64,000 bases of DNA from a virus. The stretch covers positions 1-64,000 of the IMG/VR virus record IMGVR_UViG_3300017991_000062. One strand, 5' to 3'. Below are positions 1 through 64,000 of this stretch, one piece after another; position 1 is the first letter of the stretch; each line of letters starts with the position of its first letter. A program made the translations under genes and the position numbers. Below the pieces are notes generated by a model. It did not search any database and was not told where the DNA came from. It was given only the letters and a program-made list of their open reading frames with translations.

Positions 1-14
1 CGAGCTGGTGCCGC

Positions 15-317
15 GTGTCCGCTGACCGGGCATCGACCAGGGCGGCCGGCCTGAAGCGGAAGCGGAACTGGACACCAGCCCGGCCGTGCGTCGGTTGCGG
101 GTACTGCTGCCTCGTTGCGAGGTGTGCGACCGGGCAGTCCTACGAGCTAATCACAACCGGCAAGGTCAGCGGGCCGGCGTGCCCCTACCTCACCCACAAC
201 GGCGCCCGCTACCGTTGCGCCATCGCCGACAGGCTCGGCGAAGCTCTCGCCATCGGTGCCGGGTGTTCGTCGCCGCTGAACACCGAGCGGCGCCGGATGC
301 TCGGAGAGGTGGAGTGA
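15..317 (+). CDS. Small cysteine-rich (YkgJ-like metal-binding) protein, possibly 5'-partial
   Basis: This 100-residue protein carries a CxxCGYCC cluster at about residues 25-32, with further cysteines in CATG, ACPY, YRCA and GCSS contexts. That spacing resembles the YkgJ family of putative zinc- or iron-chelating proteins; no substrate can be inferred. The GTG at 15 is the first start in the window, but the frame stays open to base 1, so the true start may lie outside. Its stop overlaps the GTG of the next gene (GTGA), suggesting translational coupling. Confidence 0.6.
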   Translation: MSADRASTRAAGLKRKRNWTPARPCVGCGYCCLVARCATGQSYELITTGKVSGPACPYLTHNGARYRCAIADRLGEALAIGAGCSSPLNTERRRMLGEVE

Positions 318-907
318 AGCTCGACGAGCTACGCAAGCGCTATGCTCGCGGCCGGCCCAGGCCAAAGGCCGGGTCGAAACCGGCAGCAGAGCCGAAGGCC
401 GAGGCCAAGCCGAAGAGGGCTGTGTCGCCGGTCGACACCAGCGAACTCGGAACCAGGAATGCTCTGTGGCCGGTTCCGAGCGCGGCCGACTACCTAGGAC
501 GCGACGTGCGCAAGAGCGGGGCGTACCTGCTCGCGCTCCAGGAATGCATCATCGAGCGCACGAAGGCGGCGGCTAGCCGTTTCGAGTTTGAACCACTGCA
601 CAGCGCCACCCTCGCCGGGCTCCTCGCGCGCGAGTTACAGAACGTGATGGCGGGGGTGGTTCATTCGTCGCCCGGGTGGGCGATAGCCAAGATGCGGGAG
701 TATGGCCTGGGCATCTTCGTTATTCGGTTGCACGACGACAACGACGGCCTCGGTCATGCCGGGATGGTGCTGGAGGACAAGGAACCGCGGAGGTGTAACG
801 TCGCCGGGGCTGTGTTCAAGGCCCGCGACCACTACGACGGCGCGGCCACGCTCATCGAGCCGGCTGACGATGGCAGCCTGGAGATCCACTTCAGCGCGAA
901 GGTGTGA
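314..907 (+). CDS. Hypothetical protein with Lys/Pro/Ala-rich N-terminus
   Basis: I do not recognise this 197-residue protein. The start is the GTG overlapping the previous stop by four bases. An N-terminal stretch of about 45 residues is rich in Arg, Lys, Pro and Ala and is probably disordered. The rest looks like an alpha/beta globular domain, with alternating hydrophobics such as GLGIFVIRLHDD and EIHFSAKV. There is no membrane segment or known catalytic motif. It belongs to the rightward small-gene operon leading to the clamp gene. Confidence 0.6.
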   Translation: MKLDELRKRYARGRPRPKAGSKPAAEPKAEAKPKRAVSPVDTSELGTRNALWPVPSAADYLGRDVRKSGAYLLALQECIIERTKAAASRFEFEPLHSATLAGLLARELQNVMAGVVHSSPGWAIAKMREYGLGIFVIRLHDDNDGLGHAGMVLEDKEPRRCNVAGAVFKARDHYDGAATLIEPADDGSLEIHFSAKV

Positions 908-954
908 CCGCGGCCTGGCGGCGGAAGTTAGAACTGTCAGGTGGAGGTGAGAAG

Positions 955-1404
955 ATGAGTAGCGAATGGCGCGTGGTGCTGGTGCTGGTCGGGATCGTGA
1001 GCTTCATCGGCCTGGGCTTCCTCACGGCCATGCGGCGGAAGCGGCGCGGCGACCCGCCCGGCGAGTTCATGGACGAGGCGTGGGAGTGGCTGACGAACCT
1101 GCTCGCATTCTTCGTTTTCGTGGCTTCGCTGACCGGGTGGATGGTCGACGCGGATGCGCGCTCCTCGATCCTGGGGTTCACCCTGGGCGGCGTGATGTGG
1201 CTCTCGGTGCGCATGTCCAAGCTCCTGCGCAAGCTGAATGCCGGGACGGTGCTGGTGCTGCCGAAGCAGGTGGCCGACAAGTGCGAGAAGGTGAAGACGA
1301 CGGTGTTCCTCTCGAAGCGCGTGTTGGAGGAGGCGGCCGAGGCGTCCAAGGAGTGTTGCGAGCTTCGGCCAGAGCCCAAGGACGGCGAGGAGGGCTCGCC
1401 GTGA
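955..1404 (+). CDS. Small membrane protein, two or three TM segments
   Basis: This 149-residue protein starts at an ATG preceded by a strong GGAGGTGA site at 943-950. Hydrophobic segments lie at about residues 6-24 (VVLVLVGIVSFIGLGFL), 45-62 (LLAFFVFVASLTGWMV) and weakly near 73-85. A short RRKRR cluster after the first segment favours the positive-inside rule. The C-terminal half is charged and helical, probably cytoplasmic. Its role is unknown; small phage membrane proteins of this kind include holins and superinfection proteins, but nothing here decides that. It overlaps the next gene by GTGA. Confidence 0.6.
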   Translation: MSSEWRVVLVLVGIVSFIGLGFLTAMRRKRRGDPPGEFMDEAWEWLTNLLAFFVFVASLTGWMVDADARSSILGFTLGGVMWLSVRMSKLLRKLNAGTVLVLPKQVADKCEKVKTTVFLSKRVLEEAAEASKECCELRPEPKDGEEGSP

Positions 1405-1679
1405 CGACCGTCATGTTCGACGATCTGACTCGGGCGCAGCGGCTCGCGGTCGAGGACGCGATCCAGAAGCTCATCACCACCTACCTCACTTCGCTATTGC
1501 CCGGCGTGGACAGCCGGGCAGATGACATCATCGACGGCCTGGAGCAGCTCGCTCGCGACCTGAAGGCGCGCGGCCTGCTCGCACCAGCCGACGAGGCCCG
1601 CGTCCGCGAGTTGCGGGCGATGGTGAACCGCGCGAGCTTCGGGCTTGCGCCTGACCGGGAGGACCCATGTTCCGAGTAG
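1401..1679 (+). CDS. Small helical hypothetical protein
   Basis: This is a 92-residue, largely alpha-helical protein beginning at a GTG that overlaps the upstream TGA. An ATG twelve bases further in (1413) is an alternative start. No domain is recognised. Its 3' end overlaps the start of the sliding-clamp gene by 13 bases, so the two are probably translationally coupled. A small DNA-replication accessory role would fit the position, but that is only inference from context. Confidence 0.55.
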   Translation: MTTVMFDDLTRAQRLAVEDAIQKLITTYLTSLLPGVDSRADDIIDGLEQLARDLKARGLLAPADEARVRELRAMVNRASFGLAPDREDPCSE

Positions 1680-2839
1680 ACCAGCGCGAGTTCTACCAGG
1701 CGCTCGAAGCCGTGCGCCTCGCAGCGGGGAAGGCGGGGTACATCCCCATCGCCGAGCACGTCCACCTCGACGCCGAGTCGGGTGGCCTGGTGCTGACGTG
1801 CACGGACCTGGAGGTGCGTCTCTCCACCACCATCGACGCGGACGGGAAGGGCGAGATGCTGCTCCCGGTGCGCAAGCTGGCCAAGATGGTGAAGCCCACG
1901 GGGAAGCGCAGCCGGCCGGTGTCGGTCGGGCGCGACAGCGACACCGGCAAGCCGCGGCTCCACATCGACGGCGCGGTGGTGCGCTTCCAGGCCGAGGGCG
2001 TGAAGGACGACTGGCCGACGCCTGCGAAGGTGGATTGGCAGCCGGCCGCGACCTACGACGCCGGGGAGGTGCAGCGCGCCCTCAAGTTTCTCATGCCGGC
2101 GGTGTGCAAGGACGAGTCCCGGCCGTCCCTGTGCCGGGTGGTGTGGCGCGGTGACCTCGCCGTGGTCACGGACGGCCACCGGATGCACGTCGTCCACCTG
2201 GGCACCGACTCCCACAAGCCGGTCTACCAGGCCAGGGCGCAGGCCGCGATCCTGCTCAAGCTCTTGCGGCCTTGCGACGGGCCGGTCAAGCTGGCCGGCT
2301 CGGACGACGGCGCCGACACGAAGTTCTCTGGCGGCTCCCGCTTCCTGTGGCTCTCGCACGAGCTGACCTCGCGGGTCGCGGATGGCGAGTTCCCCGACCA
2401 CGAGCAGGTGATACCGCGCGACTCGGCTCCCGGCGTCCTGCTGAAGCTGGAGCGGGAGTGCCTGCTGACCAAGCTGAAGAAGGCCGAGCAGATGTTCGAC
2501 GGGATGGTCACCCGGCTCGACTTCAACGGCGGCGCCTCCCTCAAGCTCACAGCGATGGACCACCACACCGTCACCGGGGCCTCGGCCGAGTGGGACATCC
2601 CGAACGCCGGGGTGGAGGACACCCGCCTGGACCACAAGCCCGACTCCGAGGTGGAGGGCGACGAGCCCGACGAGCGCCACCGCGGCCAGCCCGTCACCGT
2701 GTACGTGGAGGGGCGCTACCTGCGTGACGCCCTGCTCGACGGCGAGGTGGAGGTCAAGCTGAAGCTGACCGGCTCGCTGACTCCGGTGCACCTGCGCAGC
2801 GGCGTCTTCGAGAGCGTCATCATGCCGCGGAGGTGCTAG
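1667..2839 (+). CDS. DNA polymerase III beta-clamp (DnaN)-like processivity factor
   Basis: This 390-residue protein has the length and three-part layout of bacterial beta sliding clamps (about 366 residues in E. coli). It starts MFRVDQREFYQALEAV. A VVTDGHRMHVV stretch (about 167-177) corresponds to the clamp's conserved ATDGHRLA-type motif in the middle domain. It ends FESVIMPRRC, matching the clamp C-terminal VIMPMRL-type tail. As a clamp it would encircle DNA and tether the replicative polymerase; the polymerase gene is not in this window. An acidic insert near 325-340 (DSEVEGDEPDE) is extra relative to the family. Most tailed phages either lack a clamp or use a T4-type one, so a bacterial-type clamp is notable. 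Confidence 0.85.
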   Translation: MFRVDQREFYQALEAVRLAAGKAGYIPIAEHVHLDAESGGLVLTCTDLEVRLSTTIDADGKGEMLLPVRKLAKMVKPTGKRSRPVSVGRDSDTGKPRLHIDGAVVRFQAEGVKDDWPTPAKVDWQPAATYDAGEVQRALKFLMPAVCKDESRPSLCRVVWRGDLAVVTDGHRMHVVHLGTDSHKPVYQARAQAAILLKLLRPCDGPVKLAGSDDGADTKFSGGSRFLWLSHELTSRVADGEFPDHEQVIPRDSAPGVLLKLERECLLTKLKKAEQMFDGMVTRLDFNGGASLKLTAMDHHTVTGASAEWDIPNAGVEDTRLDHKPDSEVEGDEPDERHRGQPVTVYVEGRYLRDALLDGEVEVKLKLTGSLTPVHLRSGVFESVIMPRRC

Positions 2840-2841
2840 CG

Positions 2842-3213
2842 ATGGCTGACCGCAAGCTGTTCGAGGTTCGCGCCGCGCTGCCCGAGGACGTCGGCGTGAC
2901 CGACATGGCCACCTATATCCGCGACTGGGTTCGCCGCGGCCGTGGCAGCCTGACGCCCGACGACCCGCTGTTCCACCTGAACCCGGAGAGCGTCACCGTG
3001 CGGCCGGCGGGCCAGCGCAAGCCTGACGAGGCCAGGATGCGCAAGGTGCGCGGCTGCCGCGGCTGCCCGTTCGCGTGGTCGAGCATGGGGCGCCCGTGGA
3101 AGGTGTGCTCCATCGACCCGGATGAGCGGAGCATCCACCTCGACCGCAAGGCGCCCCCGTCCTGGTGCCGGCTGCGCACCGGGCCGTTCAGCGTCAGCCT
3201 GGTGACGACGTGA
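2842..3213 (+). CDS. Hypothetical protein with C-terminal Cys cluster
   Basis: This 123-residue protein starts at the ATG two bases after the clamp stop, with the AGGTG inside the clamp's last codons serving as ribosome site. It contains CRGCPFAW (about 74-81) followed by single cysteines in KVCSID and SWCRLR, a plausible zinc site. No family is recognised. Position directly after the clamp suggests a nucleic-acid-related accessory role, but this is unproven. It overlaps the next gene by GTGA. Confidence 0.55.
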   Translation: MADRKLFEVRAALPEDVGVTDMATYIRDWVRRGRGSLTPDDPLFHLNPESVTVRPAGQRKPDEARMRKVRGCRGCPFAWSSMGRPWKVCSIDPDERSIHLDRKAPPSWCRLRTGPFSVSLVTT

Positions 3214-3590
3214 GCCGTGACGGCATCGACGCCGACCTGGCGCGCGAGGCCAAGGCGTGTCAGAAGTCGAAGTGGCTCACCCCCGACCTTCAGCACTGGT
3301 ACTTCTTCGCGCTCTACCGGCTCGTCCCGAGCACGTATCTCGACGTCCGCATCCTGCCGACGTTCGACGTGCGCCTGCGCAATCCGCAGACTGGCCGGAA
3401 GGTGACCGTGCCCTTGGGCGTATTCGCTGACCGTGACCTGGAGCGGGCGCACAGCCGGGTCCGCGGCTACCTCGACAAGCTGACCACCCGGAAGCAGGGC
3501 GCAGCGACGACCAGCTCGCCACCAGAGCCCGAACGACCCAAGCCACGTAGAAAGCGGCCTCCGATACAGCGTCGGCGTCCAGGCGCCTGA
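3210..3590 (+). CDS. Hypothetical protein
   Basis: This 126-residue protein starts at a GTG overlapping the upstream stop. The first about 95 residues form an alpha/beta domain with an aromatic stretch (LQHWYFFALYRLVP). The last about 30 are a basic, proline-rich tail (RPKPRRKRPPIQRRRPGA) that could contact nucleic acid. I do not recognise a family. It is the last small gene before the amidotransferase-QueC gene, which begins 58 bases downstream. Confidence 0.55.
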   Translation: MSRDGIDADLAREAKACQKSKWLTPDLQHWYFFALYRLVPSTYLDVRILPTFDVRLRNPQTGRKVTVPLGVFADRDLERAHSRVRGYLDKLTTRKQGAATTSSPPEPERPKPRRKRPPIQRRRPGA

Positions 3591-3648
3591 CCACGGGGCC
3601 TTGACAGGAACGCAGGCATGCCCGAGCATCGGGCAGCAAGGAGGAGCG

Positions 3649-5142
3649 ATGTGCACACTGGGAGGGTTCGTCAGGACGACAGCGCGGGGCTTCGACTACG
3701 GGATGGTGAAGCGGATCGTGGAAGGCATCGACCTCCGCGGCCGTGACTCCTTCGGCGTGGTGGCCTGGTATGGCAAGCTCGACGGCTTTCGCCGGTACTG
3801 GTTCACGGACAAGGCCGCGCTCATGCCCACCGTCCAGAACATGATTTCGGAGGGTGCGCGGGCGGTGATGCTGGTCGGCCGCGCCATCCCGGCGGCCGAG
3901 CGAGTCGACGGCGTGAACCACGAGCGCGACACGCAGCCCTTCATCGCGGGCGGCATCGCCGTCGCCCACAACGGGCTCATCAGCAACGACGCCGAGCTGC
4001 GCGAGGAGCTGCACCTCTCCGACCTGTCGCCCGTGGATACCGCGGTCCTGCCCTACCTATTCGCGCAGAGCGGCGACTACCTGGAGCAGGTGGAGAAGCT
4101 GGAGGGCTCGTTCGCCCTCGCGGTGCTGGACTCGATGGACGCGAAGCTGCGCCTGGCGACCAACTTCATGCCGCTGTGGATGTACGGTGACGGCGGCTGT
4201 ATCTACTGGGGCTCGGACCAGAGGCAGAGCCCCGACCACCTGGAGCGCGTGCCCTACCACTCGGTCGTCACTATCAACCTCGACACGGGCGAGCAGCACG
4301 AGGCCCGGCTCCTGAACGAGCTGCACCCCGACCGGGTGGTGGTGGTGTGCTCGGGCGGGATGGACAGCTCCACGACGGCCGTGCTCTACAAGGCCCTCGG
4401 CTACGAGGTGGACCTGGTTCACTTCCGCTACGGCCAGCACGCCGAGGAGGTGGAGGAGTGGGCCACGGCCAAGCTCGCCGAGCACCTGGGCGTCCACCGG
4501 GTCAGCCTGGAGATGCGCGACGTGTTCGCCCAGGCCAGCGAGTCGCTCCTGCTCCGAGCCCACGGCCGGATGAGCGAGGAGGAGCGGGCCAAGCTGCGGC
4601 ACCTGGACATGGAGTCGACCATGTCCTACGTCGGCGCCCGCAACCTCGTCTTCAGCTCCATCGCCATGAGCATCGCCGAGTCGGTGGGCGCGGCCACGGT
4701 CGCCCTCGGGCTCAACATCGACGACAGCTCGTATCCCGATAACAACGTCACCTTCCTCGACGAGCTGACCGACGTGGGCAGCGTGGCCCTCAACTGGCAC
4801 AAGCGGGTCCGCATCCGAGCCCCGTTCGTGCACCTCACGAAGAAGGAGATCCTGGAGGTCGCCCTGGCCATCGGGGCGCCACTCGACCTCCACGCCTCCT
4901 GCTACTACCCGGAGTTCGAGGGCGACGGCCTGGCCTACTGCGGGGCGTGCGGCTGCGACAAGCTGCGCGAGTTCTCGTTTCGCGCCCTGGGCCTCATCGA
5001 CCCCGTACCGTATCGCGGTATCCGCGACTGGTCGGGCTGCCAGGACGTGAACGATGCTCGCCCCGACTACCTACGACGACGCAAGCACCTCGCCGTCCTG
5101 CGGCCCGAGCAGGTGCCCTATATCAACTTCATGGTGCTGTAG
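3649..5142 (+). CDS. queC: Glutamine amidotransferase-QueC fusion (preQ0 / ADG synthase)
   Basis: A 497-residue two-domain enzyme. Residues 1 to about 210 are a class II glutamine amidotransferase: the catalytic Cys2 directly follows the initiator Met, and RGRDSFG and HNGLISND (about 107-114) match the glutamine-binding loops of that fold. Residues about 225-470 are QueC. They have the P-loop SGGMDSS at 235-241 and a C-terminal zinc site (SCY at 417, then YCGACGCDK at 430-438). QueC converts 7-carboxy-7-deazaguanine, through the amide ADG, to preQ0 using ATP and ammonia; the fused domain would supply ammonia from glutamine. Gat-QueC fusions have been described in phages with deazaguanine DNA. 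The start is chosen by GGAGGAG at 3640-3646 and the need for Cys2. The queD, queE, folE and dpdA partners lie at 21269-25681. Confidence 0.93.
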   Translation: MCTLGGFVRTTARGFDYGMVKRIVEGIDLRGRDSFGVVAWYGKLDGFRRYWFTDKAALMPTVQNMISEGARAVMLVGRAIPAAERVDGVNHERDTQPFIAGGIAVAHNGLISNDAELREELHLSDLSPVDTAVLPYLFAQSGDYLEQVEKLEGSFALAVLDSMDAKLRLATNFMPLWMYGDGGCIYWGSDQRQSPDHLERVPYHSVVTINLDTGEQHEARLLNELHPDRVVVVCSGGMDSSTTAVLYKALGYEVDLVHFRYGQHAEEVEEWATAKLAEHLGVHRVSLEMRDVFAQASESLLLRAHGRMSEEERAKLRHLDMESTMSYVGARNLVFSSIAMSIAESVGAATVALGLNIDDSSYPDNNVTFLDELTDVGSVALNWHKRVRIRAPFVHLTKKEILEVALAIGAPLDLHASCYYPEFEGDGLAYCGACGCDKLREFSFRALGLIDPVPYRGIRDWSGCQDVNDARPDYLRRRKHLAVLRPEQVPYINFMVL

Positions 5143-5163
5143 GGGAACCGAGTAGGTGGGGAA

Positions 5164-5209
5164 GCCCCGGGGCGGGTGACCCGGCAGGACGCCGGGGCCG
5201 CCCCGGGGC
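5164..5209. terminator. Bidirectional nested-hairpin terminator between convergent genes
   Basis: A perfect 12-bp inverted repeat (GCCCCGGGGCGG at 5164-5175 with its complement at 5198-5209) encloses a second perfect 6-bp stem (5180-5185 with 5191-5196, loop AGGAC). It fills the 75-bp gap between the stop of the amidotransferase-QueC gene and the stop of the leftward gene at 5218. There is no U-tract on either side, so it may terminate weakly or mainly protect 3' ends. Placement between two converging stops supports a terminator role. Confidence 0.7.
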
Positions 5210-5217
5210 GGTAGGTG

Positions 5218-6117
5218 CTACGCGCAGGCGGTCCAGCTCTTGTCGGCCTGCTGAAGCAGCCGGCCGGCCTTGGCCTCGCGGCGCAGGGCGTCGAAGACGC
5301 GCACGTACTGCCAGGAGCGGGGCTGCGGCTTGAAGGTGGGCAGCACACCCGCGAGGTCCGCGTTCTCCAGGATGCTGTCGAGCACGGCCTTCGCCGGCAT
5401 CGGCTTCTTCTCCAGCATGATTGCCAGCCGGCAGAGGTCGTCCAGCACGTCGCGCTCGGCCTTGGGCAGCGTGACCGCGTTGCCCTTGGGCTTCGGGGCG
5501 GTCTTGGCCGGCGCCTCGTCGGCGGGGGGCGGCGGCGCGACTGCGTCGTCCTTCGCGGTGGCGGCGAGCACGTCCTCGGGGATGTCGCCGAGCGACTCGC
5601 TGTGCTGGTAGGTGGCGAGGAAGACGTAGTCGGTGAAGTTGACGTCCGTCTCGTAGCTCCACACCAGCCCGACAGCCTCCAGCTTGGACAGGGCGCCGTT
5701 GACGGCGAGGGGCTTGCAGCCCAGGGTCTTTGCCACGTCCTCGGCGGTGACGTCGGTGAAGCCGGGCTCGGCGTAGAGGCCGGCGTGGATGGCGTCGTAG
5801 ACGCGGCGGCTGAAGCCCGGCAGGGCGGCGCGGCGTGCGATGACCTCGTCGATGTCCTTCGGGGGCTGCGGGCCGCCGACCGGCACCGGGCCGACCGTGG
5901 CCTCGGGCTCGGGGGCGGCCTCGGCGTCGTGGTCCACGCCGGGGCGGGTGAGCACGTCGTTGATGCAGGGGCCGCCTTCGACCAGGGCGCAGCCGATGTG
6001 CCCTTCGGCGCAGGTGGCCTGATTCAGCTTGCGCTCCGTGCGGCGGATGTACTCGCGGCACTGGCCCACGGTGGCGCTCCCGTCGTCGATCTTGGAAATC
6101 AGTTCGGCGTTCTTCAT
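5218..6117 (-). CDS. Hypothetical protein with winged-helix-like core
   Basis: This 299-residue leftward protein starts at an ATG preceded by GGAGGACAAG. Residues about 95-165 look like a winged helix-turn-helix (VTAEDVAKTLGCKPLAVNGA then LSKLEAVGLVW). Residues about 225-295 may hold a second helical, wHTH-like unit. A Pro/Ala-rich linker (about 190-215) separates them. Two cysteines near 36 and 43, plus C51, could bind metal. It is the first gene of a unit driven by the promoter at 6165-6193. A DNA-binding or regulatory role is inferred from the fold pattern only. Confidence 0.6.
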   Translation of the reverse strand: MKNAELISKIDDGSATVGQCREYIRRTERKLNQATCAEGHIGCALVEGGPCINDVLTRPGVDHDAEAAPEPEATVGPVPVGGPQPPKDIDEVIARRAALPGFSRRVYDAIHAGLYAEPGFTDVTAEDVAKTLGCKPLAVNGALSKLEAVGLVWSYETDVNFTDYVFLATYQHSESLGDIPEDVLAATAKDDAVAPPPPADEAPAKTAPKPKGNAVTLPKAERDVLDDLCRLAIMLEKKPMPAKAVLDSILENADLAGVLPTFKPQPRSWQYVRVFDALRREAKAGRLLQQADKSWTACA

Positions 6118-6164
6118 CTTGTCCTCCTGGGTTCCTGTGTCCTGGGGTTCGTAAGCATGGCCCC

Positions 6165-6193
6165 AAGGTAGGATGAGTCATTCGGCATGTCAA
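6165..6193 (-). promoter_or_regulatory. Leftward sigma70-type promoter, copy A
   Basis: Read on the minus strand: -35 TTGACA (6188-6193), a 17-base spacer, then -10 TACCTT (6165-6170). It is about 48 bases upstream of the 6117 start. The same -35 with identical flanks recurs in copy B at 9480-9508, which is strong support. An AT-rich, A/T-tract region lies directly upstream of the -35 and could be an UP element. Confidence 0.8.
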
Positions 6194-6240
6194 CCCCGAG
6201 GTTTAACTTTTTTTATTTCCCAAGAAATTCCGTCGTGTTC
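6186..6240 (-). repeat. Promoter-cassette repeat, copy A
   Basis: This 55-bp block, containing the -35 box and everything upstream of it, is nearly identical to 9501-9555. Shared blocks are a 25-base core around GAGGTTTAAC and, further upstream, CCGTCGTGTTC. The middle stays T-rich although it has diverged in sequence. Conservation outside the core promoter suggests a regulator or UP-element binding site. The remaining 123 bp (6241-6363) up to the next gene show no coding potential or strong structure. Confidence 0.75.
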
Positions 6241-6363
6241 TGGATCGCGATTTTTGTAGCGAAAGCCGCGGCGCCTGGCGAAACAGCGTGTCGGCGCCGA
6301 AATGCGGAATGATGCCGCTCGCTTCCGCTGCGAAAACCTGCAAGTTGACGGAATTGCTAGGGT

Positions 6364-6846
6364 CTACAGATACCCGCGTGGGGTGGGCTCCCAGGGGCCG
6401 TGGTGCCCGTGGGCCAGGGTGGCGCGGGCAGCCTCGACCCGCGTGTAGCGCGTGCACTCCTCCGGGTCGATGCTGCCGAGCAGGTAGAACAGCGCGGCCG
6501 GCCCGTCGAAGTCTTGGGACGGGTCGAACACCTGGACGATCTCGACGTGGGCTCGCCGAGCCGGGTCGGCGCGCTTCAGCTCTGCCGGCACTTCCAGGGG
6601 GAGGGTGAGGGTGTACTCGCACCAGGCGTGACCGTAGCGAGCCGCTGGAGGCCGATTGAGCCTCGGATAGCCATGCACCAGGACCGCGGTCGGTTCGTCT
6701 CGCAGGCGGCCGACCAGGAGCGCCTCGGCGGCCTGGTCGTAGCAGCGACCGGCGCGGTCCAGCGGCTCCGTGGTGATGGCCGGCTTGGAGTAGGTGCGGC
6801 GGCTCGAACTCGTCTTACGGCCTGGCGACGGAGTCATGGCCGTCAC
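6364..6846 (-). CDS. Hypothetical protein with VLVHG...GHAW motif
   Basis: This 160-residue leftward protein begins at a GTG overlapping the upstream TGA by four bases; an ATG nine bases in (6837) is an alternative. The core has CYDQAAEALLVGRL, then AVLVHGYPRL and YGHAWCEYTL. I recall this VHG...GHAW layout from small conserved phage proteins of unknown function. The paired His residues and Cys look like potential active-site or metal residues, but no activity can be assigned. The basic, Ser-rich N-terminus is probably disordered. Confidence 0.6.
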   Translation of the reverse strand: MTAMTPSPGRKTSSSRRTYSKPAITTEPLDRAGRCYDQAAEALLVGRLRDEPTAVLVHGYPRLNRPPAARYGHAWCEYTLTLPLEVPAELKRADPARRAHVEIVQVFDPSQDFDGPAALFYLLGSIDPEECTRYTRVEAARATLAHGHHGPWEPTPRGYL

Positions 6847-7442
6847 CCCACCGGGCAGTTTGCGAGCAGGTCGTCGGCCTCGGTGCGGGCATCCTCGACC
6901 CACGCCTCGCGGAGGTTGGCCAGCTCCTCGTCCACGTCCTTGTCCGTGGCCTCGTCGTCCAGGCTGTCGCGGGCCTCCTCGCGCTTGCTCTCCTCGTCCC
7001 AGTCCTCGTTCGGCTCCCAGCCGTCCAGCTCCTCGGCCCAGGACTCCAGCTCGCTGGCCCGCTCCTCGTTCTCCTCGGCGATGGGGCTGCCCTCGGCGGT
7101 CTCGTTGATGGCGTCGGCGGCGTCCTGGTACTCCTGGCCGACCTCGCGGATGCGCTCGGCGGCCTCGGAGAGGTAGCCCTTCAGGTCCTCGATGTCGACC
7201 CCGTCCCAGTCGTGGATATTCTGCTCGCCGTCCTCCTGGGCCGCGTAGACCTCGGAGAGCTTCGACTGGGTCAGCTCGCTCGCCCGGGGGTTGCACTCGG
7301 CCTTCATGCAGCGGACGTGCCGCCCACCGTAGCGGAACTCCCAGTAGCGGTACGCGCTGCCGACCGGCAGCGGGGCTCCGCAACGTCCACAGGCCCCCTG
7401 GTCCTTGCGGCACTTCTTCACGTGGTTGACTCTCGGCATCAT
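6843..7442 (-). CDS. Zinc-ribbon acidic coiled-coil protein
   Basis: This 199-residue protein has an N-terminal zinc-ribbon-like part, with CGRCGAP (about 18-24) and later C45 and C51 (RCMKAEC). It is followed by a very acidic, helical C-terminal two-thirds rich in Glu, Asp and Ala with heptad-like spacing. Tandem ATGs at 7442 and 7439 follow GGGGTGA; either may be used. The function is unknown. Strong negative charge is common in DNA-mimic and anti-restriction proteins, but there is no direct evidence for that here. Confidence 0.6.
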   Translation of the reverse strand: MMPRVNHVKKCRKDQGACGRCGAPLPVGSAYRYWEFRYGGRHVRCMKAECNPRASELTQSKLSEVYAAQEDGEQNIHDWDGVDIEDLKGYLSEAAERIREVGQEYQDAADAINETAEGSPIAEENEERASELESWAEELDGWEPNEDWDEESKREEARDSLDDEATDKDVDEELANLREAWVEDARTEADDLLANCPVG

Positions 7443-7453
7443 TCACCCCTTCT

Positions 7454-7624
7454 CTAGCGCTGCGCGCTGTTCGTGTACGTGACCTGGTAGTCCTTGTCGG
7501 TCGATGGGCAGGTGCAGAGCTGCGTCACGCGGCCCGGCCCCTTCCCTTTCGGCTCGATGGTGTGCGATTGACCGCAGTGTGGGCAGCGCGGAACGGTCAT
7601 CGTCTGGTTTGTGTTGTTCGGCAT
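7454..7624 (-). CDS. 56-residue zinc-ribbon protein
   Basis: This short leftward gene has a GGAGGG site eight to nine bases before the ATG and a 56-residue product. It begins MPNNTNQTMTVPRCPHCGQS and later has QLCTCPSTD. The two pairs CPHC and CTC give a compact zinc ribbon. It ends 12 bases before the 7442 start of the next gene, so it is in the same transcript. The role is unknown; single zinc ribbons of this size often bind nucleic acid or partner proteins. Confidence 0.65.
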   Translation of the reverse strand: MPNNTNQTMTVPRCPHCGQSHTIEPKGKGPGRVTQLCTCPSTDKDYQVTYTNSAQR

Positions 7625-7641
7625 CGTTTGGTCCCTCCGCA

Positions 7642-7674
7642 GGGCAGGGCGTCGGTCACCCCGACGCCCTGCCC
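7642..7674 (-). terminator. 14-bp perfect hairpin between leftward genes
   Basis: GGGCAGGGCGTCGG (7642-7655) pairs perfectly with 7661-7674 around a five-base loop, TCACC. It lies just after the stop of the 7686-8936 gene and just before the ribosome site of the 56-residue gene. No U-tract follows. It may be a partial terminator or an RNA-processing or attenuation site that tunes expression of the downstream genes. Confidence 0.6.
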
Positions 7675-7685
7675 CGGATACAGTT

Positions 7686-8936
7686 CTAGGCCGCGTCGGT
7701 CAGCTTGCAGCGGGTCAGCTTCGTCTGGTTCCGGCCGCGGAACTTGCCGGTGCCCTGGACGGTGCCCGTCACCTGGTAGGTGTTGCCCGTCTCGCAGCAC
7801 GGGTCCACGCTGGCGAACCAGACGGCCTCGTTGCCCTCGCCGTCGACCATGCCCACGGCCCACCCCTTGCCGTAGCGGCCGTTGAAGGTGGAGCAGCGAA
7901 TGACCTTGACCCGGAGCGCGACCTTGTCGCCCTTCGCGCCCAGGAAGCGGCCGGGGCCGCTCGGGCGCCGCGGCATCGCCGGCCGGGACAGCTCGTCCAT
8001 CGCCCGGTTGTACGCCTGGGGCATGCTCGCCGCGAGGCCGAGGGTGGCCTGGGTCACGAAGCCCGCGCTGCCGACCGCGGAGAGGTTGTGGAGGTAGTCG
8101 TTCAGGTCGTTGCGGTCGCCCAGGGCGCCGCCCCACTCGGCCACCTTGCGGGCGAGGTCCCAGTCGGCCTCGTTCGGGACGTGCTCGCGCTCGAAGCGGC
8201 CGTCCTCGCAGTCGTCGTGCTGCTCGCTGGCCGTGGCGTCACCGAAGAGGTTGTCGCTGACGCGGACGGCCGTGGCCGGCGCCGAGCGGATGCCGCCGCG
8301 GCGGGCCTGGGCCTTGCTCATCCAGCCGTGCCGGCGGATGTAGAGGTTGGTGACGGCCAGCACGCGCTCCAGCTCGAAGACCGGCTCGATACCCTCGACC
8401 CGCTCGCCCAGGGCGCGGCAGGCGATGGCGATGTCGGCCAGCGACTCGCAGAACCGGGCGGCGCGCTCGGGGTCGTGGGCGCCGGCCAGGAAGTCGCCGA
8501 TGCAGGTGGAGCCCACCTGGACCCAGGTGCCGTCCTCGTGCTCCAGGACGTAGGTCTTCTTCCGCTTGCGGTTCCAGCCGCAGTGGTCGCAGTTGGCCTC
8601 GGCGTGGCGGTACTGCTCGGGGATGTCCTTGCGGTAGGACGGCACGGCCTTGATGATGGTGCCGGCGTCGGCGTCGTAGGTGTGGAGCAGCGTGGCGCGG
8701 AAGACGTAGCCCTTCAGCACCGGCTCCTCCCCGGTGATGGTGACCGTGACGAACGGGATGTGCCGGCGCATCGCCTCGGGCTTGTGGGCGTCGCCCGGGT
8801 GCGGGCGCAGCGTCTCCTCGCCCTCGGTCATGGTGATGGGCGGCAGCTCCAGCTTCGCCGCCACCTTGTTCAGCCGCTCGATCTTCGCGGCCAGCTCCTC
8901 GATCCGTGCCTTCGGGATGTCGTGGGTGGTACGCAT
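7686..8936 (-). CDS. Hypothetical zinc-binding, OB-fold-like phage protein
   Basis: This 416-residue leftward protein starts after GGAGGACAG. Residues about 55-170 contain CDHCGWNRKRKKTY, then WVQVGSTCIGDF. That Cys-pair plus VGSTC/DF arrangement recurs in uncharacterised phage and plasmid proteins. The C-terminal about 75 residues (ALRVKVIRCST... YQVTGTVQGTGKF) read like a small beta-barrel (OB fold) and could bind single-stranded nucleic acid; this part is inference. It is the second gene of the unit started by the 9480-9508 promoter. Confidence 0.65.
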   Translation of the reverse strand: MRTTHDIPKARIEELAAKIERLNKVAAKLELPPITMTEGEETLRPHPGDAHKPEAMRRHIPFVTVTITGEEPVLKGYVFRATLLHTYDADAGTIIKAVPSYRKDIPEQYRHAEANCDHCGWNRKRKKTYVLEHEDGTWVQVGSTCIGDFLAGAHDPERAARFCESLADIAIACRALGERVEGIEPVFELERVLAVTNLYIRRHGWMSKAQARRGGIRSAPATAVRVSDNLFGDATASEQHDDCEDGRFEREHVPNEADWDLARKVAEWGGALGDRNDLNDYLHNLSAVGSAGFVTQATLGLAASMPQAYNRAMDELSRPAMPRRPSGPGRFLGAKGDKVALRVKVIRCSTFNGRYGKGWAVGMVDGEGNEAVWFASVDPCCETGNTYQVTGTVQGTGKFRGRNQTKLTRCKLTDAA

Positions 8937-8948
8937 GTTCCTGTCCTC

Positions 8949-9437
8949 CTAGTCGAGCTTGCAGTTGCACCCGGCGCAGGTCGTCGCGCCGGGGGTGTTC
9001 TCGTGACCGCAGCGGCACCGGGCCGGCTGCTCGCAGTCGCCGCAGCCGTGGCAGAACGCGCCCGGCTCCAGCTTGCAGTACTGGTCGGCTTCCTCGTCGG
9101 CCAGGGCCTTGAAGTAGCCGCAGCCGTCAGGGTGGTCGCAGGTATCGGTGATGCCGTCGCCGGGCTTGCAGCCGCAGCCGGGGCAGGCGTCCTCATCTTT
9201 GCCGCTCCACTCGAAGCGCTCGTCACCGTCGAGGTCCAGGTGGTCGAGGCTGTCCAGCTCGGCCAGGGCCTCGCTCACATCCACCTCGCCCAGGCCCAGG
9301 GCCGCGGCGATGTCGATGACGTCCAGCGGGCCGCCACCGTGCGAGGCGACCGTGGCCATCATGCAGCAGACCGCGGTGTAGACGGCGTCGTAGGGCTCGG
9401 ACAGGCGCCTGGCGACCTCGGGATCGAACTGGTTCAT
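8949..9437 (-). CDS. Multi-zinc-ribbon protein with N-terminal HTH-like region
   Basis: A 162-residue protein with the start set at the ATG after GGGAGGAAG (an upstream in-frame start exists but lacks a site). Residues about 30-70 look like a helix-turn-helix (VIDIAAALGLGEVDVSEALA). The C-terminal half holds CPGCGC, TCDHPDGC, CHGCGDC and ARCRCG...CAGC, enough for two or more zinc sites. It is the first gene behind the 9480-9508 promoter. A regulatory or DNA-binding role is likely but unproven. Confidence 0.6.
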   Translation of the reverse strand: MNQFDPEVARRLSEPYDAVYTAVCCMMATVASHGGGPLDVIDIAAALGLGEVDVSEALAELDSLDHLDLDGDERFEWSGKDEDACPGCGCKPGDGITDTCDHPDGCGYFKALADEEADQYCKLEPGAFCHGCGDCEQPARCRCGHENTPGATTCAGCNCKLD

Positions 9438-9479
9438 CTTCTTCCTCCCGCTGTGCTGTGTATTGCTAACCATGCCCCC

Positions 9480-9508
9480 ACACTACGATGGACCATTCAC
9501 CATGTCAA
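9480..9508 (-). promoter_or_regulatory. Leftward sigma70-type promoter, copy B
   Basis: Minus strand: -35 TTGACA (9503-9508), 17-base spacer, -10 TAGTGT (9480-9485). It sits about 45 bases before the 9437 start. The -35 and upstream sequence are near-identical to the promoter at 6165-6193, whereas the spacer and -10 differ, so the conserved part is the -35 and upstream control region. Confidence 0.8.
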
Positions 9509-9555
9509 CCCCGAGGTTTAACTTTTTCTTTTTTGCAAAGAAATCCGTCGTGTTC
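9501..9555 (-). repeat. Promoter-cassette repeat, copy B
   Basis: This is the second copy of the 55-bp block described at 6186-6240. The gap from here to the methyltransferase start (9556-9706) is relatively AT-rich compared with the genome. I see no gene and no convincing rightward promoter in it; TTGTGG (9599-9604) with TAATGA 16 bases on is a weak possibility. Confidence 0.75.
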
Positions 9556-9706
9556 CAGATGCACTTTTTTTGCTTCGCGGCAGCGGTGCGGAGCTAAATT
9601 GTGGTTCGGCTCTGGTTCCGTAATGATACCACGAACTTGCGCGATGTTTTCTGTAAGCCCCTGTTTTGCTTCCGATCCCAGAACTGTCCTTGTGTGGAGG
9701 TGCAGC

Positions 9707-10294
9707 GTGGAACGCAGGTCCCTATCGTGGCGCGCTCGGCAGTACGCACGGGCCTTCCCCCAGTGGCCCGACTCGTGGCCAGTCGTTCGGACAGGGCGAT
9801 GGCTTCAGGCGGTCTGGGTCATCGGAGCTTGCTACCGCGGCTCGGGCTATCACGGCTCTTATCCTCATCGCTACCTCGACCGGATGTACTCGCTGTTTCC
9901 CGACCGCGAGCGGACGCTGCACCTCTTCAGCGGCAGCCTGCCGGCCGAGCCCGACGCGGTGCGACTTGATCTGCAACCGAACGACCAGGCCCAGGCCGAC
10001 GTGAGGGGGAATGCCCTCGCCCTGCCGTTCCGGCCAGGGAGCTTCGACCTGGTGTTGGCCGACACCCCCTACACCGACAACGACGCGAGAAAGTACGGCG
10101 TGCCGAAGGTGCCTCACCGGCTGTCGGTGCTGCGGCAGGTGGCGACCGTCTTGCGGCCTGGCGGCTTCCTGGTGTGGCTTGACACGGTGAACCCGATGTA
10201 TCGGAAGGCGGAACTGCTCCAGTGCGGGCTCATCGCCCTGGTCGGGTCAACCAATCATGTCGTGAGGCTGGCGACGGTGTTCCGTCGTCGGTGA
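9707..10294 (+). CDS. SAM-dependent methyltransferase-like protein
   Basis: A 195-residue protein beginning at a GTG preceded by GGAGGTG at 9696-9702; earlier in-frame starts lack such a site. The core is a Rossmann methyltransferase: a LFSG motif I region, VRLDL, DVRGNALALPFRPGSFDLVLAD, then TPY, and LRPGGFLVW as the motif VI region. The D-TPY sequence resembles the [DN]PP[YFW] active site of amino-methyltransferases for adenine N6 or cytosine N4. A DNA target is therefore possible, but no target-recognition domain is visible in so short a protein. It is the only rightward gene between two leftward blocks, and its stop is one base from the stop of the opposing gene. Confidence 0.75.
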   Translation: MERRSLSWRARQYARAFPQWPDSWPVVRTGRWLQAVWVIGACYRGSGYHGSYPHRYLDRMYSLFPDRERTLHLFSGSLPAEPDAVRLDLQPNDQAQADVRGNALALPFRPGSFDLVLADTPYTDNDARKYGVPKVPHRLSVLRQVATVLRPGGFLVWLDTVNPMYRKAELLQCGLIALVGSTNHVVRLATVFRRR

Positions 10295-10295
10295 G

Positions 10296-10775
10296 CTACG
10301 CGGCGACCTTCCGGCCCTCGATGATGACCGTGGCCTCGCCCGAGGTGCCGGTGTCGGCGCCGGGGTTCGAGACGTAGAGGGTCGCGTTGTCGAGGATGAG
10401 CGGCTGCACCGCGTCGAGCGGCACGGGGAAGACCTTGCCGACGTCGGTGGCGCCGGTGATGGCCGTGGCCGCGAGGACGTCGGTGCCGCCGGCCGTGGTG
10501 CCGACCGCGATGGTCGCGTCGGCGTTCAGCGACACGGCCGCGTCGATCTTCACGAGCACCGTGGTCGGGATGAACTGGTAGGTGCCGTCGCCGCCGAGGG
10601 CCGCCTCGTAGTCGGTGGCACCACCATCCTTGAGGTCCACCTCGCTGACGCTGGCGCGGTCGTCGCGGTTCGCGACGTCGACGCACTCGTTGATGACTTC
10701 CTTGACCTTGGGGGCGTGGTCGTCTCCGATCCCGCTGCCGTCCAGGTCGCCGTCGATGAGTCGGTCAATGGCCAT
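10296..10775 (-). CDS. Hypothetical beta-rich, structural-looking protein
   Basis: This 159-residue leftward protein follows AAGGAGGG. The N-terminal 40 residues are acidic and helical. The remainder is a Gly/Thr/Ala-rich, beta-strand-like sequence (VLVKIDAAVSLNADATIAVG, then ATVIIEGRKVAA) that resembles phage decoration or fibre proteins rather than regulators. It has its own promoter candidate (10815-10844) and lies outside the main structural operon. Its role is unknown. Confidence 0.6.
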   Translation of the reverse strand: MAIDRLIDGDLDGSGIGDDHAPKVKEVINECVDVANRDDRASVSEVDLKDGGATDYEAALGGDGTYQFIPTTVLVKIDAAVSLNADATIAVGTTAGGTDVLAATAITGATDVGKVFPVPLDAVQPLILDNATLYVSNPGADTGTSGEATVIIEGRKVAA

Positions 10776-10814
10776 GACTGTTCCCTCCTTGGGTGGTCTT
10801 GCAAGACGGGGACC

Positions 10815-10844
10815 AGGCTAGCAGAGGCGGGGCTTCGCGGTCAA
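10815..10844 (-). promoter_or_regulatory. Leftward promoter candidate for the 10775 gene
   Basis: Minus strand: -35 TTGACC (10839-10844), 18-base spacer, -10 TAGCCT (10815-10820). It ends about 40 bases before the 10775 start and overlaps the last codons of the XRE regulator gene. The match to consensus is good at -35 and moderate at -10. Confidence 0.55.
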
Positions 10845-11167
10845 GCTGTGGGTGGTCGCTGTCGCCTGACGCGCTTCACAGCCTCACGACGGCGGGTGTC
10901 GGCTCGGTCCATGTCGGACAGGAGCCGGGGTGCGGTGGTGTCGAACATCGCTGCCACCCGACGCAGGGTGGACAGCTTCGGGTCGGTGCTCCGCATCAGC
11001 TTCGCGAGGAGCTGTGGCGACATGCCGTGGCGGCTCGCGAAGCTGCGCCGCGCCTCCCCGGCCTTGTCTAGTTTCGCCGCGATATACCGCCCCAGGCTCG
11101 ACAGGTCGCGCCTATTGAGCCTCGGGGTGGTGCCTGCACCTCTGAAGTCGGGTCGTGCTCTACGCAT
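10841..11167 (-). CDS. XRE/Cro-type helix-turn-helix regulator
   Basis: A 108-residue protein; the start is the ATG after AAGGAGG (spacing 8). Residues about 45-80 read as an HTH: SFASRHGMSPQLLAKLM followed by DPKLSTLRRVAAMF. That is the pattern of lambda-repressor-like domains. A basic C-terminus (RREAVKRVRRQRP) may aid DNA binding. It is a likely transcriptional regulator of the leftward or late promoters. The long upstream extension in the same frame has no ribosome site and was not included. Confidence 0.75.
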   Translation of the reverse strand: MRRARPDFRGAGTTPRLNRRDLSSLGRYIAAKLDKAGEARRSFASRHGMSPQLLAKLMRSTDPKLSTLRRVAAMFDTTAPRLLSDMDRADTRRREAVKRVRRQRPPTA

Positions 11168-11233
11168 GGGCTGCGCCTCCTTTCCGTGGACAGTTCCAGA
11201 TCGGGCGCGGCAACGTGCAAGTTGAGGATGAGC

Positions 11234-11275
11234 CCCGGGTGGCGGCAGCAAGGAGGGGCGCCACCACCACCCGGG
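11234..11275 (-). terminator. GC-rich hairpin downstream of the 11287 gene
   Basis: CCCGGGTGG (11234-11242) pairs with CCACCCGGG (11267-11275); an alternative 7-bp pairing, GGTGGCG with CGCCACC, lies inside it. It sits immediately after the stop at 11287 on the leftward strand and before the XRE gene's ribosome site. No U-tract is present. It could end or attenuate the 11979-11287 transcript. Confidence 0.5.
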
Positions 11276-11286
11276 ACCCAGTGGGG

Positions 11287-11640
11287 TCAGTCGTCGTCGA
11301 GGTCGTCCTCGTCCCAGTCTTCGTCGTCTTCCCCTTCCTCGAACGGGCTCGGCGCTCGGTTGGATGGCGCCAGGTGGTCAAGGTCGCGGGCTGCGGCGTA
11401 CTCGGCCAGCTTGCCGTCGCAGAACTCGGTCAGCTCATCCACCACGTCAGACGGCAGACAATCGCGCGGCACCTCGGCATCTGCGAGCACCTCGTAACGG
11501 AGCGTCTTGTAGTTCCCGAGGTTGTACACCCGCTGCGTCGTCACCTGCACCCTGGTGACCCTGGGGCCGCTACTCGGCTCGGCCCTCATCGCAGGCTTCT
11601 CCTTTGCCCGGTGTGGCTTCTTCTTTTCTCTCTTTGGCAT
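11287..11640 (-). CDS. Small conserved-type phage protein with acidic tail
   Basis: A 117-residue protein with a basic N-terminus (KREKKKPHRAKEK) and a core RVYNLGNYKTLRYEVLADAEV. A NLGNY-type beta-strand motif of this kind occurs in small uncharacterised phage proteins. A strongly acidic C-terminus (FEEGEDDEDWDEDDLDDD) follows. It is preceded by GTGGGGTGA and lies three bases after the 11644 gene's stop, so the two are cotranscribed. The function is unknown. Confidence 0.6.
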   Translation of the reverse strand: MPKREKKKPHRAKEKPAMRAEPSSGPRVTRVQVTTQRVYNLGNYKTLRYEVLADAEVPRDCLPSDVVDELTEFCDGKLAEYAAARDLDHLAPSNRAPSPFEEGEDDEDWDEDDLDDD

Positions 11641-11643
11641 GGT

Positions 11644-11979
11644 TCACCCCACTGTATGCGCGATGCGGTCGAGAGCCTCGGCTACGGCCGGGCTCCACTC
11701 GCGCAGCTCGTCGGCAACCTCCCGGAGGAAGGTGTCCGCGTCCCGGAAGTCGAACGGGCCGACGCTGACAAGGCTCGCGAGCACCTCGGCCCGACACACC
11801 GAGGGCAGCTCGCCGCCCTCCTTGATGACCGTGTCGTGCACCAGCGGCAGAATCGAGTCGGTGACGTACTTCGCCATCAGCCGGCCGATGCGCCCCTCGG
11901 CGTGGTCCGTGTTCAGTCGTTCATCTACGGCTTCAGCGACAGCGTCCCAGGGGTGGTCCCAATCATCGGTCACGCTCAT
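11644..11979 (-). CDS. Hypothetical helical acidic protein
   Basis: A 111-residue protein with AAGGAGGG before the ATG. It is alpha-helical and acidic (MSVTDDWDHPWDAVAEAVDE) without recognisable motifs. It is the first gene of the short unit with 11287-11640. A TTGACT at 12052-12057 on this strand is a possible -35, but no good -10 follows at proper spacing, so the promoter is uncertain. Confidence 0.55.
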   Translation of the reverse strand: MSVTDDWDHPWDAVAEAVDERLNTDHAEGRIGRLMAKYVTDSILPLVHDTVIKEGGELPSVCRAEVLASLVSVGPFDFRDADTFLREVADELREWSPAVAEALDRIAHTVG

Positions 11980-12015
11980 TCAACCCTCCTTCGCGACCGC
12001 GAGCCGGCCGCCTGG

Positions 12016-12045
12016 TTGACGGTTCCCGATCCGGTGAGGTAAAAG
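12016..12045 (+). promoter_or_regulatory. Rightward promoter candidate 1 for the late block
   Basis: TTGACG (12016-12021), 18-base spacer, TAAAAG (12040-12045). It is upstream of the better-matching candidate at 12063-12091. Both would transcribe the leader RNA and the terminase-head-tail block. Confidence 0.45.
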
Positions 12046-12062
12046 GGCGAGCGGAGTCAACC

Positions 12063-12091
12063 TTGCGGTGACACACGAGGCGCGATATACT
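12063..12091 (+). promoter_or_regulatory. Rightward promoter candidate 2 for the late block
   Basis: TTGCGG (12063-12068), 17-base spacer, TATACT (12086-12091). The -10 is the best match to consensus seen on the plus strand in this window. The expected transcript start is near 12098, about 160 bases before the first gene, leaving room for the structured leader at 12148-12232. Confidence 0.65.
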
Positions 12092-12147
12092 GCGCCCATC
12101 GAAAGGGGCGGCCGAGTGGGACACGAAGCGGAATGTGATTCGGTTCC

Positions 12148-12233
12148 TGGGCGGGTCGGCCGTGGCCGCAGGCATATTCGGAGCGTGGGCTCCCCCCCCT
12201 CACCTCCGAGTCGCTTGTGGGCCGACCCGCCCG
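12148..12233 (+). ncRNA. Highly structured leader RNA candidate
   Basis: A perfect 13-bp stem (GGGCGGGTCGGCC at 12149-12161 with 12220-12232) encloses 58 bases. These hold an internal 8-bp stem (ATTCGGAG near 12175-12182 with CTCCGAGT near 12204-12211, one G-U pair) and a GGAGC/GCTCC alternative. The region has no start codon with a ribosome site. It could be a regulatory leader, an attenuator or antiterminator target, or a small stable RNA. No known family is recognised. Confidence 0.5.
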
Positions 12234-12260
12234 GGTCTTTGCTGACTGGGAGCACTGCTG

Positions 12261-12659
12261 ATGGGCGACCGCGAATTCACCGACACCGACCTCGGCCTCG
12301 ATATCCTGACCGAACCATCCGGCATCCACGACCTTCGGCATATCGTGGCAGTCGGTTTCACGAAGCAGGCAAGCGCAATTCGGCAGCTCGGCCGTGATGT
12401 GATACGGCTGGAGGGTAGCATGGTGTCGGAGGACCTCTGCTTGCGTCGGGCAGCGGAACTGAACTCGGCGGTGAAGGACACGATCCGGGAGGAGGCCAAG
12501 AACGCGATTACGGAGGCGAGTGTCGCAGCGGCCAGGAAGGTGAACGGCCACAAGCCTTTCTGGCCAACCGATGCGCGAGGGTGGATGGCCCTCGTCGCCA
12601 CCGTGACCGCGTTCCTGGGCTGGCTCGGTATCAACATCTACATCGCCGGCCCGAAGTAA
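12261..12659 (+). CDS. Small protein with C-terminal membrane anchor
   Basis: A 132-residue protein starting after GGGAG. It is mostly helical, with a single hydrophobic segment near the C-terminus (about 110-129, ALVATVTAFLGWLGINIYIA). It lies directly before the large terminase gene, where many phages encode the small terminase, but the sequence shows no HTH typical of TerS. A tail-anchored membrane protein is the only safe description. Confidence 0.55.
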   Translation: MGDREFTDTDLGLDILTEPSGIHDLRHIVAVGFTKQASAIRQLGRDVIRLEGSMVSEDLCLRRAAELNSAVKDTIREEAKNAITEASVAAARKVNGHKPFWPTDARGWMALVATVTAFLGWLGINIYIAGPK

Positions 12660-12687
12660 GTTCCAGCCGGCCCAGTGAGGGGGAGCA

Positions 12688-14139
12688 GTGACGGCGGCCT
12701 TGCCGGCAATCGAGATCACACCGGAGAACCGTGACGACGTAATCCGCGCCGCATCCGAGTTCCAGGGCCTCACCGATGAGATGATTCGCAGGGCCGTGCT
12801 GGTCGAGAGCCGGTTCGACATCCTCGCAACCGAGGTGCTCGAAATCGAGCTGGAAGAGGTCCACCTCGAACTGCTCGCGTACATGCTGGAGCAGGACGAG
12901 TCGCTGCACCTGGCGTTTCGAGGCTGCGGCAAGACGACCAGCGCTGTCGGCCCCTACGTCGTCGGCCGCATCCTTCAGGACCCCGAGCTGTGCGTACTCA
13001 TCGCGAGCCGGACCGGCACCTACGCCCAGACCATCATGCGACAGGTCAAGGGCCACCTGGTCAACGACAAGCTGGTCAGGATCTTCGGCGAGCAGAAAGA
13101 CCCGACGAAGTGGGAGGCCACCGAGTCCAACGTGCTCGGCAAAACGAAGAACACGAAGGAGGCCACGCTCACGGCGCTCGGTGCCGAGGGCAGCCTCACC
13201 GGCCGGCACTTTGACATCATCATCGTGGATGACCTGTGCGACCTGGAGAACACCAGGACCAGGGCACAGCGCAAGCGGATTCACGACTTCTACTACACCA
13301 CCCTCGACAACTGCCTCAAGCCTGGCGGCCAGCGCAAAGTCATCGGCACCCGCTACCATCCTCACGACCTGTACGGCTGGCTCTCGTCCAACGACCTCAA
13401 GGGTGCGGTGCAGATCGTGCCGGCCCTCCACGAGCATGAAGACGAGGACGGCGAGATCCGCTACGAGTCCAGCGCGCCTCGCAGGTTCACCGTCGAGTAC
13501 CTGCTGAAGAAGCGGGCCAAGACCCCGGCGCTCATCTGGCTGATGCAGATGCAGTGCATCGCCGCCCGGTTCCAGGGCAAGGTGTTCAAGCCCGAGTACT
13601 TCGAGGGTGAGGACTTCTACTTCACCGAGCTGCCCGAGGGTCAGCTCTACCAGGTGGTCGACCCGGCCGTGACCGAGAAGACGGAGAACGACTACTTCGC
13701 GCACATGACCGGCGTCGTGGACAGCGACGGGGATGTGTGGGTGGACAGCTACCACAACCTCCGCATCGAGTTCCCGAAGCAGGCGCCATTCTGCATCGAC
13801 GAGTTCGACGAGCGCGACCCGGTGCGGCTCGGCATCGAGAGCAACGCCTACCAGGCCGCGCTCGGCCAGGAGATCCTCGACAGGCGCCCAGACCTGAAGG
13901 GGCGCATTATCGGCGTCCAGACCGACAAGGACAAGGTCACCAGGGCGCTGAAATTGACTTCGTACTTTGAGGCGGGCAGAATCCACATGAGGCACGAACA
14001 CCGGGAGCTAGTCCAACAGCTTCTGGAGTTCCCTGACGGAGAGCACGATGACCTATTCGACGCCCTCGACTTGCTGGTGCGCATCGGAACCCGGATGAGG
14101 GTAAAGAAGAAGCGGCGCCGTGAGCCCGGCGTGATCTAG
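12688..14139 (+). CDS. terL: Large terminase subunit (ATPase-nuclease)
   Basis: A 483-residue DNA-packaging motor protein. The ATPase domain has a variant Walker A (FRGCGKTTS, about 79-87) and Walker B IIIVDDL (about 177-183). The C-terminal RNase H-like nuclease shows acidic residues in VVDPAV (about 326-331), GIESNA and HDDLFDAL. It cuts and translocates phage DNA into proheads at the portal. The GTG start follows GTGAGGGGGAGC. No recognisable small subunit is adjacent. Confidence 0.93.
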   Translation: MTAALPAIEITPENRDDVIRAASEFQGLTDEMIRRAVLVESRFDILATEVLEIELEEVHLELLAYMLEQDESLHLAFRGCGKTTSAVGPYVVGRILQDPELCVLIASRTGTYAQTIMRQVKGHLVNDKLVRIFGEQKDPTKWEATESNVLGKTKNTKEATLTALGAEGSLTGRHFDIIIVDDLCDLENTRTRAQRKRIHDFYYTTLDNCLKPGGQRKVIGTRYHPHDLYGWLSSNDLKGAVQIVPALHEHEDEDGEIRYESSAPRRFTVEYLLKKRAKTPALIWLMQMQCIAARFQGKVFKPEYFEGEDFYFTELPEGQLYQVVDPAVTEKTENDYFAHMTGVVDSDGDVWVDSYHNLRIEFPKQAPFCIDEFDERDPVRLGIESNAYQAALGQEILDRRPDLKGRIIGVQTDKDKVTRALKLTSYFEAGRIHMRHEHRELVQQLLEFPDGEHDDLFDALDLLVRIGTRMRVKKKRRREPGVI

Positions 14140-14148
14140 GAGGAGAGC

Positions 14149-15978
14149 ATGGGCGACAAGGTAACTCGCATCCGGCGCCGGCCTGTCATTGGGTCGTCGA
14201 AGTCTTCCCCCAGTGACGCCTCGTCCAGCTCGGTCGTCAGCCTGACCAAGGGAGCCGGGCCGCGTGCGGTGGTGAAGGCTCTGGTCGTGGAGGCCGACGA
14301 GAAGAAGGTCGACGGGCCGATCTCCCAGGTGATGCCCGACGACCCCTTCCGCGACTTGGTTCACTCGAAGATGGTGCTCGCGCCGCCGCTCGACCCGCGG
14401 CTGCTCACGGTGCTGTGGGAGCAGAACAGCTACCTCGGGCCGTGCATCGCCACGATGGCGGTCAACTGCGAGAGCTTCGGTCACCAGTTCACCCCTCGCA
14501 TCCAGGTCAACGACGAGACGCCGAAGGCTGTGCTGGCCCGCATGGAGGAGGAGAAGCTCCTGCTCGACAACTGGTTCAACAACTGCGTCATCGAGGGCGA
14601 GGACAGCTTCACCGGCCTGCGCATGCGGAAGCGGCAGGACGAGGAGGGTGTCGGATACGCGGCCTGGGAGGTGGTTGAGTTCAACACCGAGGTTCTGGGC
14701 TTCAACTACGTTCCGGCCCACACCGTCCGCTGTACCGGCCTGGACAAGATGCGGGTGCGGGCCTCGCACAAGATGCTGATGCGCCACGAGGACGGGACCT
14801 ACCGCTACATCGAGCGTCCGGTGTGGAAGCGGTTCCGCAAGTTCGTCCAGGTCCGCGGCTCGAAGATGCGGTGGTTCAAGGAGTACGGCGATCCGCGCAC
14901 GATGAACGCCGAGACCGGTGAGTACGTCAGCGGGCCTGGCGCCATCTCGGCCTACAAGAGGGCGAACTCGATCCTCTTCTTTGTGCAAGCCGCGGCCCGC
15001 ACCCCCTACGGTATCCCGCGGTACATCGGCAGCCTGCTCGGCATCTACGGCAGCCGCGCCACCGACGAGATCAACTTCTTCACCTTCGAGTCGAACAACG
15101 TCCCGAGCATGGCGGTCACCGTGTCGAACGGTATGCTCTCGGACGGCAGCGTGGACCGCATTCAGCAGTTCGTGGAGAAGCAGGCTTCCGGCCAGCGCAA
15201 CTATTCCCGCTTCCTCATCCTGGAGGCCGAGCCGGCGACGGACGGCCTGGGCGACCCGGGCCGGGTCGCACTCGACATCCAGCCGCTCACGGACCAGCAA
15301 CGCACCGACGCGATGTTCCTGAAGTACAAAGAGCAGGCCAAGGCCGACGTCCGTGGCGCCTTCCGGCTGCCCGACGTGTTCTTCGGCGAGGCGCCCCAGG
15401 GCGGCGCGGTCGGCGCGATGGAGACGATGCGCAAGCTGACCGACGAGCAGGTGTTCCTCCCCGAGCGCAACACCTTCGATGACCGCATGAATCGCCGCAT
15501 CCTGCCGGCCCTCGGCGTGGTGTACTGGCAGTTCAAGTCGAACACCCCGGAGACGACCGATAACAAGGACCTCATCCGCATCCTCGCGATGGCCGAGAAG
15601 TCGGGCGGCGTGAGCCCGGCCATCGCTCGCGAGATCATGAGCCGCGTCGTCGGTCACGACCTGGGCAAGGTCAAGGGCATCGACCCGGAGGTGCCCTACA
15701 CGCTCCAGGTCGCCCAGGCGCAGAAAACGGGCGGCGACCCGATGTCCACTGCCTCCCAGGCGGGAACCAACTCCCTGCGTCGGATGGGGGCCACTACGCG
15801 GGCAGAACTGGGGCTGGAGGACACTGCGAAGGCTAGCGAGGTCGAGACACCCTGGGAGGGCGAGGCTGTGCTCGCCGGCCTGGGCACGCTGGTCGATAGG
15901 ATCTCGGAGGAGCAGGAGGGGCGCACGGCCAAGGCCAAGGAGGTCAAGCGCGAGCGGCCCACGGTGAGCGGCGAGTAG
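14149..15978 (+). CDS. Portal protein (PBSX/SPP1-type)
   Basis: A 609-residue protein preceded by AGGAGGAG. Its position between terminase and MuF protein, its size, and the PBSX-like opening (DPFRDLVHSKMVLAPPLDPR, then LLTVLWEQNSYLGPCI) identify it as the dodecameric portal through which DNA enters the head. RTPYGIPRY and a C-terminal helical region (SGGVSPAIAREIMSRVVG) fit the crown and stem part of portals. The last about 90 residues are charged and probably flexible. Its stop lies eight bases before the MuF gene. Confidence 0.88.
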   Translation: MGDKVTRIRRRPVIGSSKSSPSDASSSSVVSLTKGAGPRAVVKALVVEADEKKVDGPISQVMPDDPFRDLVHSKMVLAPPLDPRLLTVLWEQNSYLGPCIATMAVNCESFGHQFTPRIQVNDETPKAVLARMEEEKLLLDNWFNNCVIEGEDSFTGLRMRKRQDEEGVGYAAWEVVEFNTEVLGFNYVPAHTVRCTGLDKMRVRASHKMLMRHEDGTYRYIERPVWKRFRKFVQVRGSKMRWFKEYGDPRTMNAETGEYVSGPGAISAYKRANSILFFVQAAARTPYGIPRYIGSLLGIYGSRATDEINFFTFESNNVPSMAVTVSNGMLSDGSVDRIQQFVEKQASGQRNYSRFLILEAEPATDGLGDPGRVALDIQPLTDQQRTDAMFLKYKEQAKADVRGAFRLPDVFFGEAPQGGAVGAMETMRKLTDEQVFLPERNTFDDRMNRRILPALGVVYWQFKSNTPETTDNKDLIRILAMAEKSGGVSPAIAREIMSRVVGHDLGKVKGIDPEVPYTLQVAQAQKTGGDPMSTASQAGTNSLRRMGATTRAELGLEDTAKASEVETPWEGEAVLAGLGTLVDRISEEQEGRTAKAKEVKRERPTVSGE

Positions 15979-15985
15979 GCGGGGG

Positions 15986-18900
15986 ATGGCGCTTCCTGTC
16001 CAGACTGACGCGGTGGGCGACCTGCTCCACCGCATGACCGACGAACAGCTCTTCGTCGCCAAGGCGCAGGCACGCGAGGCCCTGGTGCTGGCCAGGGTCA
16101 TCAAGGTGGCCGACGCCTACCTCGCGGTCGAGGAGGACCTGGGCAAGCTGCTCGTCGGCCACTGGGATGACAAGGGCGCCGCGCTGGTGAAGAAGGGAGC
16201 CTCCGAGCTGGCCAAGGCCCAGGAGGGGAAGATCGTCCAGTCGACGCTGTACGAGAACCTCCTGAAGCTGAAGAAGCAGATGGGCAAGGAGTTCGGTGAG
16301 GAGATGCTCCCCCACCTCATCCGATCCTCGCTGCTCGTTTGGTCGATGAGCAGCAAGGAGACGATGGGGCGGCTCCAGCTCAAGTGGTCGACCGACCTGG
16401 TGGACAAGAAGGCTGCGGCGCAGCTCTCGAAGCATCACGCGTACTGGATCGGGAACCACTACAACACCTCCATCTCGGAGTCGCTGCGCCTGGCGACGAA
16501 AGAGGTCATCCTCGACGGCGGGCTGGCCGGCACACAGGCGGCCAAGGCGTACCGCGACATCACGACCGAGTACCTCGCAGGCAAGGGGAAGAAGTACCCC
16601 GGCGTTCCGCCCGGCTTCAAGGGCACGACCGACGACTACTTCGCAGGGGTGTCGAACCACGTCGGGACGCAGGCTAGGGTCTTCAGCCGGATGGAGTCGT
16701 ACCAGCGTGTCGGGATCACGACCTACCGGATCGTCGCGGTGCTGGACAACCGGACGAGCGATGTGTGCCGGATGATGCACGGCCAGACGTTCACCGTCGA
16801 GCAGGGCATGAAGACTGCCGGGGTGTGGACCCAGGGCATCGTCCACCCCGAGGTCGTGAAGAAGCAGGCCGGCTGGATGCGGCCGGCCGACATCGCGAAG
16901 ACGGCTGGCATCGCCTACACCCCGGGGGCTACCTCGCCGAAGATGAGCGCGAAGGGGATCGACGCGCTGGCCGAGAAGGGGCAGGCTCTCCCGCCCTATC
17001 ACTTCCGCTGCCGCACCGACGTCATCAGCTCGGGTGAGTACACCAGCTTCCCCACCGGGAGCGAGCCCAAGACCAAGCCCGTCAAGCCTCCGAAGAAGGA
17101 CCCGCCGAAGCCTCCCCCGGCTGCTCCGACCCCACCCGCGAAAGCGCCAGGCGCTTTCCCGTGGGCGATGACCGACATGACCCCCGTGCAGAAGTCTGCG
17201 AAGGGGATGCACTCGAAGCAGTTCTTCACCGACCCGAACGGCGATGAGTGGATGTTCAAGCCGGCACCGGAGGGGCTCAAGTTCCGCGCCGAGGTGGAGA
17301 AGCTCGCCGCCGATGCGGCCAGGGCTATTGGGGTTGACACGGCCGACGTCTATGTGGTGTCGCACAGGGGCAAGGCTGGCACCATCCAGCGGCTCTTCAA
17401 GGACGTGAAGCACGACGGCCTCGGCAACGTGGGCGTCAACGGCTTGTCGCAGAAGCAGGTCGCCGACCTCCAGCGGCAGCACGTCCTCGACTGGCTCATC
17501 GGGAATAACGACGGCCACCTCGACAACTTCCTGGTCCTGAAGAATGGCAAGCTGGTCGGCATCGACCGAGGGCAGGCGTTCCGATACTTCAAGACGGACA
17601 AGCTCGCCCTGGACTACAACCCGAACGCGAAGTACGGCATTGAGGTCTTCTACAACCGCTTCTTCGCCGCGGCCCGCGACGGCAAGCTACGCAAGGGTGT
17701 CCAGATGCTCGGCATGGACAGCCCCGAGATCCAAGCGCTGCTGAAGCAGGTGGGCAGCGTGAGCGACGACGAGTGGCTTGCCATCTGGAAGCCGTACATC
17801 GACGGCGCCCTGAAGAACCAGCGGCTCGCATACGGCAGCCGCAAGGCGTTCGAGGCCGAGTTGCTGCGGCGGAAGAACGAGCTGGCCGGCGACCTCGGTG
17901 AGTTCTACCGGAAGATTCTGGGCGAGGCTGCCAAGCCTGCGCCCAGGGTGTCGGCCCCGGCCGCGGCCCAGGGCAAGGCCATGACGCCGGTCGACGCGAA
18001 GTTCGTCAAAGCGATGCGCGACTCGAAGAACCGCGGCCGGTCGATCCTGGTGTCCACCGAGCGCGTCGAGAATGGCAACCTGCTCGTTTACACCTACGAC
18101 GACGGGACGGTGGTGGTCGAAGGCAAGCTGCGCGCTGGTGTCGGCGACCGGACAGCGCAGAAGCGGCTCCTCGGTTCGGAAGCCAAGGCCAAGGCGCCAC
18201 CCCCGTCCACCCCGGGCTCCGGGACCGATGGGTACTGGGACGAGGCCCTCACCTACATCAAGCATGTCAACTACCACCTCGGGCCGGGTGGCGACGGTGT
18301 CTTGAGCGGTGCCAAGAACAAGAGCTTCGAGGCGTTCATGGAGCTGCTCGAAGACATCTCCAAGAGCAAGACGGCTACCAGCGCGGAGAAGGCCGCGGCG
18401 AGGTATTACAAGAAGAAGCTCAAAATCTACGGCGACGAGAATGGCGGCTTCTTCACCGAGGAGAAGCTCAAGTCGACGGCCGTGGGGAAGAAGATCGATC
18501 CCTACAAGCCGAAGCCGAAGGCGACCAAGCCCAAGCCGAAAGCGGCGCCAGGCGAGAGCAACGGGATGAGCCCGCGGGTCAAGTCCTCGAAGGTGACCCA
18601 GATGGGCGAGGAGTCCCGGGAGATTGTCGACGGAAGCATCGTCAACCACCACGGCACCATGTCGCCGAGTGCATACGGCGGGAGCCGCGAGATCGACCGG
18701 ATGATCGTGGCCACCCTCGACGACGGCACCGAAATCACCTACATCCCACACGACGGGTACAAACAGGGGCAGGCGTACTCGCGGCAGGGCCGCTTCAGGA
18801 TCAAGGTGAGGGGGAAGGCCGGGAAGCCGGCCAGCAAGGAGCAGGTCGAGCAGGCCGTGGCCGCGCTGGACGACTTGGGCGTCAACACCCGGCTGATGAC

Positions 18901-19687
18901 GAAGCAGGACTTCGAGCTGCTCTACCTACGCAAGAATCAGTTCGCGATGGGGTGGGGCAACGACCAGGTGTTCGCAGGCGTCCCGACGACCGGCGACAAG
19001 GCCGAGCAGATCGAGGCGATGGTCAAGGCGTTCAAGAAGAAGCTCGGCCGCGACCCCCGCAAGATGCCGGGGTACAACCCGAACCCTCACTACTATAGCA
19101 GCGACGGCAACGGCATCGTCCGCTTCCAGCGGTTCGACATCTCGGATGCCGACCTTAAGAAGGCCAACCTCCAATTCGTCTCCGAGGTAACCGGCAGCGA
19201 GGACGCAGCATCGCTCTTGCTCAAGGTCATCGACGGCGAGACCGGCGGCCTCATCGCGACCGAGGAGAAGATCCGGCGCGGCATCCCGATCTCCGGGATG
19301 TCGCCTGTCGCTGACCAGTCGACCGGCGGTGCGCAGTTCGTGTTCACCAGGGCGCGGCGCAAGGCGAGGGTCAGTGGCCGGAACCGAATCGTGATGAGGA
19401 ACGACCTCGCACGCGACACGAACCTGGTGTCTTACAACGGTGACAAGTACGGTCGCATGGACTCGGCATTCAAGGAGCGCAACCGGGCCAAGGATCTGAA
19501 GGGCATCGAGGGACATATCGCGCGCCACGACAACGAGACGCTCTTCAAAAACGAGGTGCCCCTGGAGCAGTGGGACCACATCACCGTTTCGGCCGCGCAG
19601 AAAAAGACTCTGCTCGCAGAGCTGAAGGCGCGTGGTGTCACGCGCATCGCTGGCAAGCCGGTCAACCAGTTCGTACAGGCGAGGTGA
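15986..19687 (+). CDS. MuF-type head protein fused to HipA/PI-kinase-like and further C-terminal domains
   Basis: A very long (1233-residue) version of the SPP1 gp7 / Mu gpF minor head protein, which is usually 300-500 residues. Residues about 1-350 are the MuF part, with DNRTSDVCRMMHGQ (about 253-266) and the diagnostic end PPYHFRCRTDV (about 335-345). A Pro/Lys linker (about 365-388) follows. Residues about 397-650 look like a HipA/PI-kinase fold: MFKPA as ATP-lysine loop, IGNNDGHLDNF (about 504-514) as catalytic loop, and GIDRGQAF (about 525-532) as the metal-binding DFG equivalent. Residues about 665-830 are small alpha/beta pieces. The last about 375 residues are unassigned, ending with a NETLFKNEVPLEQW stretch faintly like ADP-ribosyltransferase ends. 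MuF proteins enter the virion, so the kinase may be injected. Confidence 0.8.
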   Translation: MALPVQTDAVGDLLHRMTDEQLFVAKAQAREALVLARVIKVADAYLAVEEDLGKLLVGHWDDKGAALVKKGASELAKAQEGKIVQSTLYENLLKLKKQMGKEFGEEMLPHLIRSSLLVWSMSSKETMGRLQLKWSTDLVDKKAAAQLSKHHAYWIGNHYNTSISESLRLATKEVILDGGLAGTQAAKAYRDITTEYLAGKGKKYPGVPPGFKGTTDDYFAGVSNHVGTQARVFSRMESYQRVGITTYRIVAVLDNRTSDVCRMMHGQTFTVEQGMKTAGVWTQGIVHPEVVKKQAGWMRPADIAKTAGIAYTPGATSPKMSAKGIDALAEKGQALPPYHFRCRTDVISSGEYTSFPTGSEPKTKPVKPPKKDPPKPPPAAPTPPAKAPGAFPWAMTDMTPVQKSAKGMHSKQFFTDPNGDEWMFKPAPEGLKFRAEVEKLAADAARAIGVDTADVYVVSHRGKAGTIQRLFKDVKHDGLGNVGVNGLSQKQVADLQRQHVLDWLIGNNDGHLDNFLVLKNGKLVGIDRGQAFRYFKTDKLALDYNPNAKYGIEVFYNRFFAAARDGKLRKGVQMLGMDSPEIQALLKQVGSVSDDEWLAIWKPYIDGALKNQRLAYGSRKAFEAELLRRKNELAGDLGEFYRKILGEAAKPAPRVSAPAAAQGKAMTPVDAKFVKAMRDSKNRGRSILVSTERVENGNLLVYTYDDGTVVVEGKLRAGVGDRTAQKRLLGSEAKAKAPPPSTPGSGTDGYWDEALTYIKHVNYHLGPGGDGVLSGAKNKSFEAFMELLEDISKSKTATSAEKAAARYYKKKLKIYGDENGGFFTEEKLKSTAVGKKIDPYKPKPKATKPKPKAAPGESNGMSPRVKSSKVTQMGEESREIVDGSIVNHHGTMSPSAYGGSREIDRMIVATLDDGTEITYIPHDGYKQGQAYSRQGRFRIKVRGKAGKPASKEQVEQAVAALDDLGVNTRLMTKQDFELLYLRKNQFAMGWGNDQVFAGVPTTGDKAEQIEAMVKAFKKKLGRDPRKMPGYNPNPHYYSSDGNGIVRFQRFDISDADLKKANLQFVSEVTGSEDAASLLLKVIDGETGGLIATEEKIRRGIPISGMSPVADQSTGGAQFVFTRARRKARVSGRNRIVMRNDLARDTNLVSYNGDKYGRMDSAFKERNRAKDLKGIEGHIARHDNETLFKNEVPLEQWDHITVSAAQKKTLLAELKARGVTRIAGKPVNQFVQAR

Positions 19688-19690
19688 GGG

Positions 19691-20119
19691 GTGGGGAGCT
19701 ACACGAGCCGCGGTCGCAAGGTGAAGCCGGATACGGCAGCCGAGCACTTCGAGGAGCTGATGGGCCGCTTCGGTGGCATCATGGTCGAGCCGTTCTACGT
19801 GGGCGACGACGGCACCGAGCAGCCTATCACCGGCCCGACACCCTCGGCGTGGGCCAAGCTCGATCCCGGGCTGAAGCGCCTCGGGTGGTCGTGGGGTTCC
19901 AGCGCTCACCGGGTCGATTGGTTCGAGGCCAGGGTGGACGACGGCGACCTCCTGCTCATCGGCCCGAGCGACAACGAGGGCGAGCGATTGACTGGGGTGC
20001 TCATCTCGGGCATCCTCTTCGACGACGACCAGGCCATCCTGAAGCGGGGGAAGCGGCAGCTCGGGGAAGTGGGGCAAGCCAAGGCCGAGGCCCAGGTCGA
20101 CGAGGTGATGCGTGGCTAG
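19691..20119 (+). CDS. Hypothetical protein
   Basis: This 142-residue protein starts at a GTG behind GAGGTGAGG, three bases after the MuF-kinase stop. It is a compact alpha/beta sequence with hydrophobic strands (DLLLIGPSDNEGERLTGVLI) and no recognised motif. Its tight coupling to the 1233-residue protein makes an immunity or chaperone partner for that protein's C-terminal domains conceivable. That is inference from gene order only. Confidence 0.55.
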   Translation: MGSYTSRGRKVKPDTAAEHFEELMGRFGGIMVEPFYVGDDGTEQPITGPTPSAWAKLDPGLKRLGWSWGSSAHRVDWFEARVDDGDLLLIGPSDNEGERLTGVLISGILFDDDQAILKRGKRQLGEVGQAKAEAQVDEVMRG

Positions 20120-20471
20120 GAAGTACACCGTCGTCTACCTCCAGCGCATGAACGGCGCCGACGTGTACACCATCGGCGGTTTCGGTTTCGCTGGCGACGA
20201 GGTGGTCATTCTTCCGGCGCCAGGCTTCGAGAACGAAGCTGCCGACTGGAGCCGGCGTCTGACCACGGCCATCCAGCACGGCACATCGCCTCGCGAGTTC
20301 TACGAGGCGTGGGATGAGCGCAACGGGGTCACCTACGGCTTCGGCCCACCCGACAGCGTCAAGGCCGGCAACGTGGTCGAGGCCACCCGGCAGGTGATGG
20401 AGCGCCACCCCGAGATCGGCAGTCAGTTCAACTGGGCCACTGCGCAGGCCCAGGCCCAGGAGGAAAGATGA
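20112..20471 (+). CDS. Hypothetical protein
   Basis: A 119-residue protein starting at a GTG that overlaps the previous gene by eight bases. The N-terminal half is strand-rich (KYTVVYLQRM, then DVYTIGGFGF), the C-terminal half helical. No family is recognised. It is followed by another four-base ATGA overlap, so it belongs to a chain of coupled small genes leading into the deazaguanine genes. Confidence 0.55.
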   Translation: MARKYTVVYLQRMNGADVYTIGGFGFAGDEVVILPAPGFENEAADWSRRLTTAIQHGTSPREFYEAWDERNGVTYGFGPPDSVKAGNVVEATRQVMERHPEIGSQFNWATAQAQAQEER

Positions 20472-20656
20472 GCGAGCGACACCCATCACGGCCGGACCCG
20501 ATGCCCGAGCTGGAAGAGCTGTACCTCGCTGGTCGGCTGACCGAGGCGCAGTTCCAGAAGCGACTCCTTGCCGAGCACACCCTCGAAGGCGCCGACCGGC
20601 TGCGGAAGCGGTGGGCTGCTCGCAAGGCCACCCTGGACAAGGAGGCCCAGTCGTGA
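20468..20656 (+). CDS. 62-residue SHOCT-like helical protein
   Basis: A short protein with GGAGGAAAG before the ATG. The segment PELEELYLAGRLTEAQFQKR resembles the SHOCT oligomerisation motif (leucine-rich helix, Gly, then T/S-x-x-E/Q-F). A basic helical C-terminus follows. It probably forms small helical assemblies; the partner is unknown. Its stop overlaps the next GTG (GTGA). Confidence 0.6.
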   Translation: MSERHPSRPDPMPELEELYLAGRLTEAQFQKRLLAEHTLEGADRLRKRWAARKATLDKEAQS

Positions 20657-21285
20657 AGATCAAGGATGTGAAACCCGCGGTGCTGCGCGAGGTGTCGGAC
20701 AAGGAGCTGCTTTCCCTGCACCTGCGCACTCACCAGCTCTACGGCGCGAACTTCGGGCCGGACGCACCTGCCGGCCGCGGCTACAAGGACGACAAGGGTG
20801 TCGACGCAGTGGATGGGCTGCGGCTCTCCGACGACGGCGCCCTCGCCATCTGGAAGGGCGCTGCGAAGGTGGTGCGGCTGCGCGAGCGCCTGGGCAACTT
20901 CGGGCGGCCGTTCTTCCTCCTGTCGCCGAGCTATGCCTACGGCATCATCCGGCTCGGCAAGCCGCGCAAGGACAGCAACGACTATCCGGTCGAGTACTTC
21001 CGCGGTTTCAAGGTGCCCCTGAAGTACGAGGCGACGGGCGACGGCACCATCCCGCAGAAGGTGGCCATCGTGGGCGAGGAGAAGATGAGCCTGGAGGACC
21101 TGGTTCACGCCCACCTGTTCATCAAGGAGGAGATGGAGCGGCGCAAGCTCGACCACAACCGGGTGAGCGAGCTGGACGACGAGAAGCTGCCCACGGCCAA
21201 GGCCGCCGAGGTGCTCCTGGACCGCGAGCTGACATTCTGGGCTGCCGGTGAGGAAGGCGAGGTGCTCGATGTGGACAGTGCGTAA
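20653..21285 (+). CDS. Hypothetical protein preceding queD
   Basis: A 210-residue protein starting at a GTG overlapping the previous stop. The first part has LSLHLRTHQLYGANFG. The middle is a beta-rich module (KVVRLRERLGNFGRPFFLLS, YAYGIIRLG). The last third is helical, with EDLVHAHLFIKEEMERRKL. Pieces of this layout appear to recur in phage proteins near XkdF-type proteases, but I cannot assign a function. It overlaps queD by 17 bases, placing it in the same operon as the modification genes. Confidence 0.6.
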   Translation: MKIKDVKPAVLREVSDKELLSLHLRTHQLYGANFGPDAPAGRGYKDDKGVDAVDGLRLSDDGALAIWKGAAKVVRLRERLGNFGRPFFLLSPSYAYGIIRLGKPRKDSNDYPVEYFRGFKVPLKYEATGDGTIPQKVAIVGEEKMSLEDLVHAHLFIKEEMERRKLDHNRVSELDDEKLPTAKAAEVLLDRELTFWAAGEEGEVLDVDSA

Positions 21286-21649
21286 GGTTGTCGAGTTCGA
21301 TTCCGCTCACCACCTGCCGGACCACCCCGGGAAGTGCAAGCGCCTCCACGGCCATCGCTGGAAGGTCGTGATTGAGGTGGCCGCGGCCGAGCTGGACGGC
21401 GAGGGCATGGTCTGCGACTTCGGCGAGCTGGGCCGCCCCGTCAAGGAGCTGGACCACGCCTACCTCAACGACGTACCCCCATTTGACACGACCCCTCCCA
21501 CGGCCGAGAACCTCGCGAAGTGGGTGGTCGACCAGGTGCGTCCGCTGGTGCCGAACGCCTGCCGGGTGATGGCCACCGTGAGCGAGACGCCGGGCAACGA
21601 TGCCTCGTTCCTGTGGGTGCGCGACTTCTGCGAAGCTGGCCTGCCGTGA
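21269..21649 (+). CDS. queD: 6-carboxy-tetrahydropterin synthase
   Basis: A 126-residue enzyme of the PTPS/QueD family (usual length about 120-140). It converts dihydroneopterin triphosphate, made by FolE, to 6-carboxytetrahydropterin in 7-deazaguanine synthesis. Visible residues: zinc histidines in SAHHLPDHPGKCKRLHGHRW (His14, His27, His29) and catalytic Cys23 in GKC, then PTAENLAKWV and the SETPG end motif. The start is the ATG inside the previous gene after GAAGGCGAGG; a longer GTG version from 21248 is possible. GTGA overlap with queE. Confidence 0.93.
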   Translation: MWTVRKVVEFDSAHHLPDHPGKCKRLHGHRWKVVIEVAAAELDGEGMVCDFGELGRPVKELDHAYLNDVPPFDTTPPTAENLAKWVVDQVRPLVPNACRVMATVSETPGNDASFLWVRDFCEAGLP

Positions 21650-22254
21650 CCCGGGGCAAGCTCTACCAAGTGGCCGACTGCTTCTACTCGCTCCAGGGCG
21701 AGGGCGGCCGGGCCGGCGCGCCGTCTGTCTTCCTGCGCTTCGCGGGGTGTAACCTGCACTGCACGAAGGCGACGGCCGGCTTCGACTGCGATACCGACCA
21801 TCAGGCGAACCTGCTCCTGCCCCTGGGCGGTGTGGTGCAGGTGGTCAAGGTGGCCGACCTGGGCGACTGCGGGTGGGTGGTGCTGACCGGTGGCGAGCCC
21901 GCGCTTCAGCTCGACACCGAGCTGGTCGAGGCACTCCACGGAGCCGGCTATCGCCTGGCGGTGGAGTCCAACGGCACCCTCTCCCTTCCTGACGGCATCG
22001 ACTGGGTGACGGTGTCGCCCAAGCGAGGCTCGGGGCCGCTCGCCGCCCGCAACGCGACCGAGGTCAAGGTGGTGATGCAGGCCGGCGACCCGCTGCCCGA
22101 GTGCGACATCGAAGCTGACTACTACTACTTGAGCCCGGCCCACGATGGCGACCAGATCGACCAGGCCGCGCTCGATCACTGCGTTCGGCTGTGCCTTGAG
22201 AACCCGAGGTGGAAGCTCTCGACGCAGCAACACAAGGCATGGAGGATCAAATGA
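21646..22254 (+). CDS. queE: 7-carboxy-7-deazaguanine synthase (radical SAM)
   Basis: A 202-residue radical-SAM enzyme turning 6-carboxytetrahydropterin into 7-carboxy-7-deazaguanine (CDG). It opens with FYSLQGEG, the conserved QueE substrate loop, then the cluster cysteines Cys35, Cys39 and Cys48 in GCNLHC...FDCDTD, followed by TGGEP. The spacing C-x3-C-x8-C differs from the classical radical-SAM CxxxCxxC; QueE enzymes are known to vary here. VSPKRG in the C-terminal half matches the SPK motif of the family. The start is the GTG overlapping queD's stop, and ATGA overlaps folE. Confidence 0.93.
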
Positions 22255-22820
22255 CGGGGGAACAGCGGCAGGAGGCCGAGGCGCTGGTGCGGCGGATGCT
22301 GGAGCTGATTGGGGACGACCCAGAGCGACAGGGGCTCAAAGATACCCCGGCGAGGGTGGTGCGGTCGTGGACGGAGCTGTTCGGCGGCTACAGCGAAGAT
22401 CCGGCCGACCTGGTGCGAACCTTTGACACCACCTACGACCAGATCGTCGTCTGCGAGGGCATCGACTACTTCTCCACCTGCGAGCACCACCTGCTCCCGT
22501 TCCACGGCCACGCTCACGTCGCCTACCTGCCCCAGGAGAAAGGTCGCGTGCTCGGGCTGTCGAAGATGGTGCGCATCGTCCAGGTGTACGCCCGGCGGCT
22601 TCAGATCCAAGAGCAGATGACCGAGCAGATCGCCGAGGCGATTCAGTCAGCTATCGACCCCAAGGGTGTCGCCGTGGTGGTCGAGGGGCAGCACCTCTGC
22701 ATGATGGCTCGCGGGGTGAAGCAGGCCCACGCGACGATGAAGACTTCTTGCCTCCTCGGGGCGTTCCGTGATGATATGGCGGCACGAGCCGAGGTGCTGT
22801 CGCTCCTGGGCGTGCGGTAG
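22251..22820 (+). CDS. folE: GTP cyclohydrolase I
   Basis: A 189-residue enzyme, close to the usual 190-220, making dihydroneopterin triphosphate from GTP, the first step to preQ0. Zinc ligands are visible as Cys77 and His80 in [10 protein letters not shown] and Cys150 in QHLCMMARG. Catalytic-pocket histidines lie in [31 protein letters not shown] is the standard FolE helix. The ATG overlapping queE's TGA is preferred; ATGs at 22209 and 22239 would extend it. Having its own FolE lets the phage boost GTP flow to deazaguanine independent of host folate control. Confidence 0.94.
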
Positions 22821-22828
22821 GAGGCGTC

Positions 22829-25681
22829 ATGGGCTACGGCGTGAAGGACTTCCACTACTACTTCGCGGTCGACCGAGCCGACTACCGCAAGTTCGGGCAC
22901 CTGCTCCAGGGTGGCGACATTCTGGTCAGCTACGTGTACCTCCGAGAGGCGGCCGACAAGAAAGGCGAGTTCCTCGCGGACGTGAAGGCCCACAAGGGCC
23001 GGGTGATGCTGGACAGCGGCGGCTTCACCAACTTCTTCACGCCTGGCAGCGTCAAGTTCAAAGACTGGGCCGACTTCGTGAAGTCGAACCAGAGCTGGCT
23101 CGATGAGGTGGTGCAGTTCGACGACCTCAAGAGCAGGCGCAAGACGCTCGACTTCTACGACGAGGCCATCAAGCTCGGGCTCGACCCGCTGTTCGTGGAC
23201 CACCTGCGCTTCCACACCGAGAAGGATCGGGCCGGGAAAATCTGGAAGGCCAAGCCCAAGGTCTGCATCGCCGGCTTCGGCAAGGCCAAGCCCGACCAGG
23301 ACAAGAAGAGCCCGGTGTATGACGCGAAGCGGCTGCACGAGGCGTTCGTGCAGGGCCGCGAGGTGAAGACCGTCGTGCACATGCTCGGCGTCGGCAGCAT
23401 CAAGAAGTTCCTCCCGTGGCTCGACGTCATCCACAGCGTCGACTCGGCGAGCTGGGACAAGGCTGCGGCGTTCGGGAAGGTGCTGGTGCTCCAGGCGGAG
23501 GATCTGGGCGACGGTATCAAGATCCCGATCCTGAAGAACTACACCTACCCCGGCAACCCGCGGCGCACCGACCACCCGATCCCGCGCGAGCAGATGGACG
23601 CCGACTGGAACGGGCCGGTGAAGCGGCTCAAGCTCGACAAGTGGTCGGTCACGCAGCGGGCCAAGGGCGTCACCATCTACCACATGAAGCGCTATGTGGA
23701 GGCGGTGCGCAAGCTCGACCCGGTGAAGCTGACGAAGCAGCTCGAAGAGCTGCGCGCGGCCAAGGCCGAGGCGGGCTCGACCAGTTACTTCTTCCTCGGT
23801 GACGACTTCTGGTACGAGCCCGACCCGACGCCCGTGGCCAAGGACGACGGCGAGCAGCTCGACCGCGGCGAGGTCATGGGCCACCTGGAGCAGGCCGGTT
23901 CCTTCGTGGTGGTGCCCGGCTTTGTGTCGCTGGTCGGTTCGACGCTGACAGGCCAGGACGGTGACCCGGCCAAGGACGTCGACCTGCTCGTTCGCGCTGA
24001 CGAGGTGGACCCCAAGGTGGCGGTGAAGCTGGAGCGCCTGTTCCCGCCCGAGATGCAGGGCAAGGTCCACGTCGTCGGCGATGCCCAGGGCCCGAACTGG
24101 AAGCACCTGCCACTCTACGACCTGGTCGCCCGCAAGCGGGAGAAGCTGGTCGCAGTGGAGGTCGATGAGCCCGACTACCAACCCTTCCCGACGCAGCCTG
24201 GCGCTGGACGCCCGAACCTGACCAAGGTGGTGAAGCAGGGCACCGACCTCGACCCTGCCGAAACCGAGCTGACCCGGGAGGAGGCGCGCGAGCTGACGGA
24301 GGCGGTGCAGGGCGACCCCTACCAGGTGGAGCAGAAGGGGAAGCGGAAGTACCGCTTCGTCCTTCAGCACCACTACCGCGGCTTCTGGAGCGAGGACGAG
24401 CGGAAGCAGATCCGGTCGATGCTGCGTCAGGCCCAGGCCGCGGCCAAGGCCGGCGACACGAAGAAGGCCGAGGGGCTGCTCAATGGGGTGTGGTCCGACT
24501 TCAAGCCGGTGCGCCTCAAGTCCGACATCGACGCGGTGAAGACCGCTGCCCAGGCTGCCGAGGATGCGAGCGACGGCAACGTCGGCGCGGCCGTGCGGCG
24601 CAATCTGACCTCCGACGTTCCCGGGCTGGACAAGCTGGCCGGTGTCGAGGGCAGCATCGTCAACCTCGGCAACGTCCACACCGACCTGCGGATGGAGAGT
24701 CCGGCCGGTAAGTGGCTCGTTGGCTGGACGCTGGACACCCCCAAGGTCGCGCTCCAGACGCTCGACGGCAAGGCGCACAACCTGCTCCGCTGCAAGGTGA
24801 TGGACAACCGCGAGGGCGACAACATCGTCGCGCAGCGCAAGCTCGTCCAGCCGGTGTCGTGGCTCACCATCGTCAGCAAGGAGAAGCCCGTCGTGACGAC
24901 GGCGCCAGGCGAGGCCGGCTCGACTGCCGGCACCACTGGTGAGTTCCACTACGTCGACTCGGGCGAGGTCATCTTCGGCGTGCAGAAGACCGACTTCCAC
25001 GAGTACTTCCTCTTCCCCAAGTCGGGCAAGTGGGGCGGCCGGTGGGGCATCCAGATCGTGGAGGGGAAGCCCGACTATGAGAAGGCGCCCGGCGAGTTCT
25101 GGATGGCCAACCGGCCCGCGAAGACGCAGGAGCCGTACATCCAGACCCACGACCGGAAGAAGGAGGAGGCCAAGGCCAAGGAGGACGGGGTCGACGTGGT
25201 GTGGAACCCCGACACCGTGCCTGCGCTGCGGGCTGCCGGCTACAAGCCGCTCAAGGACGAGGTGAAGAAGGACGCGGACGACGTGGTGCGCGTCGCCCTC
25301 CAGGTTCCCATCGCGAAGGTTGCCAAGGAAGAGCGATACGTCATGGGAATCGTGATGGTCCCGGAGGCCACCGACGCCCACGGCGAGAAGGCCACGGCCA
25401 AGGAGATCCGGGAGGCCGCTCACAAATTTCTTGTCAGCGGAGCGAAGATCGGGTATCAACATCAAGAGATCCCAGGTGGCCTAGTACTGCTGGAGAGTTA
25501 CCTTGCCCCGGTCGAATTCAAGCTCGGTAACAAGACCATCCCGAAGGGGACGTGGCTCATGGCCGTGCGGGTCAATAACGATGAGGTCTGGAAAGAGGTC
25601 AAGGCCGGACGCATCACTGGGTTCAGCATCGAGGGCTACGCGAAGAAGGTCCCGCTGAAGCCGAAGCCGAAGGAGAGCTGA
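22829..25681 (+). CDS. DpdA-like transglycosylase fused to NTase-like, LigD-PE-like and XkdF prohead-protease domains
   Basis: A 950-residue multidomain protein after TAGGAGGCGTC. Residues about 1-300 resemble DpdA/TGT enzymes, which swap guanine for a 7-deazaguanine. VMLDSGGF (Asp62) matches the TGT substrate Asp. HMLGVGS... IHSVDSASW (Asp205) matches the nucleophile region. The TGT zinc cysteines are not visible. Residues about 365-445 hold a nucleotidyltransferase-like GS-x11-DVD pattern (Gly370-Ser371, Asp383, Asp385). Residues about 508-640 have RFVLQHH and VHTDLRMES, as in the LigD 3'-phosphoesterase family. Residues about 820-945 are XkdF-type protease (YVMGIVMVPEATDAHGE, KIGYQHQE, GFSIEGYAKK). 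It follows folE by eight bases and precedes the scaffold by one. The combination links DNA modification with head maturation. Confidence 0.85.
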   Translation: MGYGVKDFHYYFAVDRADYRKFGHLLQGGDILVSYVYLREAADKKGEFLADVKAHKGRVMLDSGGFTNFFTPGSVKFKDWADFVKSNQSWLDEVVQFDDLKSRRKTLDFYDEAIKLGLDPLFVDHLRFHTEKDRAGKIWKAKPKVCIAGFGKAKPDQDKKSPVYDAKRLHEAFVQGREVKTVVHMLGVGSIKKFLPWLDVIHSVDSASWDKAAAFGKVLVLQAEDLGDGIKIPILKNYTYPGNPRRTDHPIPREQMDADWNGPVKRLKLDKWSVTQRAKGVTIYHMKRYVEAVRKLDPVKLTKQLEELRAAKAEAGSTSYFFLGDDFWYEPDPTPVAKDDGEQLDRGEVMGHLEQAGSFVVVPGFVSLVGSTLTGQDGDPAKDVDLLVRADEVDPKVAVKLERLFPPEMQGKVHVVGDAQGPNWKHLPLYDLVARKREKLVAVEVDEPDYQPFPTQPGAGRPNLTKVVKQGTDLDPAETELTREEARELTEAVQGDPYQVEQKGKRKYRFVLQHHYRGFWSEDERKQIRSMLRQAQAAAKAGDTKKAEGLLNGVWSDFKPVRLKSDIDAVKTAAQAAEDASDGNVGAAVRRNLTSDVPGLDKLAGVEGSIVNLGNVHTDLRMESPAGKWLVGWTLDTPKVALQTLDGKAHNLLRCKVMDNREGDNIVAQRKLVQPVSWLTIVSKEKPVVTTAPGEAGSTAGTTGEFHYVDSGEVIFGVQKTDFHEYFLFPKSGKWGGRWGIQIVEGKPDYEKAPGEFWMANRPAKTQEPYIQTHDRKKEEAKAKEDGVDVVWNPDTVPALRAAGYKPLKDEVKKDADDVVRVALQVPIAKVAKEERYVMGIVMVPEATDAHGEKATAKEIREAAHKFLVSGAKIGYQHQEIPGGLVLLESYLAPVEFKLGNKTIPKGTWLMAVRVNNDEVWKEVKAGRITGFSIEGYAKKVPLKPKPKES

Positions 25682-25682
25682 C

Positions 25683-26732
25683 GTGTCCGACAAGGAAGCC
25701 CACACAGAACTTCGCGACATCCGGGTCACGAACGTCGACCTGGTGGACCAAGCTGCGAACGAGCAGAGCTTCGAGGTAGTCAAACGGAAGGAGGGCCGTA
25801 GCATGGCCGACAAGACCAAGGTGCGCAAGGACGCGGAGACCGAGGAGGAGCAGGTCGCGGAGGAGGTCGCCAGCGGCGCCGACACCGACACCAGCACCGA
25901 CACCGACACGGACACCGAGGCCGGGGCCGGCGGCGACTCCGATGGTGGGGAGGACAACTCCGAGGGCGACGACGCCACGCCCGTCGAGAAGGCGACCGCC
26001 GCGATGGTGGACCTCGTCGGCAAGCTGGAGGGCGTGCTCGACAGCCTGGTCGACAAGGGCAAGAAGGAGACCAAGGCCGAGGGCGAGGAGGACGAGGAGG
26101 AGACCGGCAAGACCAAGAAGGCCGAGCCCGCGGCGATGGTCAAGGCGTGCCTCGACAAGCTCTCCAAGATGGAGGACCTGCCCGAGGCGGCCAAGAAGCT
26201 CGTCGCCGACGCGGTCGACGCCCTGGCCAAGATGGGCGACGACTACCCCTCGGCCGCCGAGAAGGAGAAGGCCGAGAAGAAGAAGGCCGAGGAGAAGAAG
26301 AAGGCCGAGGGCGAGGACGACGAGGACGGCGAGGTCGCCAAGGCCGGCCGGAAGATCAGCGCCAAGAACGTCAAGGTCCTCCAGGCCGCGGCCGACTCCC
26401 TGGGCAAGGCCACCGAGGCGCTCACCGGCATGCTCAAGGAGGCCAAGGGCGGCGACGACGAGGAGGAGACCGGCAAGACCAAGAAGTCGGCCGACGCCTC
26501 CGACGCCGAGACCGAGGCCCTGGTCAAGCTGACCAAGGCGGCCGACACGCTGGTCGACGGCGTGGGCAAGCTGGCCAAGCGGCTCGACGACATCGAGGCC
26601 GGCGTGGGCATCACCAAGTCGCTCGGCGACGACGAGGGTGACGACACCAAGGTCGAGAAGTCGGGCGTCTGGACCGGCGAGGGGTCGAGCCTGGCGCTCG
26701 TCCCGCCGGGCTTCGGCGGCGCCAAGAAGTAG
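25683..26732 (+). CDS. Acidic scaffold-like protein
   Basis: This 349-residue protein starts at a GTG one base after the protease gene. The first 38 residues (ELRDIRVTNVDLVDQAANEQ) resemble the sequence that often follows XkdF domains. The rest is extremely rich in Glu, Lys, Ala and Asp with coiled-coil-like helices and a TDTDTDTE repeat. Location between protease and capsid and this composition indicate a head scaffold, probably cleaved by the XkdF domain. An internal ATG at 25803 after GGAGGG could give a shorter form lacking the N-terminal segment. Confidence 0.75.
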   Translation: MSDKEAHTELRDIRVTNVDLVDQAANEQSFEVVKRKEGRSMADKTKVRKDAETEEEQVAEEVASGADTDTSTDTDTDTEAGAGGDSDGGEDNSEGDDATPVEKATAAMVDLVGKLEGVLDSLVDKGKKETKAEGEEDEEETGKTKKAEPAAMVKACLDKLSKMEDLPEAAKKLVADAVDALAKMGDDYPSAAEKEKAEKKKAEEKKKAEGEDDEDGEVAKAGRKISAKNVKVLQAAADSLGKATEALTGMLKEAKGGDDEEETGKTKKSADASDAETEALVKLTKAADTLVDGVGKLAKRLDDIEAGVGITKSLGDDEGDDTKVEKSGVWTGEGSSLALVPPGFGGAKK

Positions 26733-26809
26733 TCAACCGCCGCGAAGGACGCGGTGCACCACAACGGACCCAGTGGGGTAACAGGGTCAGGAAGAGGAGG
26801 GACGAGACA

Positions 26810-28015
26810 ATGTCCGTACCGAACGAGGAAGTCCTGCGCAAGGCGGTCATCACCACCGATGCCATCACGTCGGCAGGCAAGCTCAACCCCGTCCAGGCGG
26901 ATCGGTTCATCGACTACGTCTGGGACATCACCAAGCTCAAGGGCCACGCGCGCACCGTGAAGTTCCGCGCCGAGGAGCTGTACATCGACAAGGTCGGTGT
27001 CGGCACCCGCGTCGCGGTCCCCAAGGTGGAGGCGGTGGACCCGGGCGTTCGCCGGGGCATCAGCACCTCGCGGGTGACCCTCCACCCCGAGGAGACGATG
27101 TGCCCCTTCGAGGTCTCCTACGAGATGCTCGATGAGAACCTGGAGGGCGAGGCCTTCGCCGAGCACCTCGTGAAGATGTTCGCGACCCAGTACGCGAACG
27201 ACACCGAGGAGCTGTTCATCCAGGGCGACAAGCTCGGCGCGGCCATCCTGGAGTCCGAGTACGTCGCGGGCGGCTCGACCACCCAGTACATCAAGGACGC
27301 CTACCTGGCCCTCCAGGACGGCTGGCTCACCCTGGCCCGGCAGGGCCACGGCGTCGACTTCGCGGGCGCGAACATCTCCAACCGGCTCTTCAGCCGGCTC
27401 ATCAACGCCCTGCCCGAGAAGTTCAAGCGGGACCGCTCCAAGCTGCGCTTCTTCACGAGCACGGACCTGGAGCAGAACTTCCGCGAGAAGACGGCCGCCC
27501 GCGCCACCGGCAAGGGCGACGACGCCCTGATGTCCAGCGCGCCGCTGACCCCCTTCGGCATCCCGCTCATCGGCATCCCGCTCCTCCCCTTCCAGCCGAA
27601 GACGGTGGAGCACCTGACCCTGACCGGCACCACGGCCGTCCCGCTCCTGTACAAGAACGTGACGAACGTGACCGTGCTCCCGAGCACCCTCGACAAGACG
27701 CCGACCACCCCGTACACCGAGGGCGCCGGCAACGACTACATCCTGGACGCGGTCAACGGCACCATCGCGCGTGATGCCGCCTCGACCATCCCGAGCGGTG
27801 CCACGGTCAAGGTCACCTACCAGGCGCAGGCCCAGATCATCCTGACCCACGAGTCGAACTTCATCATCGGCATGGGCCGCGACTCGATCCGCCTGGAGAG
27901 CGACCGCGACATCTTCAAGTCGACCCTCCAGTACTCGCTGACTGCGAAGGTCGCCTGCGAGTTCGAGGAGGCCGACGCCATCGCCTTCGGCTACAACGTC
28001 GGCCTCGGCGTCTAG
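26810..28015 (+). CDS. Major capsid protein (HK97 fold)
   Basis: A 401-residue protein with a strong AGGAGGG site. Position after protease and scaffold, size, and features such as an N-terminal helix, an E-loop-like stretch (RVAVPKVEAVDPGVRRGIST), and a C-terminal strand (LTHESNFIIGMGRDSIRLES) fit the HK97-fold capsid of PBSX/XkdG-type phages. The mid-part LSNRLFSRLINALPEKF region forms a P-domain helix. It is followed by a strong hairpin terminator, as expected for an abundant product. Confidence 0.85.
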   Translation: MSVPNEEVLRKAVITTDAITSAGKLNPVQADRFIDYVWDITKLKGHARTVKFRAEELYIDKVGVGTRVAVPKVEAVDPGVRRGISTSRVTLHPEETMCPFEVSYEMLDENLEGEAFAEHLVKMFATQYANDTEELFIQGDKLGAAILESEYVAGGSTTQYIKDAYLALQDGWLTLARQGHGVDFAGANISNRLFSRLINALPEKFKRDRSKLRFFTSTDLEQNFREKTAARATGKGDDALMSSAPLTPFGIPLIGIPLLPFQPKTVEHLTLTGTTAVPLLYKNVTNVTVLPSTLDKTPTTPYTEGAGNDYILDAVNGTIARDAASTIPSGATVKVTYQAQAQIILTHESNFIIGMGRDSIRLESDRDIFKSTLQYSLTAKVACEFEEADAIAFGYNVGLGV

Positions 28016-28052
28016 CGGCTGATGGTGCTGCTCGGTTCCTAGTGCGAATCCC

Positions 28053-28082
28053 GGCCGGGGCGGCTTCCGAGCCGCCCCGGCC
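28053..28082 (+). terminator. Perfect 12-bp hairpin after the capsid gene
   Basis: GGCCGGGGCGGC (28053-28064), loop TTCCGA, perfect complement 28071-28082. It lies 38 bases after the capsid stop and 34 before the next start. No U-tract follows, so it may be a partial terminator or a 3'-end-stabilising structure that raises capsid mRNA over downstream genes. Confidence 0.7.
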
Positions 28083-28115
28083 GTGCCCTGTCAACGCCCA
28101 AAGAGGAGGGACCTC

Positions 28116-28673
28116 ATGGCGACCGCCCGCAAGCCCAAGTCAGGGGCCAAGAAGAAGCCCGCTGCCAAGGCAAGCAAGAAGAAGCCGGCCAAGAAGAAGG
28201 CCGCGGCCAAGGCGAAGCCCAAGGCCAAGCCTGCGCCGCCTCCCGATCCCGATCCCGAGAAGATGCCCGAGTGCTATGGCGACAAGGACCGCCTGGACCC
28301 AGGTGACCCCGAGTGCATCGCCTGTCCGTCGATGGACGGCTGTGCCGACGAGGTCGCTCTGTCGCCCATCCCTGCCCGCGAGCCCGAGCCCGAGCCCGAG
28401 CCGGTCAAGGGCGGCCCGGTGACCACCGACGACCTCCCCAAGTCCGAGAAGAAGCCCCCGCGGCGGGCGAGGCCCCCCGTGGCGCCTGGCGCCGGGCTCG
28501 CGGTGCCCGACGGTGGTGCGGTGGTCACCCTGCTCCGTGGCGCGAGCGACACACCCTTCCTGGGTGGGCCGAAGTTCTTGAACGGCCACTCGCAGACCGT
28601 CCGCGACCCGAAGCAGGTGGCCGCGCTGAAGCTGAACCCCCGCTACTCGGTCGTGACGGCCGAGGACCAGTAG
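28116..28673 (+). CDS. Protein with histone-H1-like tail and Cys motif
   Basis: A 185-residue protein; the ATG follows GAGGAGGGACCTC. Residues about 4-42 are almost only Lys, Ala and Pro, like a histone H1 tail. Then comes CYGDKDRLDPGDPECIACPS with a fourth Cys (MDGC), a four-cysteine motif seen in small phage head-region proteins. The C-terminal third (VVTLLRGASDTPFLGGPKFL...) is an ordered small domain. Location right after the capsid suggests a virion or head-completion protein, with the tail possibly contacting DNA. Confidence 0.6.
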   Translation: MATARKPKSGAKKKPAAKASKKKPAKKKAAAKAKPKAKPAPPPDPDPEKMPECYGDKDRLDPGDPECIACPSMDGCADEVALSPIPAREPEPEPEPVKGGPVTTDDLPKSEKKPPRRARPPVAPGAGLAVPDGGAVVTLLRGASDTPFLGGPKFLNGHSQTVRDPKQVAALKLNPRYSVVTAEDQ

Positions 28674-28682
28674 GAGGACGCG

Positions 28683-29132
28683 ATGCCCTGGAAGGTACGA
28701 CTGTCCCGGCGCGGTTCGCTCCCCGTCGTGACCTCGGTTCGCAAGCTCGTCCTGGTCGGAGGCCGATGGGTCCGCGTGAGCGACCAGGAGAAGGCCGAGC
28801 TGGAGGACAGCGACGTCGCGGCCCGGCTGGAGTTCCGCGAGATGCCGACCGCTCCGCAGGATACGCCCGAGGCCCCCGTCGACCGTGCGGCGGCGGCCAA
28901 GGCCCGCGTGAAGGCCAAGGCCAAGGTGAAGGCCAAGGCCAAGGCTGACACCGAGGCTGCCCAGGCCCAGGCTGACCAGGAGCGCGAGGAGCGCGAGACG
29001 GCCGCCGCGGAGGAGGCCGCTGCCGAGGACAGCGACATCACCTCTCACGTTCCCGGCAAGGCGCAGCACGACAAGCCCAAGAAGCGGCGCGGCCGGAAGA
29101 AGAAGAAGGCTGCCGAGGGCGAGGGCGAGTAG
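28683..29132 (+). CDS. Hypothetical protein with Lys/Ala-rich C-terminus
   Basis: A 149-residue protein after AGGAGGACGCG. The N-terminal about 55 residues are a small beta-rich domain (VRKLVLVGGRWVRVSD). It is followed by a charged helical region of KAKAKVKAKAK type, an acidic stretch and a basic end (KKRRGRKKKK). This is the second of a run of capsid-proximal proteins with polycationic tails. The role is unknown; DNA or scaffold contact is inference. Confidence 0.6.
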   Translation: MPWKVRLSRRGSLPVVTSVRKLVLVGGRWVRVSDQEKAELEDSDVAARLEFREMPTAPQDTPEAPVDRAAAAKARVKAKAKVKAKAKADTEAAQAQADQEREERETAAAEEAAAEDSDITSHVPGKAQHDKPKKRRGRKKKKAAEGEGE

Positions 29133-29153
29133 TCGCATCATGCAGGGGGCGAC

Positions 29154-29549
29154 GTGCTCAAGGTCAACCTCCGCGATGGTCGGACTCTCACATTCGACCT
29201 CCTAGATCCTGCCGAGATGCAAGCCTGGTGTGCTCACCAGGCCGACCCCAAGTTCCAGTCAGAGATCACAGGCGCAGGCATCCAACACGACGGCACGCTG
29301 CTCGCCCTGCCGGTGCCCCAAGGCTTCCATCGCAAGGTGTACGAGGCCGAGGTGCTCTACCGAGGCAACGGCGACGGCCGAAAGGTTGCGGCCGAGCGCC
29401 TCACCTGCTACGCTGACTCCATCCGGCTGTCGGTCACGGCCCACCACGGCAACCGCCCCAGGGTCGTCAAATACGCCGCGGCCAAGGTCGGCCGAATGCG
29501 CTACAGCCCGGCCATCCACGGCCCGGTGAAGAAGGGAGATGAACGATGA
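29154..29549 (+). CDS. Hypothetical head-region protein
   Basis: A 131-residue protein starting at GTG. The sequence alternates strands and loops (LKVNLRDGRTLTFDLL at the start) and is well-behaved globular, without membrane segments. No family is recognised. Its stop overlaps the next ATG by four bases, coupling it to the following beta-rich protein. Confidence 0.5.
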   Translation: MLKVNLRDGRTLTFDLLDPAEMQAWCAHQADPKFQSEITGAGIQHDGTLLALPVPQGFHRKVYEAEVLYRGNGDGRKVAAERLTCYADSIRLSVTAHHGNRPRVVKYAAAKVGRMRYSPAIHGPVKKGDER

Positions 29550-30022
29550 GCGGCACTCACTACGAGGGCGGCACCCCCCACCTGGACGATCCGCGGCAGC
29601 TCGAACCGGACGCCGGGTCGTGCGAGGGTCACCCCATCCAGGCCAAGAAGCTGAACGTGAAGCGGGTGCAGCTCACGGGCGTCCTCGTGGCCGGCGCCAC
29701 GGTGCAGATCAACCCGCTGGAGTTTCGTGGCTCGCTGCGGCGTATCCAGGCGAAGAAGGTGAGTGGCTCGGCCGCGAACTACGACCTGGACTTCTACGTC
29801 AGCGATCCGGCCGGCAGCACACACCACGACTTCGACAAGATTCACTCGGTCGCCGGACTCGCGGTGGCGAGCGATCCCTACGACTCGGGCATCATCGACG
29901 TTCCCTACGAGAACGCCGACGCCCCGTCGAAGAGGCGCTCACTCTGGGTCACGGTCACGCCCGACGCGAGCGGCACCCCGAACGTGTTCGACATCCAGGT
30001 CATCGTCGAGCAGCGGGTGTGA
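29546..30022 (+). CDS. Beta-rich virion-type protein
   Basis: A 158-residue, Thr/Val/Asp-rich beta protein (VKRVQLTGVLVAGATVQINP, then YDLDFYVSDPAG, ending FDIQVIVEQRV). Its layout resembles phage decoration or head-fibre proteins. It has an ATGA overlap with the gene before. A promoter candidate lies between it and the next gene. Confidence 0.55.
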   Translation: MSGTHYEGGTPHLDDPRQLEPDAGSCEGHPIQAKKLNVKRVQLTGVLVAGATVQINPLEFRGSLRRIQAKKVSGSAANYDLDFYVSDPAGSTHHDFDKIHSVAGLAVASDPYDSGIIDVPYENADAPSKRRSLWVTVTPDASGTPNVFDIQVIVEQRV

Positions 30023-30033
30023 CCAGCAAGTTC

Positions 30034-30063
30034 GTGACACACGGAGGGGGTGAGTGGTAGACT
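30034..30063 (+). promoter_or_regulatory. Weak rightward promoter candidate
   Basis: GTGACA (30034-30039), 18-base spacer, TAGACT (30058-30063), in the 79-base gap before the 30102 gene. It matches consensus at five of six and four of six positions. It could give extra expression of the large structural protein downstream. Confidence 0.35.
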
Positions 30064-30101
30064 GACGCCGCGACAGGCGCACAAGCAAGGAGGGTTCCCC
30101 G

Positions 30102-31637
30102 ATGGCCGTTTCACTCATCCAGCTCGACCAGATCCGCAAGAGCTACGACTTCGACGACTCGCTCAACGCTGCGGCCATCGCAGGCATCGAGACGAGCGCC
30201 GTCGACCACCTCGACTTCCTCAAGGGAATGCTGTCCCAGACGAAGCGCATCATCCACGGCGCGGACGCTGGCAACTGGTACGACGACATCGAGAGCGCAG
30301 CCGAGCCGCTCAACGACCTGGCGGCGCGAGCCAAGCTCGAAGACAAGATGGGCCTCTGGGACCGGCTCAACCTCAACGACGTGAGCGTCCCGGCGACCCA
30401 GAACTACGTCCTGCTCACCGCGACCGGCAACACGGCGCCCGACAAGGTCATCGCCATCAACGCGACGACCGAGGGCGCGGCCACGGCGCAGCTCGCCGGG
30501 GCCGTGGGCTCGCACAGCCTGACCGAGCAGGCCGGCCCGAACCCGCTGGAGCCGAAGAACCTGTGCCAGGTGTTCGACGGCGCAACGGGCGACCCGATCC
30601 TGTCCAGCTCACGCCGGGTGTATGCCCTGCTCCAGGTCGGCAGCGCAGCCACGGACGGCAACGCCTTCGCTGACAGCGGCAACGACCAGGGGCAGCTCTC
30701 CTTCGTGCGGCCGAACGCGACCTACGACGACTTCGAGGCGTGCCCGGTCACCGACATCGAGAGCCAGAGCATCATCTACTCCTTCTCGTGGCGCCGGAAC
30801 CTCAACGACGTGCCAGAGGAGTACTTCCGCTCCAGCATCGCCTCGGCCGACCCGCAGGCCGGCGTGACCGTCAGCCTCGACGAGGCGTACAACGGGGCCG
30901 CCTTCATCACCGCGGACGGCGCGGACATCGACTTCCGCCTCGCAGACACGGTGGCCTTCAAGGTGCGCCTGGGCACGGGCAACGACCTCTTCAAGGTCAC
31001 CCGCACCGACACCGGGCCAGCGCACGAGGTGCAGATCGGCTCCGACGTCGCCACCTTCAACAACGACGCGGTGGATTCCGACTTCGCCAACGGTATGACC
31101 GTGGACTCCACCGGCCAGGCCATCAACATCGGCAAGACCGCGAACGGCGTGATCGACTCGGCTTCGGCCGAGCTGCGGGCCAACACGGGTGACGCCGAGG
31201 TCAGCGCGGCGAGCGGTGAGGTGCGGTTCACCTCCAGCCGCGACACCGACCTGGAGCTGGACGACGCGACGGCCGGCGCCATCAGCGGGCTCTTCGGCCA
31301 GACCTTCAGCTCCATCTCGGCGGCCATCAAGTACGCCGGGGAGCAGGGCGGCGTCGACCTGTCGCTGAAGGTGACGGTGCTCGCCTCGAACTACGCCCAG
31401 GGAGTCAACGTGCCTGGCGCCATCCAGGACATCACCGCGGCGCCCATCGACATGAACACCCCGGCCACGGTCGAGCAGCTCGTGTTCCTCAACGGCCGGC
31501 TGCTCTACGGCGGCAACGGGACCACGAAGAACGACGTGTACGCGGGCGACACCCCGGGCAGCGGTGACGTCAAGTTCGACTTCAGCAAGGGCGTGAAGAC
31601 GGGCGACGTCATCATCAGCGCGGTGCTCGCGCAGTAG
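30102..31637 (+). CDS. Large beta-rich structural protein
   Basis: A 511-residue protein following AAGGAGGG. The first about 110 residues are helical (LIQLDQIRKSYDFDDSLNAA, LDFLKGMLSQTKRII). The rest is a long, repetitive Thr/Ala/Asp/Gly beta sequence typical of phage surface or fibre proteins, with no Cys-rich or enzymatic motif. A helical head followed by beta repeats suits a capsid-anchored fibre or decoration protein. It is followed by a strong hairpin, suggesting high expression. Confidence 0.6.
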   Translation: MAVSLIQLDQIRKSYDFDDSLNAAAIAGIETSAVDHLDFLKGMLSQTKRIIHGADAGNWYDDIESAAEPLNDLAARAKLEDKMGLWDRLNLNDVSVPATQNYVLLTATGNTAPDKVIAINATTEGAATAQLAGAVGSHSLTEQAGPNPLEPKNLCQVFDGATGDPILSSSRRVYALLQVGSAATDGNAFADSGNDQGQLSFVRPNATYDDFEACPVTDIESQSIIYSFSWRRNLNDVPEEYFRSSIASADPQAGVTVSLDEAYNGAAFITADGADIDFRLADTVAFKVRLGTGNDLFKVTRTDTGPAHEVQIGSDVATFNNDAVDSDFANGMTVDSTGQAINIGKTANGVIDSASAELRANTGDAEVSAASGEVRFTSSRDTDLELDDATAGAISGLFGQTFSSISAAIKYAGEQGGVDLSLKVTVLASNYAQGVNVPGAIQDITAAPIDMNTPATVEQLVFLNGRLLYGGNGTTKNDVYAGDTPGSGDVKFDFSKGVKTGDVIISAVLAQ

Positions 31638-31649
31638 TAGCGCAACCCA

Positions 31650-31679
31650 GGCCGGCCGGGGCGCTCACCCCGGCCGGCC
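31650..31679 (+). terminator. Perfect 12-bp hairpin terminator
   Basis: GGCCGGCCGGGG (31650-31661), loop CGCTCA, perfect complement 31668-31679, followed by ATTAA. It lies 13 bases after the stop of the 30102-31637 gene. It has the same architecture as the hairpin behind the capsid gene (12-bp stem, 6-base loop). Confidence 0.7.
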
Positions 31680-31733
31680 ATTAACCCGAAGCCCCTTGGC
31701 CGCTGGACGCGGCACAAGCGCGGAGGAGGAACC

Positions 31734-32330
31734 ATGAGCGGCTACGACGTGAACAACCCCACCCTGAACGAGATCGGCGACCCCATCGTCCGCACCAGGC
31801 TCGACGAGATGCAGTGCATGACGTCCGAGCTGGCCTCCGAGCGCGACGGCGTGACCAAGGCCATCGACCAGAAGGTCGGCATCGTCCAGGCGTGCAAGGT
31901 GCTCGCGAAGCGCCTCACAGAGGAGCGCGGGCCGGTGCAGAAGCGTGTCGACGACGACGGGCTGGACCCCGACATCGCGAAGGCCGAGATCACGGCGATC
32001 AACCGCTGCGCGGCCATCGTCTCTGATGTCGGTGTCGAGAACCAGGCCGACATCTCCACCCTCCGCGGCAAGCTCCAGGGCATCGAGGCGTCTGCCAAGG
32101 CCATCGAGCGTCGGTTCGCGACCGAGCTGGCGAAGTACGAGCGCCACAAGCGCATGGAGGAGGAGGACGAGGAGGAGCGGGAGGAGCGCGGCCGGCCGGC
32201 GCTCCCTGCCAGCCTGACCGACCGCCGCGCGAAGAAGGCCGTCGCCGACCGGAACAAGGCCAGGAAGGCGGCCAAGAAGAAGCCGACCAAGAAGAAGCCG
32301 GCCAAGCCGCGCAAGCGGCCGAAGAAGTAG
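31734..32330 (+). CDS. Coiled-coil protein with basic tail
   Basis: A 198-residue protein following GGAGGAGG. Residues about 20-150 are helical with heptad features (LDEMQCMTSELASERDGVTK and onward). They are followed by an acidic EEEDEEEREE patch and a final polycationic tail (KKKPTKKKPAKPRKRPKK). Its role is unknown; the tail is like those of the 28116 and 57604 proteins. It could be a head-interior or assembly factor. Confidence 0.6.
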   Translation: MSGYDVNNPTLNEIGDPIVRTRLDEMQCMTSELASERDGVTKAIDQKVGIVQACKVLAKRLTEERGPVQKRVDDDGLDPDIAKAEITAINRCAAIVSDVGVENQADISTLRGKLQGIEASAKAIERRFATELAKYERHKRMEEEDEEEREERGRPALPASLTDRRAKKAVADRNKARKAAKKKPTKKKPAKPRKRPKK

Positions 32331-32337
32331 AGGCGCG

Positions 32338-32832
32338 ATGGGTGGGACTCCCGACAGGTTTCCAGGGACGCGGCACGAGGACGAGATTGTCCTCGACCCG
32401 CAGACTGACGGTGACCCCACCGAGCAAGGTGCGCTCAAGTACGTCGGCGGCGAGATGCGGTTCCGCGATGCTGCCGGTGTGTTCAACCCCCGCACAGGCG
32501 GCAGTGGTATCACAGCCGAGCAGCACCGCGTCCTTCGCCAGCTCATTCACTTCGTAACCACTGGCGGCCCGGCCGGTGGGTTCGCATCTGGCGCGTTCTA
32601 TGAGGCTCTTCCGGTCGGCCCGTTCCCGACGACTGCGACGTGGTGGGAGTCGAACAGCAAAGTGAAGAAGATCGTGGAGCTGACCGTGGCCTGGACAGCC
32701 GCGAACCCCACCGAGGAGAAGTGGGAGATGTACGACACGGACGGGGTCACGGTCATCGCTCGTGTCACTGACACGATCACTTATACCGGGGCGTTCGAGT
32801 CTGGCCGCACCCGGGCGATTTGGGTGGCGTGA
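32338..32832 (+). CDS. Virion-type hypothetical protein
   Basis: A 164-residue protein beginning with a polar region (PDRFPGTRHEDEIVLDP). It has a sentence-like structural-protein signature QGALKYVGGEMRFRDAAGVF and then a beta domain with two Trp-rich stretches (TWWESNSKVKK). I recognise no fold with certainty. It shares TGATG with the next gene, so translation is coupled. It is likely part of the head or fibre surface. Confidence 0.5.
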   Translation: MGGTPDRFPGTRHEDEIVLDPQTDGDPTEQGALKYVGGEMRFRDAAGVFNPRTGGSGITAEQHRVLRQLIHFVTTGGPAGGFASGAFYEALPVGPFPTTATWWESNSKVKKIVELTVAWTAANPTEEKWEMYDTDGVTVIARVTDTITYTGAFESGRTRAIWVA

Positions 32833-33785
32833 TGGGTTTGCTCTCACCGGCTGCACTCCTGATCGACTCGGCGGGGAACTACCTCAAGGTCGTTGCTGAC
32901 GGCGCGACCGACAAGCTGCTCGGCGTAGCTGCCAAGATACGCGACGTCGCGGGTGATGTGATCAACCCATCGACCGAGGAAACCCTCGCCGCGATCAAGG
33001 ACACGGACGGCATCAAGAAGGTTGTCGACCAGCTCCCGGCCGGGACCAATGAGATCGGCAAGGTCGCGCAGGGAACCAAGGCCGTTGGAGCCGGGGCGTG
33101 GCCCCAGGTGCTCTATGACTCGGCGGGGCATGCGGTCGGCGTCATGCTTGACGGAGCCGTGTATCGTATCCAGGGCGACAGCAAAGTCGCCAAGGGCGCG
33201 ACGAACTTGGTTCACCTGGACGTCATCGACACGGTGGCCGGCCAGGGGCGTCTCAAGGCTTCGCTCTACACACCGGACGGGGATGCTGTCGCGTTCCCAT
33301 CGGTGTCGCCTGACCCGAGCAACATCAAGAACGACTTCGTGAAGAGCGGTGGGTCGCCGTCGCTTCTGGCGGACGGCGACCCGACCCCGGTGGTCTTCAG
33401 CTACGACGCCGACCCGACGCGCGACATCTCGCTCCAGGAGATCAAGTTCGTCCTCGTCTCCAACTCCGTCACCTTCGGCAGCGATTACTTCGGCGCAAAG
33501 TCCGGCCCGCTGGCGAACGGGTTGCTCGTGGAGGTTATCTCCGGCGGCACCACCGGCACCGTTGCGCTGCTCAAGCAGAACGAGGACTTCGTCAACTTCG
33601 CGTCGCCTGGTGGCTTCGAGTGGGTCGTGTCGTCGAAGGATATGATGTCGTCGAACTGGCTGGTCGGCGGCGGCATCAAGCTCAAGGCTGGCGGAACCGA
33701 CAAGGTGCGCGTGACGGTGCAAGATGACATCGACAGCGCGGGCGTCTACTTCCAGTGCTACGTGAAGGGCAATATCCTCGGGTAG
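32832..33785 (+). CDS. Beta-rich structural protein
   Basis: A 317-residue protein; the start is the ATG overlapping the preceding stop. The N-terminal about 100 residues include LLIDSAGNYLKVVADGATD. The C-terminal half has DISLQEIKFVLVSNSVTFGS and FEWVVSSKDMMSSNWLVGGG, reading as beta-sandwich strands. No enzyme motif is seen. A capsid decoration or head-fibre role is inferred from position between capsid and connector genes. Confidence 0.5.
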   Translation: MGLLSPAALLIDSAGNYLKVVADGATDKLLGVAAKIRDVAGDVINPSTEETLAAIKDTDGIKKVVDQLPAGTNEIGKVAQGTKAVGAGAWPQVLYDSAGHAVGVMLDGAVYRIQGDSKVAKGATNLVHLDVIDTVAGQGRLKASLYTPDGDAVAFPSVSPDPSNIKNDFVKSGGSPSLLADGDPTPVVFSYDADPTRDISLQEIKFVLVSNSVTFGSDYFGAKSGPLANGLLVEVISGGTTGTVALLKQNEDFVNFASPGGFEWVVSSKDMMSSNWLVGGGIKLKAGGTDKVRVTVQDDIDSAGVYFQCYVKGNILG

Positions 33786-33794
33786 GGGGCAACG

Positions 33795-34478
33795 ATGCCG
33801 ACGCGCACGACCATCGACGGGCCGAAGACGAGCGACGACAAGCTCATCATGCTGAACAGCGGCTACGGCTCCGACCGTATCCTGGACATCGCAGGCCGCG
33901 TGGATGACACTCAATTCAAGTTGCAGAAGTCCGGTGCTGGTGACGTGGCGCTGGAGGTGTCCTTCGCTGGCACCCGCTCACTAGCCGGCGGATTCGTCCA
34001 GTGGAAGAACGGCGGCATCGAGGACGGGGTGGACTTCGAGGTCTTCGCGCCTGCCTCGCAGGTAACGGCCACACCAGGCGTCGGGAACTGCAACCTCGTC
34101 GGTGAGCCAGCGATCCTCGTCGTCCCGGCAGCCGGCAACGGCTCGCATACCATCGACCTCTATAACGATGCCGTTCCGGTCCCGGCACCAGCGGGGAACG
34201 GCTACTACGACCTCGACACCGCTGGCAACCCGACCCCGAACCAGGACAGCCCACCGACAGGGGCTTGGAACCTGTACCTCGCGACGATTCAGATCGCACA
34301 CCACATCACCGACTTCCCGATCTGGGGCGACGGCATGGCAAAGATCGGGGAGGACAACATCAAACCCGAGGATCTGCTTCGCCAGTGGACCCTCAAGACC
34401 ACGCTGCACAACCGCAGCGGCAACGCCGACCTCGGTATCCGGTGGGCGCTGGTCAGCGGCAAGCCGAAGGGGAGCTGA
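33795..34478 (+). CDS. Beta-rich structural protein
   Basis: A 227-residue beta protein (TTIDGPKTSDDKLIMLNSGY start; Pro/Gly-rich loops; WTLKTTLHNRSGNADLGIRW near the end). There is no recognised domain and no Cys-based motif. It is the third of a set of surface-like proteins between capsid and connector genes. It overlaps the following small membrane gene by a single base (TGATG). Confidence 0.5.
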   Translation: MPTRTTIDGPKTSDDKLIMLNSGYGSDRILDIAGRVDDTQFKLQKSGAGDVALEVSFAGTRSLAGGFVQWKNGGIEDGVDFEVFAPASQVTATPGVGNCNLVGEPAILVVPAAGNGSHTIDLYNDAVPVPAPAGNGYYDLDTAGNPTPNQDSPPTGAWNLYLATIQIAHHITDFPIWGDGMAKIGEDNIKPEDLLRQWTLKTTLHNRSGNADLGIRWALVSGKPKGS

Positions 34479-34579
34479 TGGTGTCCTGGTGCCTGGAGAG
34501 GATCGGAGCCGCAGTCATCCTGGGCCTGGTCGCCGCGAAGCTCCTTGGGAAAGGGCTCTCCGGGAAGCTGCGGGTATGA
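34478..34579 (+). CDS. 33-residue membrane peptide
   Basis: A very short gene starting at an ATG that overlaps the previous stop (TGATG) and ending at TGA 34579. The product has one hydrophobic segment (IGAAVILGLVAAKLLG) with basic residues after it. Coupled start, sensible composition and lack of gap on either side support it. Its role is unknown; small membrane peptides near hydrolase genes can aid lysis or entry. Confidence 0.5.
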   Translation: MVSWCLERIGAAVILGLVAAKLLGKGLSGKLRV

Positions 34580-34598
34580 CCCGCGAGGAGTTCTGGGC

Positions 34599-35159
34599 AT
34601 GGCGCGAGATGTGGAACCGCGAGTACCGCCGGGTGACGGCGCGGTGCTGCTCGTCTTCACGGCCAGCTCGCACCCCATCAGCAGGGCGATCCGGTGGCTC
34701 ACCCGTTCCCCGGTGAGCCACGTCTTCATCGAATACGAGAGCGAGGGGTGGGGTGGCCGGTGGGCGGCCGAAGCTACCACCACCGGGGTTCGCAAGGTTC
34801 AGGCCCAGGTCGCGCGTAAGAGCGTGTACGCCGAGATCGAGTGCCTGTTCGACCCAAGGCCCGGATACGAGGCTGTCGGCGCTCTGGTGGGCAAGCGGTA
34901 CGACTACTTCGGTGTCGCACTTCTCGGGCTCGTCGTTGCGGCCTGGCGATGGTTTCGGGTCAAGCTGCGGGTGCCACACCGCTCGGCGCTGTCGCAGTTC
35001 TGTTCCGAGTTCGCTGCGCGGTGGCTGATGGGGTGCAAGGTGCCCAGGACGGAGCACTGGGACCCGAACCGTGCCGCTCCCGGGCGGCTCTACAAGTTTG
35101 CCTTGACCCACCCCCGTCATTTCAAGCTACGATGGCGCCGCAGGAAGGGCGATGGCTGA
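34599..35159 (+). CDS. Permuted NlpC/P60-like (papain-fold) hydrolase
   Basis: A 186-residue protein. PGDGAVLLVFTASSHPISRA and SPVSHVFIEY, then YDYFGVALLG and SQFCSEFAARWL, match the order of permuted papain-fold (YiiX/NlpC-P60-type) hydrolases. There the His comes first (SHVF) and the nucleophilic Cys (FCSE) comes late. Such enzymes cleave peptide or amide bonds in cell wall or lipid. Neither a signal peptide nor a clear TM is present, except a hydrophobic stretch in the middle. The start is ATG 34599 after GAGGAG; GTG 34644 is possible. It may be a virion-associated wall hydrolase, since no other endolysin is obvious here. Confidence 0.6.
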   Translation: MARDVEPRVPPGDGAVLLVFTASSHPISRAIRWLTRSPVSHVFIEYESEGWGGRWAAEATTTGVRKVQAQVARKSVYAEIECLFDPRPGYEAVGALVGKRYDYFGVALLGLVVAAWRWFRVKLRVPHRSALSQFCSEFAARWLMGCKVPRTEHWDPNRAAPGRLYKFALTHPRHFKLRWRRRKGDG

Positions 35160-35457
35160 CAGCTACTACCAGGGGAAGATCGTCGACCTTATCGGCGTCC
35201 CTGACGGGGTCGAGCGCGAGTTTGTGACTCCGAGTGCATTCGCGCCGGACACCATCAAGGTCTTCTGGAACGGCGTCGAGTACCGTGCCGACGATGACCT
35301 GAAGGGGTGGGTCGAGGTGTCCACGAGCCGCATCCGGTTCAACGTGGCGCCCCTGGCCAACGACATCCTCCAAGCCTACTACCACGAGACGAACCCCGTG
35401 CCTGGGCTTGACAACGTGGTCGGAACACCGTTTGATCCAGACGGTGTCCTGCCGTAG
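35152..35457 (+). CDS. Small structural-type protein
   Basis: A 101-residue protein with AGGAAGGGCG before the ATG. It starts MADSYYQGKIVDLIGVPDG and has a beta-rich core (DTIKVFWNGVEYRADDDLKG, RIRFNVAPLANDILQAYYH). The FWNGVEY...NDILQAYY pattern is typical of small phage neck or fibre modules that describe a single beta domain. The exact role is unknown. It precedes the connector gene by 12 bases. Confidence 0.55.
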   Translation: MADSYYQGKIVDLIGVPDGVEREFVTPSAFAPDTIKVFWNGVEYRADDDLKGWVEVSTSRIRFNVAPLANDILQAYYHETNPVPGLDNVVGTPFDPDGVLP

Positions 35458-35469
35458 GAGGGAAGAGAC

Positions 35470-36642
35470 ATGCCGAGCATCGCACGCGGCCAGGAGTGCA
35501 CCACCTCGATCCTGAACTGGTTCATCCTGGTGAACGGAACCAAGACCGACGCCTTTGACGTCGGATGCCAGATTTGGGACATCAGCGGCGGCCTGCCGGG
35601 CTCGGTGGTGTGGCCGACCCCTGGTGACGACACTGCCTGGGAGAACGTGACGAACGCGCCTGGCAAGTTCTCGGTCGGCTCCTACTACCCGTATGACAAC
35701 ACGCTCGGCGCCGGCTGGACGCCGGCCCTGGGCGAGCCCCTGGGCGACCACCTCATCAAGTGGCGCTGGAAGATCACGGCGGCGGCGCCCTACATGGCGG
35801 GGCAGGAGGCATTCACCGTCCTCGCCGAGTCGAGCGGCACGACGCAGGACGAGTACATCACCGTTCAGCAGGTGCGGGACGAGGGCGTGCCCCTGCCAGC
35901 AGACGGCGGCCCGAGCGACGATGAGATCCTCGCGCTCATCCAGCTCTTCAGCGGCCTGGTCGACAAGGTGACCAGGTGCTTCTTCACGGCCCGCACCTTC
36001 GAGCTACGCCTCGACGGGAGCGGTCACGACACCCTGTTCCTCCCGTGGCCCGTCATCGAGATCACGGCGGTCGAGGTGAACCTGCTCGCTGGCACTTCGC
36101 CACGCTCGGGCACGGTGCTCACGGAGGACCAATACGAGGTCTACAACCGCGACCTGCCCAACGACAAGCGGACGCCGCGGATCGAGCTGGTGAGTCAGGG
36201 GCAGAGCATCTACGCCGGAACCGACCTGGGCAACTTCGCTGTCGGCACCCTGAACCAGCGCATCAGCGGGACGTTCGGGTGGGTCGAGAACGGCCAGGTG
36301 CCCCTCCCCATTCAGCAGGCGATGAAGCGCCTGGTCATCCGCAACCTGGGCAAGCTGGCCACGGGCGAGGGCGGCTCGGAGTCCTGGGGTGGCGGCGGCG
36401 CGGCGGCCGGCTCGTGGGGCATCCTCGAAGAGCAGACCGACCGGCACCGGATCAAGTTCACGGATGCCAAGGCCGGCGAGGGGATGGGCGCGGACGCGAC
36501 GGCGCTCCAGCTCATCAACGACCCGGTGGCCTACGCGATGATTATGCAGTACCGCATCGCGACTCCCGCGATTGCCTGGTCGAGCAGGCCCGTCGAGCGT
36601 GGTATGATGAACGGCGGCGAGTCGAACCGTAGGTGCTACTGA
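35470..36642 (+). CDS. Head-tail connector / adaptor (gp6-like) with N-terminal beta domain
   Basis: A 390-residue protein after GGAGGGAAG. Residues about 1-125 form a beta domain (ILNWFILVNGTKTDAFDVGC). Residues about 135-300 read as a connector helix bundle: YITVQQVRDEGVP, DDEILALIQLFSGLVDKVTR, PLPIQQAMKRLVIRNLGKLA. This is the HK97 gp6/SPP1 gp15-type pattern that binds under the portal. A Gly/Ser-rich loop follows. Place in gene order (before head-closure and gp10-like genes) supports it. The N-terminal beta domain is an addition to the usual about 100-residue adaptor. Confidence 0.7.
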   Translation: MPSIARGQECTTSILNWFILVNGTKTDAFDVGCQIWDISGGLPGSVVWPTPGDDTAWENVTNAPGKFSVGSYYPYDNTLGAGWTPALGEPLGDHLIKWRWKITAAAPYMAGQEAFTVLAESSGTTQDEYITVQQVRDEGVPLPADGGPSDDEILALIQLFSGLVDKVTRCFFTARTFELRLDGSGHDTLFLPWPVIEITAVEVNLLAGTSPRSGTVLTEDQYEVYNRDLPNDKRTPRIELVSQGQSIYAGTDLGNFAVGTLNQRISGTFGWVENGQVPLPIQQAMKRLVIRNLGKLATGEGGSESWGGGGAAAGSWGILEEQTDRHRIKFTDAKAGEGMGADATALQLINDPVAYAMIMQYRIATPAIAWSSRPVERGMMNGGESNRRCY

Positions 36643-37046
36643 TGCCGAACCCGAACCTCATTCACCCGATCCCGGTCGTGCTTGAGCAGCTCGACAAGGC
36701 TGCCACGCTGTACGACGAGGACGCGCAGGAGCCCATCGGCCGGCCGGAGTACACCCAGGTCAGGCTCCAGGCCCAGGTGAAGTGGAGGGCCATCGACGAT
36801 CCCGACTGGATGTGGTCGGGACGCCGGGAGAGCTGGAAGGGCTACCTGCTCTTCAAGCGCTCGACCCTGGTGACCAGGGGTGTCACCATCGCGAAGGGCG
36901 ACCAGATCACGACCATCGGGCACCGCGCCTGCCGGCTCTACGTGGAGGAGTTCGAGGACGCCGGCCACTACCCCGACATCGGCGGGAACGGTCTCATGCT
37001 CGCGTTCTTCTCCGACCGCAGCCCGGCCGAGCCCCAGGAGGTCTGA
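36642..37046 (+). CDS. Head-closure (stopper)-like protein
   Basis: A 134-residue protein beginning at an ATG overlapping the connector's stop. It is beta-barrel-like (VRLQAQVKWRAID, WKGYLLFKRSTLV, GDQITTIGHRACRLYVEE), as in SPP1 gp16 or HK97 gp7-type stoppers that plug the connector. Assignment rests on size, strand pattern and position between connector and gp10-like proteins. Confidence 0.6.
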   Translation: MPNPNLIHPIPVVLEQLDKAATLYDEDAQEPIGRPEYTQVRLQAQVKWRAIDDPDWMWSGRRESWKGYLLFKRSTLVTRGVTIAKGDQITTIGHRACRLYVEEFEDAGHYPDIGGNGLMLAFFSDRSPAEPQEV

Positions 37047-37765
37047 TGGCCACGAAGCGCGACTCCAAGGGCCGGTTCGTCGGAGGCGGCGGAAGCGGCA
37101 GCAAGGGCGGGAGCAGTTCACCCACGGCTGGCGGGACGAAGATCGGCGCGGCTGCCATCAAGAAGTCGGGGCTTGTCCTGTCGGGCGACTGGAAGAAGTA
37201 CGGCGCAACCCTGGACACCTTTGCTGACAACTTCAGCCGGCTTGTGGGCCTGGCGACAGAGCGGAACGCTATCGAGGTCCGCGACGAGATCCGGCGGCGC
37301 ATCGACCAGAAGAAGTACGGCGAGAACGCACCGCGCACCCTCATCCTCAAGGGCGGCGGATACCCCCTGGTCGGAAAGAGCGGTTCCCCGGAGAAGGCCA
37401 AGGGCGCCTCTGGTGGTGGAACCGGGGCGGCCCTGCTGAAGTCGCTCGCCTACGAGATGGAGGGGCCGCTGGCCGCGGTCGTCGGTGTCAACCGATGGGC
37501 GGTGTGGAAGGGCCGGAAGAACATCGGCAAGATCGTCCATGATGGCATCGTCATCAACGTCACCGATAAGATGCGCAAGTACTTCCTCTTCCTCGCGTTC
37601 AAGTACGGCGACAAGGGCTTCAAGCCGCTGCACCCGAAGACGACGAAGATCCGTATCCCGCCCCGGCCGTTCATCAAGACGGTGGTGGACGATGGCATGG
37701 TGCAGGCCCGCATGAAGAAGGAGTGGTCCAAGGCGGTCGACGCGGCATTCGCGGGAGGGAAGTGA
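37046..37765 (+). CDS. HK97 gp10-like neck / tail-completion protein
   Basis: A 239-residue protein with a Gly/Ser/Lys-rich disordered N-terminus (about 35 residues), then helices (ATERNAIEVRDEIRRRIDQ). The end is characteristic: RIPPRPFIKTVVDDG, the IPxRPF sequence seen in HK97-gp10-like and Mu gpG-type virion morphogenesis proteins. It probably acts at head-tail joining. ATG overlaps the previous TGA. Confidence 0.7.
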   Translation: MATKRDSKGRFVGGGGSGSKGGSSSPTAGGTKIGAAAIKKSGLVLSGDWKKYGATLDTFADNFSRLVGLATERNAIEVRDEIRRRIDQKKYGENAPRTLILKGGGYPLVGKSGSPEKAKGASGGGTGAALLKSLAYEMEGPLAAVVGVNRWAVWKGRKNIGKIVHDGIVINVTDKMRKYFLFLAFKYGDKGFKPLHPKTTKIRIPPRPFIKTVVDDGMVQARMKKEWSKAVDAAFAGGK

Positions 37766-39009
37766 TGCGCGAGCAGGTGCTCATCAAGGCGTTCAACTAC
37801 GGGGAGGAGTGGCGCGCCGACCTCGTGTTCAGCGACACCGACATCTACCTGGAAAGCCGCAACGCTGGTCGCGGGGTCCAGCTCCGCGCCGACAGCGAGG
37901 GGGAGTACCCCACCACGGGTGAGCACTTCGTGCGGCACCGGGTCACCGAGCCCCTCGCCCTGCGCGAGTGGGAGAGCTTCGCCTGCGAGGCCATCGAGCC
38001 GGCCGGCACCAGTGTCACCTTCCGGCTCTCGGACGGGACCGACGACTACTACTGGGACGGGGGCGCCTGGGTCACCCCTGCTACGGCCTGGTCTTCCGCA
38101 CAAGAGCTGAACGACAACGCCTCCAGCTTCCGGGGCGTGGTCGACTCGAAGAAGCTCCAGGTCGTCGCTAGGCTGGCCACGACCGATCCGAACTTGACTC
38201 CGCGCCTCACCACGACTAAACTCCTGTATCGAGTCTGGATCAACTTCACGGAGGACTTGCTGTTGCGCTCCCTGGTTCCCACCATCAAGAGCCAGATCCG
38301 GCCGTGGAAGGACACGGCCTTCAAGCTCAAGAGCGACACCGACACGCTCGCCATCGGCGAGGGCGGCGCCTACACGGTGCGGCCCTACAAGGCGCTCGAA
38401 ATCGTCGGCGTCTGGGACCACGACAGCGACCCCGACCACCGAACCAACCTGCTCCAGAGCTACGACGACTCGGCCGAGGAGATCACGCTCACCAGCGTCC
38501 AGGCTACCGGGACGCGGCTGTGGGTCGCGTTCCGCTACGCCCCGTCCGTGAGCGTGGCGAAGCATCCCGACTACACCGAGGTCGAGGACCTCGTGCCCGT
38601 GCTCGTCCTGGAGAACCTCCGCGCTGTCGACGTGCTCCGCGGCACCCCGGCCCGGCGTGACTCGGTCATCGACCAGGCCACGGGCGCGGCCAAGGTCATC
38701 AGCAAGGTGGACGCGACCACGTTCGATCTCGACATCCTGGTTTCAGCAGACCGGGACACCGACCGCATGCGCCTCGCAGACGCGGTCAAGGACTACTTCG
38801 ACGACAACCCGCTGCTCAACCTCGCGGGCGTCGACGAGGCCACCCCTGTTCGCATCCTGAACGACCCCTCCTTCACCGGGCGACCAGATGGGAGCGGGCT
38901 ACTTCAGGACCAGATCACGCTTCGGCTCGACCGCCTTCACTACTTCCCCAGAGCGGAAGATAGGTGGGCGGTCCAGACTTTTGTACCGGCACTGGCACCG
39001 CGCCCCTAG
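37765..39009 (+). CDS. Putative tail-terminator / neck-tail protein
   Basis: A 414-residue protein, ATG overlapping the previous stop. The N-terminal two-thirds have beta character, with acidic and aromatic stretches (ADLVFSDTDIYLESRNAG). The C-terminal about 150 residues (LVPVLVLENLRAVDVLRGTP; DLDILVSADRDTDRMRLAD) resemble tail-terminator-like alpha/beta folds that measure the distal tail. It lies directly before the sheath gene, where contractile phages encode the terminator. The large N-terminal extension is unusual, so confidence is limited. Confidence 0.5.
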   Translation: MREQVLIKAFNYGEEWRADLVFSDTDIYLESRNAGRGVQLRADSEGEYPTTGEHFVRHRVTEPLALREWESFACEAIEPAGTSVTFRLSDGTDDYYWDGGAWVTPATAWSSAQELNDNASSFRGVVDSKKLQVVARLATTDPNLTPRLTTTKLLYRVWINFTEDLLLRSLVPTIKSQIRPWKDTAFKLKSDTDTLAIGEGGAYTVRPYKALEIVGVWDHDSDPDHRTNLLQSYDDSAEEITLTSVQATGTRLWVAFRYAPSVSVAKHPDYTEVEDLVPVLVLENLRAVDVLRGTPARRDSVIDQATGAAKVISKVDATTFDLDILVSADRDTDRMRLADAVKDYFDDNPLLNLAGVDEATPVRILNDPSFTGRPDGSGLLQDQITLRLDRLHYFPRAEDRWAVQTFVPALAPRP

Positions 39010-39063
39010 CAACACGGGGTCGGCACAGGCCGGCGAGACGAGAACGGAAGGACAGGTGCAGAC

Positions 39064-41475
39064 ATGGCGCAGCGGCGTTTCGGTCCAGTGCTCGGCCCCG
39101 GTACGGCAGTCGTGGAGAAGGAGGCCCAGAAGCAGATCGTGCCCGGCGCGCTCGGCATCACGGGCCACATCGGCATCTACGAGAAGGGGCCTGTGAGCGA
39201 GCTGGATGGCTGCCTCAAGCGGGGCGACTTCGTCAACAAGTTCGGCGGCCGGATCTCGCAGTCGCTCTGCCCCGACGCGGCCCAGGACTTCTTCAGCCTG
39301 GGCGACGGCGCGGGCGAGCTGTGGCCGGTGCGCGTCACGGACGGCGAGGAGGAGAACGCGCACGCGACCTTCTGGACGCGCCACGACGACAGCAACCCGG
39401 GCAGCGGCACCTTCTTCAACGGCGCGCTGCCCTCCCTCAAGGTCGAGGGCAAGAGCGCCGGGATGTGGGCCGGCGGTGCCTTCCACTACGAGCAGAGCGT
39501 GGCCGCGGCTGACGTGACCGCCACCACCATCGACCTCGGCCTGGGCGCCGGGGCGCTCGCCGTCGACATCATGCTCGGCGCCACCATCCACGTCGAGGAG
39601 CCCTACGGTGCCGGCCGAGCTGGTCCCTACAAGGTAACGGGCAACACCGATGCCGGCGTGGTGAGCGTCGAGGCTCACAACGACATGGCGACCGACTGGC
39701 CGGCCGACCCGAGCATCGTCATCATCGAGCGCCAGAACACCCACCCGGTCACCGACAACCCGCGGCACGTCAGCGTCGTGTTCGGCGACGGCGTGGAGAA
39801 CCCGCTCACCGAGTTCTCGATGACGGTGTACGTCGACGGTGTCGAGGTGCGCACCTACGAGAACCTCTCGATGGACCCGGCCTCGGGCCGCTACGTCGAG
39901 AACGTGGTCAACAACGACTCGGGGAACCACTGGGTCACGGTCACGAACCAGTGGACGGGCGGCGTCACCGCCCTCTCCCGCCCGACCAACGCCTGGCGCG
40001 GCGAGTCGGCGGCCCTCGTCGACCCGCTGGACAGCGACCCCGACCTCCTGACGGCCATCACCCAGGTCGTCGCCTATGGCGGCACGAACACGGGCGACGG
40101 CACGGCCACGGTGACGGCCTTCACGGACGACTACCTGGAGGACGAGATCCTCCTGACCTGCACCACCCTCGGCGGCGACGGTGTCGGTAAGTTCTCGGTG
40201 GCGTCCAACATCTACGGCACCAGCGCGGCCGACGTGCTCACCAGCGGCACGGCCTTCGCACTCGGTGACCGAGGCGTGACCGTGTTGGTCTCTGGCGGCG
40301 CGACCGATTGGGCCGTGGCCGACACCATCACCATCAAGGTCTACCGGCTCGCGAAGAACGACGCGCTGGTCGGTGGCTACCTGTGGCCCGACGTGGATGG
40401 CGCCCCGAACGACAGCTACCGCATCATCGAGAACAAGGGCAACACCATCCGCGTGAGCATCGGCTCCGACCTGACCAGCGTGGCCACCCCGGGCGACACC
40501 TTCAAGGTCGAGGCGCCGCAGCAACTCACCGAGGGGTGGGACGGCTTCGGTGGCCTCAAGACCAATCTGAACCCGTGGCTCGTCGCCCTCGATGTGGCGA
40601 GCTGCCCCTGGAACGGGCTGCGCGGCCAGGACAAGGGTCTCGTGAAGCTCGCCTCCCCGGGAATCGGGTGGTGGGGTGAGGAGTACACCCTGCTCTCCGA
40701 GCTGGTCGAGAAGGCCGGCCTGGAGTACGCCGAGAGCCGCGGCTACGAGTGGCGGGTCGAGGTGCCCCCGAGCACGGTGGACGAGATCAACGCGGACGCC
40801 TACGTGAACTCCACGGTCGGCAAGAACGACTTCGGCGTCACGAGCTTCCCGACCTACTGCTACGTCCTGGACCCCGACAGCACGGACGGCGCCCTCAAGC
40901 TGGTGTCGATGGTCGGCATGGCTCACGGCCGCGAGGCCGCGGTCGCCCGCGACTACAAGGGGTATCACAAGGCCGCGTCCGGTATCGAGGTCACGCTGCC
41001 CCGGGTGGTGAAGCTCGCGACGGACGGCCTGGTCATCAACCTGGAGTACACCAACCCGCGGGGTCTGAACGCGATCCTGAAGAAGGGCGGGAACTACGTG
41101 CTCTGGGGCGACCGCACCATCGCCCAGGACCCGGCCTGGAAGTGGAAGCACCAGCGCGAGCAGATGAGCCACTACGAGCTGTCCCTCATGGAGAGCTTCG
41201 ACTGGATCATCTGGGCGATCAACGACCAGTCGACCTGGCAGCTCGCGCTCACGGCGCTCTACTCCTTCTTCCTGCCGGAGTACCGCAAGGGCGCCCTCCA
41301 GGGCGACACCTTCGAGCAGGCCGCGGCCATCAAGGTCGACGGCGACATCAACGACGCGGCCGAGCGAGCGGCTGGCAACCTGAACGCCGAGACGACGCTC
41401 TGGCTGGCCGACACGGTCGAGCGCTTCGTCATCACGATGGGCAAGAAGGGCATCTTCGAGGAGGTCGTGGCCTAG
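39064..41475 (+). CDS. Contractile tail sheath protein
   Basis: An 803-residue protein, larger than most sheaths (about 350-660). Its N-terminus has VLGPGTAVVEKEAQKQIVPG, ALGITGHIGIYEKGP and NKFGGRISQSLCPDAAQDFF, a standard sheath start. The C-terminal part (QLALTALYSFFLPEYRKGAL; FVITMGKKGIFEEVV) carries the conserved core that interlocks neighbouring subunits. The middle about 200-560 is a beta-rich insertion likely exposed on the sheath surface. It establishes that the phage has a contractile tail. Confidence 0.88.
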   Translation: MAQRRFGPVLGPGTAVVEKEAQKQIVPGALGITGHIGIYEKGPVSELDGCLKRGDFVNKFGGRISQSLCPDAAQDFFSLGDGAGELWPVRVTDGEEENAHATFWTRHDDSNPGSGTFFNGALPSLKVEGKSAGMWAGGAFHYEQSVAAADVTATTIDLGLGAGALAVDIMLGATIHVEEPYGAGRAGPYKVTGNTDAGVVSVEAHNDMATDWPADPSIVIIERQNTHPVTDNPRHVSVVFGDGVENPLTEFSMTVYVDGVEVRTYENLSMDPASGRYVENVVNNDSGNHWVTVTNQWTGGVTALSRPTNAWRGESAALVDPLDSDPDLLTAITQVVAYGGTNTGDGTATVTAFTDDYLEDEILLTCTTLGGDGVGKFSVASNIYGTSAADVLTSGTAFALGDRGVTVLVSGGATDWAVADTITIKVYRLAKNDALVGGYLWPDVDGAPNDSYRIIENKGNTIRVSIGSDLTSVATPGDTFKVEAPQQLTEGWDGFGGLKTNLNPWLVALDVASCPWNGLRGQDKGLVKLASPGIGWWGEEYTLLSELVEKAGLEYAESRGYEWRVEVPPSTVDEINADAYVNSTVGKNDFGVTSFPTYCYVLDPDSTDGALKLVSMVGMAHGREAAVARDYKGYHKAASGIEVTLPRVVKLATDGLVINLEYTNPRGLNAILKKGGNYVLWGDRTIAQDPAWKWKHQREQMSHYELSLMESFDWIIWAINDQSTWQLALTALYSFFLPEYRKGALQGDTFEQAAAIKVDGDINDAAERAAGNLNAETTLWLADTVERFVITMGKKGIFEEVVA

Positions 41476-41536
41476 CGGCCCGGCAGCCTTTGGATTGACC
41501 AGCCCCGGGGTACGGGGCGCCGAGAGGAGGATCGAC

Positions 41537-41848
41537 ATGGCAAGCGGTGGCAGCAGGTGCAAGACGGGCATCGTGACCGGGACCGGCTCCGACATGAGCG
41601 TCGAGGGCGTGGGCTTCCGGCCGCGGCGTGTCCAGCTCATCAACATCGACGGCAACTCCCGCGCCGACTGGGGCGAGCAGATGCCGGACGACGCGATGGC
41701 GAAGATCGTGGACAGCGGCGCGGGCGCGACCGACCTGTCCTACGTCACCACGGACGGCGTGACGCCCTCGCACGACGGCTTCGACCTGGGCGCCGACACC
41801 GACCTGAACGTCAGCGGCGAGCAGGTCATGTGGACGTGCTGGGACTAG
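41537..41848 (+). CDS. Small tail-region protein
   Basis: A 103-residue protein after GAGAGGAGG. The sequence is beta-rich with VGFRPRRVQLINIDGNSRAD, then WGEQMPDDAMAKIVDSGAGA and ending VSGEQVMWTCWD. The INIDGN/DWGEQM arrangement is the sort found in small decorated phage tail or head proteins, but I cannot name it. Lying between sheath and tube genes, it may be a tail-associated decoration protein. Confidence 0.55.
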   Translation: MASGGSRCKTGIVTGTGSDMSVEGVGFRPRRVQLINIDGNSRADWGEQMPDDAMAKIVDSGAGATDLSYVTTDGVTPSHDGFDLGADTDLNVSGEQVMWTCWD

Positions 41849-41908
41849 GCTGACCCGGCTACCGTTCACCGGGGCGATGCGCTGACCTGAACGGAGGAGG
41901 AGGTCGCT

Positions 41909-42358
41909 ATGCTCGGCAAGGCGACGCTGGAGCCGGACCACAACCCGGTTTCCCGATTCGATCTGCTCGTGGTGGGCATTCCGGTCCCCATCCACTTCAT
42001 CACCCTCTCGGGCATCGAGGAGGAAGGTGAGGTGGTGGACCTGCCCGACAAGACCCGGGCGACGGGTGGCCGCACGAACGCGGTGGAGTTCACGGCCACG
42101 ATCCCGATGCACCACACCGCGGAGTACCTCGCCCTGGAGCAGTGGTTCGCCGCGGCCCACGACAAGGTGACGCCCGACTACAAGCGGGCGGCGACCCTGC
42201 TCGTGTGGAACCTCTCGCAGGGGCTCCCCCGGAGCTTCCTCCTGGAGGGCGTCTGGATCTCCCGGCGAGGGCTGCCCGACCTGGACGGCGGGAATGACGG
42301 CGAGATGGCCGTCATCGAGTACACCTTCCAGGCCGACAACGTCGCCATCGGGACCTAG
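41909..42358 (+). CDS. Tail tube protein
   Basis: A 149-residue protein after GGAGGAGG. Size, position directly after the sheath, and the beta-barrel pattern (GIPVPIHFITLSGIEEEGEV, TNAVEFTATIPMHHTAEYLA, ISRRGLPDLDGGN) fit contractile tail tube subunits (T4 gp19 family, about 140-170 residues). Such proteins form the rigid inner tube inside the sheath. Confidence 0.82.
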   Translation: MLGKATLEPDHNPVSRFDLLVVGIPVPIHFITLSGIEEEGEVVDLPDKTRATGGRTNAVEFTATIPMHHTAEYLALEQWFAAAHDKVTPDYKRAATLLVWNLSQGLPRSFLLEGVWISRRGLPDLDGGNDGEMAVIEYTFQADNVAIGT

Positions 42359-42445
42359 ACCGCTTCGAGCTGACGCGCGCCTGGCGCGTCGAACCCGGCA
42401 ACACGCCTCACAACCGCCCGGCGACGGGCCGACTTGGAGGAGCCA

Positions 42446-43303
42446 ATGACCGACCCCGCAGAGACCCAGGGCACCGAGACGGCAGCCGAGCCCACGGCTG
42501 CCGCTGTGCGTACCGCCACCCTCGCCGACCTGGGGTACAACCTGCCCCTCGGAATTCCGACTGGAGCTGTACTCGCCAAGGCATTCGCGTTCCGCCCCTA
42601 CACGATGGCACAGGACAAGGCCATCGCACGGGACTTTGAGGCGAACGCGGACTCGACCGAGGCGGCCAAGGTCACCTCGACCCTGAAGCACCTGCTCGTC
42701 ACCCTGGGCGACATGGACCTGTCGGAGGCCAAGCCCGAGGAGGTCGAGGCCCACGTCAAGGGCATGTTCTTCGGCGACGTGATGTTCGCCTACGTCATGG
42801 CTCGGGTAGCGAGCCTCGGGAAGGGGTTGTCCTTCCCGTACCGCTGCCCTTTCTGCGGCACCCCGTTCGTGTTCGAGGGAGACCTCACCACGATCCGGGT
42901 CAGGGCTTTCGACACCCCCGAAAGCCTGGAGCAGTTCGTCACGCTGCCTGTGCCGTGGAAGCTACGCGACAAGGCGGTCACCCGGCTGCTCCTGCGGCCG
43001 TCGCCCTGGGGCATGATCGAGGGGAAGATGCACACCCCGGTCCACTACCAGGCGGCCATCATGCAGGGCGCGATCCTGGGTGCGGACGACAAGGAAGATG
43101 GGCCGCTCGATGGCGAACGGCTGCGGCTGACCCCGTTCGAGGTGGACAGCATGCCGAAGCGCATCATCAACTTCCTCAACGACGAGGTGGCGCGCACGAA
43201 CGGCGGCCCAGAGCTGTCGGTGCGGACCACCTGCCCGTCGCCAGGCTGCAAGCGCGAGCTGGACCAGCCGCTCGACTGGAGCTACGAGTCTTTTTTCGGC
43301 TAG
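42446..43303 (+). CDS. Tail assembly chaperone, 0-frame (G-type)
   Basis: A 285-residue protein with GGAGG before the ATG (a non-coupled ATG 12 bases earlier is less likely). It has helical tail-chaperone character. Unusually it also has two Cys pairs, CPFCG (about 136-140) and CPSPGC (about 265-270), that could bind one zinc. A T4 gp26-type baseplate protein also has such cysteines, so that is an alternative. Position between tube and tape measure plus the T-TTT-TTC frameshift site at its end favour chaperone. The short form ends at TAG 43303. Confidence 0.75.
   Translation: MTDPAETQGTETAAEPTAAAVRTATLADLGYNLPLGIPTGAVLAKAFAFRPYTMAQDKAIARDFEANADSTEAAKVTSTLKHLLVTLGDMDLSEAKPEEVEAHVKGMFFGDVMFAYVMARVASLGKGLSFPYRCPFCGTPFVFEGDLTTIRVRAFDTPESLEQFVTLPVPWKLRDKAVTRLLLRPSPWGMIEGKMHTPVHYQAAIMQGAILGADDKEDGPLDGERLRLTPFEVDSMPKRIINFLNDEVARTNGGPELSVRTTCPSPGCKRELDQPLDWSYESFFG
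43291..43297 (+). promoter_or_regulatory. Programmed -1 frameshift slippery heptamer
   Basis: T-TTT-TTC at 43291-43297 in the exact X-XXY-YYZ phase relative to the 42446 frame (codons TTT 43292-43294 and TTC 43295-43297). Stop TAG follows one codon later. Slipping back one base continues into the 43303-43503 frame: ESFF then RLVRPGLGLSREE. GC-rich sequence with a possible CCGGG/CCCGG stem lies 15-40 bases downstream. Frameshifting at this place is the classical G/GT arrangement. Confidence 0.8.
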
Positions 43304-43503
43304 TGCGGCCGGGCCTGGGGCTGTCCCGGGAGGAGCTGGTGGAGCTGACCTACCAACTTGCACACCGGACCAAGGGCGGCATCCCGGCGCAATACATCGA
43401 CACGCTACCCGTCACCGAGGTAGGATTGTACGTGGACGCCTACCTCAAGCAACGCGACCGCGACGAGAAGGCGCTCGACAAGGCCAAGCGGGGGCAGAAG
43501 TAG
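43303..43503 (+). CDS. Tail assembly chaperone, -1 frame extension (T-type)
   Basis: This 66-residue open frame, if started at the GTG overlapping the upstream TAG, begins VRPGLGLSREELVELTYQLA. It lies in the -1 frame and would be joined to the upstream protein by slippage at 43291-43297, giving a product of about 350 residues. It is helical and highly charged (KQRDRDEKALDKAKRGQK). Independent expression from GTG is possible, but no strong site precedes it. It ends nine bases before the tape measure gene. Confidence 0.7.
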   Translation: MRPGLGLSREELVELTYQLAHRTKGGIPAQYIDTLPVTEVGLYVDAYLKQRDRDEKALDKAKRGQK

Positions 43504-43512
43504 GAGCCTAGC

Positions 43513-46134
43513 ATGCCGACGAAGATGGGGCTGTTCGCACGGCTCTCTTTCGACGGAGGCAAGGCCGTCACCGGCATGCGACAGGCCAGCGGAGCGTTCC
43601 GCGGCATGTCGCAGGCGGCTCGCGGTGCGCAACAGGCCGCGACCGGCGTGAAGCAGGTGATGGGCGGCATGACCATCGCTGCGACCGCGATGTCGGCCGG
43701 CGTGGGCGTCGCCCTGAAGAAGGCATCCAACTTCGAGTCCCAGATGGCCACGGTCAAGGGCCTGGTCACCCTCAACGCGAAGCTCCAGAAGCAAACCGCC
43801 GCGGAAGCTGCTCGCGACGTGGGCAAGCTCAACAACCTCGCGAAGAAGCTCGGCGCGAGCACCCGGTTCACCGCGACCCAGGCGGCCGAGGGAATCGAGG
43901 TGATGACCCGGGCCGGCTTCGCGGTGGATGACGTGGTGAGCGGCCTGCCCGGTGTGCTCCAAGCTGCGGCGGCCGAGAACATCGGCCTCGCCGACGCCAC
44001 GAACGTCGTCGCTGGTGTGCTGCGGCAGTTCAACCTCGATAGCTCGCAGGCGACCAAGGTCGCCGACATCCTCGCGGCGACCAGTGCTGCCACGAACACG
44101 AACATCCTGGAGCTAGGCGAGGCGTTCCGCTACGGCGGCCTCCAGGCGGCCACCCTTGGCATCAGCGCCCAGGACACCGCGGCGATGATGGGCCTGCTCG
44201 CCAACTCCACCCTCAAGGCCAGCGTGGGCGGCACCAGCCTCACAAACATGCTGGTGAAGCTGGCCAAGCCCACCTCCAAGGGCGCGAAGCTCATCAAGGA
44301 GTGGGGCGTCAGGCTGAAGGACGCCCGCACGAAGGAGCTTCGCCCGATGGGCGACATCGTCAAGGACCTGACCAAGGCCCTCGCCGGTCAGGATGACGTG
44401 CTCCAGCGCACGGCCGATCTCCAGGAGGTGTTCGGGCGCCGCGGTGCTCGGGCCGCCATCGCCCTCGTCGCTGCCCAGAAGAAGGTCGAGAAGCAGTTCG
44501 GCAAGTCGGCCACGGCCATCACCGACCTCTCCGAGCGCCTCAACCAGGACGGCGCCGCGGCCGACCTCGCGGAGGCCAAGCTCGACTCGCTGTCAGGCCA
44601 GATCACGATCCTCGGGTCGGCTCTGGAGGGCTTCGCTATCGAGGCGATGGAGCCGTTCATGCGCTCCATGACCGGCGGGGTCAAGGGCTTCTCGACCCAG
44701 GTGCAGGACGTGGCGACCGCGCTGCGGCTGCTGAACGCGGACACGACCAGGTCAACCGAGGAGTTCAAGGCCCAGTGGTCTACCGTGCCCGAGAGCGCCC
44801 GAGAGTTCGCCGAGGGCGTGATGGAGGGCATCGCCGGGGTGAAGGAGGGCTTCCAGTCGTTGAAGCAGACCTTCAGCGGCGTGATGAGCTTCTTTGGCAT
44901 GGGCGGCAGCCCCAGGGAGACGGCGAAGCTGATGACCCAGGTGGTCGGGCTCGCCCCGGCGATTCTGGGCCTGGCGGCGGCGCTGAAGGTGCTGTCGATG
45001 GGCTTCGGCATGGCGGCCGGCGGCGCGAAGATCCTCGCTGGCTCGTCCAAGATGCTGCTCGGTGCTGGCCGAGCCGGCGTGGGGGCTGGCAAGGGCGTCT
45101 TCGGCGCTCTGGCCCGCTTTGGCGCGGGGCGTATCCCGGGCGGCAAGGCGGCGGCTGCGGCGGCTGGTGTCGGGCTGTCGGCCGCGGCCCAGGGGCAGCC
45201 GGTCTACGTCACCAACTTCCACGAACTTGCGATGATGGGCGGCGTGGGCGGTGCGGCCGGAAAGCTCGGCAAGGGCGCGGCGGCTGCGGCAGGCGGCAAG
45301 GCTGCCGGCGGGTGGGCGTTCACCGGGGCTCGCGGCCTCGGCCGGTTCCTGCTCGGGGGTGCCGGGGCCACGGCCGGCGCGGCAGCCCTGGGGATCTTCG
45401 GGTCCATCTTCGAGGTGCTGCGCGCGAGTGCCGAGTCGATCAACCTCATCGGCGACTACGAGAAGCTCGCCCGATACAACCCGCTCCGGGAAATGGCCGA
45501 GAAGGAGAAGAGGCAGGCCGAGGCCCGCAAGAAGTCCGAGCAGGTGAAGCGCACCATCGAGGCACGGACCAAGCGCGCGGAGTTCGGCGGCGAGATGGAC
45601 TTCGGGACGCTGGCCACGGCGCGGCAACTCGGCGGCCGGTTCCTGGAGAAGGCCAGGGCCGGGCTCATGGCCCAGGCGGAAACCCTCGCAGCCGAGGGTG
45701 AGACGAGCAAGGTGACGCGCATCCTGCGCGAGCTTGGCACCTCGTTCCGCCTGGACGAGTCGGGTGACCTGCCGAAGCTGGCGATGGCCGAGCAGGAGCG
45801 CAAGCGGCTCGCGAAGCTGCGGCGGATGAAGTCGTTCACCCCGGAGCAGCGTGGTGAACTGGCACGGCTGGCCGGGCTGGAGAAGCAGCTCGCAGACCTC
45901 ACCCGGCTGCTCGGCGTCACCCTCGCGGGCCGGCAGGCCGGCGCTGATGTCCCGACCAGGGCCGAACTCGACATCCGGCTGGAGGTCGAGGGCCAGCAAC
46001 TCGCCCGCGCCATGAAGGTCGCCGAGATGAACTGGCTCAAGGGCACGGGCGAGACGCCCGACCCCGAGGTGCAGCGGACGATGGAATACACCGGATTCGC
46101 ACCACCCCCCTCCGCGACGGGCGAGACGAGGTAG
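43513..46134 (+). CDS. Tail tape-measure protein
   Basis: An 873-residue protein after AGTAGGAGCCTAGC. It has an N-terminal TP901-type core: FESQMATVKGLVTLNAKLQK, TRFTATQAAEGIEVMTRAGF, TNTNILELGEAFRYGGLQAA, then SVGGTSLTNMLVKLAK. Several hydrophobic Gly/Ala-rich stretches (about 480-640) are likely membrane-inserting. The helical C-terminus has coiled-coil features. It sets tail length; at 873 residues, using about 1.5 angstrom per residue, one expects a tail of roughly 130 nm. Confidence 0.92.
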   Translation: MPTKMGLFARLSFDGGKAVTGMRQASGAFRGMSQAARGAQQAATGVKQVMGGMTIAATAMSAGVGVALKKASNFESQMATVKGLVTLNAKLQKQTAAEAARDVGKLNNLAKKLGASTRFTATQAAEGIEVMTRAGFAVDDVVSGLPGVLQAAAAENIGLADATNVVAGVLRQFNLDSSQATKVADILAATSAATNTNILELGEAFRYGGLQAATLGISAQDTAAMMGLLANSTLKASVGGTSLTNMLVKLAKPTSKGAKLIKEWGVRLKDARTKELRPMGDIVKDLTKALAGQDDVLQRTADLQEVFGRRGARAAIALVAAQKKVEKQFGKSATAITDLSERLNQDGAAADLAEAKLDSLSGQITILGSALEGFAIEAMEPFMRSMTGGVKGFSTQVQDVATALRLLNADTTRSTEEFKAQWSTVPESAREFAEGVMEGIAGVKEGFQSLKQTFSGVMSFFGMGGSPRETAKLMTQVVGLAPAILGLAAALKVLSMGFGMAAGGAKILAGSSKMLLGAGRAGVGAGKGVFGALARFGAGRIPGGKAAAAAAGVGLSAAAQGQPVYVTNFHELAMMGGVGGAAGKLGKGAAAAAGGKAAGGWAFTGARGLGRFLLGGAGATAGAAALGIFGSIFEVLRASAESINLIGDYEKLARYNPLREMAEKEKRQAEARKKSEQVKRTIEARTKRAEFGGEMDFGTLATARQLGGRFLEKARAGLMAQAETLAAEGETSKVTRILRELGTSFRLDESGDLPKLAMAEQERKRLAKLRRMKSFTPEQRGELARLAGLEKQLADLTRLLGVTLAGRQAGADVPTRAELDIRLEVEGQQLARAMKVAEMNWLKGTGETPDPEVQRTMEYTGFAPPPSATGETR

Positions 46135-46137
46135 AGT

Positions 46138-46974
46138 ATGGGTCACGGATACGCATTCAAGCCCCTCCCGTGGCGCCTGTGGAATACGGAGACCTGGGAG
46201 GTCATCGAGTCGGGCTACAACGTCGACGGCGACATCGTGGAGTCATTCGGCGGCAACTGGGTCACGGTTGCGGCGCCTGGCATGGCCGACCCGATTCAGC
46301 AGTGGAGCAGCGGCCGGCAGAAGACGGTCAGCCTGGACCTGTTCTTCTTCGCCGAGCACTTCTACGACGAGATTGTCAGCAAGGTAAACCAGATCAAGCG
46401 GTGGGCCGAGATCGACTCCAAGCTGTCGCCGGCCCGCGTGCCCCGGCTCCTGTTCGACTACGGCGAGGCGTTCCAGATCCCGTGCAAGCTGGACGCGGTG
46501 GGCGCGCTCCGGTGGCAGGGCCGGCTCCGCGACGACGGAACCCCGCGAGTCGCCCGGGTGAGCCTGGTGCTGCGACGGTGGGTCGACTCCATCCAGTACG
46601 TGCCCACCGACCCCTCGGCTCGGCCGTCCACCACGGTCTACCACACCGTCAAGGAGGGGCAGACCTTCGAGCACGTCGCGGCGCGCCGCTACGGCCCAGA
46701 GAACGCGATCCTGGGCGTGCTCCTGCGGCAGGACAACCCCGACATGATTCCGCTGCTCGAAGGGCAGACAGTAGAGGTGCCTGACCTCGACAAGATGACC
46801 GACCGCACCATCGAGGGCACCTTCCCGCTCTTCTCTGGGACCGACTCGGCCGAGACGGCGCTGGAGGACCACTGGGATCTCCGCAGTGACGCGACCGAGG
46901 CGCCAGGCTCGGGCGACTTCCCGGCCGATGCTGGTCAGGCCGAGCTGTCGGTCGTGTTCAGCGTGGGGGCGTAA
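46138..46974 (+). CDS. Baseplate / tail protein with LysM domain
   Basis: A 278-residue protein starting three bases after the tape measure. The N-terminal part (about 1-150) is beta-rich (SLDLFFFAEHFYDEIVSKVN). Residues about 160-215 are a LysM-like unit: TVYHTVKEGQTFEHVAARRY and DMIPLLEGQTVEVPD. This is the layout of XkdP/T4 gp53-type baseplate proteins, which join tube and hub or bind wall peptidoglycan. The C-terminal about 60 residues are acidic and unassigned. Confidence 0.78.
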   Translation: MGHGYAFKPLPWRLWNTETWEVIESGYNVDGDIVESFGGNWVTVAAPGMADPIQQWSSGRQKTVSLDLFFFAEHFYDEIVSKVNQIKRWAEIDSKLSPARVPRLLFDYGEAFQIPCKLDAVGALRWQGRLRDDGTPRVARVSLVLRRWVDSIQYVPTDPSARPSTTVYHTVKEGQTFEHVAARRYGPENAILGVLLRQDNPDMIPLLEGQTVEVPDLDKMTDRTIEGTFPLFSGTDSAETALEDHWDLRSDATEAPGSGDFPADAGQAELSVVFSVGA

Positions 46975-46976
46975 CG

Positions 46977-47459
46977 ATGGCTGACTTCGCGACAGTCCTG
47001 TTCGAGCGGCTCGACGGTAGCACCTGGGTCCGCACCGGGCTCGAAGACCTGGGCACGCTGCTCGCCGGCACCCCGGGCTCCACCATCGACCTCCGGGTGC
47101 GTAACGTCGGGGTCGACCGGACAGGTGTGCTGCTCTACACCGGCAGCGAGAGCACGACCCTCGGCACAGCCGATCTTGTGGAGCTTGCCGCCTGGGGCGA
47201 TGCCGGCTACGGCTTGCAGGTGCAGCAGAAGAACGGCCCGCTCCCGGCCGACTGGGGCTCCTGGACCAGCTTCACCAGCACCGTCACGACCATGACCCTG
47301 TCGCGCTACGGGGTGGACCCGAACCAGACGACGGACGGTGACTTGCCGAAGTCGCTGGCCTGCCAGTTCCGCATCCGGCTCTACGTCCCGCCCGGCGAGG
47401 AGGGGCGCAGCCGCAAGTTCAAGCCTCGCCTGGGCGTGCGCTACGCCTCGGCGGCGTGA
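46977..47459 (+). CDS. Beta-rich tail/baseplate protein
   Basis: A 160-residue beta protein (FATVLFERLDGSTWVRTGLE; SLACQFRIRLYVPPGEEGRS). No motif is recognised. It is in the baseplate cluster between the LysM protein and the hub. It may be a small tail-associated structural protein; sequence and composition fit a beta-sandwich. Confidence 0.5.
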   Translation: MADFATVLFERLDGSTWVRTGLEDLGTLLAGTPGSTIDLRVRNVGVDRTGVLLYTGSESTTLGTADLVELAAWGDAGYGLQVQQKNGPLPADWGSWTSFTSTVTTMTLSRYGVDPNQTTDGDLPKSLACQFRIRLYVPPGEEGRSRKFKPRLGVRYASAA

Positions 47460-47467
47460 GGTGAGGC

Positions 47468-48700
47468 GTGCCTGACTACTGGGACGTCCAGGGTGTGCCG
47501 ACCTTCGCACTGAAGGTGAACGGCACCCGCGTCGAGTCGGACTACGCTCGCCTCATCGAGCAGGTGACGTATCGCAGCTCTCACGACACCGCGGACAGCA
47601 TCGGGCTCACGATCAAGGACCCGACCCTGCGCCTGGTAGACGCGAAGGTGTTCGCCGAGGGCAACATCCTCGACCTCTGGATGGGCTACGGTCACCAGAA
47701 CTTCTACATGGGGCGCGGTATCATCTGGGAGCCTCCGCAGGGGGCGGCGCCCGAGGGTGGCGATGCCACGATTCGGATCACGGCGCACAGCGCGGCCCGG
47801 TGGATGATGGAGCAGGGCCAGAAGAAGGGCGGCCGGCGCTTCGGCGGCTACCGGGACCGGCGCCACGACAAGGAGATCGTGGAGGCCCTCGCGTGGGACT
47901 ACGGCTTCAAAGCCCAGGCCGCGGCCACCGAGCAGAAGCGCAAGGCGTTCAAGGCCAAGGGGAAGAGCGACTGGGAGTTCGTGCGGCGCATGGCCTTCCT
48001 CGACGGCTTCCGGGTGTGGGTCGAGTGGATTCCCGAGGGATGGATCGTCAACAACACCGAGGTCAGCTCGGGCCAGTGGAATCTCTGCTTTCTGCCGCCA
48101 GGCCAGCAACCGAAGCGACCGCGGTTCATGCGGCCGAAGGAGTACGAGTTCGTCTGGGGTCCGAACATCTCGCAGCGCGACAACCGGCTGCTCGACTATT
48201 CCTGGAGCTTCGCAGCCGGTGCAGGTGCGAGCGAGGTGGAGGTGCTGCGCTTCGACCGTAGGACCTACAATTACGCGAAGTACATCGCGCAGCTCAACGA
48301 GACTGGCAAGCCGACCACGTTCCACGGGCCGGATGCGACCGTGCTCGACACCGAGAAGATCACAACCGGCTCGCGCGTGCTGTTCACCACCTTTGGCCGG
48401 CAGGTGCACGTCATCCGCGACAAGCCATTCCAGAACGAGAAGGAAGCGCTGGAGTTTGCGAAATCCTACCTGGCTCGCATCGCGACCAGCTTCATCCATC
48501 TCCAGGGCCGAGCCCCTGGCCTGCCCGACGTGAGGAAGTACACGCACCACACCTTCCGCGGCTTGCCGAATCGAATCGCTGGCCAGTACGAATTCATGGA
48601 TGTCGAGCACACCATGAGCAGGACCGGCGGCTACACCATGCGCTTCTCTGGGCGGCGCGCCCCGGAGGACACCCTCGGCATGAGCGCGTTCAGGGTGTGA
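47468..48700 (+). CDS. Baseplate hub protein (gpD / gp27-like)
   Basis: A 410-residue protein starting at GTG after GAGGTGAGGC. The N-terminal VPTFALKVNGTRVESDYARL, followed by a barrel-type DSIGLTIKDPTLRLVDAKVF, is the signature start of tail hub proteins of gpD/T4 gp27 type. DWEFVRRMAFLDGFRVWVEW (about 160-179) matches the conserved central WEFLRRLA-type motif. It forms the trimeric hub connecting tube and spike. The last about 100 residues include YEFMDVEHTMSRTGGYTMRF as expected. Confidence 0.85.
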   Translation: MPDYWDVQGVPTFALKVNGTRVESDYARLIEQVTYRSSHDTADSIGLTIKDPTLRLVDAKVFAEGNILDLWMGYGHQNFYMGRGIIWEPPQGAAPEGGDATIRITAHSAARWMMEQGQKKGGRRFGGYRDRRHDKEIVEALAWDYGFKAQAAATEQKRKAFKAKGKSDWEFVRRMAFLDGFRVWVEWIPEGWIVNNTEVSSGQWNLCFLPPGQQPKRPRFMRPKEYEFVWGPNISQRDNRLLDYSWSFAAGAGASEVEVLRFDRRTYNYAKYIAQLNETGKPTTFHGPDATVLDTEKITTGSRVLFTTFGRQVHVIRDKPFQNEKEALEFAKSYLARIATSFIHLQGRAPGLPDVRKYTHHTFRGLPNRIAGQYEFMDVEHTMSRTGGYTMRFSGRRAPEDTLGMSAFRV

Positions 48701-48703
48701 TTG

Positions 48704-49774
48704 ATGGCAAAGACCGAATGGTTCCAAGCAACCGTGACCGACGTGATGGACCCGGAGCGCCGTGGCCGCATCAAGGTTAGCTGCTCGGAGCTGCTCGACG
48801 CCGACAGGGAGGCTGGTGAGACCGAGCCCCCCGAGCTGCCGGATTGGATCGAGCCGATGTTCTTCGCGGCTGGCAACCCGGCCAAGACCGGCGGCCAGCC
48901 CTACGGGTTCTTCTTCGTCCCGCGGCCTGGTGACCTCGTAGAAATCGAGGTCAACGACGGTGCCGACATGGAGACCGAGGGAGGGATGCGGTGGCGCTGC
49001 GGCTTGTATCCCGACAGAGATGCTGTACCGGGCTTCTTCCAGGGTCAGTTCTCGGACGAGGTGGAGGAGGAGCTGTACCCCCACATCCACGGGTTCATCT
49101 CACCTGACGGGAACGGCTGGATGATTTTCGATGGCCGGTCGTTTAGTGGTGGTGCTGACGACGAAGAGAATTCGATGGTGTTCCTGTTCACAGGGATGCG
49201 AGGACAGGGCGGCAACCTGGCTTTTTCCCCGACGACGATGGTGTGGATGGGCAACGTCGACGGCGCCGAAGGCCCGAGCATCCTCATCACCGACGCGCGG
49301 CACAACCGGCTCGTCATCGAAGGCGGCGCAGCCGAGGGTGAGGGGGTTGTCTACCTGCTCACCAATACCGGTCACCGTATCGCTCTACGCGACGACAACA
49401 ACACCATCGAAATCACACACAAGGACGGCCCGATCTTCAAGCTCACCGACACCGACATCGAGGCCAGGACGCCGAGCGGCGACCGGCTTCTGATCCGGGA
49501 CGGGAACGACATCCGCATCGAGCAGGCCGGCGGTGAGCTGGTGCAGGTGAGCGCGACCGCTGGTATCCTCATCGGCAGCGGCTCGTCGGAGCCCCTGGTT
49601 CTGGGCAACACATTCAGCAACCTGCTCAACACGGCACTCGGCGCGATCCTCGCGCATGTTCATCCGACGCCAGGCGCGGTGATGGGGCCGCCGCAGTATG
49701 CCGCGCTCCAGGGAGCGATCAACACGCTCATCACTGGAGCCCACCTTTCCGACTTGGCAAAGACGAAGAAGTGA
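48704..49774 (+). CDS. Baseplate spike protein (gpV / gp5-like)
   Basis: A 356-residue protein with an N-terminal OB domain (TVTDVMDPERRGRIKVSCSE) and, after a linker, a repeated beta-helix: FKLTDTDIEARTPSGDRLLI, RDGNDIRIEQAGGELVQVSA. This is the trimeric needle of contractile tails. The tail end (VHPTPGAVMGPPQ) resembles the usual HxHP/PAG-type cap. The promoter at 49754-49783 overlaps its last codons. No lysozyme domain is present, unlike T4 gp5. Confidence 0.82.
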   Translation: MAKTEWFQATVTDVMDPERRGRIKVSCSELLDADREAGETEPPELPDWIEPMFFAAGNPAKTGGQPYGFFFVPRPGDLVEIEVNDGADMETEGGMRWRCGLYPDRDAVPGFFQGQFSDEVEEELYPHIHGFISPDGNGWMIFDGRSFSGGADDEENSMVFLFTGMRGQGGNLAFSPTTMVWMGNVDGAEGPSILITDARHNRLVIEGGAAEGEGVVYLLTNTGHRIALRDDNNTIEITHKDGPIFKLTDTDIEARTPSGDRLLIRDGNDIRIEQAGGELVQVSATAGILIGSGSSEPLVLGNTFSNLLNTALGAILAHVHPTPGAVMGPPQYAALQGAINTLITGAHLSDLAKTKK

Positions 49775-49783
49775 GGCTATGAT
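49754..49783 (+). promoter_or_regulatory. Rightward promoter candidate in baseplate cluster
   Basis: TTGGCA (49754-49759), 18-base spacer, TATGAT (49778-49783), five of six consensus matches in each box. It straddles the stop of the spike gene and lies about 40 bases before the 49822 start. It would give extra transcription of the baseplate-fibre genes. Confidence 0.55.
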
Positions 49784-49821
49784 AGGGCACCTGACTCCGA
49801 CCAACCCAGGAGGGAAGTGAG

Positions 49822-50268
49822 ATGAGCACCGAGACCCAGTTCGAGAAGATCGCGAAGGCCGCGCCCGACTTCGACAAGGAGAGTGTCGATGCCTTCGTCG
49901 GGCGCGTGCGGGCCGGCTTCAGCATCGGCATCATCGTCCCCATCGAGGAGGCGAACAAGGCCGAGTCCAAGCTCGGGCGCCTGCGCATGAGCCGCAAGTA
50001 CCGCGAGGGCGACTACCAGCGCGTCCAGACCTGGTGCCTGTGGCTGAAGCGCATCTTCGGCACCTTCGCCATCATCGAGAACGACTACGCCTCGAAGCTG
50101 TTCAAGGTGCCCTTCTCGGACGACGGCAGCGAGGTCAAGTTCGACCTCGACAAGGCCCAGGAGGTCAAGGAGGACTTCGTGGCCAAGGCCGGCTTCCACA
50201 TCGAGCTGACCCCGGCCATCTGGTCGCCGGTCATCTTCGGCACCACGGACACCCCGGCCAAGGAGTAG
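49822..50268 (+). CDS. Baseplate-cluster hypothetical protein
   Basis: A 148-residue protein after GGAGGGAAG. It has alternating helix and strand (FEKIAKAAPDFDKESVDAFV; YQRVQTWCLWLKRIFGTFAI). It lies between spike and gp25-like genes. No close family is recognised; it may be a baseplate accessory. It starts the segment downstream of the 49754-49783 promoter, and its composition is well-formed. Confidence 0.55.
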   Translation: MSTETQFEKIAKAAPDFDKESVDAFVGRVRAGFSIGIIVPIEEANKAESKLGRLRMSRKYREGDYQRVQTWCLWLKRIFGTFAIIENDYASKLFKVPFSDDGSEVKFDLDKAQEVKEDFVAKAGFHIELTPAIWSPVIFGTTDTPAKE

Positions 50269-50271
50269 TCC

Positions 50272-50709
50272 GTGACCGAGAAGGCCAAGGGCAAGCTCGG
50301 CCAGTGGGCCGGCATCCTCACCGGGCTCGCGGCACTCATCGGAGCGCTGGTCGCCGCCTGGACGACGGTGGTGGTGCCGGCCCTGGACGCGGCCGAGAAG
50401 CAGGGCTCCGAGCAGGGCCAGAAGCTCGACGGCTTCTATGGGCTGTTCCGCGACCGGGTGGAAGGCCAGGGCGACAGCATCGAGGATCTTCGGCGGCAGG
50501 TGCACAGCCTGCGCGAGGCCCTCGCGGAACTGCGCTCTGACCTCCGCGATAGGCGGCGACTGCGGAGCCCCACGCGCCGCACAGAGCCCGAACGAGCCCC
50601 GGAGGCTGTGGCAGCCCCTCCCCCGCCACCCGAGGCCCCTGCGTCGTTGCCAGCGAGCCTGGACGTGTTCGTGCAGCAAGAGGCGGCCGAACCGCCTCCC
50701 GGGGAGTAG
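50272..50709 (+). CDS. Membrane-anchored coiled-coil protein
   Basis: A 145-residue protein starting at GTG. A hydrophobic segment (about 11-36, WAGILTGLAALIGALVAAWT) is followed by a helical coiled-coil-like part (SIEDLRRQVHSLREALAELR) and a Pro/Ala-rich tail. A class III holin-like or entry-related role is possible. As it sits inside the baseplate cluster, a virion protein interacting with the host membrane during entry is an alternative. Confidence 0.55.
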   Translation: MTEKAKGKLGQWAGILTGLAALIGALVAAWTTVVVPALDAAEKQGSEQGQKLDGFYGLFRDRVEGQGDSIEDLRRQVHSLREALAELRSDLRDRRRLRSPTRRTEPERAPEAVAAPPPPPEAPASLPASLDVFVQQEAAEPPPGE

Positions 50710-50712
50710 CTC

Positions 50713-51114
50713 ATGGCCGAGCCCCAGGGCATCAGTGTCCCGATCCGGCCCAACCCCCGCGGCGGCCTCGCCCTGGTCAAGGGCGACGACTACATCCGCG
50801 AGATCGTGCTGCGGGCCGTGTCGCCGAACTACAGCGAGCATCCCTTCGAGGTGCTGTTCATGGAGGAGGCCACGGTCTTCGCGGTGGACAGCCCGGCGAT
50901 GCGAGCCCAGGCGGTGGACTCCATCAGCAAGGTGTTCGCCTATCTGGAGGGCCGGGGCATCGCCCGGCTCCAGAACGGCGCGTCGGGCTCGGTCTCCTTC
51001 AGCTCGACGCCAGGCACGGGCGAGCTGACCATCACCATCGAGTACCTCGACCTCAAGACCCAGGACCCGGCCGTGGTCACTCGCACGCTGCGGCCCAGGG
51101 CGACGGGGGTGTAG
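50713..51114 (+). CDS. Baseplate wedge protein (gp25/gpW-like)
   Basis: A 133-residue protein of the right size for T4 gp25 / P2 gpW. It opens with a polar segment PIRPNPRGGLALVKGDDYIR, and its later helix (MRAQAVDSISKVFAYLEGRG) and strand LTITIEYLDLKTQDP match the fold that triggers sheath polymerisation. It is placed directly before the baseplate J gene, as in P2 and PBSX. Confidence 0.75.
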   Translation: MAEPQGISVPIRPNPRGGLALVKGDDYIREIVLRAVSPNYSEHPFEVLFMEEATVFAVDSPAMRAQAVDSISKVFAYLEGRGIARLQNGASGSVSFSSTPGTGELTITIEYLDLKTQDPAVVTRTLRPRATGV

Positions 51115-51115
51115 C

Positions 51116-53272
51116 GTGGCCACCGTCCCGAGCTTCAAGTTCGCGGTATTTTTCTACCCGGAGATCCTGTCCGAGCTGCGGACGTGGATGCGGATCAACG
51201 TCCCCGAGATCACGAATGAGAACGATTACGAGGTCGCGGTCCAGCTCATCAAGGCGTTCGCCCTGGTCGGGCACCTCAACAGCGTCCACCTCGATGCCGC
51301 TGCCAACGAGGCCATCTACGGCACGGCGAAACTCCTGGAGTCGGTGCGACAGCACCTCAAGCTCATCGGCGTCGAGCCCGACACGGCCACCCCGTCGACG
51401 GCCGGGATGGTGCTCCAGCTCTCGAAGCACTTCGACGTCGCGACGGACGTGGTGCAGCCCTACGCACAGGTGAGCACCGAGCCGGCCGACAACGAGCCCG
51501 GGGTGGTGTTCGAGTACGTCGCCGACTCGGCCCTCGGCCCGACCAGCAACACGGGACGCCTGACCTACATCTACGCCGAGGAGGCTGCCGTCTTCTCCGC
51601 GAACTACGCGAGTGACGCCGAGTCGGGAACGCCCTGGACACCGTTCGCGAGCCTGGAGGCTGGCGACAAGCTGTACTTCGGGCACGACTCCGTCCTGTGG
51701 TTCGGGATGGCGCTGGAGGTCAACACGCCCGGCGTCGACTACGAGGGTGTCTGGGAGGTCTACATCGGCGACAGCCTGGCACGGCCGCCGGGCTCCGTCA
51801 CCGACCTCGGAAGCACCCTCCGCTTCGGCTTGAACGACGTGCTCGGCAGCACCTCGGTCGCCGGGCTGGAGGTGCGGATCGCAGTCGCGAAGACCGGCGT
51901 CTCCGAAGACCTCGTGGTGCAGTGGGACGGCGTCGATAACTACATCGAGACGACCACGCTGCTCAACCAGGAGAGCCCGAGCACGGACCCCCTCGACTAC
52001 CGGCTTTCGATGGAGTGGCTCCCGCAGGGGATCTCGGACGACACCTCCAGCTTCCAGTCTGGCGGCACGAACCAGGTCCGCATGATTCCGCTCTTCGATT
52101 ACGGTATCGAGTGGCAGAAGACGGAAGTGAACGGGGTCGAGGGCTACTGGACCCGGTGGCGCTGCACCGGCATCGGGACGCCCACCGAGCCCATCCTCGC
52201 GGAGATCGACACGTCGTCACTCCCGGCTGTGCTCGCCTTCACCGTCACCCAGGGCCAGCGCGTCACGCAGGAGCCGCTCGCGACCGGAACCGGCGAGGTG
52301 TGGCAGGTGTACACCCTCGCTCGCACCGGCTACATCGGCGGCACCCTGGAGATCACGGTCGACGGTGTGGCTTGGAGCGAGGTGGAGAACTTCATCAACT
52401 CCAGCTCGCTCGACCGGCACTTCACGGTCGAGGTCGGGAGCGAGGACCTGGTGCTGGTCGGGTTCGGCGACGGCGACAACGGCGCCATCCCGGCCGCGGG
52501 TGCCGTCATCAACGCCTACTACCGCATCGGAGCAGACCAGGACGGCAACGTCGCGGCCCGGTCGATCACGGTCAACCGCAGCGGCATTCCCTACGTCACG
52601 GAGCTGTACAACTGGAGCGCCGGGGTGGGCTGGTCGGAGAAGGAGGGCGCCGACGAGGACAGTCTGGAGCGCCTCAAGATCGAGGGGCCGGCCGAGATGC
52701 GCACCATCGGCCGGGCCTGCACCGAACCGGACTTCGAGCCCGTGGCGAAGCAGTACGTCGGGGCGGGTGGGACGAGCCCCATCGTGCGGGCGTATCCCAT
52801 CATCAACGGGCTCGGCCCCAAGACGGTCGCGCTCTACGTCGTCGGCAGCGGCAGCGACTTCCTCACGTCGGCCGTGCTCGAAGATATCGAGGACTGGTTC
52901 AACGGCGACGAGGCCAAGGGCTACGAGTCGCGCATCTTCCTCAACTACCTCCTCGGCGCACAGAACTTCACCCCGCGCACGATCACGGTCGAGGCCGTGG
53001 TTACCGCCCGCGGGGTCACGGCCGGCCAGATCAAGGCGGCCCTGATGACCTACCTTTACCCGACCGCTGTGCATAGCGACGGGGTGACGTGGCGCTGGGA
53101 CTTCGGGGAGAAGGTGTCGCGGAATAAGCTCATCGCTGCCATCGACGCGGTCGCGTCCGAGCAGATCGAGGACATCGTGCTCACGACCCCGGCTGCTGAC
53201 GTGCTACTCAACCCCGACGAGCTGCCCTACACGACCAACGCCGACCTGACGATTACGGTGGTGGAGCCCTGA
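51116..53272 (+). CDS. Baseplate J-like protein
   Basis: A 718-residue protein starting at GTG after GTAGC. It has the N-terminal arm (about 10-60, ILSELRTWMRINVPEITNEN) and Baseplate_J-type C-terminal part: FGDGDNGAIPAAGAVINAYY (about 455-474), RAYPIINGLGPKTVALYVVG, FTPRTITVEAVVTARGVTAG. The middle is a large beta insertion (about 130-400). The fold makes the wedge arm of baseplates. Length above P2 gpJ (about 300) suggests an elaborated baseplate. Confidence 0.85.
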   Translation: MATVPSFKFAVFFYPEILSELRTWMRINVPEITNENDYEVAVQLIKAFALVGHLNSVHLDAAANEAIYGTAKLLESVRQHLKLIGVEPDTATPSTAGMVLQLSKHFDVATDVVQPYAQVSTEPADNEPGVVFEYVADSALGPTSNTGRLTYIYAEEAAVFSANYASDAESGTPWTPFASLEAGDKLYFGHDSVLWFGMALEVNTPGVDYEGVWEVYIGDSLARPPGSVTDLGSTLRFGLNDVLGSTSVAGLEVRIAVAKTGVSEDLVVQWDGVDNYIETTTLLNQESPSTDPLDYRLSMEWLPQGISDDTSSFQSGGTNQVRMIPLFDYGIEWQKTEVNGVEGYWTRWRCTGIGTPTEPILAEIDTSSLPAVLAFTVTQGQRVTQEPLATGTGEVWQVYTLARTGYIGGTLEITVDGVAWSEVENFINSSSLDRHFTVEVGSEDLVLVGFGDGDNGAIPAAGAVINAYYRIGADQDGNVAARSITVNRSGIPYVTELYNWSAGVGWSEKEGADEDSLERLKIEGPAEMRTIGRACTEPDFEPVAKQYVGAGGTSPIVRAYPIINGLGPKTVALYVVGSGSDFLTSAVLEDIEDWFNGDEAKGYESRIFLNYLLGAQNFTPRTITVEAVVTARGVTAGQIKAALMTYLYPTAVHSDGVTWRWDFGEKVSRNKLIAAIDAVASEQIEDIVLTTPAADVLLNPDELPYTTNADLTITVVEP

Positions 53273-54711
53273 TGGTTACGACCGGCGACACGGCCTTCGA
53301 GAGGGACATCTACAAGTTTCTCCCGAAGATGCTGCGCGACATCGACCAGGATGAGGGCATGCGCCTCCTGGAGCGCTACCTCCAGGGCATGACCGACGTC
53401 TGGGATTCCATCGCGGATCGGATCGAGGACTTGCGCGGCCTGGCAAATCCGCTGAACATCCCCGACGCGGTGCTTCAGCACATCATGCCACTGCTCGGGT
53501 TCGGCGGCGACCTCTCCTACGTCTGGAACGCCCTGTCTCCGACCGACCTGCGCCGACTCGCGTTCGCAGCGGTTTCGCTGTGGCGGTTCAGCTCCACCGA
53601 GCAAGCTGTACGCATCGCAGCCCGGTTCCTCTCCGGGAAGCCGTTCCTAGTACGCAACCTGCACGACTTCCTCCCCGTCGCTGACGACCTCACATTCGGC
53701 ATCAGCTACGACACGAAGGCGCTGTGGGTGGTCGGCAGTGACCCGTCGCCGTACAACATGGACAGCGTCGACCTCCACATCGTTGACGAGGGCGACCTCG
53801 ACCACACCCTGCTCCGCAACCTCATCGGCATCACCCGGGCTGCCGGCGAGAAGGTGGTCATCGTCTACGCCCAGTTCCTTGACCGCTTCCGCGATGCCGA
53901 GCTGACGCAGTGGTCGCAGAACGGGCCGGTGACCGCAGCCGGCGACGGCATCGTCAAGCTCGGCCCCGGCAACGCATTCATCGTCGCAGAGTCGGTCAAC
54001 GCGCCTTTCGACAACTTCCTGCTCACCACCACCATGACCAGGCGGGACAGTGGGGCAAGCTCCGACGAGTCGATGACCATCTTCCGCCTGACCGATCTGG
54101 CCACGGCTCCCTCGGGCTACCTGTTCGGGTTCGAGTCCAGCTACGGGCTCGGCACCGGACCTGCGAGCTGGTTTCTCGCCAGGCTCGACGCAGGTGTCCC
54201 GACGTCGCTCGCTGGCGGGACACACCTGTTCGCAGACGAGCACGAGTACCATTTCGCCATCCACTGCTTCGAGGCGGGTGCCGGCACCTACATCCGCATC
54301 ACGGTCGACGGTGCCGTGCTCGCGGAGGTGACCGACGCCTATTCTGGCCGCAACCTGGAAGGCGACATCGGGTTCAGCAACGAGGGCGGCGACCAGGAGT
54401 ACACCGAGGTCGGAGTGGTCGAGATCCTGCCGCAGCCGGCAGACCTGGAGCTAGTCGCATCACCGATGAAGCTCACCCCGACCGCGGTGACTGTGAATGG
54501 CGGTGCGACCGTGCCGTTCACAGGCTTCGGCGGTGCCGAGGACTACTACTGGAGCATCCCCGTGAACAACTCGGGTGCGAGCATCGCGAAGCTCGACACG
54601 GACGAGGCCGAGTACACCGCTGGATTCCCTGGGAGCACTGTGGTAGACACGGTGCGCGCGACCGACGTGTTCGGGAACTACGCCGAGGCGCAAGTCACGG
54701 TCGAGCCGTAG
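53272..54711 (+). CDS. Tail protein I-like with LamG- and Ig-like C-terminus
   Basis: A 479-residue protein overlapping the baseplate J stop by one base (TGATG). Residues about 1-150 match the gpI pattern: YKFLPKMLRDIDQDEGMRLL, DRIEDLRGLANPLNIPDAVL, LRRLAFAAVSLWRFSSTEQA. Residues about 210-375 are concanavalin/LamG-like (TYIRITVDGAVLAEVTDAYS, NLEGDIGFSNEGG). Residues about 390-479 look like an Ig-like domain. Fused carbohydrate-binding domains suggest a role in receptor contact near the fibres. Confidence 0.75.
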   Translation: MVTTGDTAFERDIYKFLPKMLRDIDQDEGMRLLERYLQGMTDVWDSIADRIEDLRGLANPLNIPDAVLQHIMPLLGFGGDLSYVWNALSPTDLRRLAFAAVSLWRFSSTEQAVRIAARFLSGKPFLVRNLHDFLPVADDLTFGISYDTKALWVVGSDPSPYNMDSVDLHIVDEGDLDHTLLRNLIGITRAAGEKVVIVYAQFLDRFRDAELTQWSQNGPVTAAGDGIVKLGPGNAFIVAESVNAPFDNFLLTTTMTRRDSGASSDESMTIFRLTDLATAPSGYLFGFESSYGLGTGPASWFLARLDAGVPTSLAGGTHLFADEHEYHFAIHCFEAGAGTYIRITVDGAVLAEVTDAYSGRNLEGDIGFSNEGGDQEYTEVGVVEILPQPADLELVASPMKLTPTAVTVNGGATVPFTGFGGAEDYYWSIPVNNSGASIAKLDTDEAEYTAGFPGSTVVDTVRATDVFGNYAEAQVTVEP

Positions 54712-54723
54712 CAGGAGGGCGTC

Positions 54724-57552
54724 ATGGCGACTGGCCAGAAGCTCGTCAACATGTACACGAAGAAGGTCGTCCCGGGTGACGAGATCCGCGACAACTGGAT
54801 CGAGTACCAGAACCAGCTCATTGAGGACAACCTCGCCGCGCTCTACCCGACCAGCGGGTTTTTCGGCGCACCTCCCCCGGTGACGGTCTCAAGCTCGGCC
54901 ATCGACACCTTCGAGATCAGTAGCTACAACGGGCTCCAGTCGAACGGCGTGGACCCCGTGCGGCGCTACGACTACGCGGGCGGCGACACCATCCCCTTCG
55001 AGAATGCGGCGACCGACTACTGGGTCCAGACGTGGCTCGCGCTCGCCCCAGAGTTCGCGTCGGCCGGGCTGGAGGGCAGCCCCGAGTTCGGGACCTACCG
55101 CTACTCCCACTTCGAGGAGCAGGTGGGGTACTTCACCGAGCCGGACAGCGTCTCCGATCTGGCGCCTGGCGTGCGACTCGTCATCGACGACGTGCTCACG
55201 GCCGGCGAGGGCACCACCTTCGACCAGAGCGGCCGGCAGGTCACGGTCATGCTGTGGCCGGACCCGATGAGCCTGGACCCGGCCGTGGCCTTCCAGACGC
55301 TCACGGTGCAGTGGAGCGGGACGAACAACTATGTCGACGCGCCCGACTACCTGGGCGACACCGCGATCCGCGCCGCGGCGCAGTACCGGGTCTTCGTGCC
55401 GGTGTGCACCATCAGCAAGTCCAACCCCACGGGCGACGGCAATTGGGTCGCGAAGATCACGGGCAACCCCGGCGGCTCGCCCACCGTGTTCGACTACAGC
55501 GGTCAGACGGTGCTCGGGTTCAGCCCGTCCACCATCACCGCCGCGTTCCAGCGCGAGCACACCCTGACGGGTGGCTCCTACGACGGCCTCCATGACAACG
55601 TCCACGCCGACAGCTACAGCAACCGCAGCGCGGCCGAGGGCGGCGCTGCGGGAACCAAGCTCTCCTTCCAGGGTGTCGACGGCAGCGACTACGGTCAGCA
55701 GTTCCAGTACTTCGACCACGTCGGCGGCCTGCGCTGGATGAAGGACGGGCACGGCCAGGATTACACCTACTGCAACGACTACGACCTGTCGCCCAAGAGC
55801 AACCCGTTCCTCGACATACTGTTCGTGGGATACACTGGTGAGGGCTCCAAGGTCGCAACGCAGTACCGGTCCATCGGACTCGACGACGAGATGGTGAGTG
55901 GCGAGCTTGACGTCGCCATGTATATCGGTGGCGGAAACTACCCGGCCGGGCTCACCTGCACCACGAAGAACGGCGGCACCATCGACGTGACGGGCGTGCC
56001 CGACATGACGACTGACCCGGTGCTGGTCGCGATGGGTGGTAGCGGGCTCGCCTTGTTCGCGAACGTGCTCGGCACCACTACCCGGAATAGCTGGTACGTC
56101 GTCGACGTCCTCGATGCTGATACCCTGACGGTCGCGAACCTGGACGGTAGCAGCGTGAGCTGGACCGGCGACGAAGCCGGCACCATGACCTTCTACCTCA
56201 TGCGTCGGCAGACGATGGTGAAGCAGGATAGCGCCACCGACGAAGCGCTACACCTGCTCGTCTCCCCGTTCGACACGGTGATGTGCCAGGGCGACTTCGT
56301 GATGGACCGGCCGCCGGATGGTGGGACGAACCAGTTCTTCGGGTGGGGCTTCGCCTACTACGACATCAACCGAGACCAGTTCATCTTCGAGGCCAGGGCC
56401 AGTGGCGCGGCGGCGGGGATGAGCTTCGCCGGGAACGACGAGTGCATCAGCGACCCGGCCGGTATCACCGGGCCGAGCGAGCGCTGGAGCGGCTTCGGCT
56501 CCTTCCAGGCCGCCGACGATGGCGACCTCCTGCTCTACACCGGCAACGACAGCTCGGGCTCCATCTACTTCGGCCGGCCGCACGAGGGCACGAGCTGGAG
56601 CTGGCTGACCTACACCGACCTCTACATGGCACTGACGCCGACCGCCAATTACAGCATGAAGTCGATCCATCCGTGGACCGACGGGTTGAGCCTCGGCACC
56701 ACGACGGGGCCGCTGCGGTGGGACATCGACGCGAAGGATCTCGGGGTCGGCGGAAGCGTCGTGACCAACCTCATCCCGAGCACGGGCGGCGGGCAGACCA
56801 TCGGCGACGCGACTTTCACCTGGGACGCCTACTTCCAGGACGTCGAGTTCAAGAGCGGCGGCTCCGTGCTGTTCGAGGTCAACCCCCAGATCAAACACGC
56901 GACCGACCCCTATCTGGAGCTGTGGGATACGGGGGCTTCGACCAACGAGGGCCGGGCATGGCTCCAGGCGGGAGCCGACCGGGTGCGCATGGTGCTGGTC
57001 AACGATGCTGGTGCGGAGATCGAGGAGGCGTTCTACATCGAGCGTGCAACCTCGACCGGCGCGATGGCCGGAATGTACGTCCGCGACAGCCTCTACCCGC
57101 TCACCGATGCCGGGAGCGGCAACGCGTACCTCGGCAAGAGTAACTCGCGCTGGGAAGGCTCGTTCAAGACCGCGACCTTCTGGGACGGCACGGCCGGGAC
57201 CTACTACTGCGACCTCGAAATGGCGACCTCGGTCGGCACCGACGACTTCCGCATCAAGCCCGGCGGGACGGACGCCTACTCCTTCCAGGCCACCGAGTTC
57301 AACACGCAGACTATCGCCCCCTTCGCTGCGGGCGACACCATCGGCAAGAGCGGTGACCGATGGTCCACAGCCTACATCGACACCATCGTCGGCAACCCGA
57401 GCGCCGACGACCGGGTGACGATCCAGAACGTGCTCCGGGTGACGCCGATCTCCAGCGACCCGAGCAGCCCGTCGAACGGCGACATCTGGTACAACTCGAC
57501 CAGCAACGAGCTGAAGGCTCGGGTCAACGGAGCCACTGTGGTCCTCGCATAG
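54724..57552 (+). CDS. Tail fibre / receptor-binding protein
   Basis: A 942-residue protein after CAGGAGGGCG. The N-terminal about 60 residues (NMYTKKVVPGDEIRDNWIEY) form an attachment part. A long beta-rich central shaft with several repeated small modules follows. The C-terminal part has typical fibre statements: TDAGSGNAYLGKSNSRWEGS, GKSGDRWSTAYIDTIVGNP and PSSPSNGDIWYNSTSNELKA. Such W-x-N-S endings are common in phage fibres. No intramolecular chaperone is recognisable. It is the main host-range determinant candidate. Confidence 0.78.
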   Translation: MATGQKLVNMYTKKVVPGDEIRDNWIEYQNQLIEDNLAALYPTSGFFGAPPPVTVSSSAIDTFEISSYNGLQSNGVDPVRRYDYAGGDTIPFENAATDYWVQTWLALAPEFASAGLEGSPEFGTYRYSHFEEQVGYFTEPDSVSDLAPGVRLVIDDVLTAGEGTTFDQSGRQVTVMLWPDPMSLDPAVAFQTLTVQWSGTNNYVDAPDYLGDTAIRAAAQYRVFVPVCTISKSNPTGDGNWVAKITGNPGGSPTVFDYSGQTVLGFSPSTITAAFQREHTLTGGSYDGLHDNVHADSYSNRSAAEGGAAGTKLSFQGVDGSDYGQQFQYFDHVGGLRWMKDGHGQDYTYCNDYDLSPKSNPFLDILFVGYTGEGSKVATQYRSIGLDDEMVSGELDVAMYIGGGNYPAGLTCTTKNGGTIDVTGVPDMTTDPVLVAMGGSGLALFANVLGTTTRNSWYVVDVLDADTLTVANLDGSSVSWTGDEAGTMTFYLMRRQTMVKQDSATDEALHLLVSPFDTVMCQGDFVMDRPPDGGTNQFFGWGFAYYDINRDQFIFEARASGAAAGMSFAGNDECISDPAGITGPSERWSGFGSFQAADDGDLLLYTGNDSSGSIYFGRPHEGTSWSWLTYTDLYMALTPTANYSMKSIHPWTDGLSLGTTTGPLRWDIDAKDLGVGGSVVTNLIPSTGGGQTIGDATFTWDAYFQDVEFKSGGSVLFEVNPQIKHATDPYLELWDTGASTNEGRAWLQAGADRVRMVLVNDAGAEIEEAFYIERATSTGAMAGMYVRDSLYPLTDAGSGNAYLGKSNSRWEGSFKTATFWDGTAGTYYCDLEMATSVGTDDFRIKPGGTDAYSFQATEFNTQTIAPFAAGDTIGKSGDRWSTAYIDTIVGNPSADDRVTIQNVLRVTPISSDPSSPSNGDIWYNSTSNELKARVNGATVVLA

Positions 57553-57603
57553 CAGGACCATCCACTACAGGCCGCTCGACGCGGCACTGACTGGAGGAAC
57601 GAC

Positions 57604-58125
57604 ATGGGGAACAAGACCAAGAAGAAGACGGCGACCGCGGCCGGCAGCAAGAAGGCCCGGCAGCGGAAACGACCTGGCGGCAAGCCGGCCAAGGCCGCGG
57701 CCAAGCCGGGAGCCCAGGTGCGGCAGCTCACGCCCGGGATGCTGGGTACGGTATCCTCCAGCGGCGACAAGGAGGTTGACGGCATCGTTGACCGGCTGCT
57801 GAAGACAGACCCGGCCACGGTCGACGACGCGGTACTCTCCCACCTGCTCAAGGGGTGGCAGCCCAAGGCCATCGCCTTCGGTGGTGTGAATCAGCAGGTG
57901 ATGCAGCTCAAGGCGCAGCTCAAGCGCGCCGAGGAGGAGGCGGCCAAAAACAGCGGCGGCGTCCAGGCGGTCGAGGCCATGATTTTCGACCGCGTGCGCG
58001 AGATGCTGGAGGCCGGGAAGATCCTGTGCGATGGCTGCGGCACGAGGTTCACGGAAGGACACGTCACGACAGAGGACGGGGTGGTGCTCTGCGAGGCGTG
58101 CTTCAAGGCGGCGGTTCCCGAGTAG
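57604..58125 (+). CDS. Zinc-ribbon protein with basic H1-like N-terminus
   Basis: A 173-residue protein following GGAGGAACGAC. The first about 45 residues are Lys/Ala/Arg/Pro-rich. A helical centre with coiled-coil features (QQVMQLKAQLKRAEEEAAKN) follows. The C-terminus is a zinc ribbon: ILCDGCGTRF and VLCEACFKA. It lies between the fibre and holin-like genes. The function is unknown; the architecture could bridge DNA and protein. Confidence 0.6.
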   Translation: MGNKTKKKTATAAGSKKARQRKRPGGKPAKAAAKPGAQVRQLTPGMLGTVSSSGDKEVDGIVDRLLKTDPATVDDAVLSHLLKGWQPKAIAFGGVNQQVMQLKAQLKRAEEEAAKNSGGVQAVEAMIFDRVREMLEAGKILCDGCGTRFTEGHVTTEDGVVLCEACFKAAVPE

Positions 58126-58146
58126 GGGCTGCCCGAGGAGGACGAG

Positions 58147-58500
58147 ATGGAACAGGCAATCACTACGGCTCTCGGACGACTGCTCGGGTGGGACGTGCTG
58201 TCGCTGGCCGGCGGCATCTACTTCCTGATGGTCGCCCTCAAGGTGGTACTCGGGAACGAGCTGAAGGACAAGCCACTCGTCAACCGGCTGCTCTTCGTGG
58301 CGCCGCTGGTCATCTGCGTGGGCATCGCCTTCATCCCGGGCATGTTCGAGGACGTCACCACGGCCGGCGCGAAGGTGCGAATGGGCCTGTGGACCGGTGG
58401 TGTGTCGATGTGGTTCCACCTCATCCTCAAGTTCATCCTGGGTGACAAGGCGAGGGCTGCTATCGCCGGCAAGGTGAACAGCCTGATTCGGAAGGGGTGA
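58147..58500 (+). CDS. Holin-like membrane protein
   Basis: A 117-residue protein, ATG after GAGGAGGACGAG. Hydrophobic segments at about 17-36 (VLSLAGGIYFLMVALKVVLG), 47-65 (RLLFVAPLVICVGIAFIPGM) and 80-97 (TGGVSMWFHLILKFILG), with a basic C-terminus. Length and three-TM layout fit class I holins. Position downstream of the fibre and upstream of spanin-like genes supports a lysis function. No endolysin gene is immediately adjacent. Confidence 0.6.
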   Translation: MEQAITTALGRLLGWDVLSLAGGIYFLMVALKVVLGNELKDKPLVNRLLFVAPLVICVGIAFIPGMFEDVTTAGAKVRMGLWTGGVSMWFHLILKFILGDKARAAIAGKVNSLIRKG

Positions 58501-58504
58501 CGCT

Positions 58505-58696
58505 GTGCCTGCACCGATCCTGAAGTACTTCGAGTTCGAGCACCTGCCTCCTGACCTCCAGGCGTTCAGCAAGCCCCTTGGCGAGCTGGCGCACAAGCTG
58601 GACGCGGACCTGCCCGACTGCGCCGAGAAGTCGGCCGGACTGCGCAAGCTCCTGGAGGCCAAGGACTGCTTCGTGAGGGCGGCCCTGGACAAGTAG
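58505..58696 (+). CDS. Small conserved-type protein of lysis region
   Basis: A 63-residue protein beginning with GTG. It has KYFEFEHLPPDLQAFSKPLG and SAGLRKLLEAKDCFVRAALD. This HLPP-LQ... GLRKLLEAKDC-x-VRA pattern is a recurring small phage protein of unknown function, usually lying near lysis or tail genes. Its high conservation at equivalent positions argues for a real gene despite short length. Confidence 0.7.
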   Translation: MPAPILKYFEFEHLPPDLQAFSKPLGELAHKLDADLPDCAEKSAGLRKLLEAKDCFVRAALDK

Positions 58697-58723
58697 CTCC
58701 AGCGCCAGGCCGCAGGAGGGGAC

Positions 58724-59080
58724 ATGCTCAAGGCCCGACTCACCAACCTCATCCTCCGTGCGAAAACCGGCGGCTGGAAGGTGTGGCTCGTCCTGGCCCT
58801 GGTGCTCGCCGGGGTGGCCCTCGTGCTGAAGCTGGTCTTGACCCCGCGCCCCAAGGGCGGCAGCGGTGGCGCCCCAGGCGAGCGGGCCACCGACGAGGCC
58901 CAGGAGGCGGCCGGCCGGCTGGAGGTTCACATCAAGGCCACCCGCGACCGCATCCGGCAGGCCGAGGCCGAGCTGGAGTCCCGGCGGGAGGAGCTGGACG
59001 AGATCAAGGCCGAGCCCGACAAGGCCGAGAAGCTGCGCAGGCTGGCCGAGCTGTCCAACCGGCAGGCTAGGCGCCCGTAG
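58724..59080 (+). CDS. Rz-like inner-membrane spanin candidate
   Basis: A 118-residue protein with N-terminal basic residues, a TM segment (about 20-41, WLVLALVLAGVALVLKLVLT) and a long helical, charged coiled-coil-type C-terminus (ATRDRIRQAEAELESRREEL). That matches an inner-membrane i-spanin. It is followed 11 bases later by a lipoprotein gene, the expected o-spanin partner. Spanins act in Gram-negative hosts, so this hints at a diderm host. Confidence 0.55.
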   Translation: MLKARLTNLILRAKTGGWKVWLVLALVLAGVALVLKLVLTPRPKGGSGGAPGERATDEAQEAAGRLEVHIKATRDRIRQAEAELESRREELDEIKAEPDKAEKLRRLAELSNRQARRP

Positions 59081-59091
59081 GAGGCCGAACG

Positions 59092-59628
59092 ATGCTCCGG
59101 AGGCCCAAGGACCCCCGTTTGGCCCCGTTCGTGCTCCTGGCGGCGGCCTGGGCAGCCCTGTCGGTGCTTCCAGCCGGCTGCGCAGGGGCGGATCGCACCC
59201 CACGGTCTGCCGATGCACTGCGCATCGGTTCAGGTGTCCGCGTGGAGCTGGCCAGCCTGCCCGAGTTCCAACTGCCGGCCGACCCCGAGCCCGTGCCCGA
59301 CGCGACCCCTCCGAACGAGGCCCTGGGCCAGGGGAGCCCGGCGCCATTCGACGGCATCCTGGTCACGGCCGAGTGGATGACGTGGCACCACGAAGTCGTC
59401 CTCCAGCGCGACGAGCTGAAGGTGAAGGCCGCGGCCTGGGCCGACCTGATACCGAAGCTCCACGGCGAATGCCTCGACGGGCTGGCCAGGACCGCAGCGG
59501 CGGCCGAGCTGAAGTGGTGGGAAGACCCGGCCCTGAACAGGTGGGCCGGCTTCCTGCTCGGTGTCGGGCTCACCATCGGCGGCATCTTCGCGGCCGACGC
59601 TATCGACGACCAGGTCGAGAAGCCGTAG
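59092..59628 (+). CDS. Lipoprotein with C-terminal hydrophobic segment (o-spanin-like?)
   Basis: A 178-residue protein. A signal peptide (about 11-28) ends in the lipobox LPAGC (Cys30). The mature protein has a Pro-rich region and a Trp-rich helical domain (AEWMTWHHEVVLQRDEL; AELKWWEDPALNRWAGFLLG). A hydrophobic stretch, FLLGVGLTIGGIFAADAI (about 153-170), follows. O-spanins are lipoproteins but usually short with no second TM. So spanin-partner is only a hypothesis; a superinfection-exclusion lipoprotein is an alternative. Confidence 0.55.
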   Translation: MLRRPKDPRLAPFVLLAAAWAALSVLPAGCAGADRTPRSADALRIGSGVRVELASLPEFQLPADPEPVPDATPPNEALGQGSPAPFDGILVTAEWMTWHHEVVLQRDELKVKAAAWADLIPKLHGECLDGLARTAAAAELKWWEDPALNRWAGFLLGVGLTIGGIFAADAIDDQVEKP

Positions 59629-59692
59629 ACCCGACCCCTCGCCCGATCCAGAACTGTTGCTCACGGGCTACGCCCGGGGAGGAGGGTTCGCC

Positions 59693-61159
59693 GTGATCGT
59701 GTTGCGAGTGGGCGATAACAAGACCGTCATCGAGGGCGCGGACAAACCGACGATCAAGCTGCTCGACCAGCGCACCTCATACCGCGTCGAGGGCTTCCAG
59801 TTCAGCAGCGGCTTCCGTAACCGGAGCTGGGACGGCAAGGTGCACACCCTGCGCTATTCCGCGACCTACGGGCTGCGGCTCTACACCGGGCTCGTCCCGG
59901 TGGTGACGCAGTACCTCCGCAACCTGGGTCACGAGGTCGTGGTGCACGACGAGCGCCGCGGCTTCACCCGGCGCTTTACGGTGGGCTGGTACTCCGACAT
60001 GGAGCTGCGCGACTACCAGAAGGACGTCATCGAGGACGCCCTGTCGGAGAGCGTGACGTTGCCAGGCCGCGGGATGCTGTCGATGGCGGTGCGCTCGGGC
60101 AAGACCGTCACCGCGGCCGGGCTCATCCACCGCACCGGGGCTCGGACCCTGTTCATCGTCAACCAGGAACGGCAGCTCACCCAGACGGTGAAGCTGTTCC
60201 GGTCCATCTTCAAGCGCGACCGGGTGGGGCAGGTGGGCGGCGGCCAGCGACAGCTCGGACGCCCCGTCACCGTGGCGATGGTGCAGACGCTCTTCCGGCG
60301 CCGGAAGACGGCCGAGATCCGCGAGTTGATGAAGTCGGTCGACATGCTGTTCGTGGACGAGTGCCACCACCTGCGCTCGGCCGAGACCTGGAAGCGGCTG
60401 GTGCTGATGTGCGATGCCTACTACAAGTTCGGCCTGTCGGCGACCATCTACCTGTCGCACAAGAAGGACGATAACAAGAAGGGCGCGGTGTGGCTCCACG
60501 CCCTGACCGGCCCGCTGCTCAAGACGGTCAGCACGCGCACCCTCATCGGCCGCGGTGTGCTGGTGCCGGCAACCATCCGCTTCATCCGGGTCAACGGGCC
60601 CGAGGTGGCCGGCTCCGACTGGCACCTGCTGAAGCGCGAGGGCATCATCGACCACCGGCAGCGGAACAAGCTCGCGGCCCTCACCGCTGCGAAGCGGCTG
60701 CGGCGCGGCCGGCGCGTGCTGGTCATCGCGCACGAGATCCGGCACATGAACAACCTGGAGGAGGAGCTGTCGAAGGCCGGTGTCGAGAGCGACCAGATCG
60801 CACGGGTCGAAGGCAAGACCAGCCCTGGCCGACGCGACGACCTCATCGGCGACTTCACCAGTGGCCGGAAGCCGCTCCTGCTCGGCAACGTGTTCAAGGA
60901 GGCGGTCGACATCCCGGCCATCGAAGACGTCATCGTCTGCGAGGGTGGCAAGGATCGGAAGGCGGCCATCCAGCGGCTCCGCAACCTGACGCCCGGCCGT
61001 GGCAAGGCCCGGCGCGTGTACCTCTACGACTTCGCCGACATGCACAACCGCATCCTCGCAGCGCACAGCGCGTCCAGGCTGGCCGCGTACCGCGCCGAGG
61101 GCTGTTTCGACTTCGGGGTGGTGGACCACCGCAAGCGGAGGCGACCGCGTAGGGCTTGA
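59693..61159 (+). CDS. SF2 DNA helicase (UvsW/RecG-like)
   Basis: A 488-residue protein; start GTG after GGAGGAGGG. The N-terminal about 110 residues precede the helicase core, as in UvsW. LRDYQKDVIEDALSES (Q-motif region) leads to MAVRSGKTVTA (motif I, about 130-140), then VDECHHLRS (motif II, about 221-229), SATIYLSHKK (motif III), and EGKTSPGRRDDLIGDF and AAIQRLRNLTPGRGKARR (motifs V-VI). Motif I lacks the first Gly, and motif VI shows a spread QRxxR. It likely unwinds branched DNA during replication or recombination. Confidence 0.82.
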   Translation: MIVLRVGDNKTVIEGADKPTIKLLDQRTSYRVEGFQFSSGFRNRSWDGKVHTLRYSATYGLRLYTGLVPVVTQYLRNLGHEVVVHDERRGFTRRFTVGWYSDMELRDYQKDVIEDALSESVTLPGRGMLSMAVRSGKTVTAAGLIHRTGARTLFIVNQERQLTQTVKLFRSIFKRDRVGQVGGGQRQLGRPVTVAMVQTLFRRRKTAEIRELMKSVDMLFVDECHHLRSAETWKRLVLMCDAYYKFGLSATIYLSHKKDDNKKGAVWLHALTGPLLKTVSTRTLIGRGVLVPATIRFIRVNGPEVAGSDWHLLKREGIIDHRQRNKLAALTAAKRLRRGRRVLVIAHEIRHMNNLEEELSKAGVESDQIARVEGKTSPGRRDDLIGDFTSGRKPLLLGNVFKEAVDIPAIEDVIVCEGGKDRKAAIQRLRNLTPGRGKARRVYLYDFADMHNRILAAHSASRLAAYRAEGCFDFGVVDHRKRRRPRRA

Positions 61160-61184
61160 CCGAGGTGCTGATGTGTCCTATGGT
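61156..61184 (+). promoter_or_regulatory. Rightward promoter candidate for the replication genes
   Basis: TTGACC (61156-61161), 17-base spacer, TATGGT (61179-61184). It begins in the last codons of the helicase gene and lies about 70 bases before the initiator start. The remaining gap to 61258 is GC-rich with no other feature than partial inverted repeats. Confidence 0.55.
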
Positions 61185-61258
61185 GCCACCCCTGCGCTCC
61201 GCTCCCTCCCAACTGCACAGGGCGGCGGGGATTGCAGGTTCGAGAGGGACGTGGTGAA

Positions 61259-62725
61259 ATGAAGGCGCGACGGCGTGATCCGGTTCGGGTAGGAGCCGGG
61301 AGCGGGGAACCCAGGTCGGCACGGCGGCGGCCTGGTCGCAGCGTCCCAACCCGCTCCCGTCCTGTGCAGCCCGACACCGACACGCATCCCCCTGACCCCC
61401 GTGCTGGTCGCCAGGCCAGCACGGGGGTCGTCCTCCCACCCCAATTCTCCGACCGCACCTGCCAACATCTACTCGACAAGCTGCTTGAGGTGACCGCCGC
61501 ACCTCTCGCGGCTCTCGTCGCGGGCTCGGGCCACTACGCCGGGTCACGGCCGGCCCAGGTGCTCCGACACGCTATCGAGTCAGCCTTCGCTGGTCGGCCG
61601 GTGAACCGTGCCGACCTGGTGCGCGACCTGGGGCTCACTCTCGACAAGGTGCGGGCCGACCGCGACAGGCTGATGAACCTGGGGGTTGACCTGCGCTTCC
61701 GCCGCGGCACCCGGCACGACTTCCGCATCGTCATCGACACGCAGCGAGCAGTCCGACCCCTGCGAAAATATGCCAGGAAGAACCCGGACTTGGATGGCCT
61801 TTGTGGGGTTTTCCCGGAGCCGGACCCCACAAAGGTCACGCAACCCCTTGATATTACTGGCACCGACCCCACAAAGGACCGGCCGCCCAAGTCGAGACCC
61901 CACAAAGGCGGCAGGCGCAGCGAGCCCAAGAACCCCACAAAGGGAAAGCAACGTCACAGAAAGACTGGCAAAAAGAAGCGGACCAAGGCCGGCTCCGCAC
62001 CCTGCACAGATGCAAGCGTACCCCCGCGCGTAATAGCTACTAGCTACAAAGGGGGTAAGGCTGGTGCTGTGCCCCGTCCTTGCTCCGCTACGCTCCGCAA
62101 GGACGGGGCCGGTCGCGCTGCGACCGCCGGCTCCCGGTCAGCGATTGCCGACCCCGACGAGATGCAAAGGCTGCTCACACTCGCCCGGCCCACCGGCTCT
62201 GACCTCACCCGGCGTCGGACCCTGGTGCGGGCGCTCTCGGCTCGGTTCAACCTCGCCTATCGAAAGGCGTGGCGGGCGGCCTACGGAAAGCGGCCGGCCC
62301 AGGACTACTCGAAGGCGTTCGAGGAGGTCGCTGTCTGGTGCGCGGTCGAGGGCATCGAGCCGGCCGAGTATATCAAGGTCAGCAGTGAGACGGCGAAGCG
62401 CTTCGCCAACTGGAAGCTCATCCCGGCGTCGGTGCTCGCGTCGGTCAAGACCCGCGATAGGTACGTCGAGGAGGTGGCCACGCGCAAGCGGGCCAGGTCG
62501 AAGCACGCGGGCTTCAGCTACGACTACGATCTAGACGTCGGCGACCTGAAACGACGGCTTGTGGGGGCGAAGCTGCCAGGCGCCCGCGAGCTGGACGAGA
62601 AGACCCTCCACCGTATCGAACGGCTCTGCAAACACGGGCTCGACGGGCGGCTGCCCGTGATGTCGCGCAAGCTGGAACCGTTTGTGAGGTGGGCACTGGA
62701 CCACGTATATCGGAAGCGGAGGTGA
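61259..62725 (+). CDS. Replication initiator (lambda-O-like) with internal origin
   Basis: A 488-residue protein, ATG following GAGAGGGA. The first about 55 residues are Arg/Pro-rich and probably disordered. About 60-165 look like a winged helix (HYAGSRPAQVLRHAIESAFA; NRADLVRDLGLTLDKVRADR). A long basic linker (about 170-280) contains the iterons. A helical C-terminal domain (about 300-485) would contact helicase or its loader. The arrangement initiator-origin-DnaC-DnaB is that of lambda O/P-type systems. The identification as initiator rests on this context and the internal iterons, not on a full motif match. A later GTG at 61364 is an alternative start. Confidence 0.65.
   Translation: MKARRRDPVRVGAGSGEPRSARRRPGRSVPTRSRPVQPDTDTHPPDPRAGRQASTGVVLPPQFSDRTCQHLLDKLLEVTAAPLAALVAGSGHYAGSRPAQVLRHAIESAFAGRPVNRADLVRDLGLTLDKVRADRDRLMNLGVDLRFRRGTRHDFRIVIDTQRAVRPLRKYARKNPDLDGLCGVFPEPDPTKVTQPLDITGTDPTKDRPPKSRPHKGGRRSEPKNPTKGKQRHRKTGKKKRTKAGSAPCTDASVPPRVIATSYKGGKAGAVPRPCSATLRKDGAGRAATAGSRSAIADPDEMQRLLTLARPTGSDLTRRRTLVRALSARFNLAYRKAWRAAYGKRPAQDYSKAFEEVAVWCAVEGIEPAEYIKVSSETAKRFANWKLIPASVLASVKTRDRYVEEVATRKRARSKHAGFSYDYDLDVGDLKRRLVGAKLPGARELDEKTLHRIERLCKHGLDGRLPVMSRKLEPFVRWALDHVYRKRR
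61394..61429 (+). other. 14-bp perfect hairpin near 5' end of initiator gene
   Basis: GACCCCCGTGCTGG (61394-61407) pairs perfectly with 61416-61429 around the loop TCGCCAGG. It lies about 210 bases after the 61179-61184 promoter and inside the reading frame. It could attenuate initiator expression or be a protein-binding part of the origin region. No T-tract follows, so simple termination is unlikely. Confidence 0.6.
61798..61943 (+). other. Candidate replication origin: iterons inside initiator gene
   Basis: Four direct copies of ACCCCACAAAGG occur at 61824-61835, 61866-61877, 61897-61908 and 61932-61943, three with a preceding G. A part copy is inverted, CCTTTGTGGGG at 61798-61808. Copies 1, 2 and 4 are in the same reading phase (encoding PTK); copy 3 is in a different phase (RPHK). 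The DNA word itself is thus maintained, not the peptide. Relatively AT-rich patches lie among them (TTGATATTACT) and downstream (62026-62050). Iterons inside the initiator gene mirror lambda ori within gene O. Confidence 0.7.
62071..62109 (+). other. 13-bp perfect inverted repeat next to iterons
   Basis: GCCCCGTCCTTGC (62071-62083) pairs perfectly with 62097-62109; the 13-base loop is TCCGCTACGCTCC. It is 128 bases downstream of the last iteron and just after the AT-rich TAGCTACTAGCTAC. It may be part of the origin (hairpin or protein-binding site), since it lies in the linker-coding portion of the initiator gene. Confidence 0.55.
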
Positions 62726-62729
62726 GGCG

Positions 62730-63509
62730 GTGCTGAACCTGACCAGGGCCGCGGAGGAGGCCGAGCAGATGAGGGAGCGGGTGGTCGACGCCTGCGACCT
62801 CTGCGGCGGCCAGGGTGCCACCGTGCCTGACGAGGACGACATCGACCCCGACACGATGGAGCCGCGTGTCGTGCCCTGCACCTGCTACCTGGAGGCCGTG
62901 CGGCAGGTGCGGCTCATCGAGGGCAACGTGCCCCGGGAGTTCAGGGAGGAGGCCGAGGCCACATTCAAGGCGTTCGCGGAGGGGCCGAACGAAGTCGTGG
63001 CCGAGCTGCTCTCGGAGTACGTGAACCGGATGGAGGCGGCCCGGCGTCACGGCCTGGGCTTCTTCTTCTACGGCGAGAACGGGGTCGGGAAGACGCTGTG
63101 CGCGACGTGGCTCCTGTCGCAGGCCGTGCGCAAGGGGCTGTCGGTGTTCTACGTCACTGCCGACGAGTGGCTCGAAGGCGTCCGTGCCGGCTTCCGCGAC
63201 GAGGAGCTGGTGGAGTGGATGAGGTTGCAGACCGAGGCCGACCTGTTCGTGCTGGACGAGCTAGGCAAGGAGCACCGTGCGGCCGGCAGCACCTTCGCGC
63301 CGGCCGAGTTCGACAAGCTCATCCGGGGTCGGGCCAGCGCACTCAAGCCGACCGTGGTGGTGAGCAACATCCAGGACCGTGACCAGGTGCGCGAGGACCT
63401 CGGCAGTTCGCTCACCTCGATCCTGTCTGGGCGTCGGTTCCGGTGGGTCGAGTTTGAGCCTGGCGACTTCCGAGGCGCCGTGACCTGGGAGGAGCTGTTG
63501 AATGAGTAG
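62730..63509 (+). CDS. DnaC/IstB-like AAA+ helicase loader
   Basis: A 259-residue protein starting at GTG after GGAGGTGAG. The N-terminus has CDLCGGQG and PCTCYLE, a likely zinc site as in primosomal loaders. The AAA+ core has Walker A GENGVGKT (about 115-122), Walker B LFVLDELG (about 171-178) and a sensor I-like VVVSNIQ. Such proteins deliver the replicative helicase onto origin DNA. It lies between the initiator and the DnaB-like gene as expected. Confidence 0.85.
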   Translation: MLNLTRAAEEAEQMRERVVDACDLCGGQGATVPDEDDIDPDTMEPRVVPCTCYLEAVRQVRLIEGNVPREFREEAEATFKAFAEGPNEVVAELLSEYVNRMEAARRHGLGFFFYGENGVGKTLCATWLLSQAVRKGLSVFYVTADEWLEGVRAGFRDEELVEWMRLQTEADLFVLDELGKEHRAAGSTFAPAEFDKLIRGRASALKPTVVVSNIQDRDQVREDLGSSLTSILSGRRFRWVEFEPGDFRGAVTWEELLNE

Positions 63510-63723
63510 CCGACGCGACTGCGGCAACTGCGCCTTCGGGCCGGCGATCCGGTGGGTGTGCCCACACTGCGGCATCTGCCAAACCGAGAGCCGGCATGGC
63601 CGTCCACCTCCGTACTGGGCCAAGACGATGACGCGCGAGCTGGCGGCGCGTTCTGGCTGTGGTGCCTGCACCGGCTTCGGTGACTGTGCAGCGATGCAGA
63701 GGGCGGGGGTCGAGCGTGGCTAG
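63502..63723 (+). CDS. 73-residue Cys-rich protein
   Basis: A short protein overlapping the loader gene by eight bases and the helicase gene by eight. CGNCAFGP, CPHCGICQ and later CGACTGFGDC give seven or more cysteines, enough for a zinc-ribbon pair. The function is unknown. Its position between loader and helicase suggests a replication accessory role. Confidence 0.65.
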   Translation: MSSRRDCGNCAFGPAIRWVCPHCGICQTESRHGRPPPYWAKTMTRELAARSGCGACTGFGDCAAMQRAGVERG

Positions 63724-64000
63724 CGTGAAGAAGTTCGATGCTGATATGGAGCGCGCCGTGCTCGCCCGGTGCCTCTCCGACCTGACGTTCCTGCGCGAGG
63801 CTGTCGGCGTGGCCGCGGCTCACGACTTCAGCTCGAAGCCTCTCGGGTGGGTGTTCGGCGAGATGAAGCGCCACTATGAGCGGCGGCGCGAGCTGATGTC
63901 GGGGCGCACCCTGGTCGGCCGGCTCAAGGCTACGATCAAGGATGCCGACGCTCGCGAGGCGCACGTCCGTTCCATCCGTGAGGTGCTCGCTGCCGACTCC
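63716..64000 (+). CDS. DnaB-like replicative helicase, 5' part (runs off window)
   Basis: The frame beginning at GTG 63716 stays open to the window end (95 codons). It reads VASVKKFDADMERAVLARCL then SDLTFLREAVGVAAAHDFSS. The pattern (E-xx-VL...F, then HDFSSKPLGWVFGEMKRHYE) resembles the N-terminal helical domain of DnaB-type helicases. The ATPase part lies outside. Placement right after a DnaC-like loader supports the call. Confidence 0.65.
   Translation, partial: MASVKKFDADMERAVLARCLSDLTFLREAVGVAAAHDFSSKPLGWVFGEMKRHYERRRELMSGRTLVGRLKATIKDADAREAHVRSIREVLAADS

Follow-up and report, generated by a model that had tools for sequence, protein, structure and literature searches.

Phage DNA modification is usually seen as a cytosolic event of replication time, separate from capsid assembly. 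In phage 9g, Gat-QueC and DpdA place archaeosine (dG+) in DNA, and pathways with a plain QueC lead to dPreQ0 (PMC6884629). The known DpdAs we examined are stand-alone genes coding for ~300 aa, mostly beside replication genes. Head proteases of the Peptidase_S78_2/XkdF family (PF14550; PHROG 3017) are about 135-545 aa long in the cultured-phage genes examined and lack a DpdA. The many 'DNA methyltransferase' labels on cultured-phage XkdFs were rejected as evidence of fusion, the short ones (about 135-210 aa) being bare proteases. Like the protein described here, the XkdF-bearing family PHROG 13242 combines DNA modification with XkdF. Its other part matches a D12-type DNA methyltransferase instead of DpdA, with no 3'-phosphoesterase (PE), nucleotidyltransferase (NTase) or ligase noted. 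The 'ATP-dependent DNA ligase' of the ANMV-1 virus (AJP62006), encoded directly after the portal gene, shares the NTase-like, ligase and PE-like order but has neither a DpdA nor an XkdF match.

The polyvalent proteins (PMC5512222), including DdrB and DarB of P1, combine a protease with DNA-modifying or counter-restriction domains that are swapped as modules, and are thought to be processed by their own metalloprotease domain. P1 DdrB, DarA and DarB are head-associated, and DarA and DarB protect DNA (PMC5512222, PMC12810830). Our protein is likewise multidomain with a protease domain in a virion gene context. The polyvalent protease is a zincin-like MPTase, whereas ours is the head-maturation protease itself. 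None of the polyvalent hub domains (MPTase, SNF2-methylase, DarA, LPDs) was found in a Pfam scan of our protein, and the text of the polyvalent-protein paper (PMC5512222) contains neither XkdF nor a DNA-base transglycosylase. The component families of our protein are all known; their joining in one head-protease chain we did not find described, as the literature searched, with subscription papers partly covered, held no description of a DpdA/TGT, LigD or methyltransferase fused to XkdF or a prohead protease.

The stretch of DNA analyzed, which we call the window (64,000 nucleotides), is part of a 113,077-base IMG/VR virus record (IMGVR_UViG_3300017991_000062) from a large virus, not in culture, that infects bacteria or archaea. 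The fusion gene is in a head gene block whose members share one orientation. Ahead of it are the genes for terminase, portal and a MuF-type protein, then two small genes, one gene of 224 aa, queD, queE and folE; a scaffold-like gene and a probable capsid gene follow. The features of the window are:

3601..5142, + strand: Gat-QueC fusion, likely start ATG 3646 (Met-Cys); QueC 2.5e-42, GATase_6 2e-13
12688..14139, + strand: terminase large subunit (phrog_38, E=1.6e-67)
14149..15978, + strand: portal protein (phrog_12, E=2.7e-21)
15986..19687, + strand: minor head protein of the MuF type, including a kinase segment that resembles HipA/PI3K
20611..21285, + strand: 224-aa gene before queD
21248..21649, + strand: queD (TIGR03367, above cutoff)
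21646..22254, + strand: queE, probable GTG start overlapping the queD stop (TIGR04508, E=3e-46, below its cutoff; phrog_2076)
22239..22820, + strand: folE, ORF opening at GTG 22209, probable ATG start at 22239 (PF01227, E=9e-69)
22829..25681, + strand: fusion protein with DpdA, NTase-like, LigD-PE-like and XkdF protease parts, 950 aa (single ORF, SD TAGGAGG)
22829..23758, + strand: DpdA/TGT-type DNA transglycosylase, residues 1-310; candidate catalytic D62 and D205, conserved H184
23852..24178, + strand: NTase-like segment, residues ~342-450, with GS-x11-DVD and a later Asp in LPLYDLV (our own HMM)
24296..25219, + strand: LigD 3'-phosphoesterase-like domain, residues ~490-797, with H514/H515 and H617-x-D619-x-R621
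25310..25651, + strand: XkdF (PF14550) head maturation protease, residues 828-940 (Pfam E=1.1e-30)
25683..26732, + strand: putative scaffold or head assembly protein, adjoining the fusion gene 3' (weak phrog_3017 match)
26810..28015, + strand: probable major capsid protein (phrog_1623 'virion structural protein', E=3e-70; position after the scaffold)

A first-pass annotation of this DNA had placed in one frame a DpdA/TGT-like domain, an NTase-like motif, a LigD-phosphoesterase-like segment and a terminal XkdF-type protease, with queD, queE and folE directly upstream. The 950-residue protein is indeed encoded in a single ORF, from ATG 22829 to the stop at 25681, with no internal stops and with the SD TAGGAGG, a strong ribosome-binding site, immediately 5' of the ATG. 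The three upstream genes were all found by Pfam, PHROG and TIGR profiles. A homologue of the scaffold-like gene is at the same place in three related records (L003, L018 and L116). Close to the XkdF boundary in the window are weak SD-like GTG codons, from which a separate XkdF may be made by internal initiation; weak sites are likewise found in L120-L122. No conserved internal start precedes XkdF in the nearest relatives, L003, L018 and L116, and so the protease there should be made within the long chain. Internal initiation was therefore rejected as a conserved route to free XkdF.

By profile and structural model, residues 1-310 are a DpdA/TGT-type transglycosylase, predicted to insert a base. 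The domain matches phrog_887 (E=6.3e-12, residues 12-225); Pfam TGT (PF01702) gave no match at E<=1 in six records, the window's included. A tblastn search with residues 1-314 against 50,697 phage records returned 52 weak matches, nearly all to TGT/DpdA genes or, in phages that have a DpdA, to genes lacking annotation. The annotated ones are nearly all queuine-TGT/DpdA genes such as those of 9g/Seuratvirus and of Vibrio Queuovirinae. For the AlphaFold model of the domain (pLDDT 85, pTM 0.85), the top 21 Foldseek matches in the PDB are TGTs, the TGT-like Cap10 and 7ui4, the DNA preQ0 insertase DpdA, with E down to 8.5e-7 against TGT and 7ui4. The two aspartates singled out earlier, Asp62 in DSGGF and Asp205 in SVDSASW, are both in place and correspond in the alignments to the pair of catalytic aspartates in DpdA. 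H184 aligns with the DpdA-conserved His, DSGGF with the DSG and SVDSASW with the SxDSSSW of real DpdAs. D62, H184 and D205 are invariant in 36 aligned DpdA sequences. The TIM-barrel TGT fold, DSG and SxDSxxW motifs and conserved His are thus common to our protein and the 9g-type DpdA of Seuratvirus/Queuovirinae (PMC6884629). Unlike the 9g type, the window's DpdA forms the N-terminal part of a polyprotein that includes a head protease, encoded within a structural block. The fused DpdAs have about 20-24% identity to stand-alone DpdAs and are on a long branch; compared with each other, they are 40-51% identical and keep the Asp and His motifs. The 113-kb record has no second DpdA or canonical TGT, its sole phrog_887 match being the fusion gene. 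IMG/VR records may be incomplete, and by the only copy we mean the only copy found.

FolE, QueD, QueE and Gat-QueC, the genes of the 9g-type dG+ pathway (PMC6884629), are all encoded in the window. The first-pass annotation had spoken of preQ0-type bases and had missed that the Gat-QueC, encoded elsewhere in the window, predicts dG+ rather than preQ0. The L003 record has queC where the window has Gat-QueC, and also a Vut_1-type transporter. By analogy with the two known pathways, we predict archaeosine (G+/dG+) in the DNA of the window's phage and dPreQ0 in that of L003. Directly 5' of the fusion, queE and folE are found in the window, L003, L037 and L038; queD is also upstream in the window, L003 and L038, the L037 contig beginning at that point. 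FolE is encoded in all three DpdA-bearing records tested and in none of three polyprotein records without DpdA, although some of the records are fragments.

Residues 828-940 are an XkdF head protease, for which cleavage activity is predicted. The match to PF14550, in keeping with the protease claimed earlier for this end, covers the full-length domain and scores 106.7 bits against a gathering cutoff of 24. PF14550 matches nowhere else in the record, and six related records likewise have one match each. H878 and S933 are kept across the aligned XkdF polyproteins and are probably the catalytic residues. As with other members of the family the gene is directly 5' of scaffold and capsid genes, but 820 residues of other domains come before the protease.

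Between these two ends, residues ~490-800 fold, as modeled, like a LigD 3'-phosphoesterase. Sequence profiles did not match this domain, with no Pfam match even at E=10 for compact relatives, and a sequence search of the PE and NTase parts against the PDB gave no meaningful match. In the model of residues 331-950, the PE-like region is predicted best (pLDDT mostly >90). Foldseek with residues 331-950 found only two significant PDB matches, the archaeal LigD 3'-phosphoesterases 3p43 and 3p4h (E 1e-4 and 2.8e-4, prob 1.00, target TM 0.69 and 0.77). An hhalign comparison of seven phage sequences with a two-sequence LigD-PE probe gave E=3.5e-5 and probability 72; of the two probe sequences, the first was checked against PDB LigD-PE chains, and the result is supporting only. 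The LigD-phosphoesterase-like segment of the earlier annotation is borne out by both comparisons. The domain is conserved in relatives, with H617 and D619, part of a putative metal-binding His/Asp set, invariant in those aligned, and shares with the LigD superfamily the predicted fold and the HxDxR motif. It differs from LigD in a long insertion between two conserved His-containing segments. The record has no PF02735 match for Ku, and Ku-dependent end joining was rejected on this ground. An ATP-dependent DNA ligase domain is absent from the window's protein, and a search of the record for a ligase of this family found none; the domain is present in relatives only, in most of them.

The segment at 340-450 meets the motif hG[GS]x9-13Dh[DE]h, with GS-x11-DVD at 370-385 (G370-S371, D383 and D385). 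GS-x11-DVD is conserved in L003, L018, L004 and ANMV-1 and is accompanied by a later conserved Asp, as in Pol-beta-type nucleotidyltransferases. There was no PDB or Pfam match to the NTase fold for this segment, where the model is of low confidence. The motif reported in the first reading is therefore present and conserved, while the NTase assignment drawn from it is a guess at the level of the motif.

Scanning IMG/VR viral contigs with the single DpdA domain sequence gave no matches; matches appeared once an alignment was used. The same DpdA-XkdF fusion, which the first-pass annotation had proposed to look for in other phages, is encoded in four other IMG/VR records representing three further lineages. 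In two of the three, the backbone differs from the window's. The L003 protein (1374 aa) reads DpdA-NTase-ligase-PE-XkdF and that of L038 DpdA-ligase-PE-XkdF. L037 and L039 are nearly identical, L039 starting inside DpdA. Other polyproteins lack DpdA. L018 has two D12 adenine methyltransferases with NTase, ligase, PE and XkdF, and the 2845-aa L116 polyprotein has several C5 cytosine methyltransferase stretches with the same four parts. L125 encodes ligase, D12, PE and XkdF; L120, L121 and L126 encode NTase, ligase, PE and XkdF; L123 encodes a ferritin-like domain with PE and XkdF. The L004 polyprotein is divided between two genes. A distant PE relative, in L119, is fused to an InPase domain of the polyvalent type. 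The window's protein is thus a member of a larger XkdF polyprotein family, usually with an ATP-dependent DNA ligase. This wider family with its usual ligase had been missed by the earlier annotation. With PE alignments as queries, two prophage scans across 84,980 genomes gave no match that would point to a host.

The window's DpdA is 47% identical to that of L003, 48% to L037 and 51% to L038. For XkdF, the values are 73% (L003), 39% (L037), 41% (L038) and 77% (L116), and L116 has cytosine methyltransferases in place of DpdA. In a tree with 38 stand-alone DpdAs, the fused ones group as a single clade (support 100), whereas the XkdFs of the DpdA-bearing polyproteins do not (p-AU 0.0004), placing one fusion-type DpdA lineage on two backbones. 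From these trees, the DpdA module has moved between backbones. The domain with which the L018 and L116 polyproteins begin is encoded in the window and L003 by a gene of its own, immediately 5' of queD. This fits an order of events, as we infer it, in which a queD-queE-folE-dpdA cassette took the place of the methyltransferases and detached the front domain.

The coupling of modification to the head is strengthened by the joining of the sole DpdA and sole XkdF of the record in one polypeptide, by the interchange of DpdA with DNA methyltransferases in the same polyprotein and by the que genes tracking DpdA. At the level of sequence, this suggests a physical link between DNA modification and the building of the virus head. 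We favor, with a probability of about 0.6, a self-processing head polyprotein by which enzymes for DNA modification and end repair would reach the prohead; the enzyme activity, self-cleavage, head location and timing given here for the fusion protein are what we infer. As the only head-maturation protease detected, the XkdF end should be built into the prohead. Since the chain includes the only head protease found and the closest relatives share no conserved start for a free protease, it is simplest to suppose that the entire chain goes to the prohead and is cut there. Translation as one chain would fix the enzyme dose and take the enzymes to the site of head assembly. XkdF would most likely make the cut in the prohead, freeing DpdA, PE and NTase at the packaging site. 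DpdA, the only base-inserting transglycosylase detected, would exchange guanine in phage DNA for the 7-deazaguanine supplied by FolE, QueD, QueE and Gat-QueC, with dG+ as the predicted product. The LigD-PE-like and NTase-like parts, plus the ligase in relatives, would serve to clean DNA ends or nicks and to seal them again. The freed enzymes would act on DNA about to be, or already, packaged and might ride into the next cell. Points against a head polyprotein are that XkdF could act on scaffold and capsid only and never on its own chain, that the weak GTG sites in the window may yield a separate XkdF, and that the repair set is incomplete in the window's phage, which is without the ligase.

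A possible but doubtful alternative is that the N-terminal domains are antirestriction or repair cargo, packaged and ejected with the DNA and active in the next host, in the manner of polyvalent proteins or P1 DarB. It overlaps with the head polyprotein we favor, whose moment of action is left unspecified. The combination of a protease with a methylase and DNA-acting enzymes follows the same logic as in polyvalent proteins (PMC5512222), the head block also encodes a MuF-kinase fusion and the L119 PE is joined to a polyvalent-type InPase domain. However, DpdA needs 7-deazaguanine and the que genes are phage-encoded, so modification would most simply take place in the producing cell.

Somewhat less likely, the fusion serves expression: the chain is cut soon after translation by XkdF or a host protease, DpdA modifies replicating DNA in the cytosol and XkdF alone enters the head. 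A stand-alone DpdA with Gat-QueC suffices for dG+ in plasmid DNA (PMC6884629), TGT-type exchange requires a free base, which is made in the cytosol, and DpdA modules move between backbones, all consistent with a cytosolic enzyme. Yet the que cassette is inside the head block, beside the scaffold and capsid genes, and unrelated DNA-modifying modules are repeatedly found on the same protease, which expression convenience alone does not predict.

The long branch and low identity to stand-alone DpdAs could also reflect a degenerate DpdA that persists in the protease protein in a structural or DNA-binding role. We consider this very unlikely, as the fused copies have kept the Asp and His motifs despite their divergence from each other, base-synthesis genes accompany DpdA with FolE absent where DpdA is replaced, and no other DpdA/TGT is in the record. 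An assembly or frameshift artefact joining two genes is so improbable that we set it aside, as the fusion recurs in the four other, independently assembled records, two lineages having it on another backbone, and the SD and reading frame are intact.

Beyond the window, and more tentatively than for the head polyprotein itself, we propose a class of tailed-phage head polyproteins in which a protease chain would deliver to the prohead, and free there, swappable modification enzymes (DpdA, adenine or cytosine methyltransferases) and LigD-like repair enzymes (NTase, ATP ligase, 3'-phosphoesterase), with genome modification and end repair taking place while the DNA is packaged or later. In the window's phage, the one base-inserting enzyme found is joined to the head protease, and related phages have DNA methyltransferases and DNA-end-repair enzymes at that position. 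Should the chain be processed in the prohead, packaging would include modification and repair. The domains fused upstream of XkdF also offer a way to find new DNA-modification enzymes.

In the head gene block that carries the fusion gene, the portal gene is followed by a MuF-type gene with a long extension.

Window 15986-19687: MuF-type head protein of 1233 aa, extended by a HipA_C/PI3K-like kinase segment and further sequence.

The product is a candidate for a virion-delivered kinase. A related viral record, L018, encodes a similarly long MuF form (507-4163), while the MuF protein of L003, a relative with a DpdA fusion, has only 354 aa compared to 1233 aa in the window. L003 also codes for a transporter between queC and its DpdA polyprotein gene, possibly importing a preQ0 precursor. 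Two further genes lie elsewhere in the window's own record (G000; stretches L010 and L011).

L003 4892-5392: phage-encoded Vut_1-type (YhhQ-like) transporter.
G000 91234-92148 (L010 8234-9148): ADP-ribosylglycohydrolase-type gene (PF03747), possibly a counter to ADP-ribosylation defence.
G000 106324-107781 (L011 4323-5780): ORF without a match in Pfam, PP-loop/N-type ATP pyrophosphatase-like by the look of its start, SYGMGVDSTA.

NTase-like and LigD-PE-like regions are also found in an annotated DNA ligase of ANMV-1 virus, and the polyproteins of three relatives have other domain sets.

L007 3200-5797: ANMV-1 AJP62006, with a further C-terminal part outside the assigned regions.
L116 1873-10404 (IMGVR_UViG_3300028920_002860): 2845-aa chain in which five stretches match C5 cytosine methyltransferase; it also has an NTase-like domain, an ATP-dependent ligase domain, a PE-like domain and XkdF.
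L119 3842-6970: inorganic pyrophosphatase (PF18823) and DUF5661, then a PE-like domain, read up to the contig end.
L123 7075-10299: ferritin-like domain joined to PE-like and XkdF domains.

The ferritin-like domain is possibly Dps-like; if so, a head protease bearing a DNA-protecting protein would be an odd combination.
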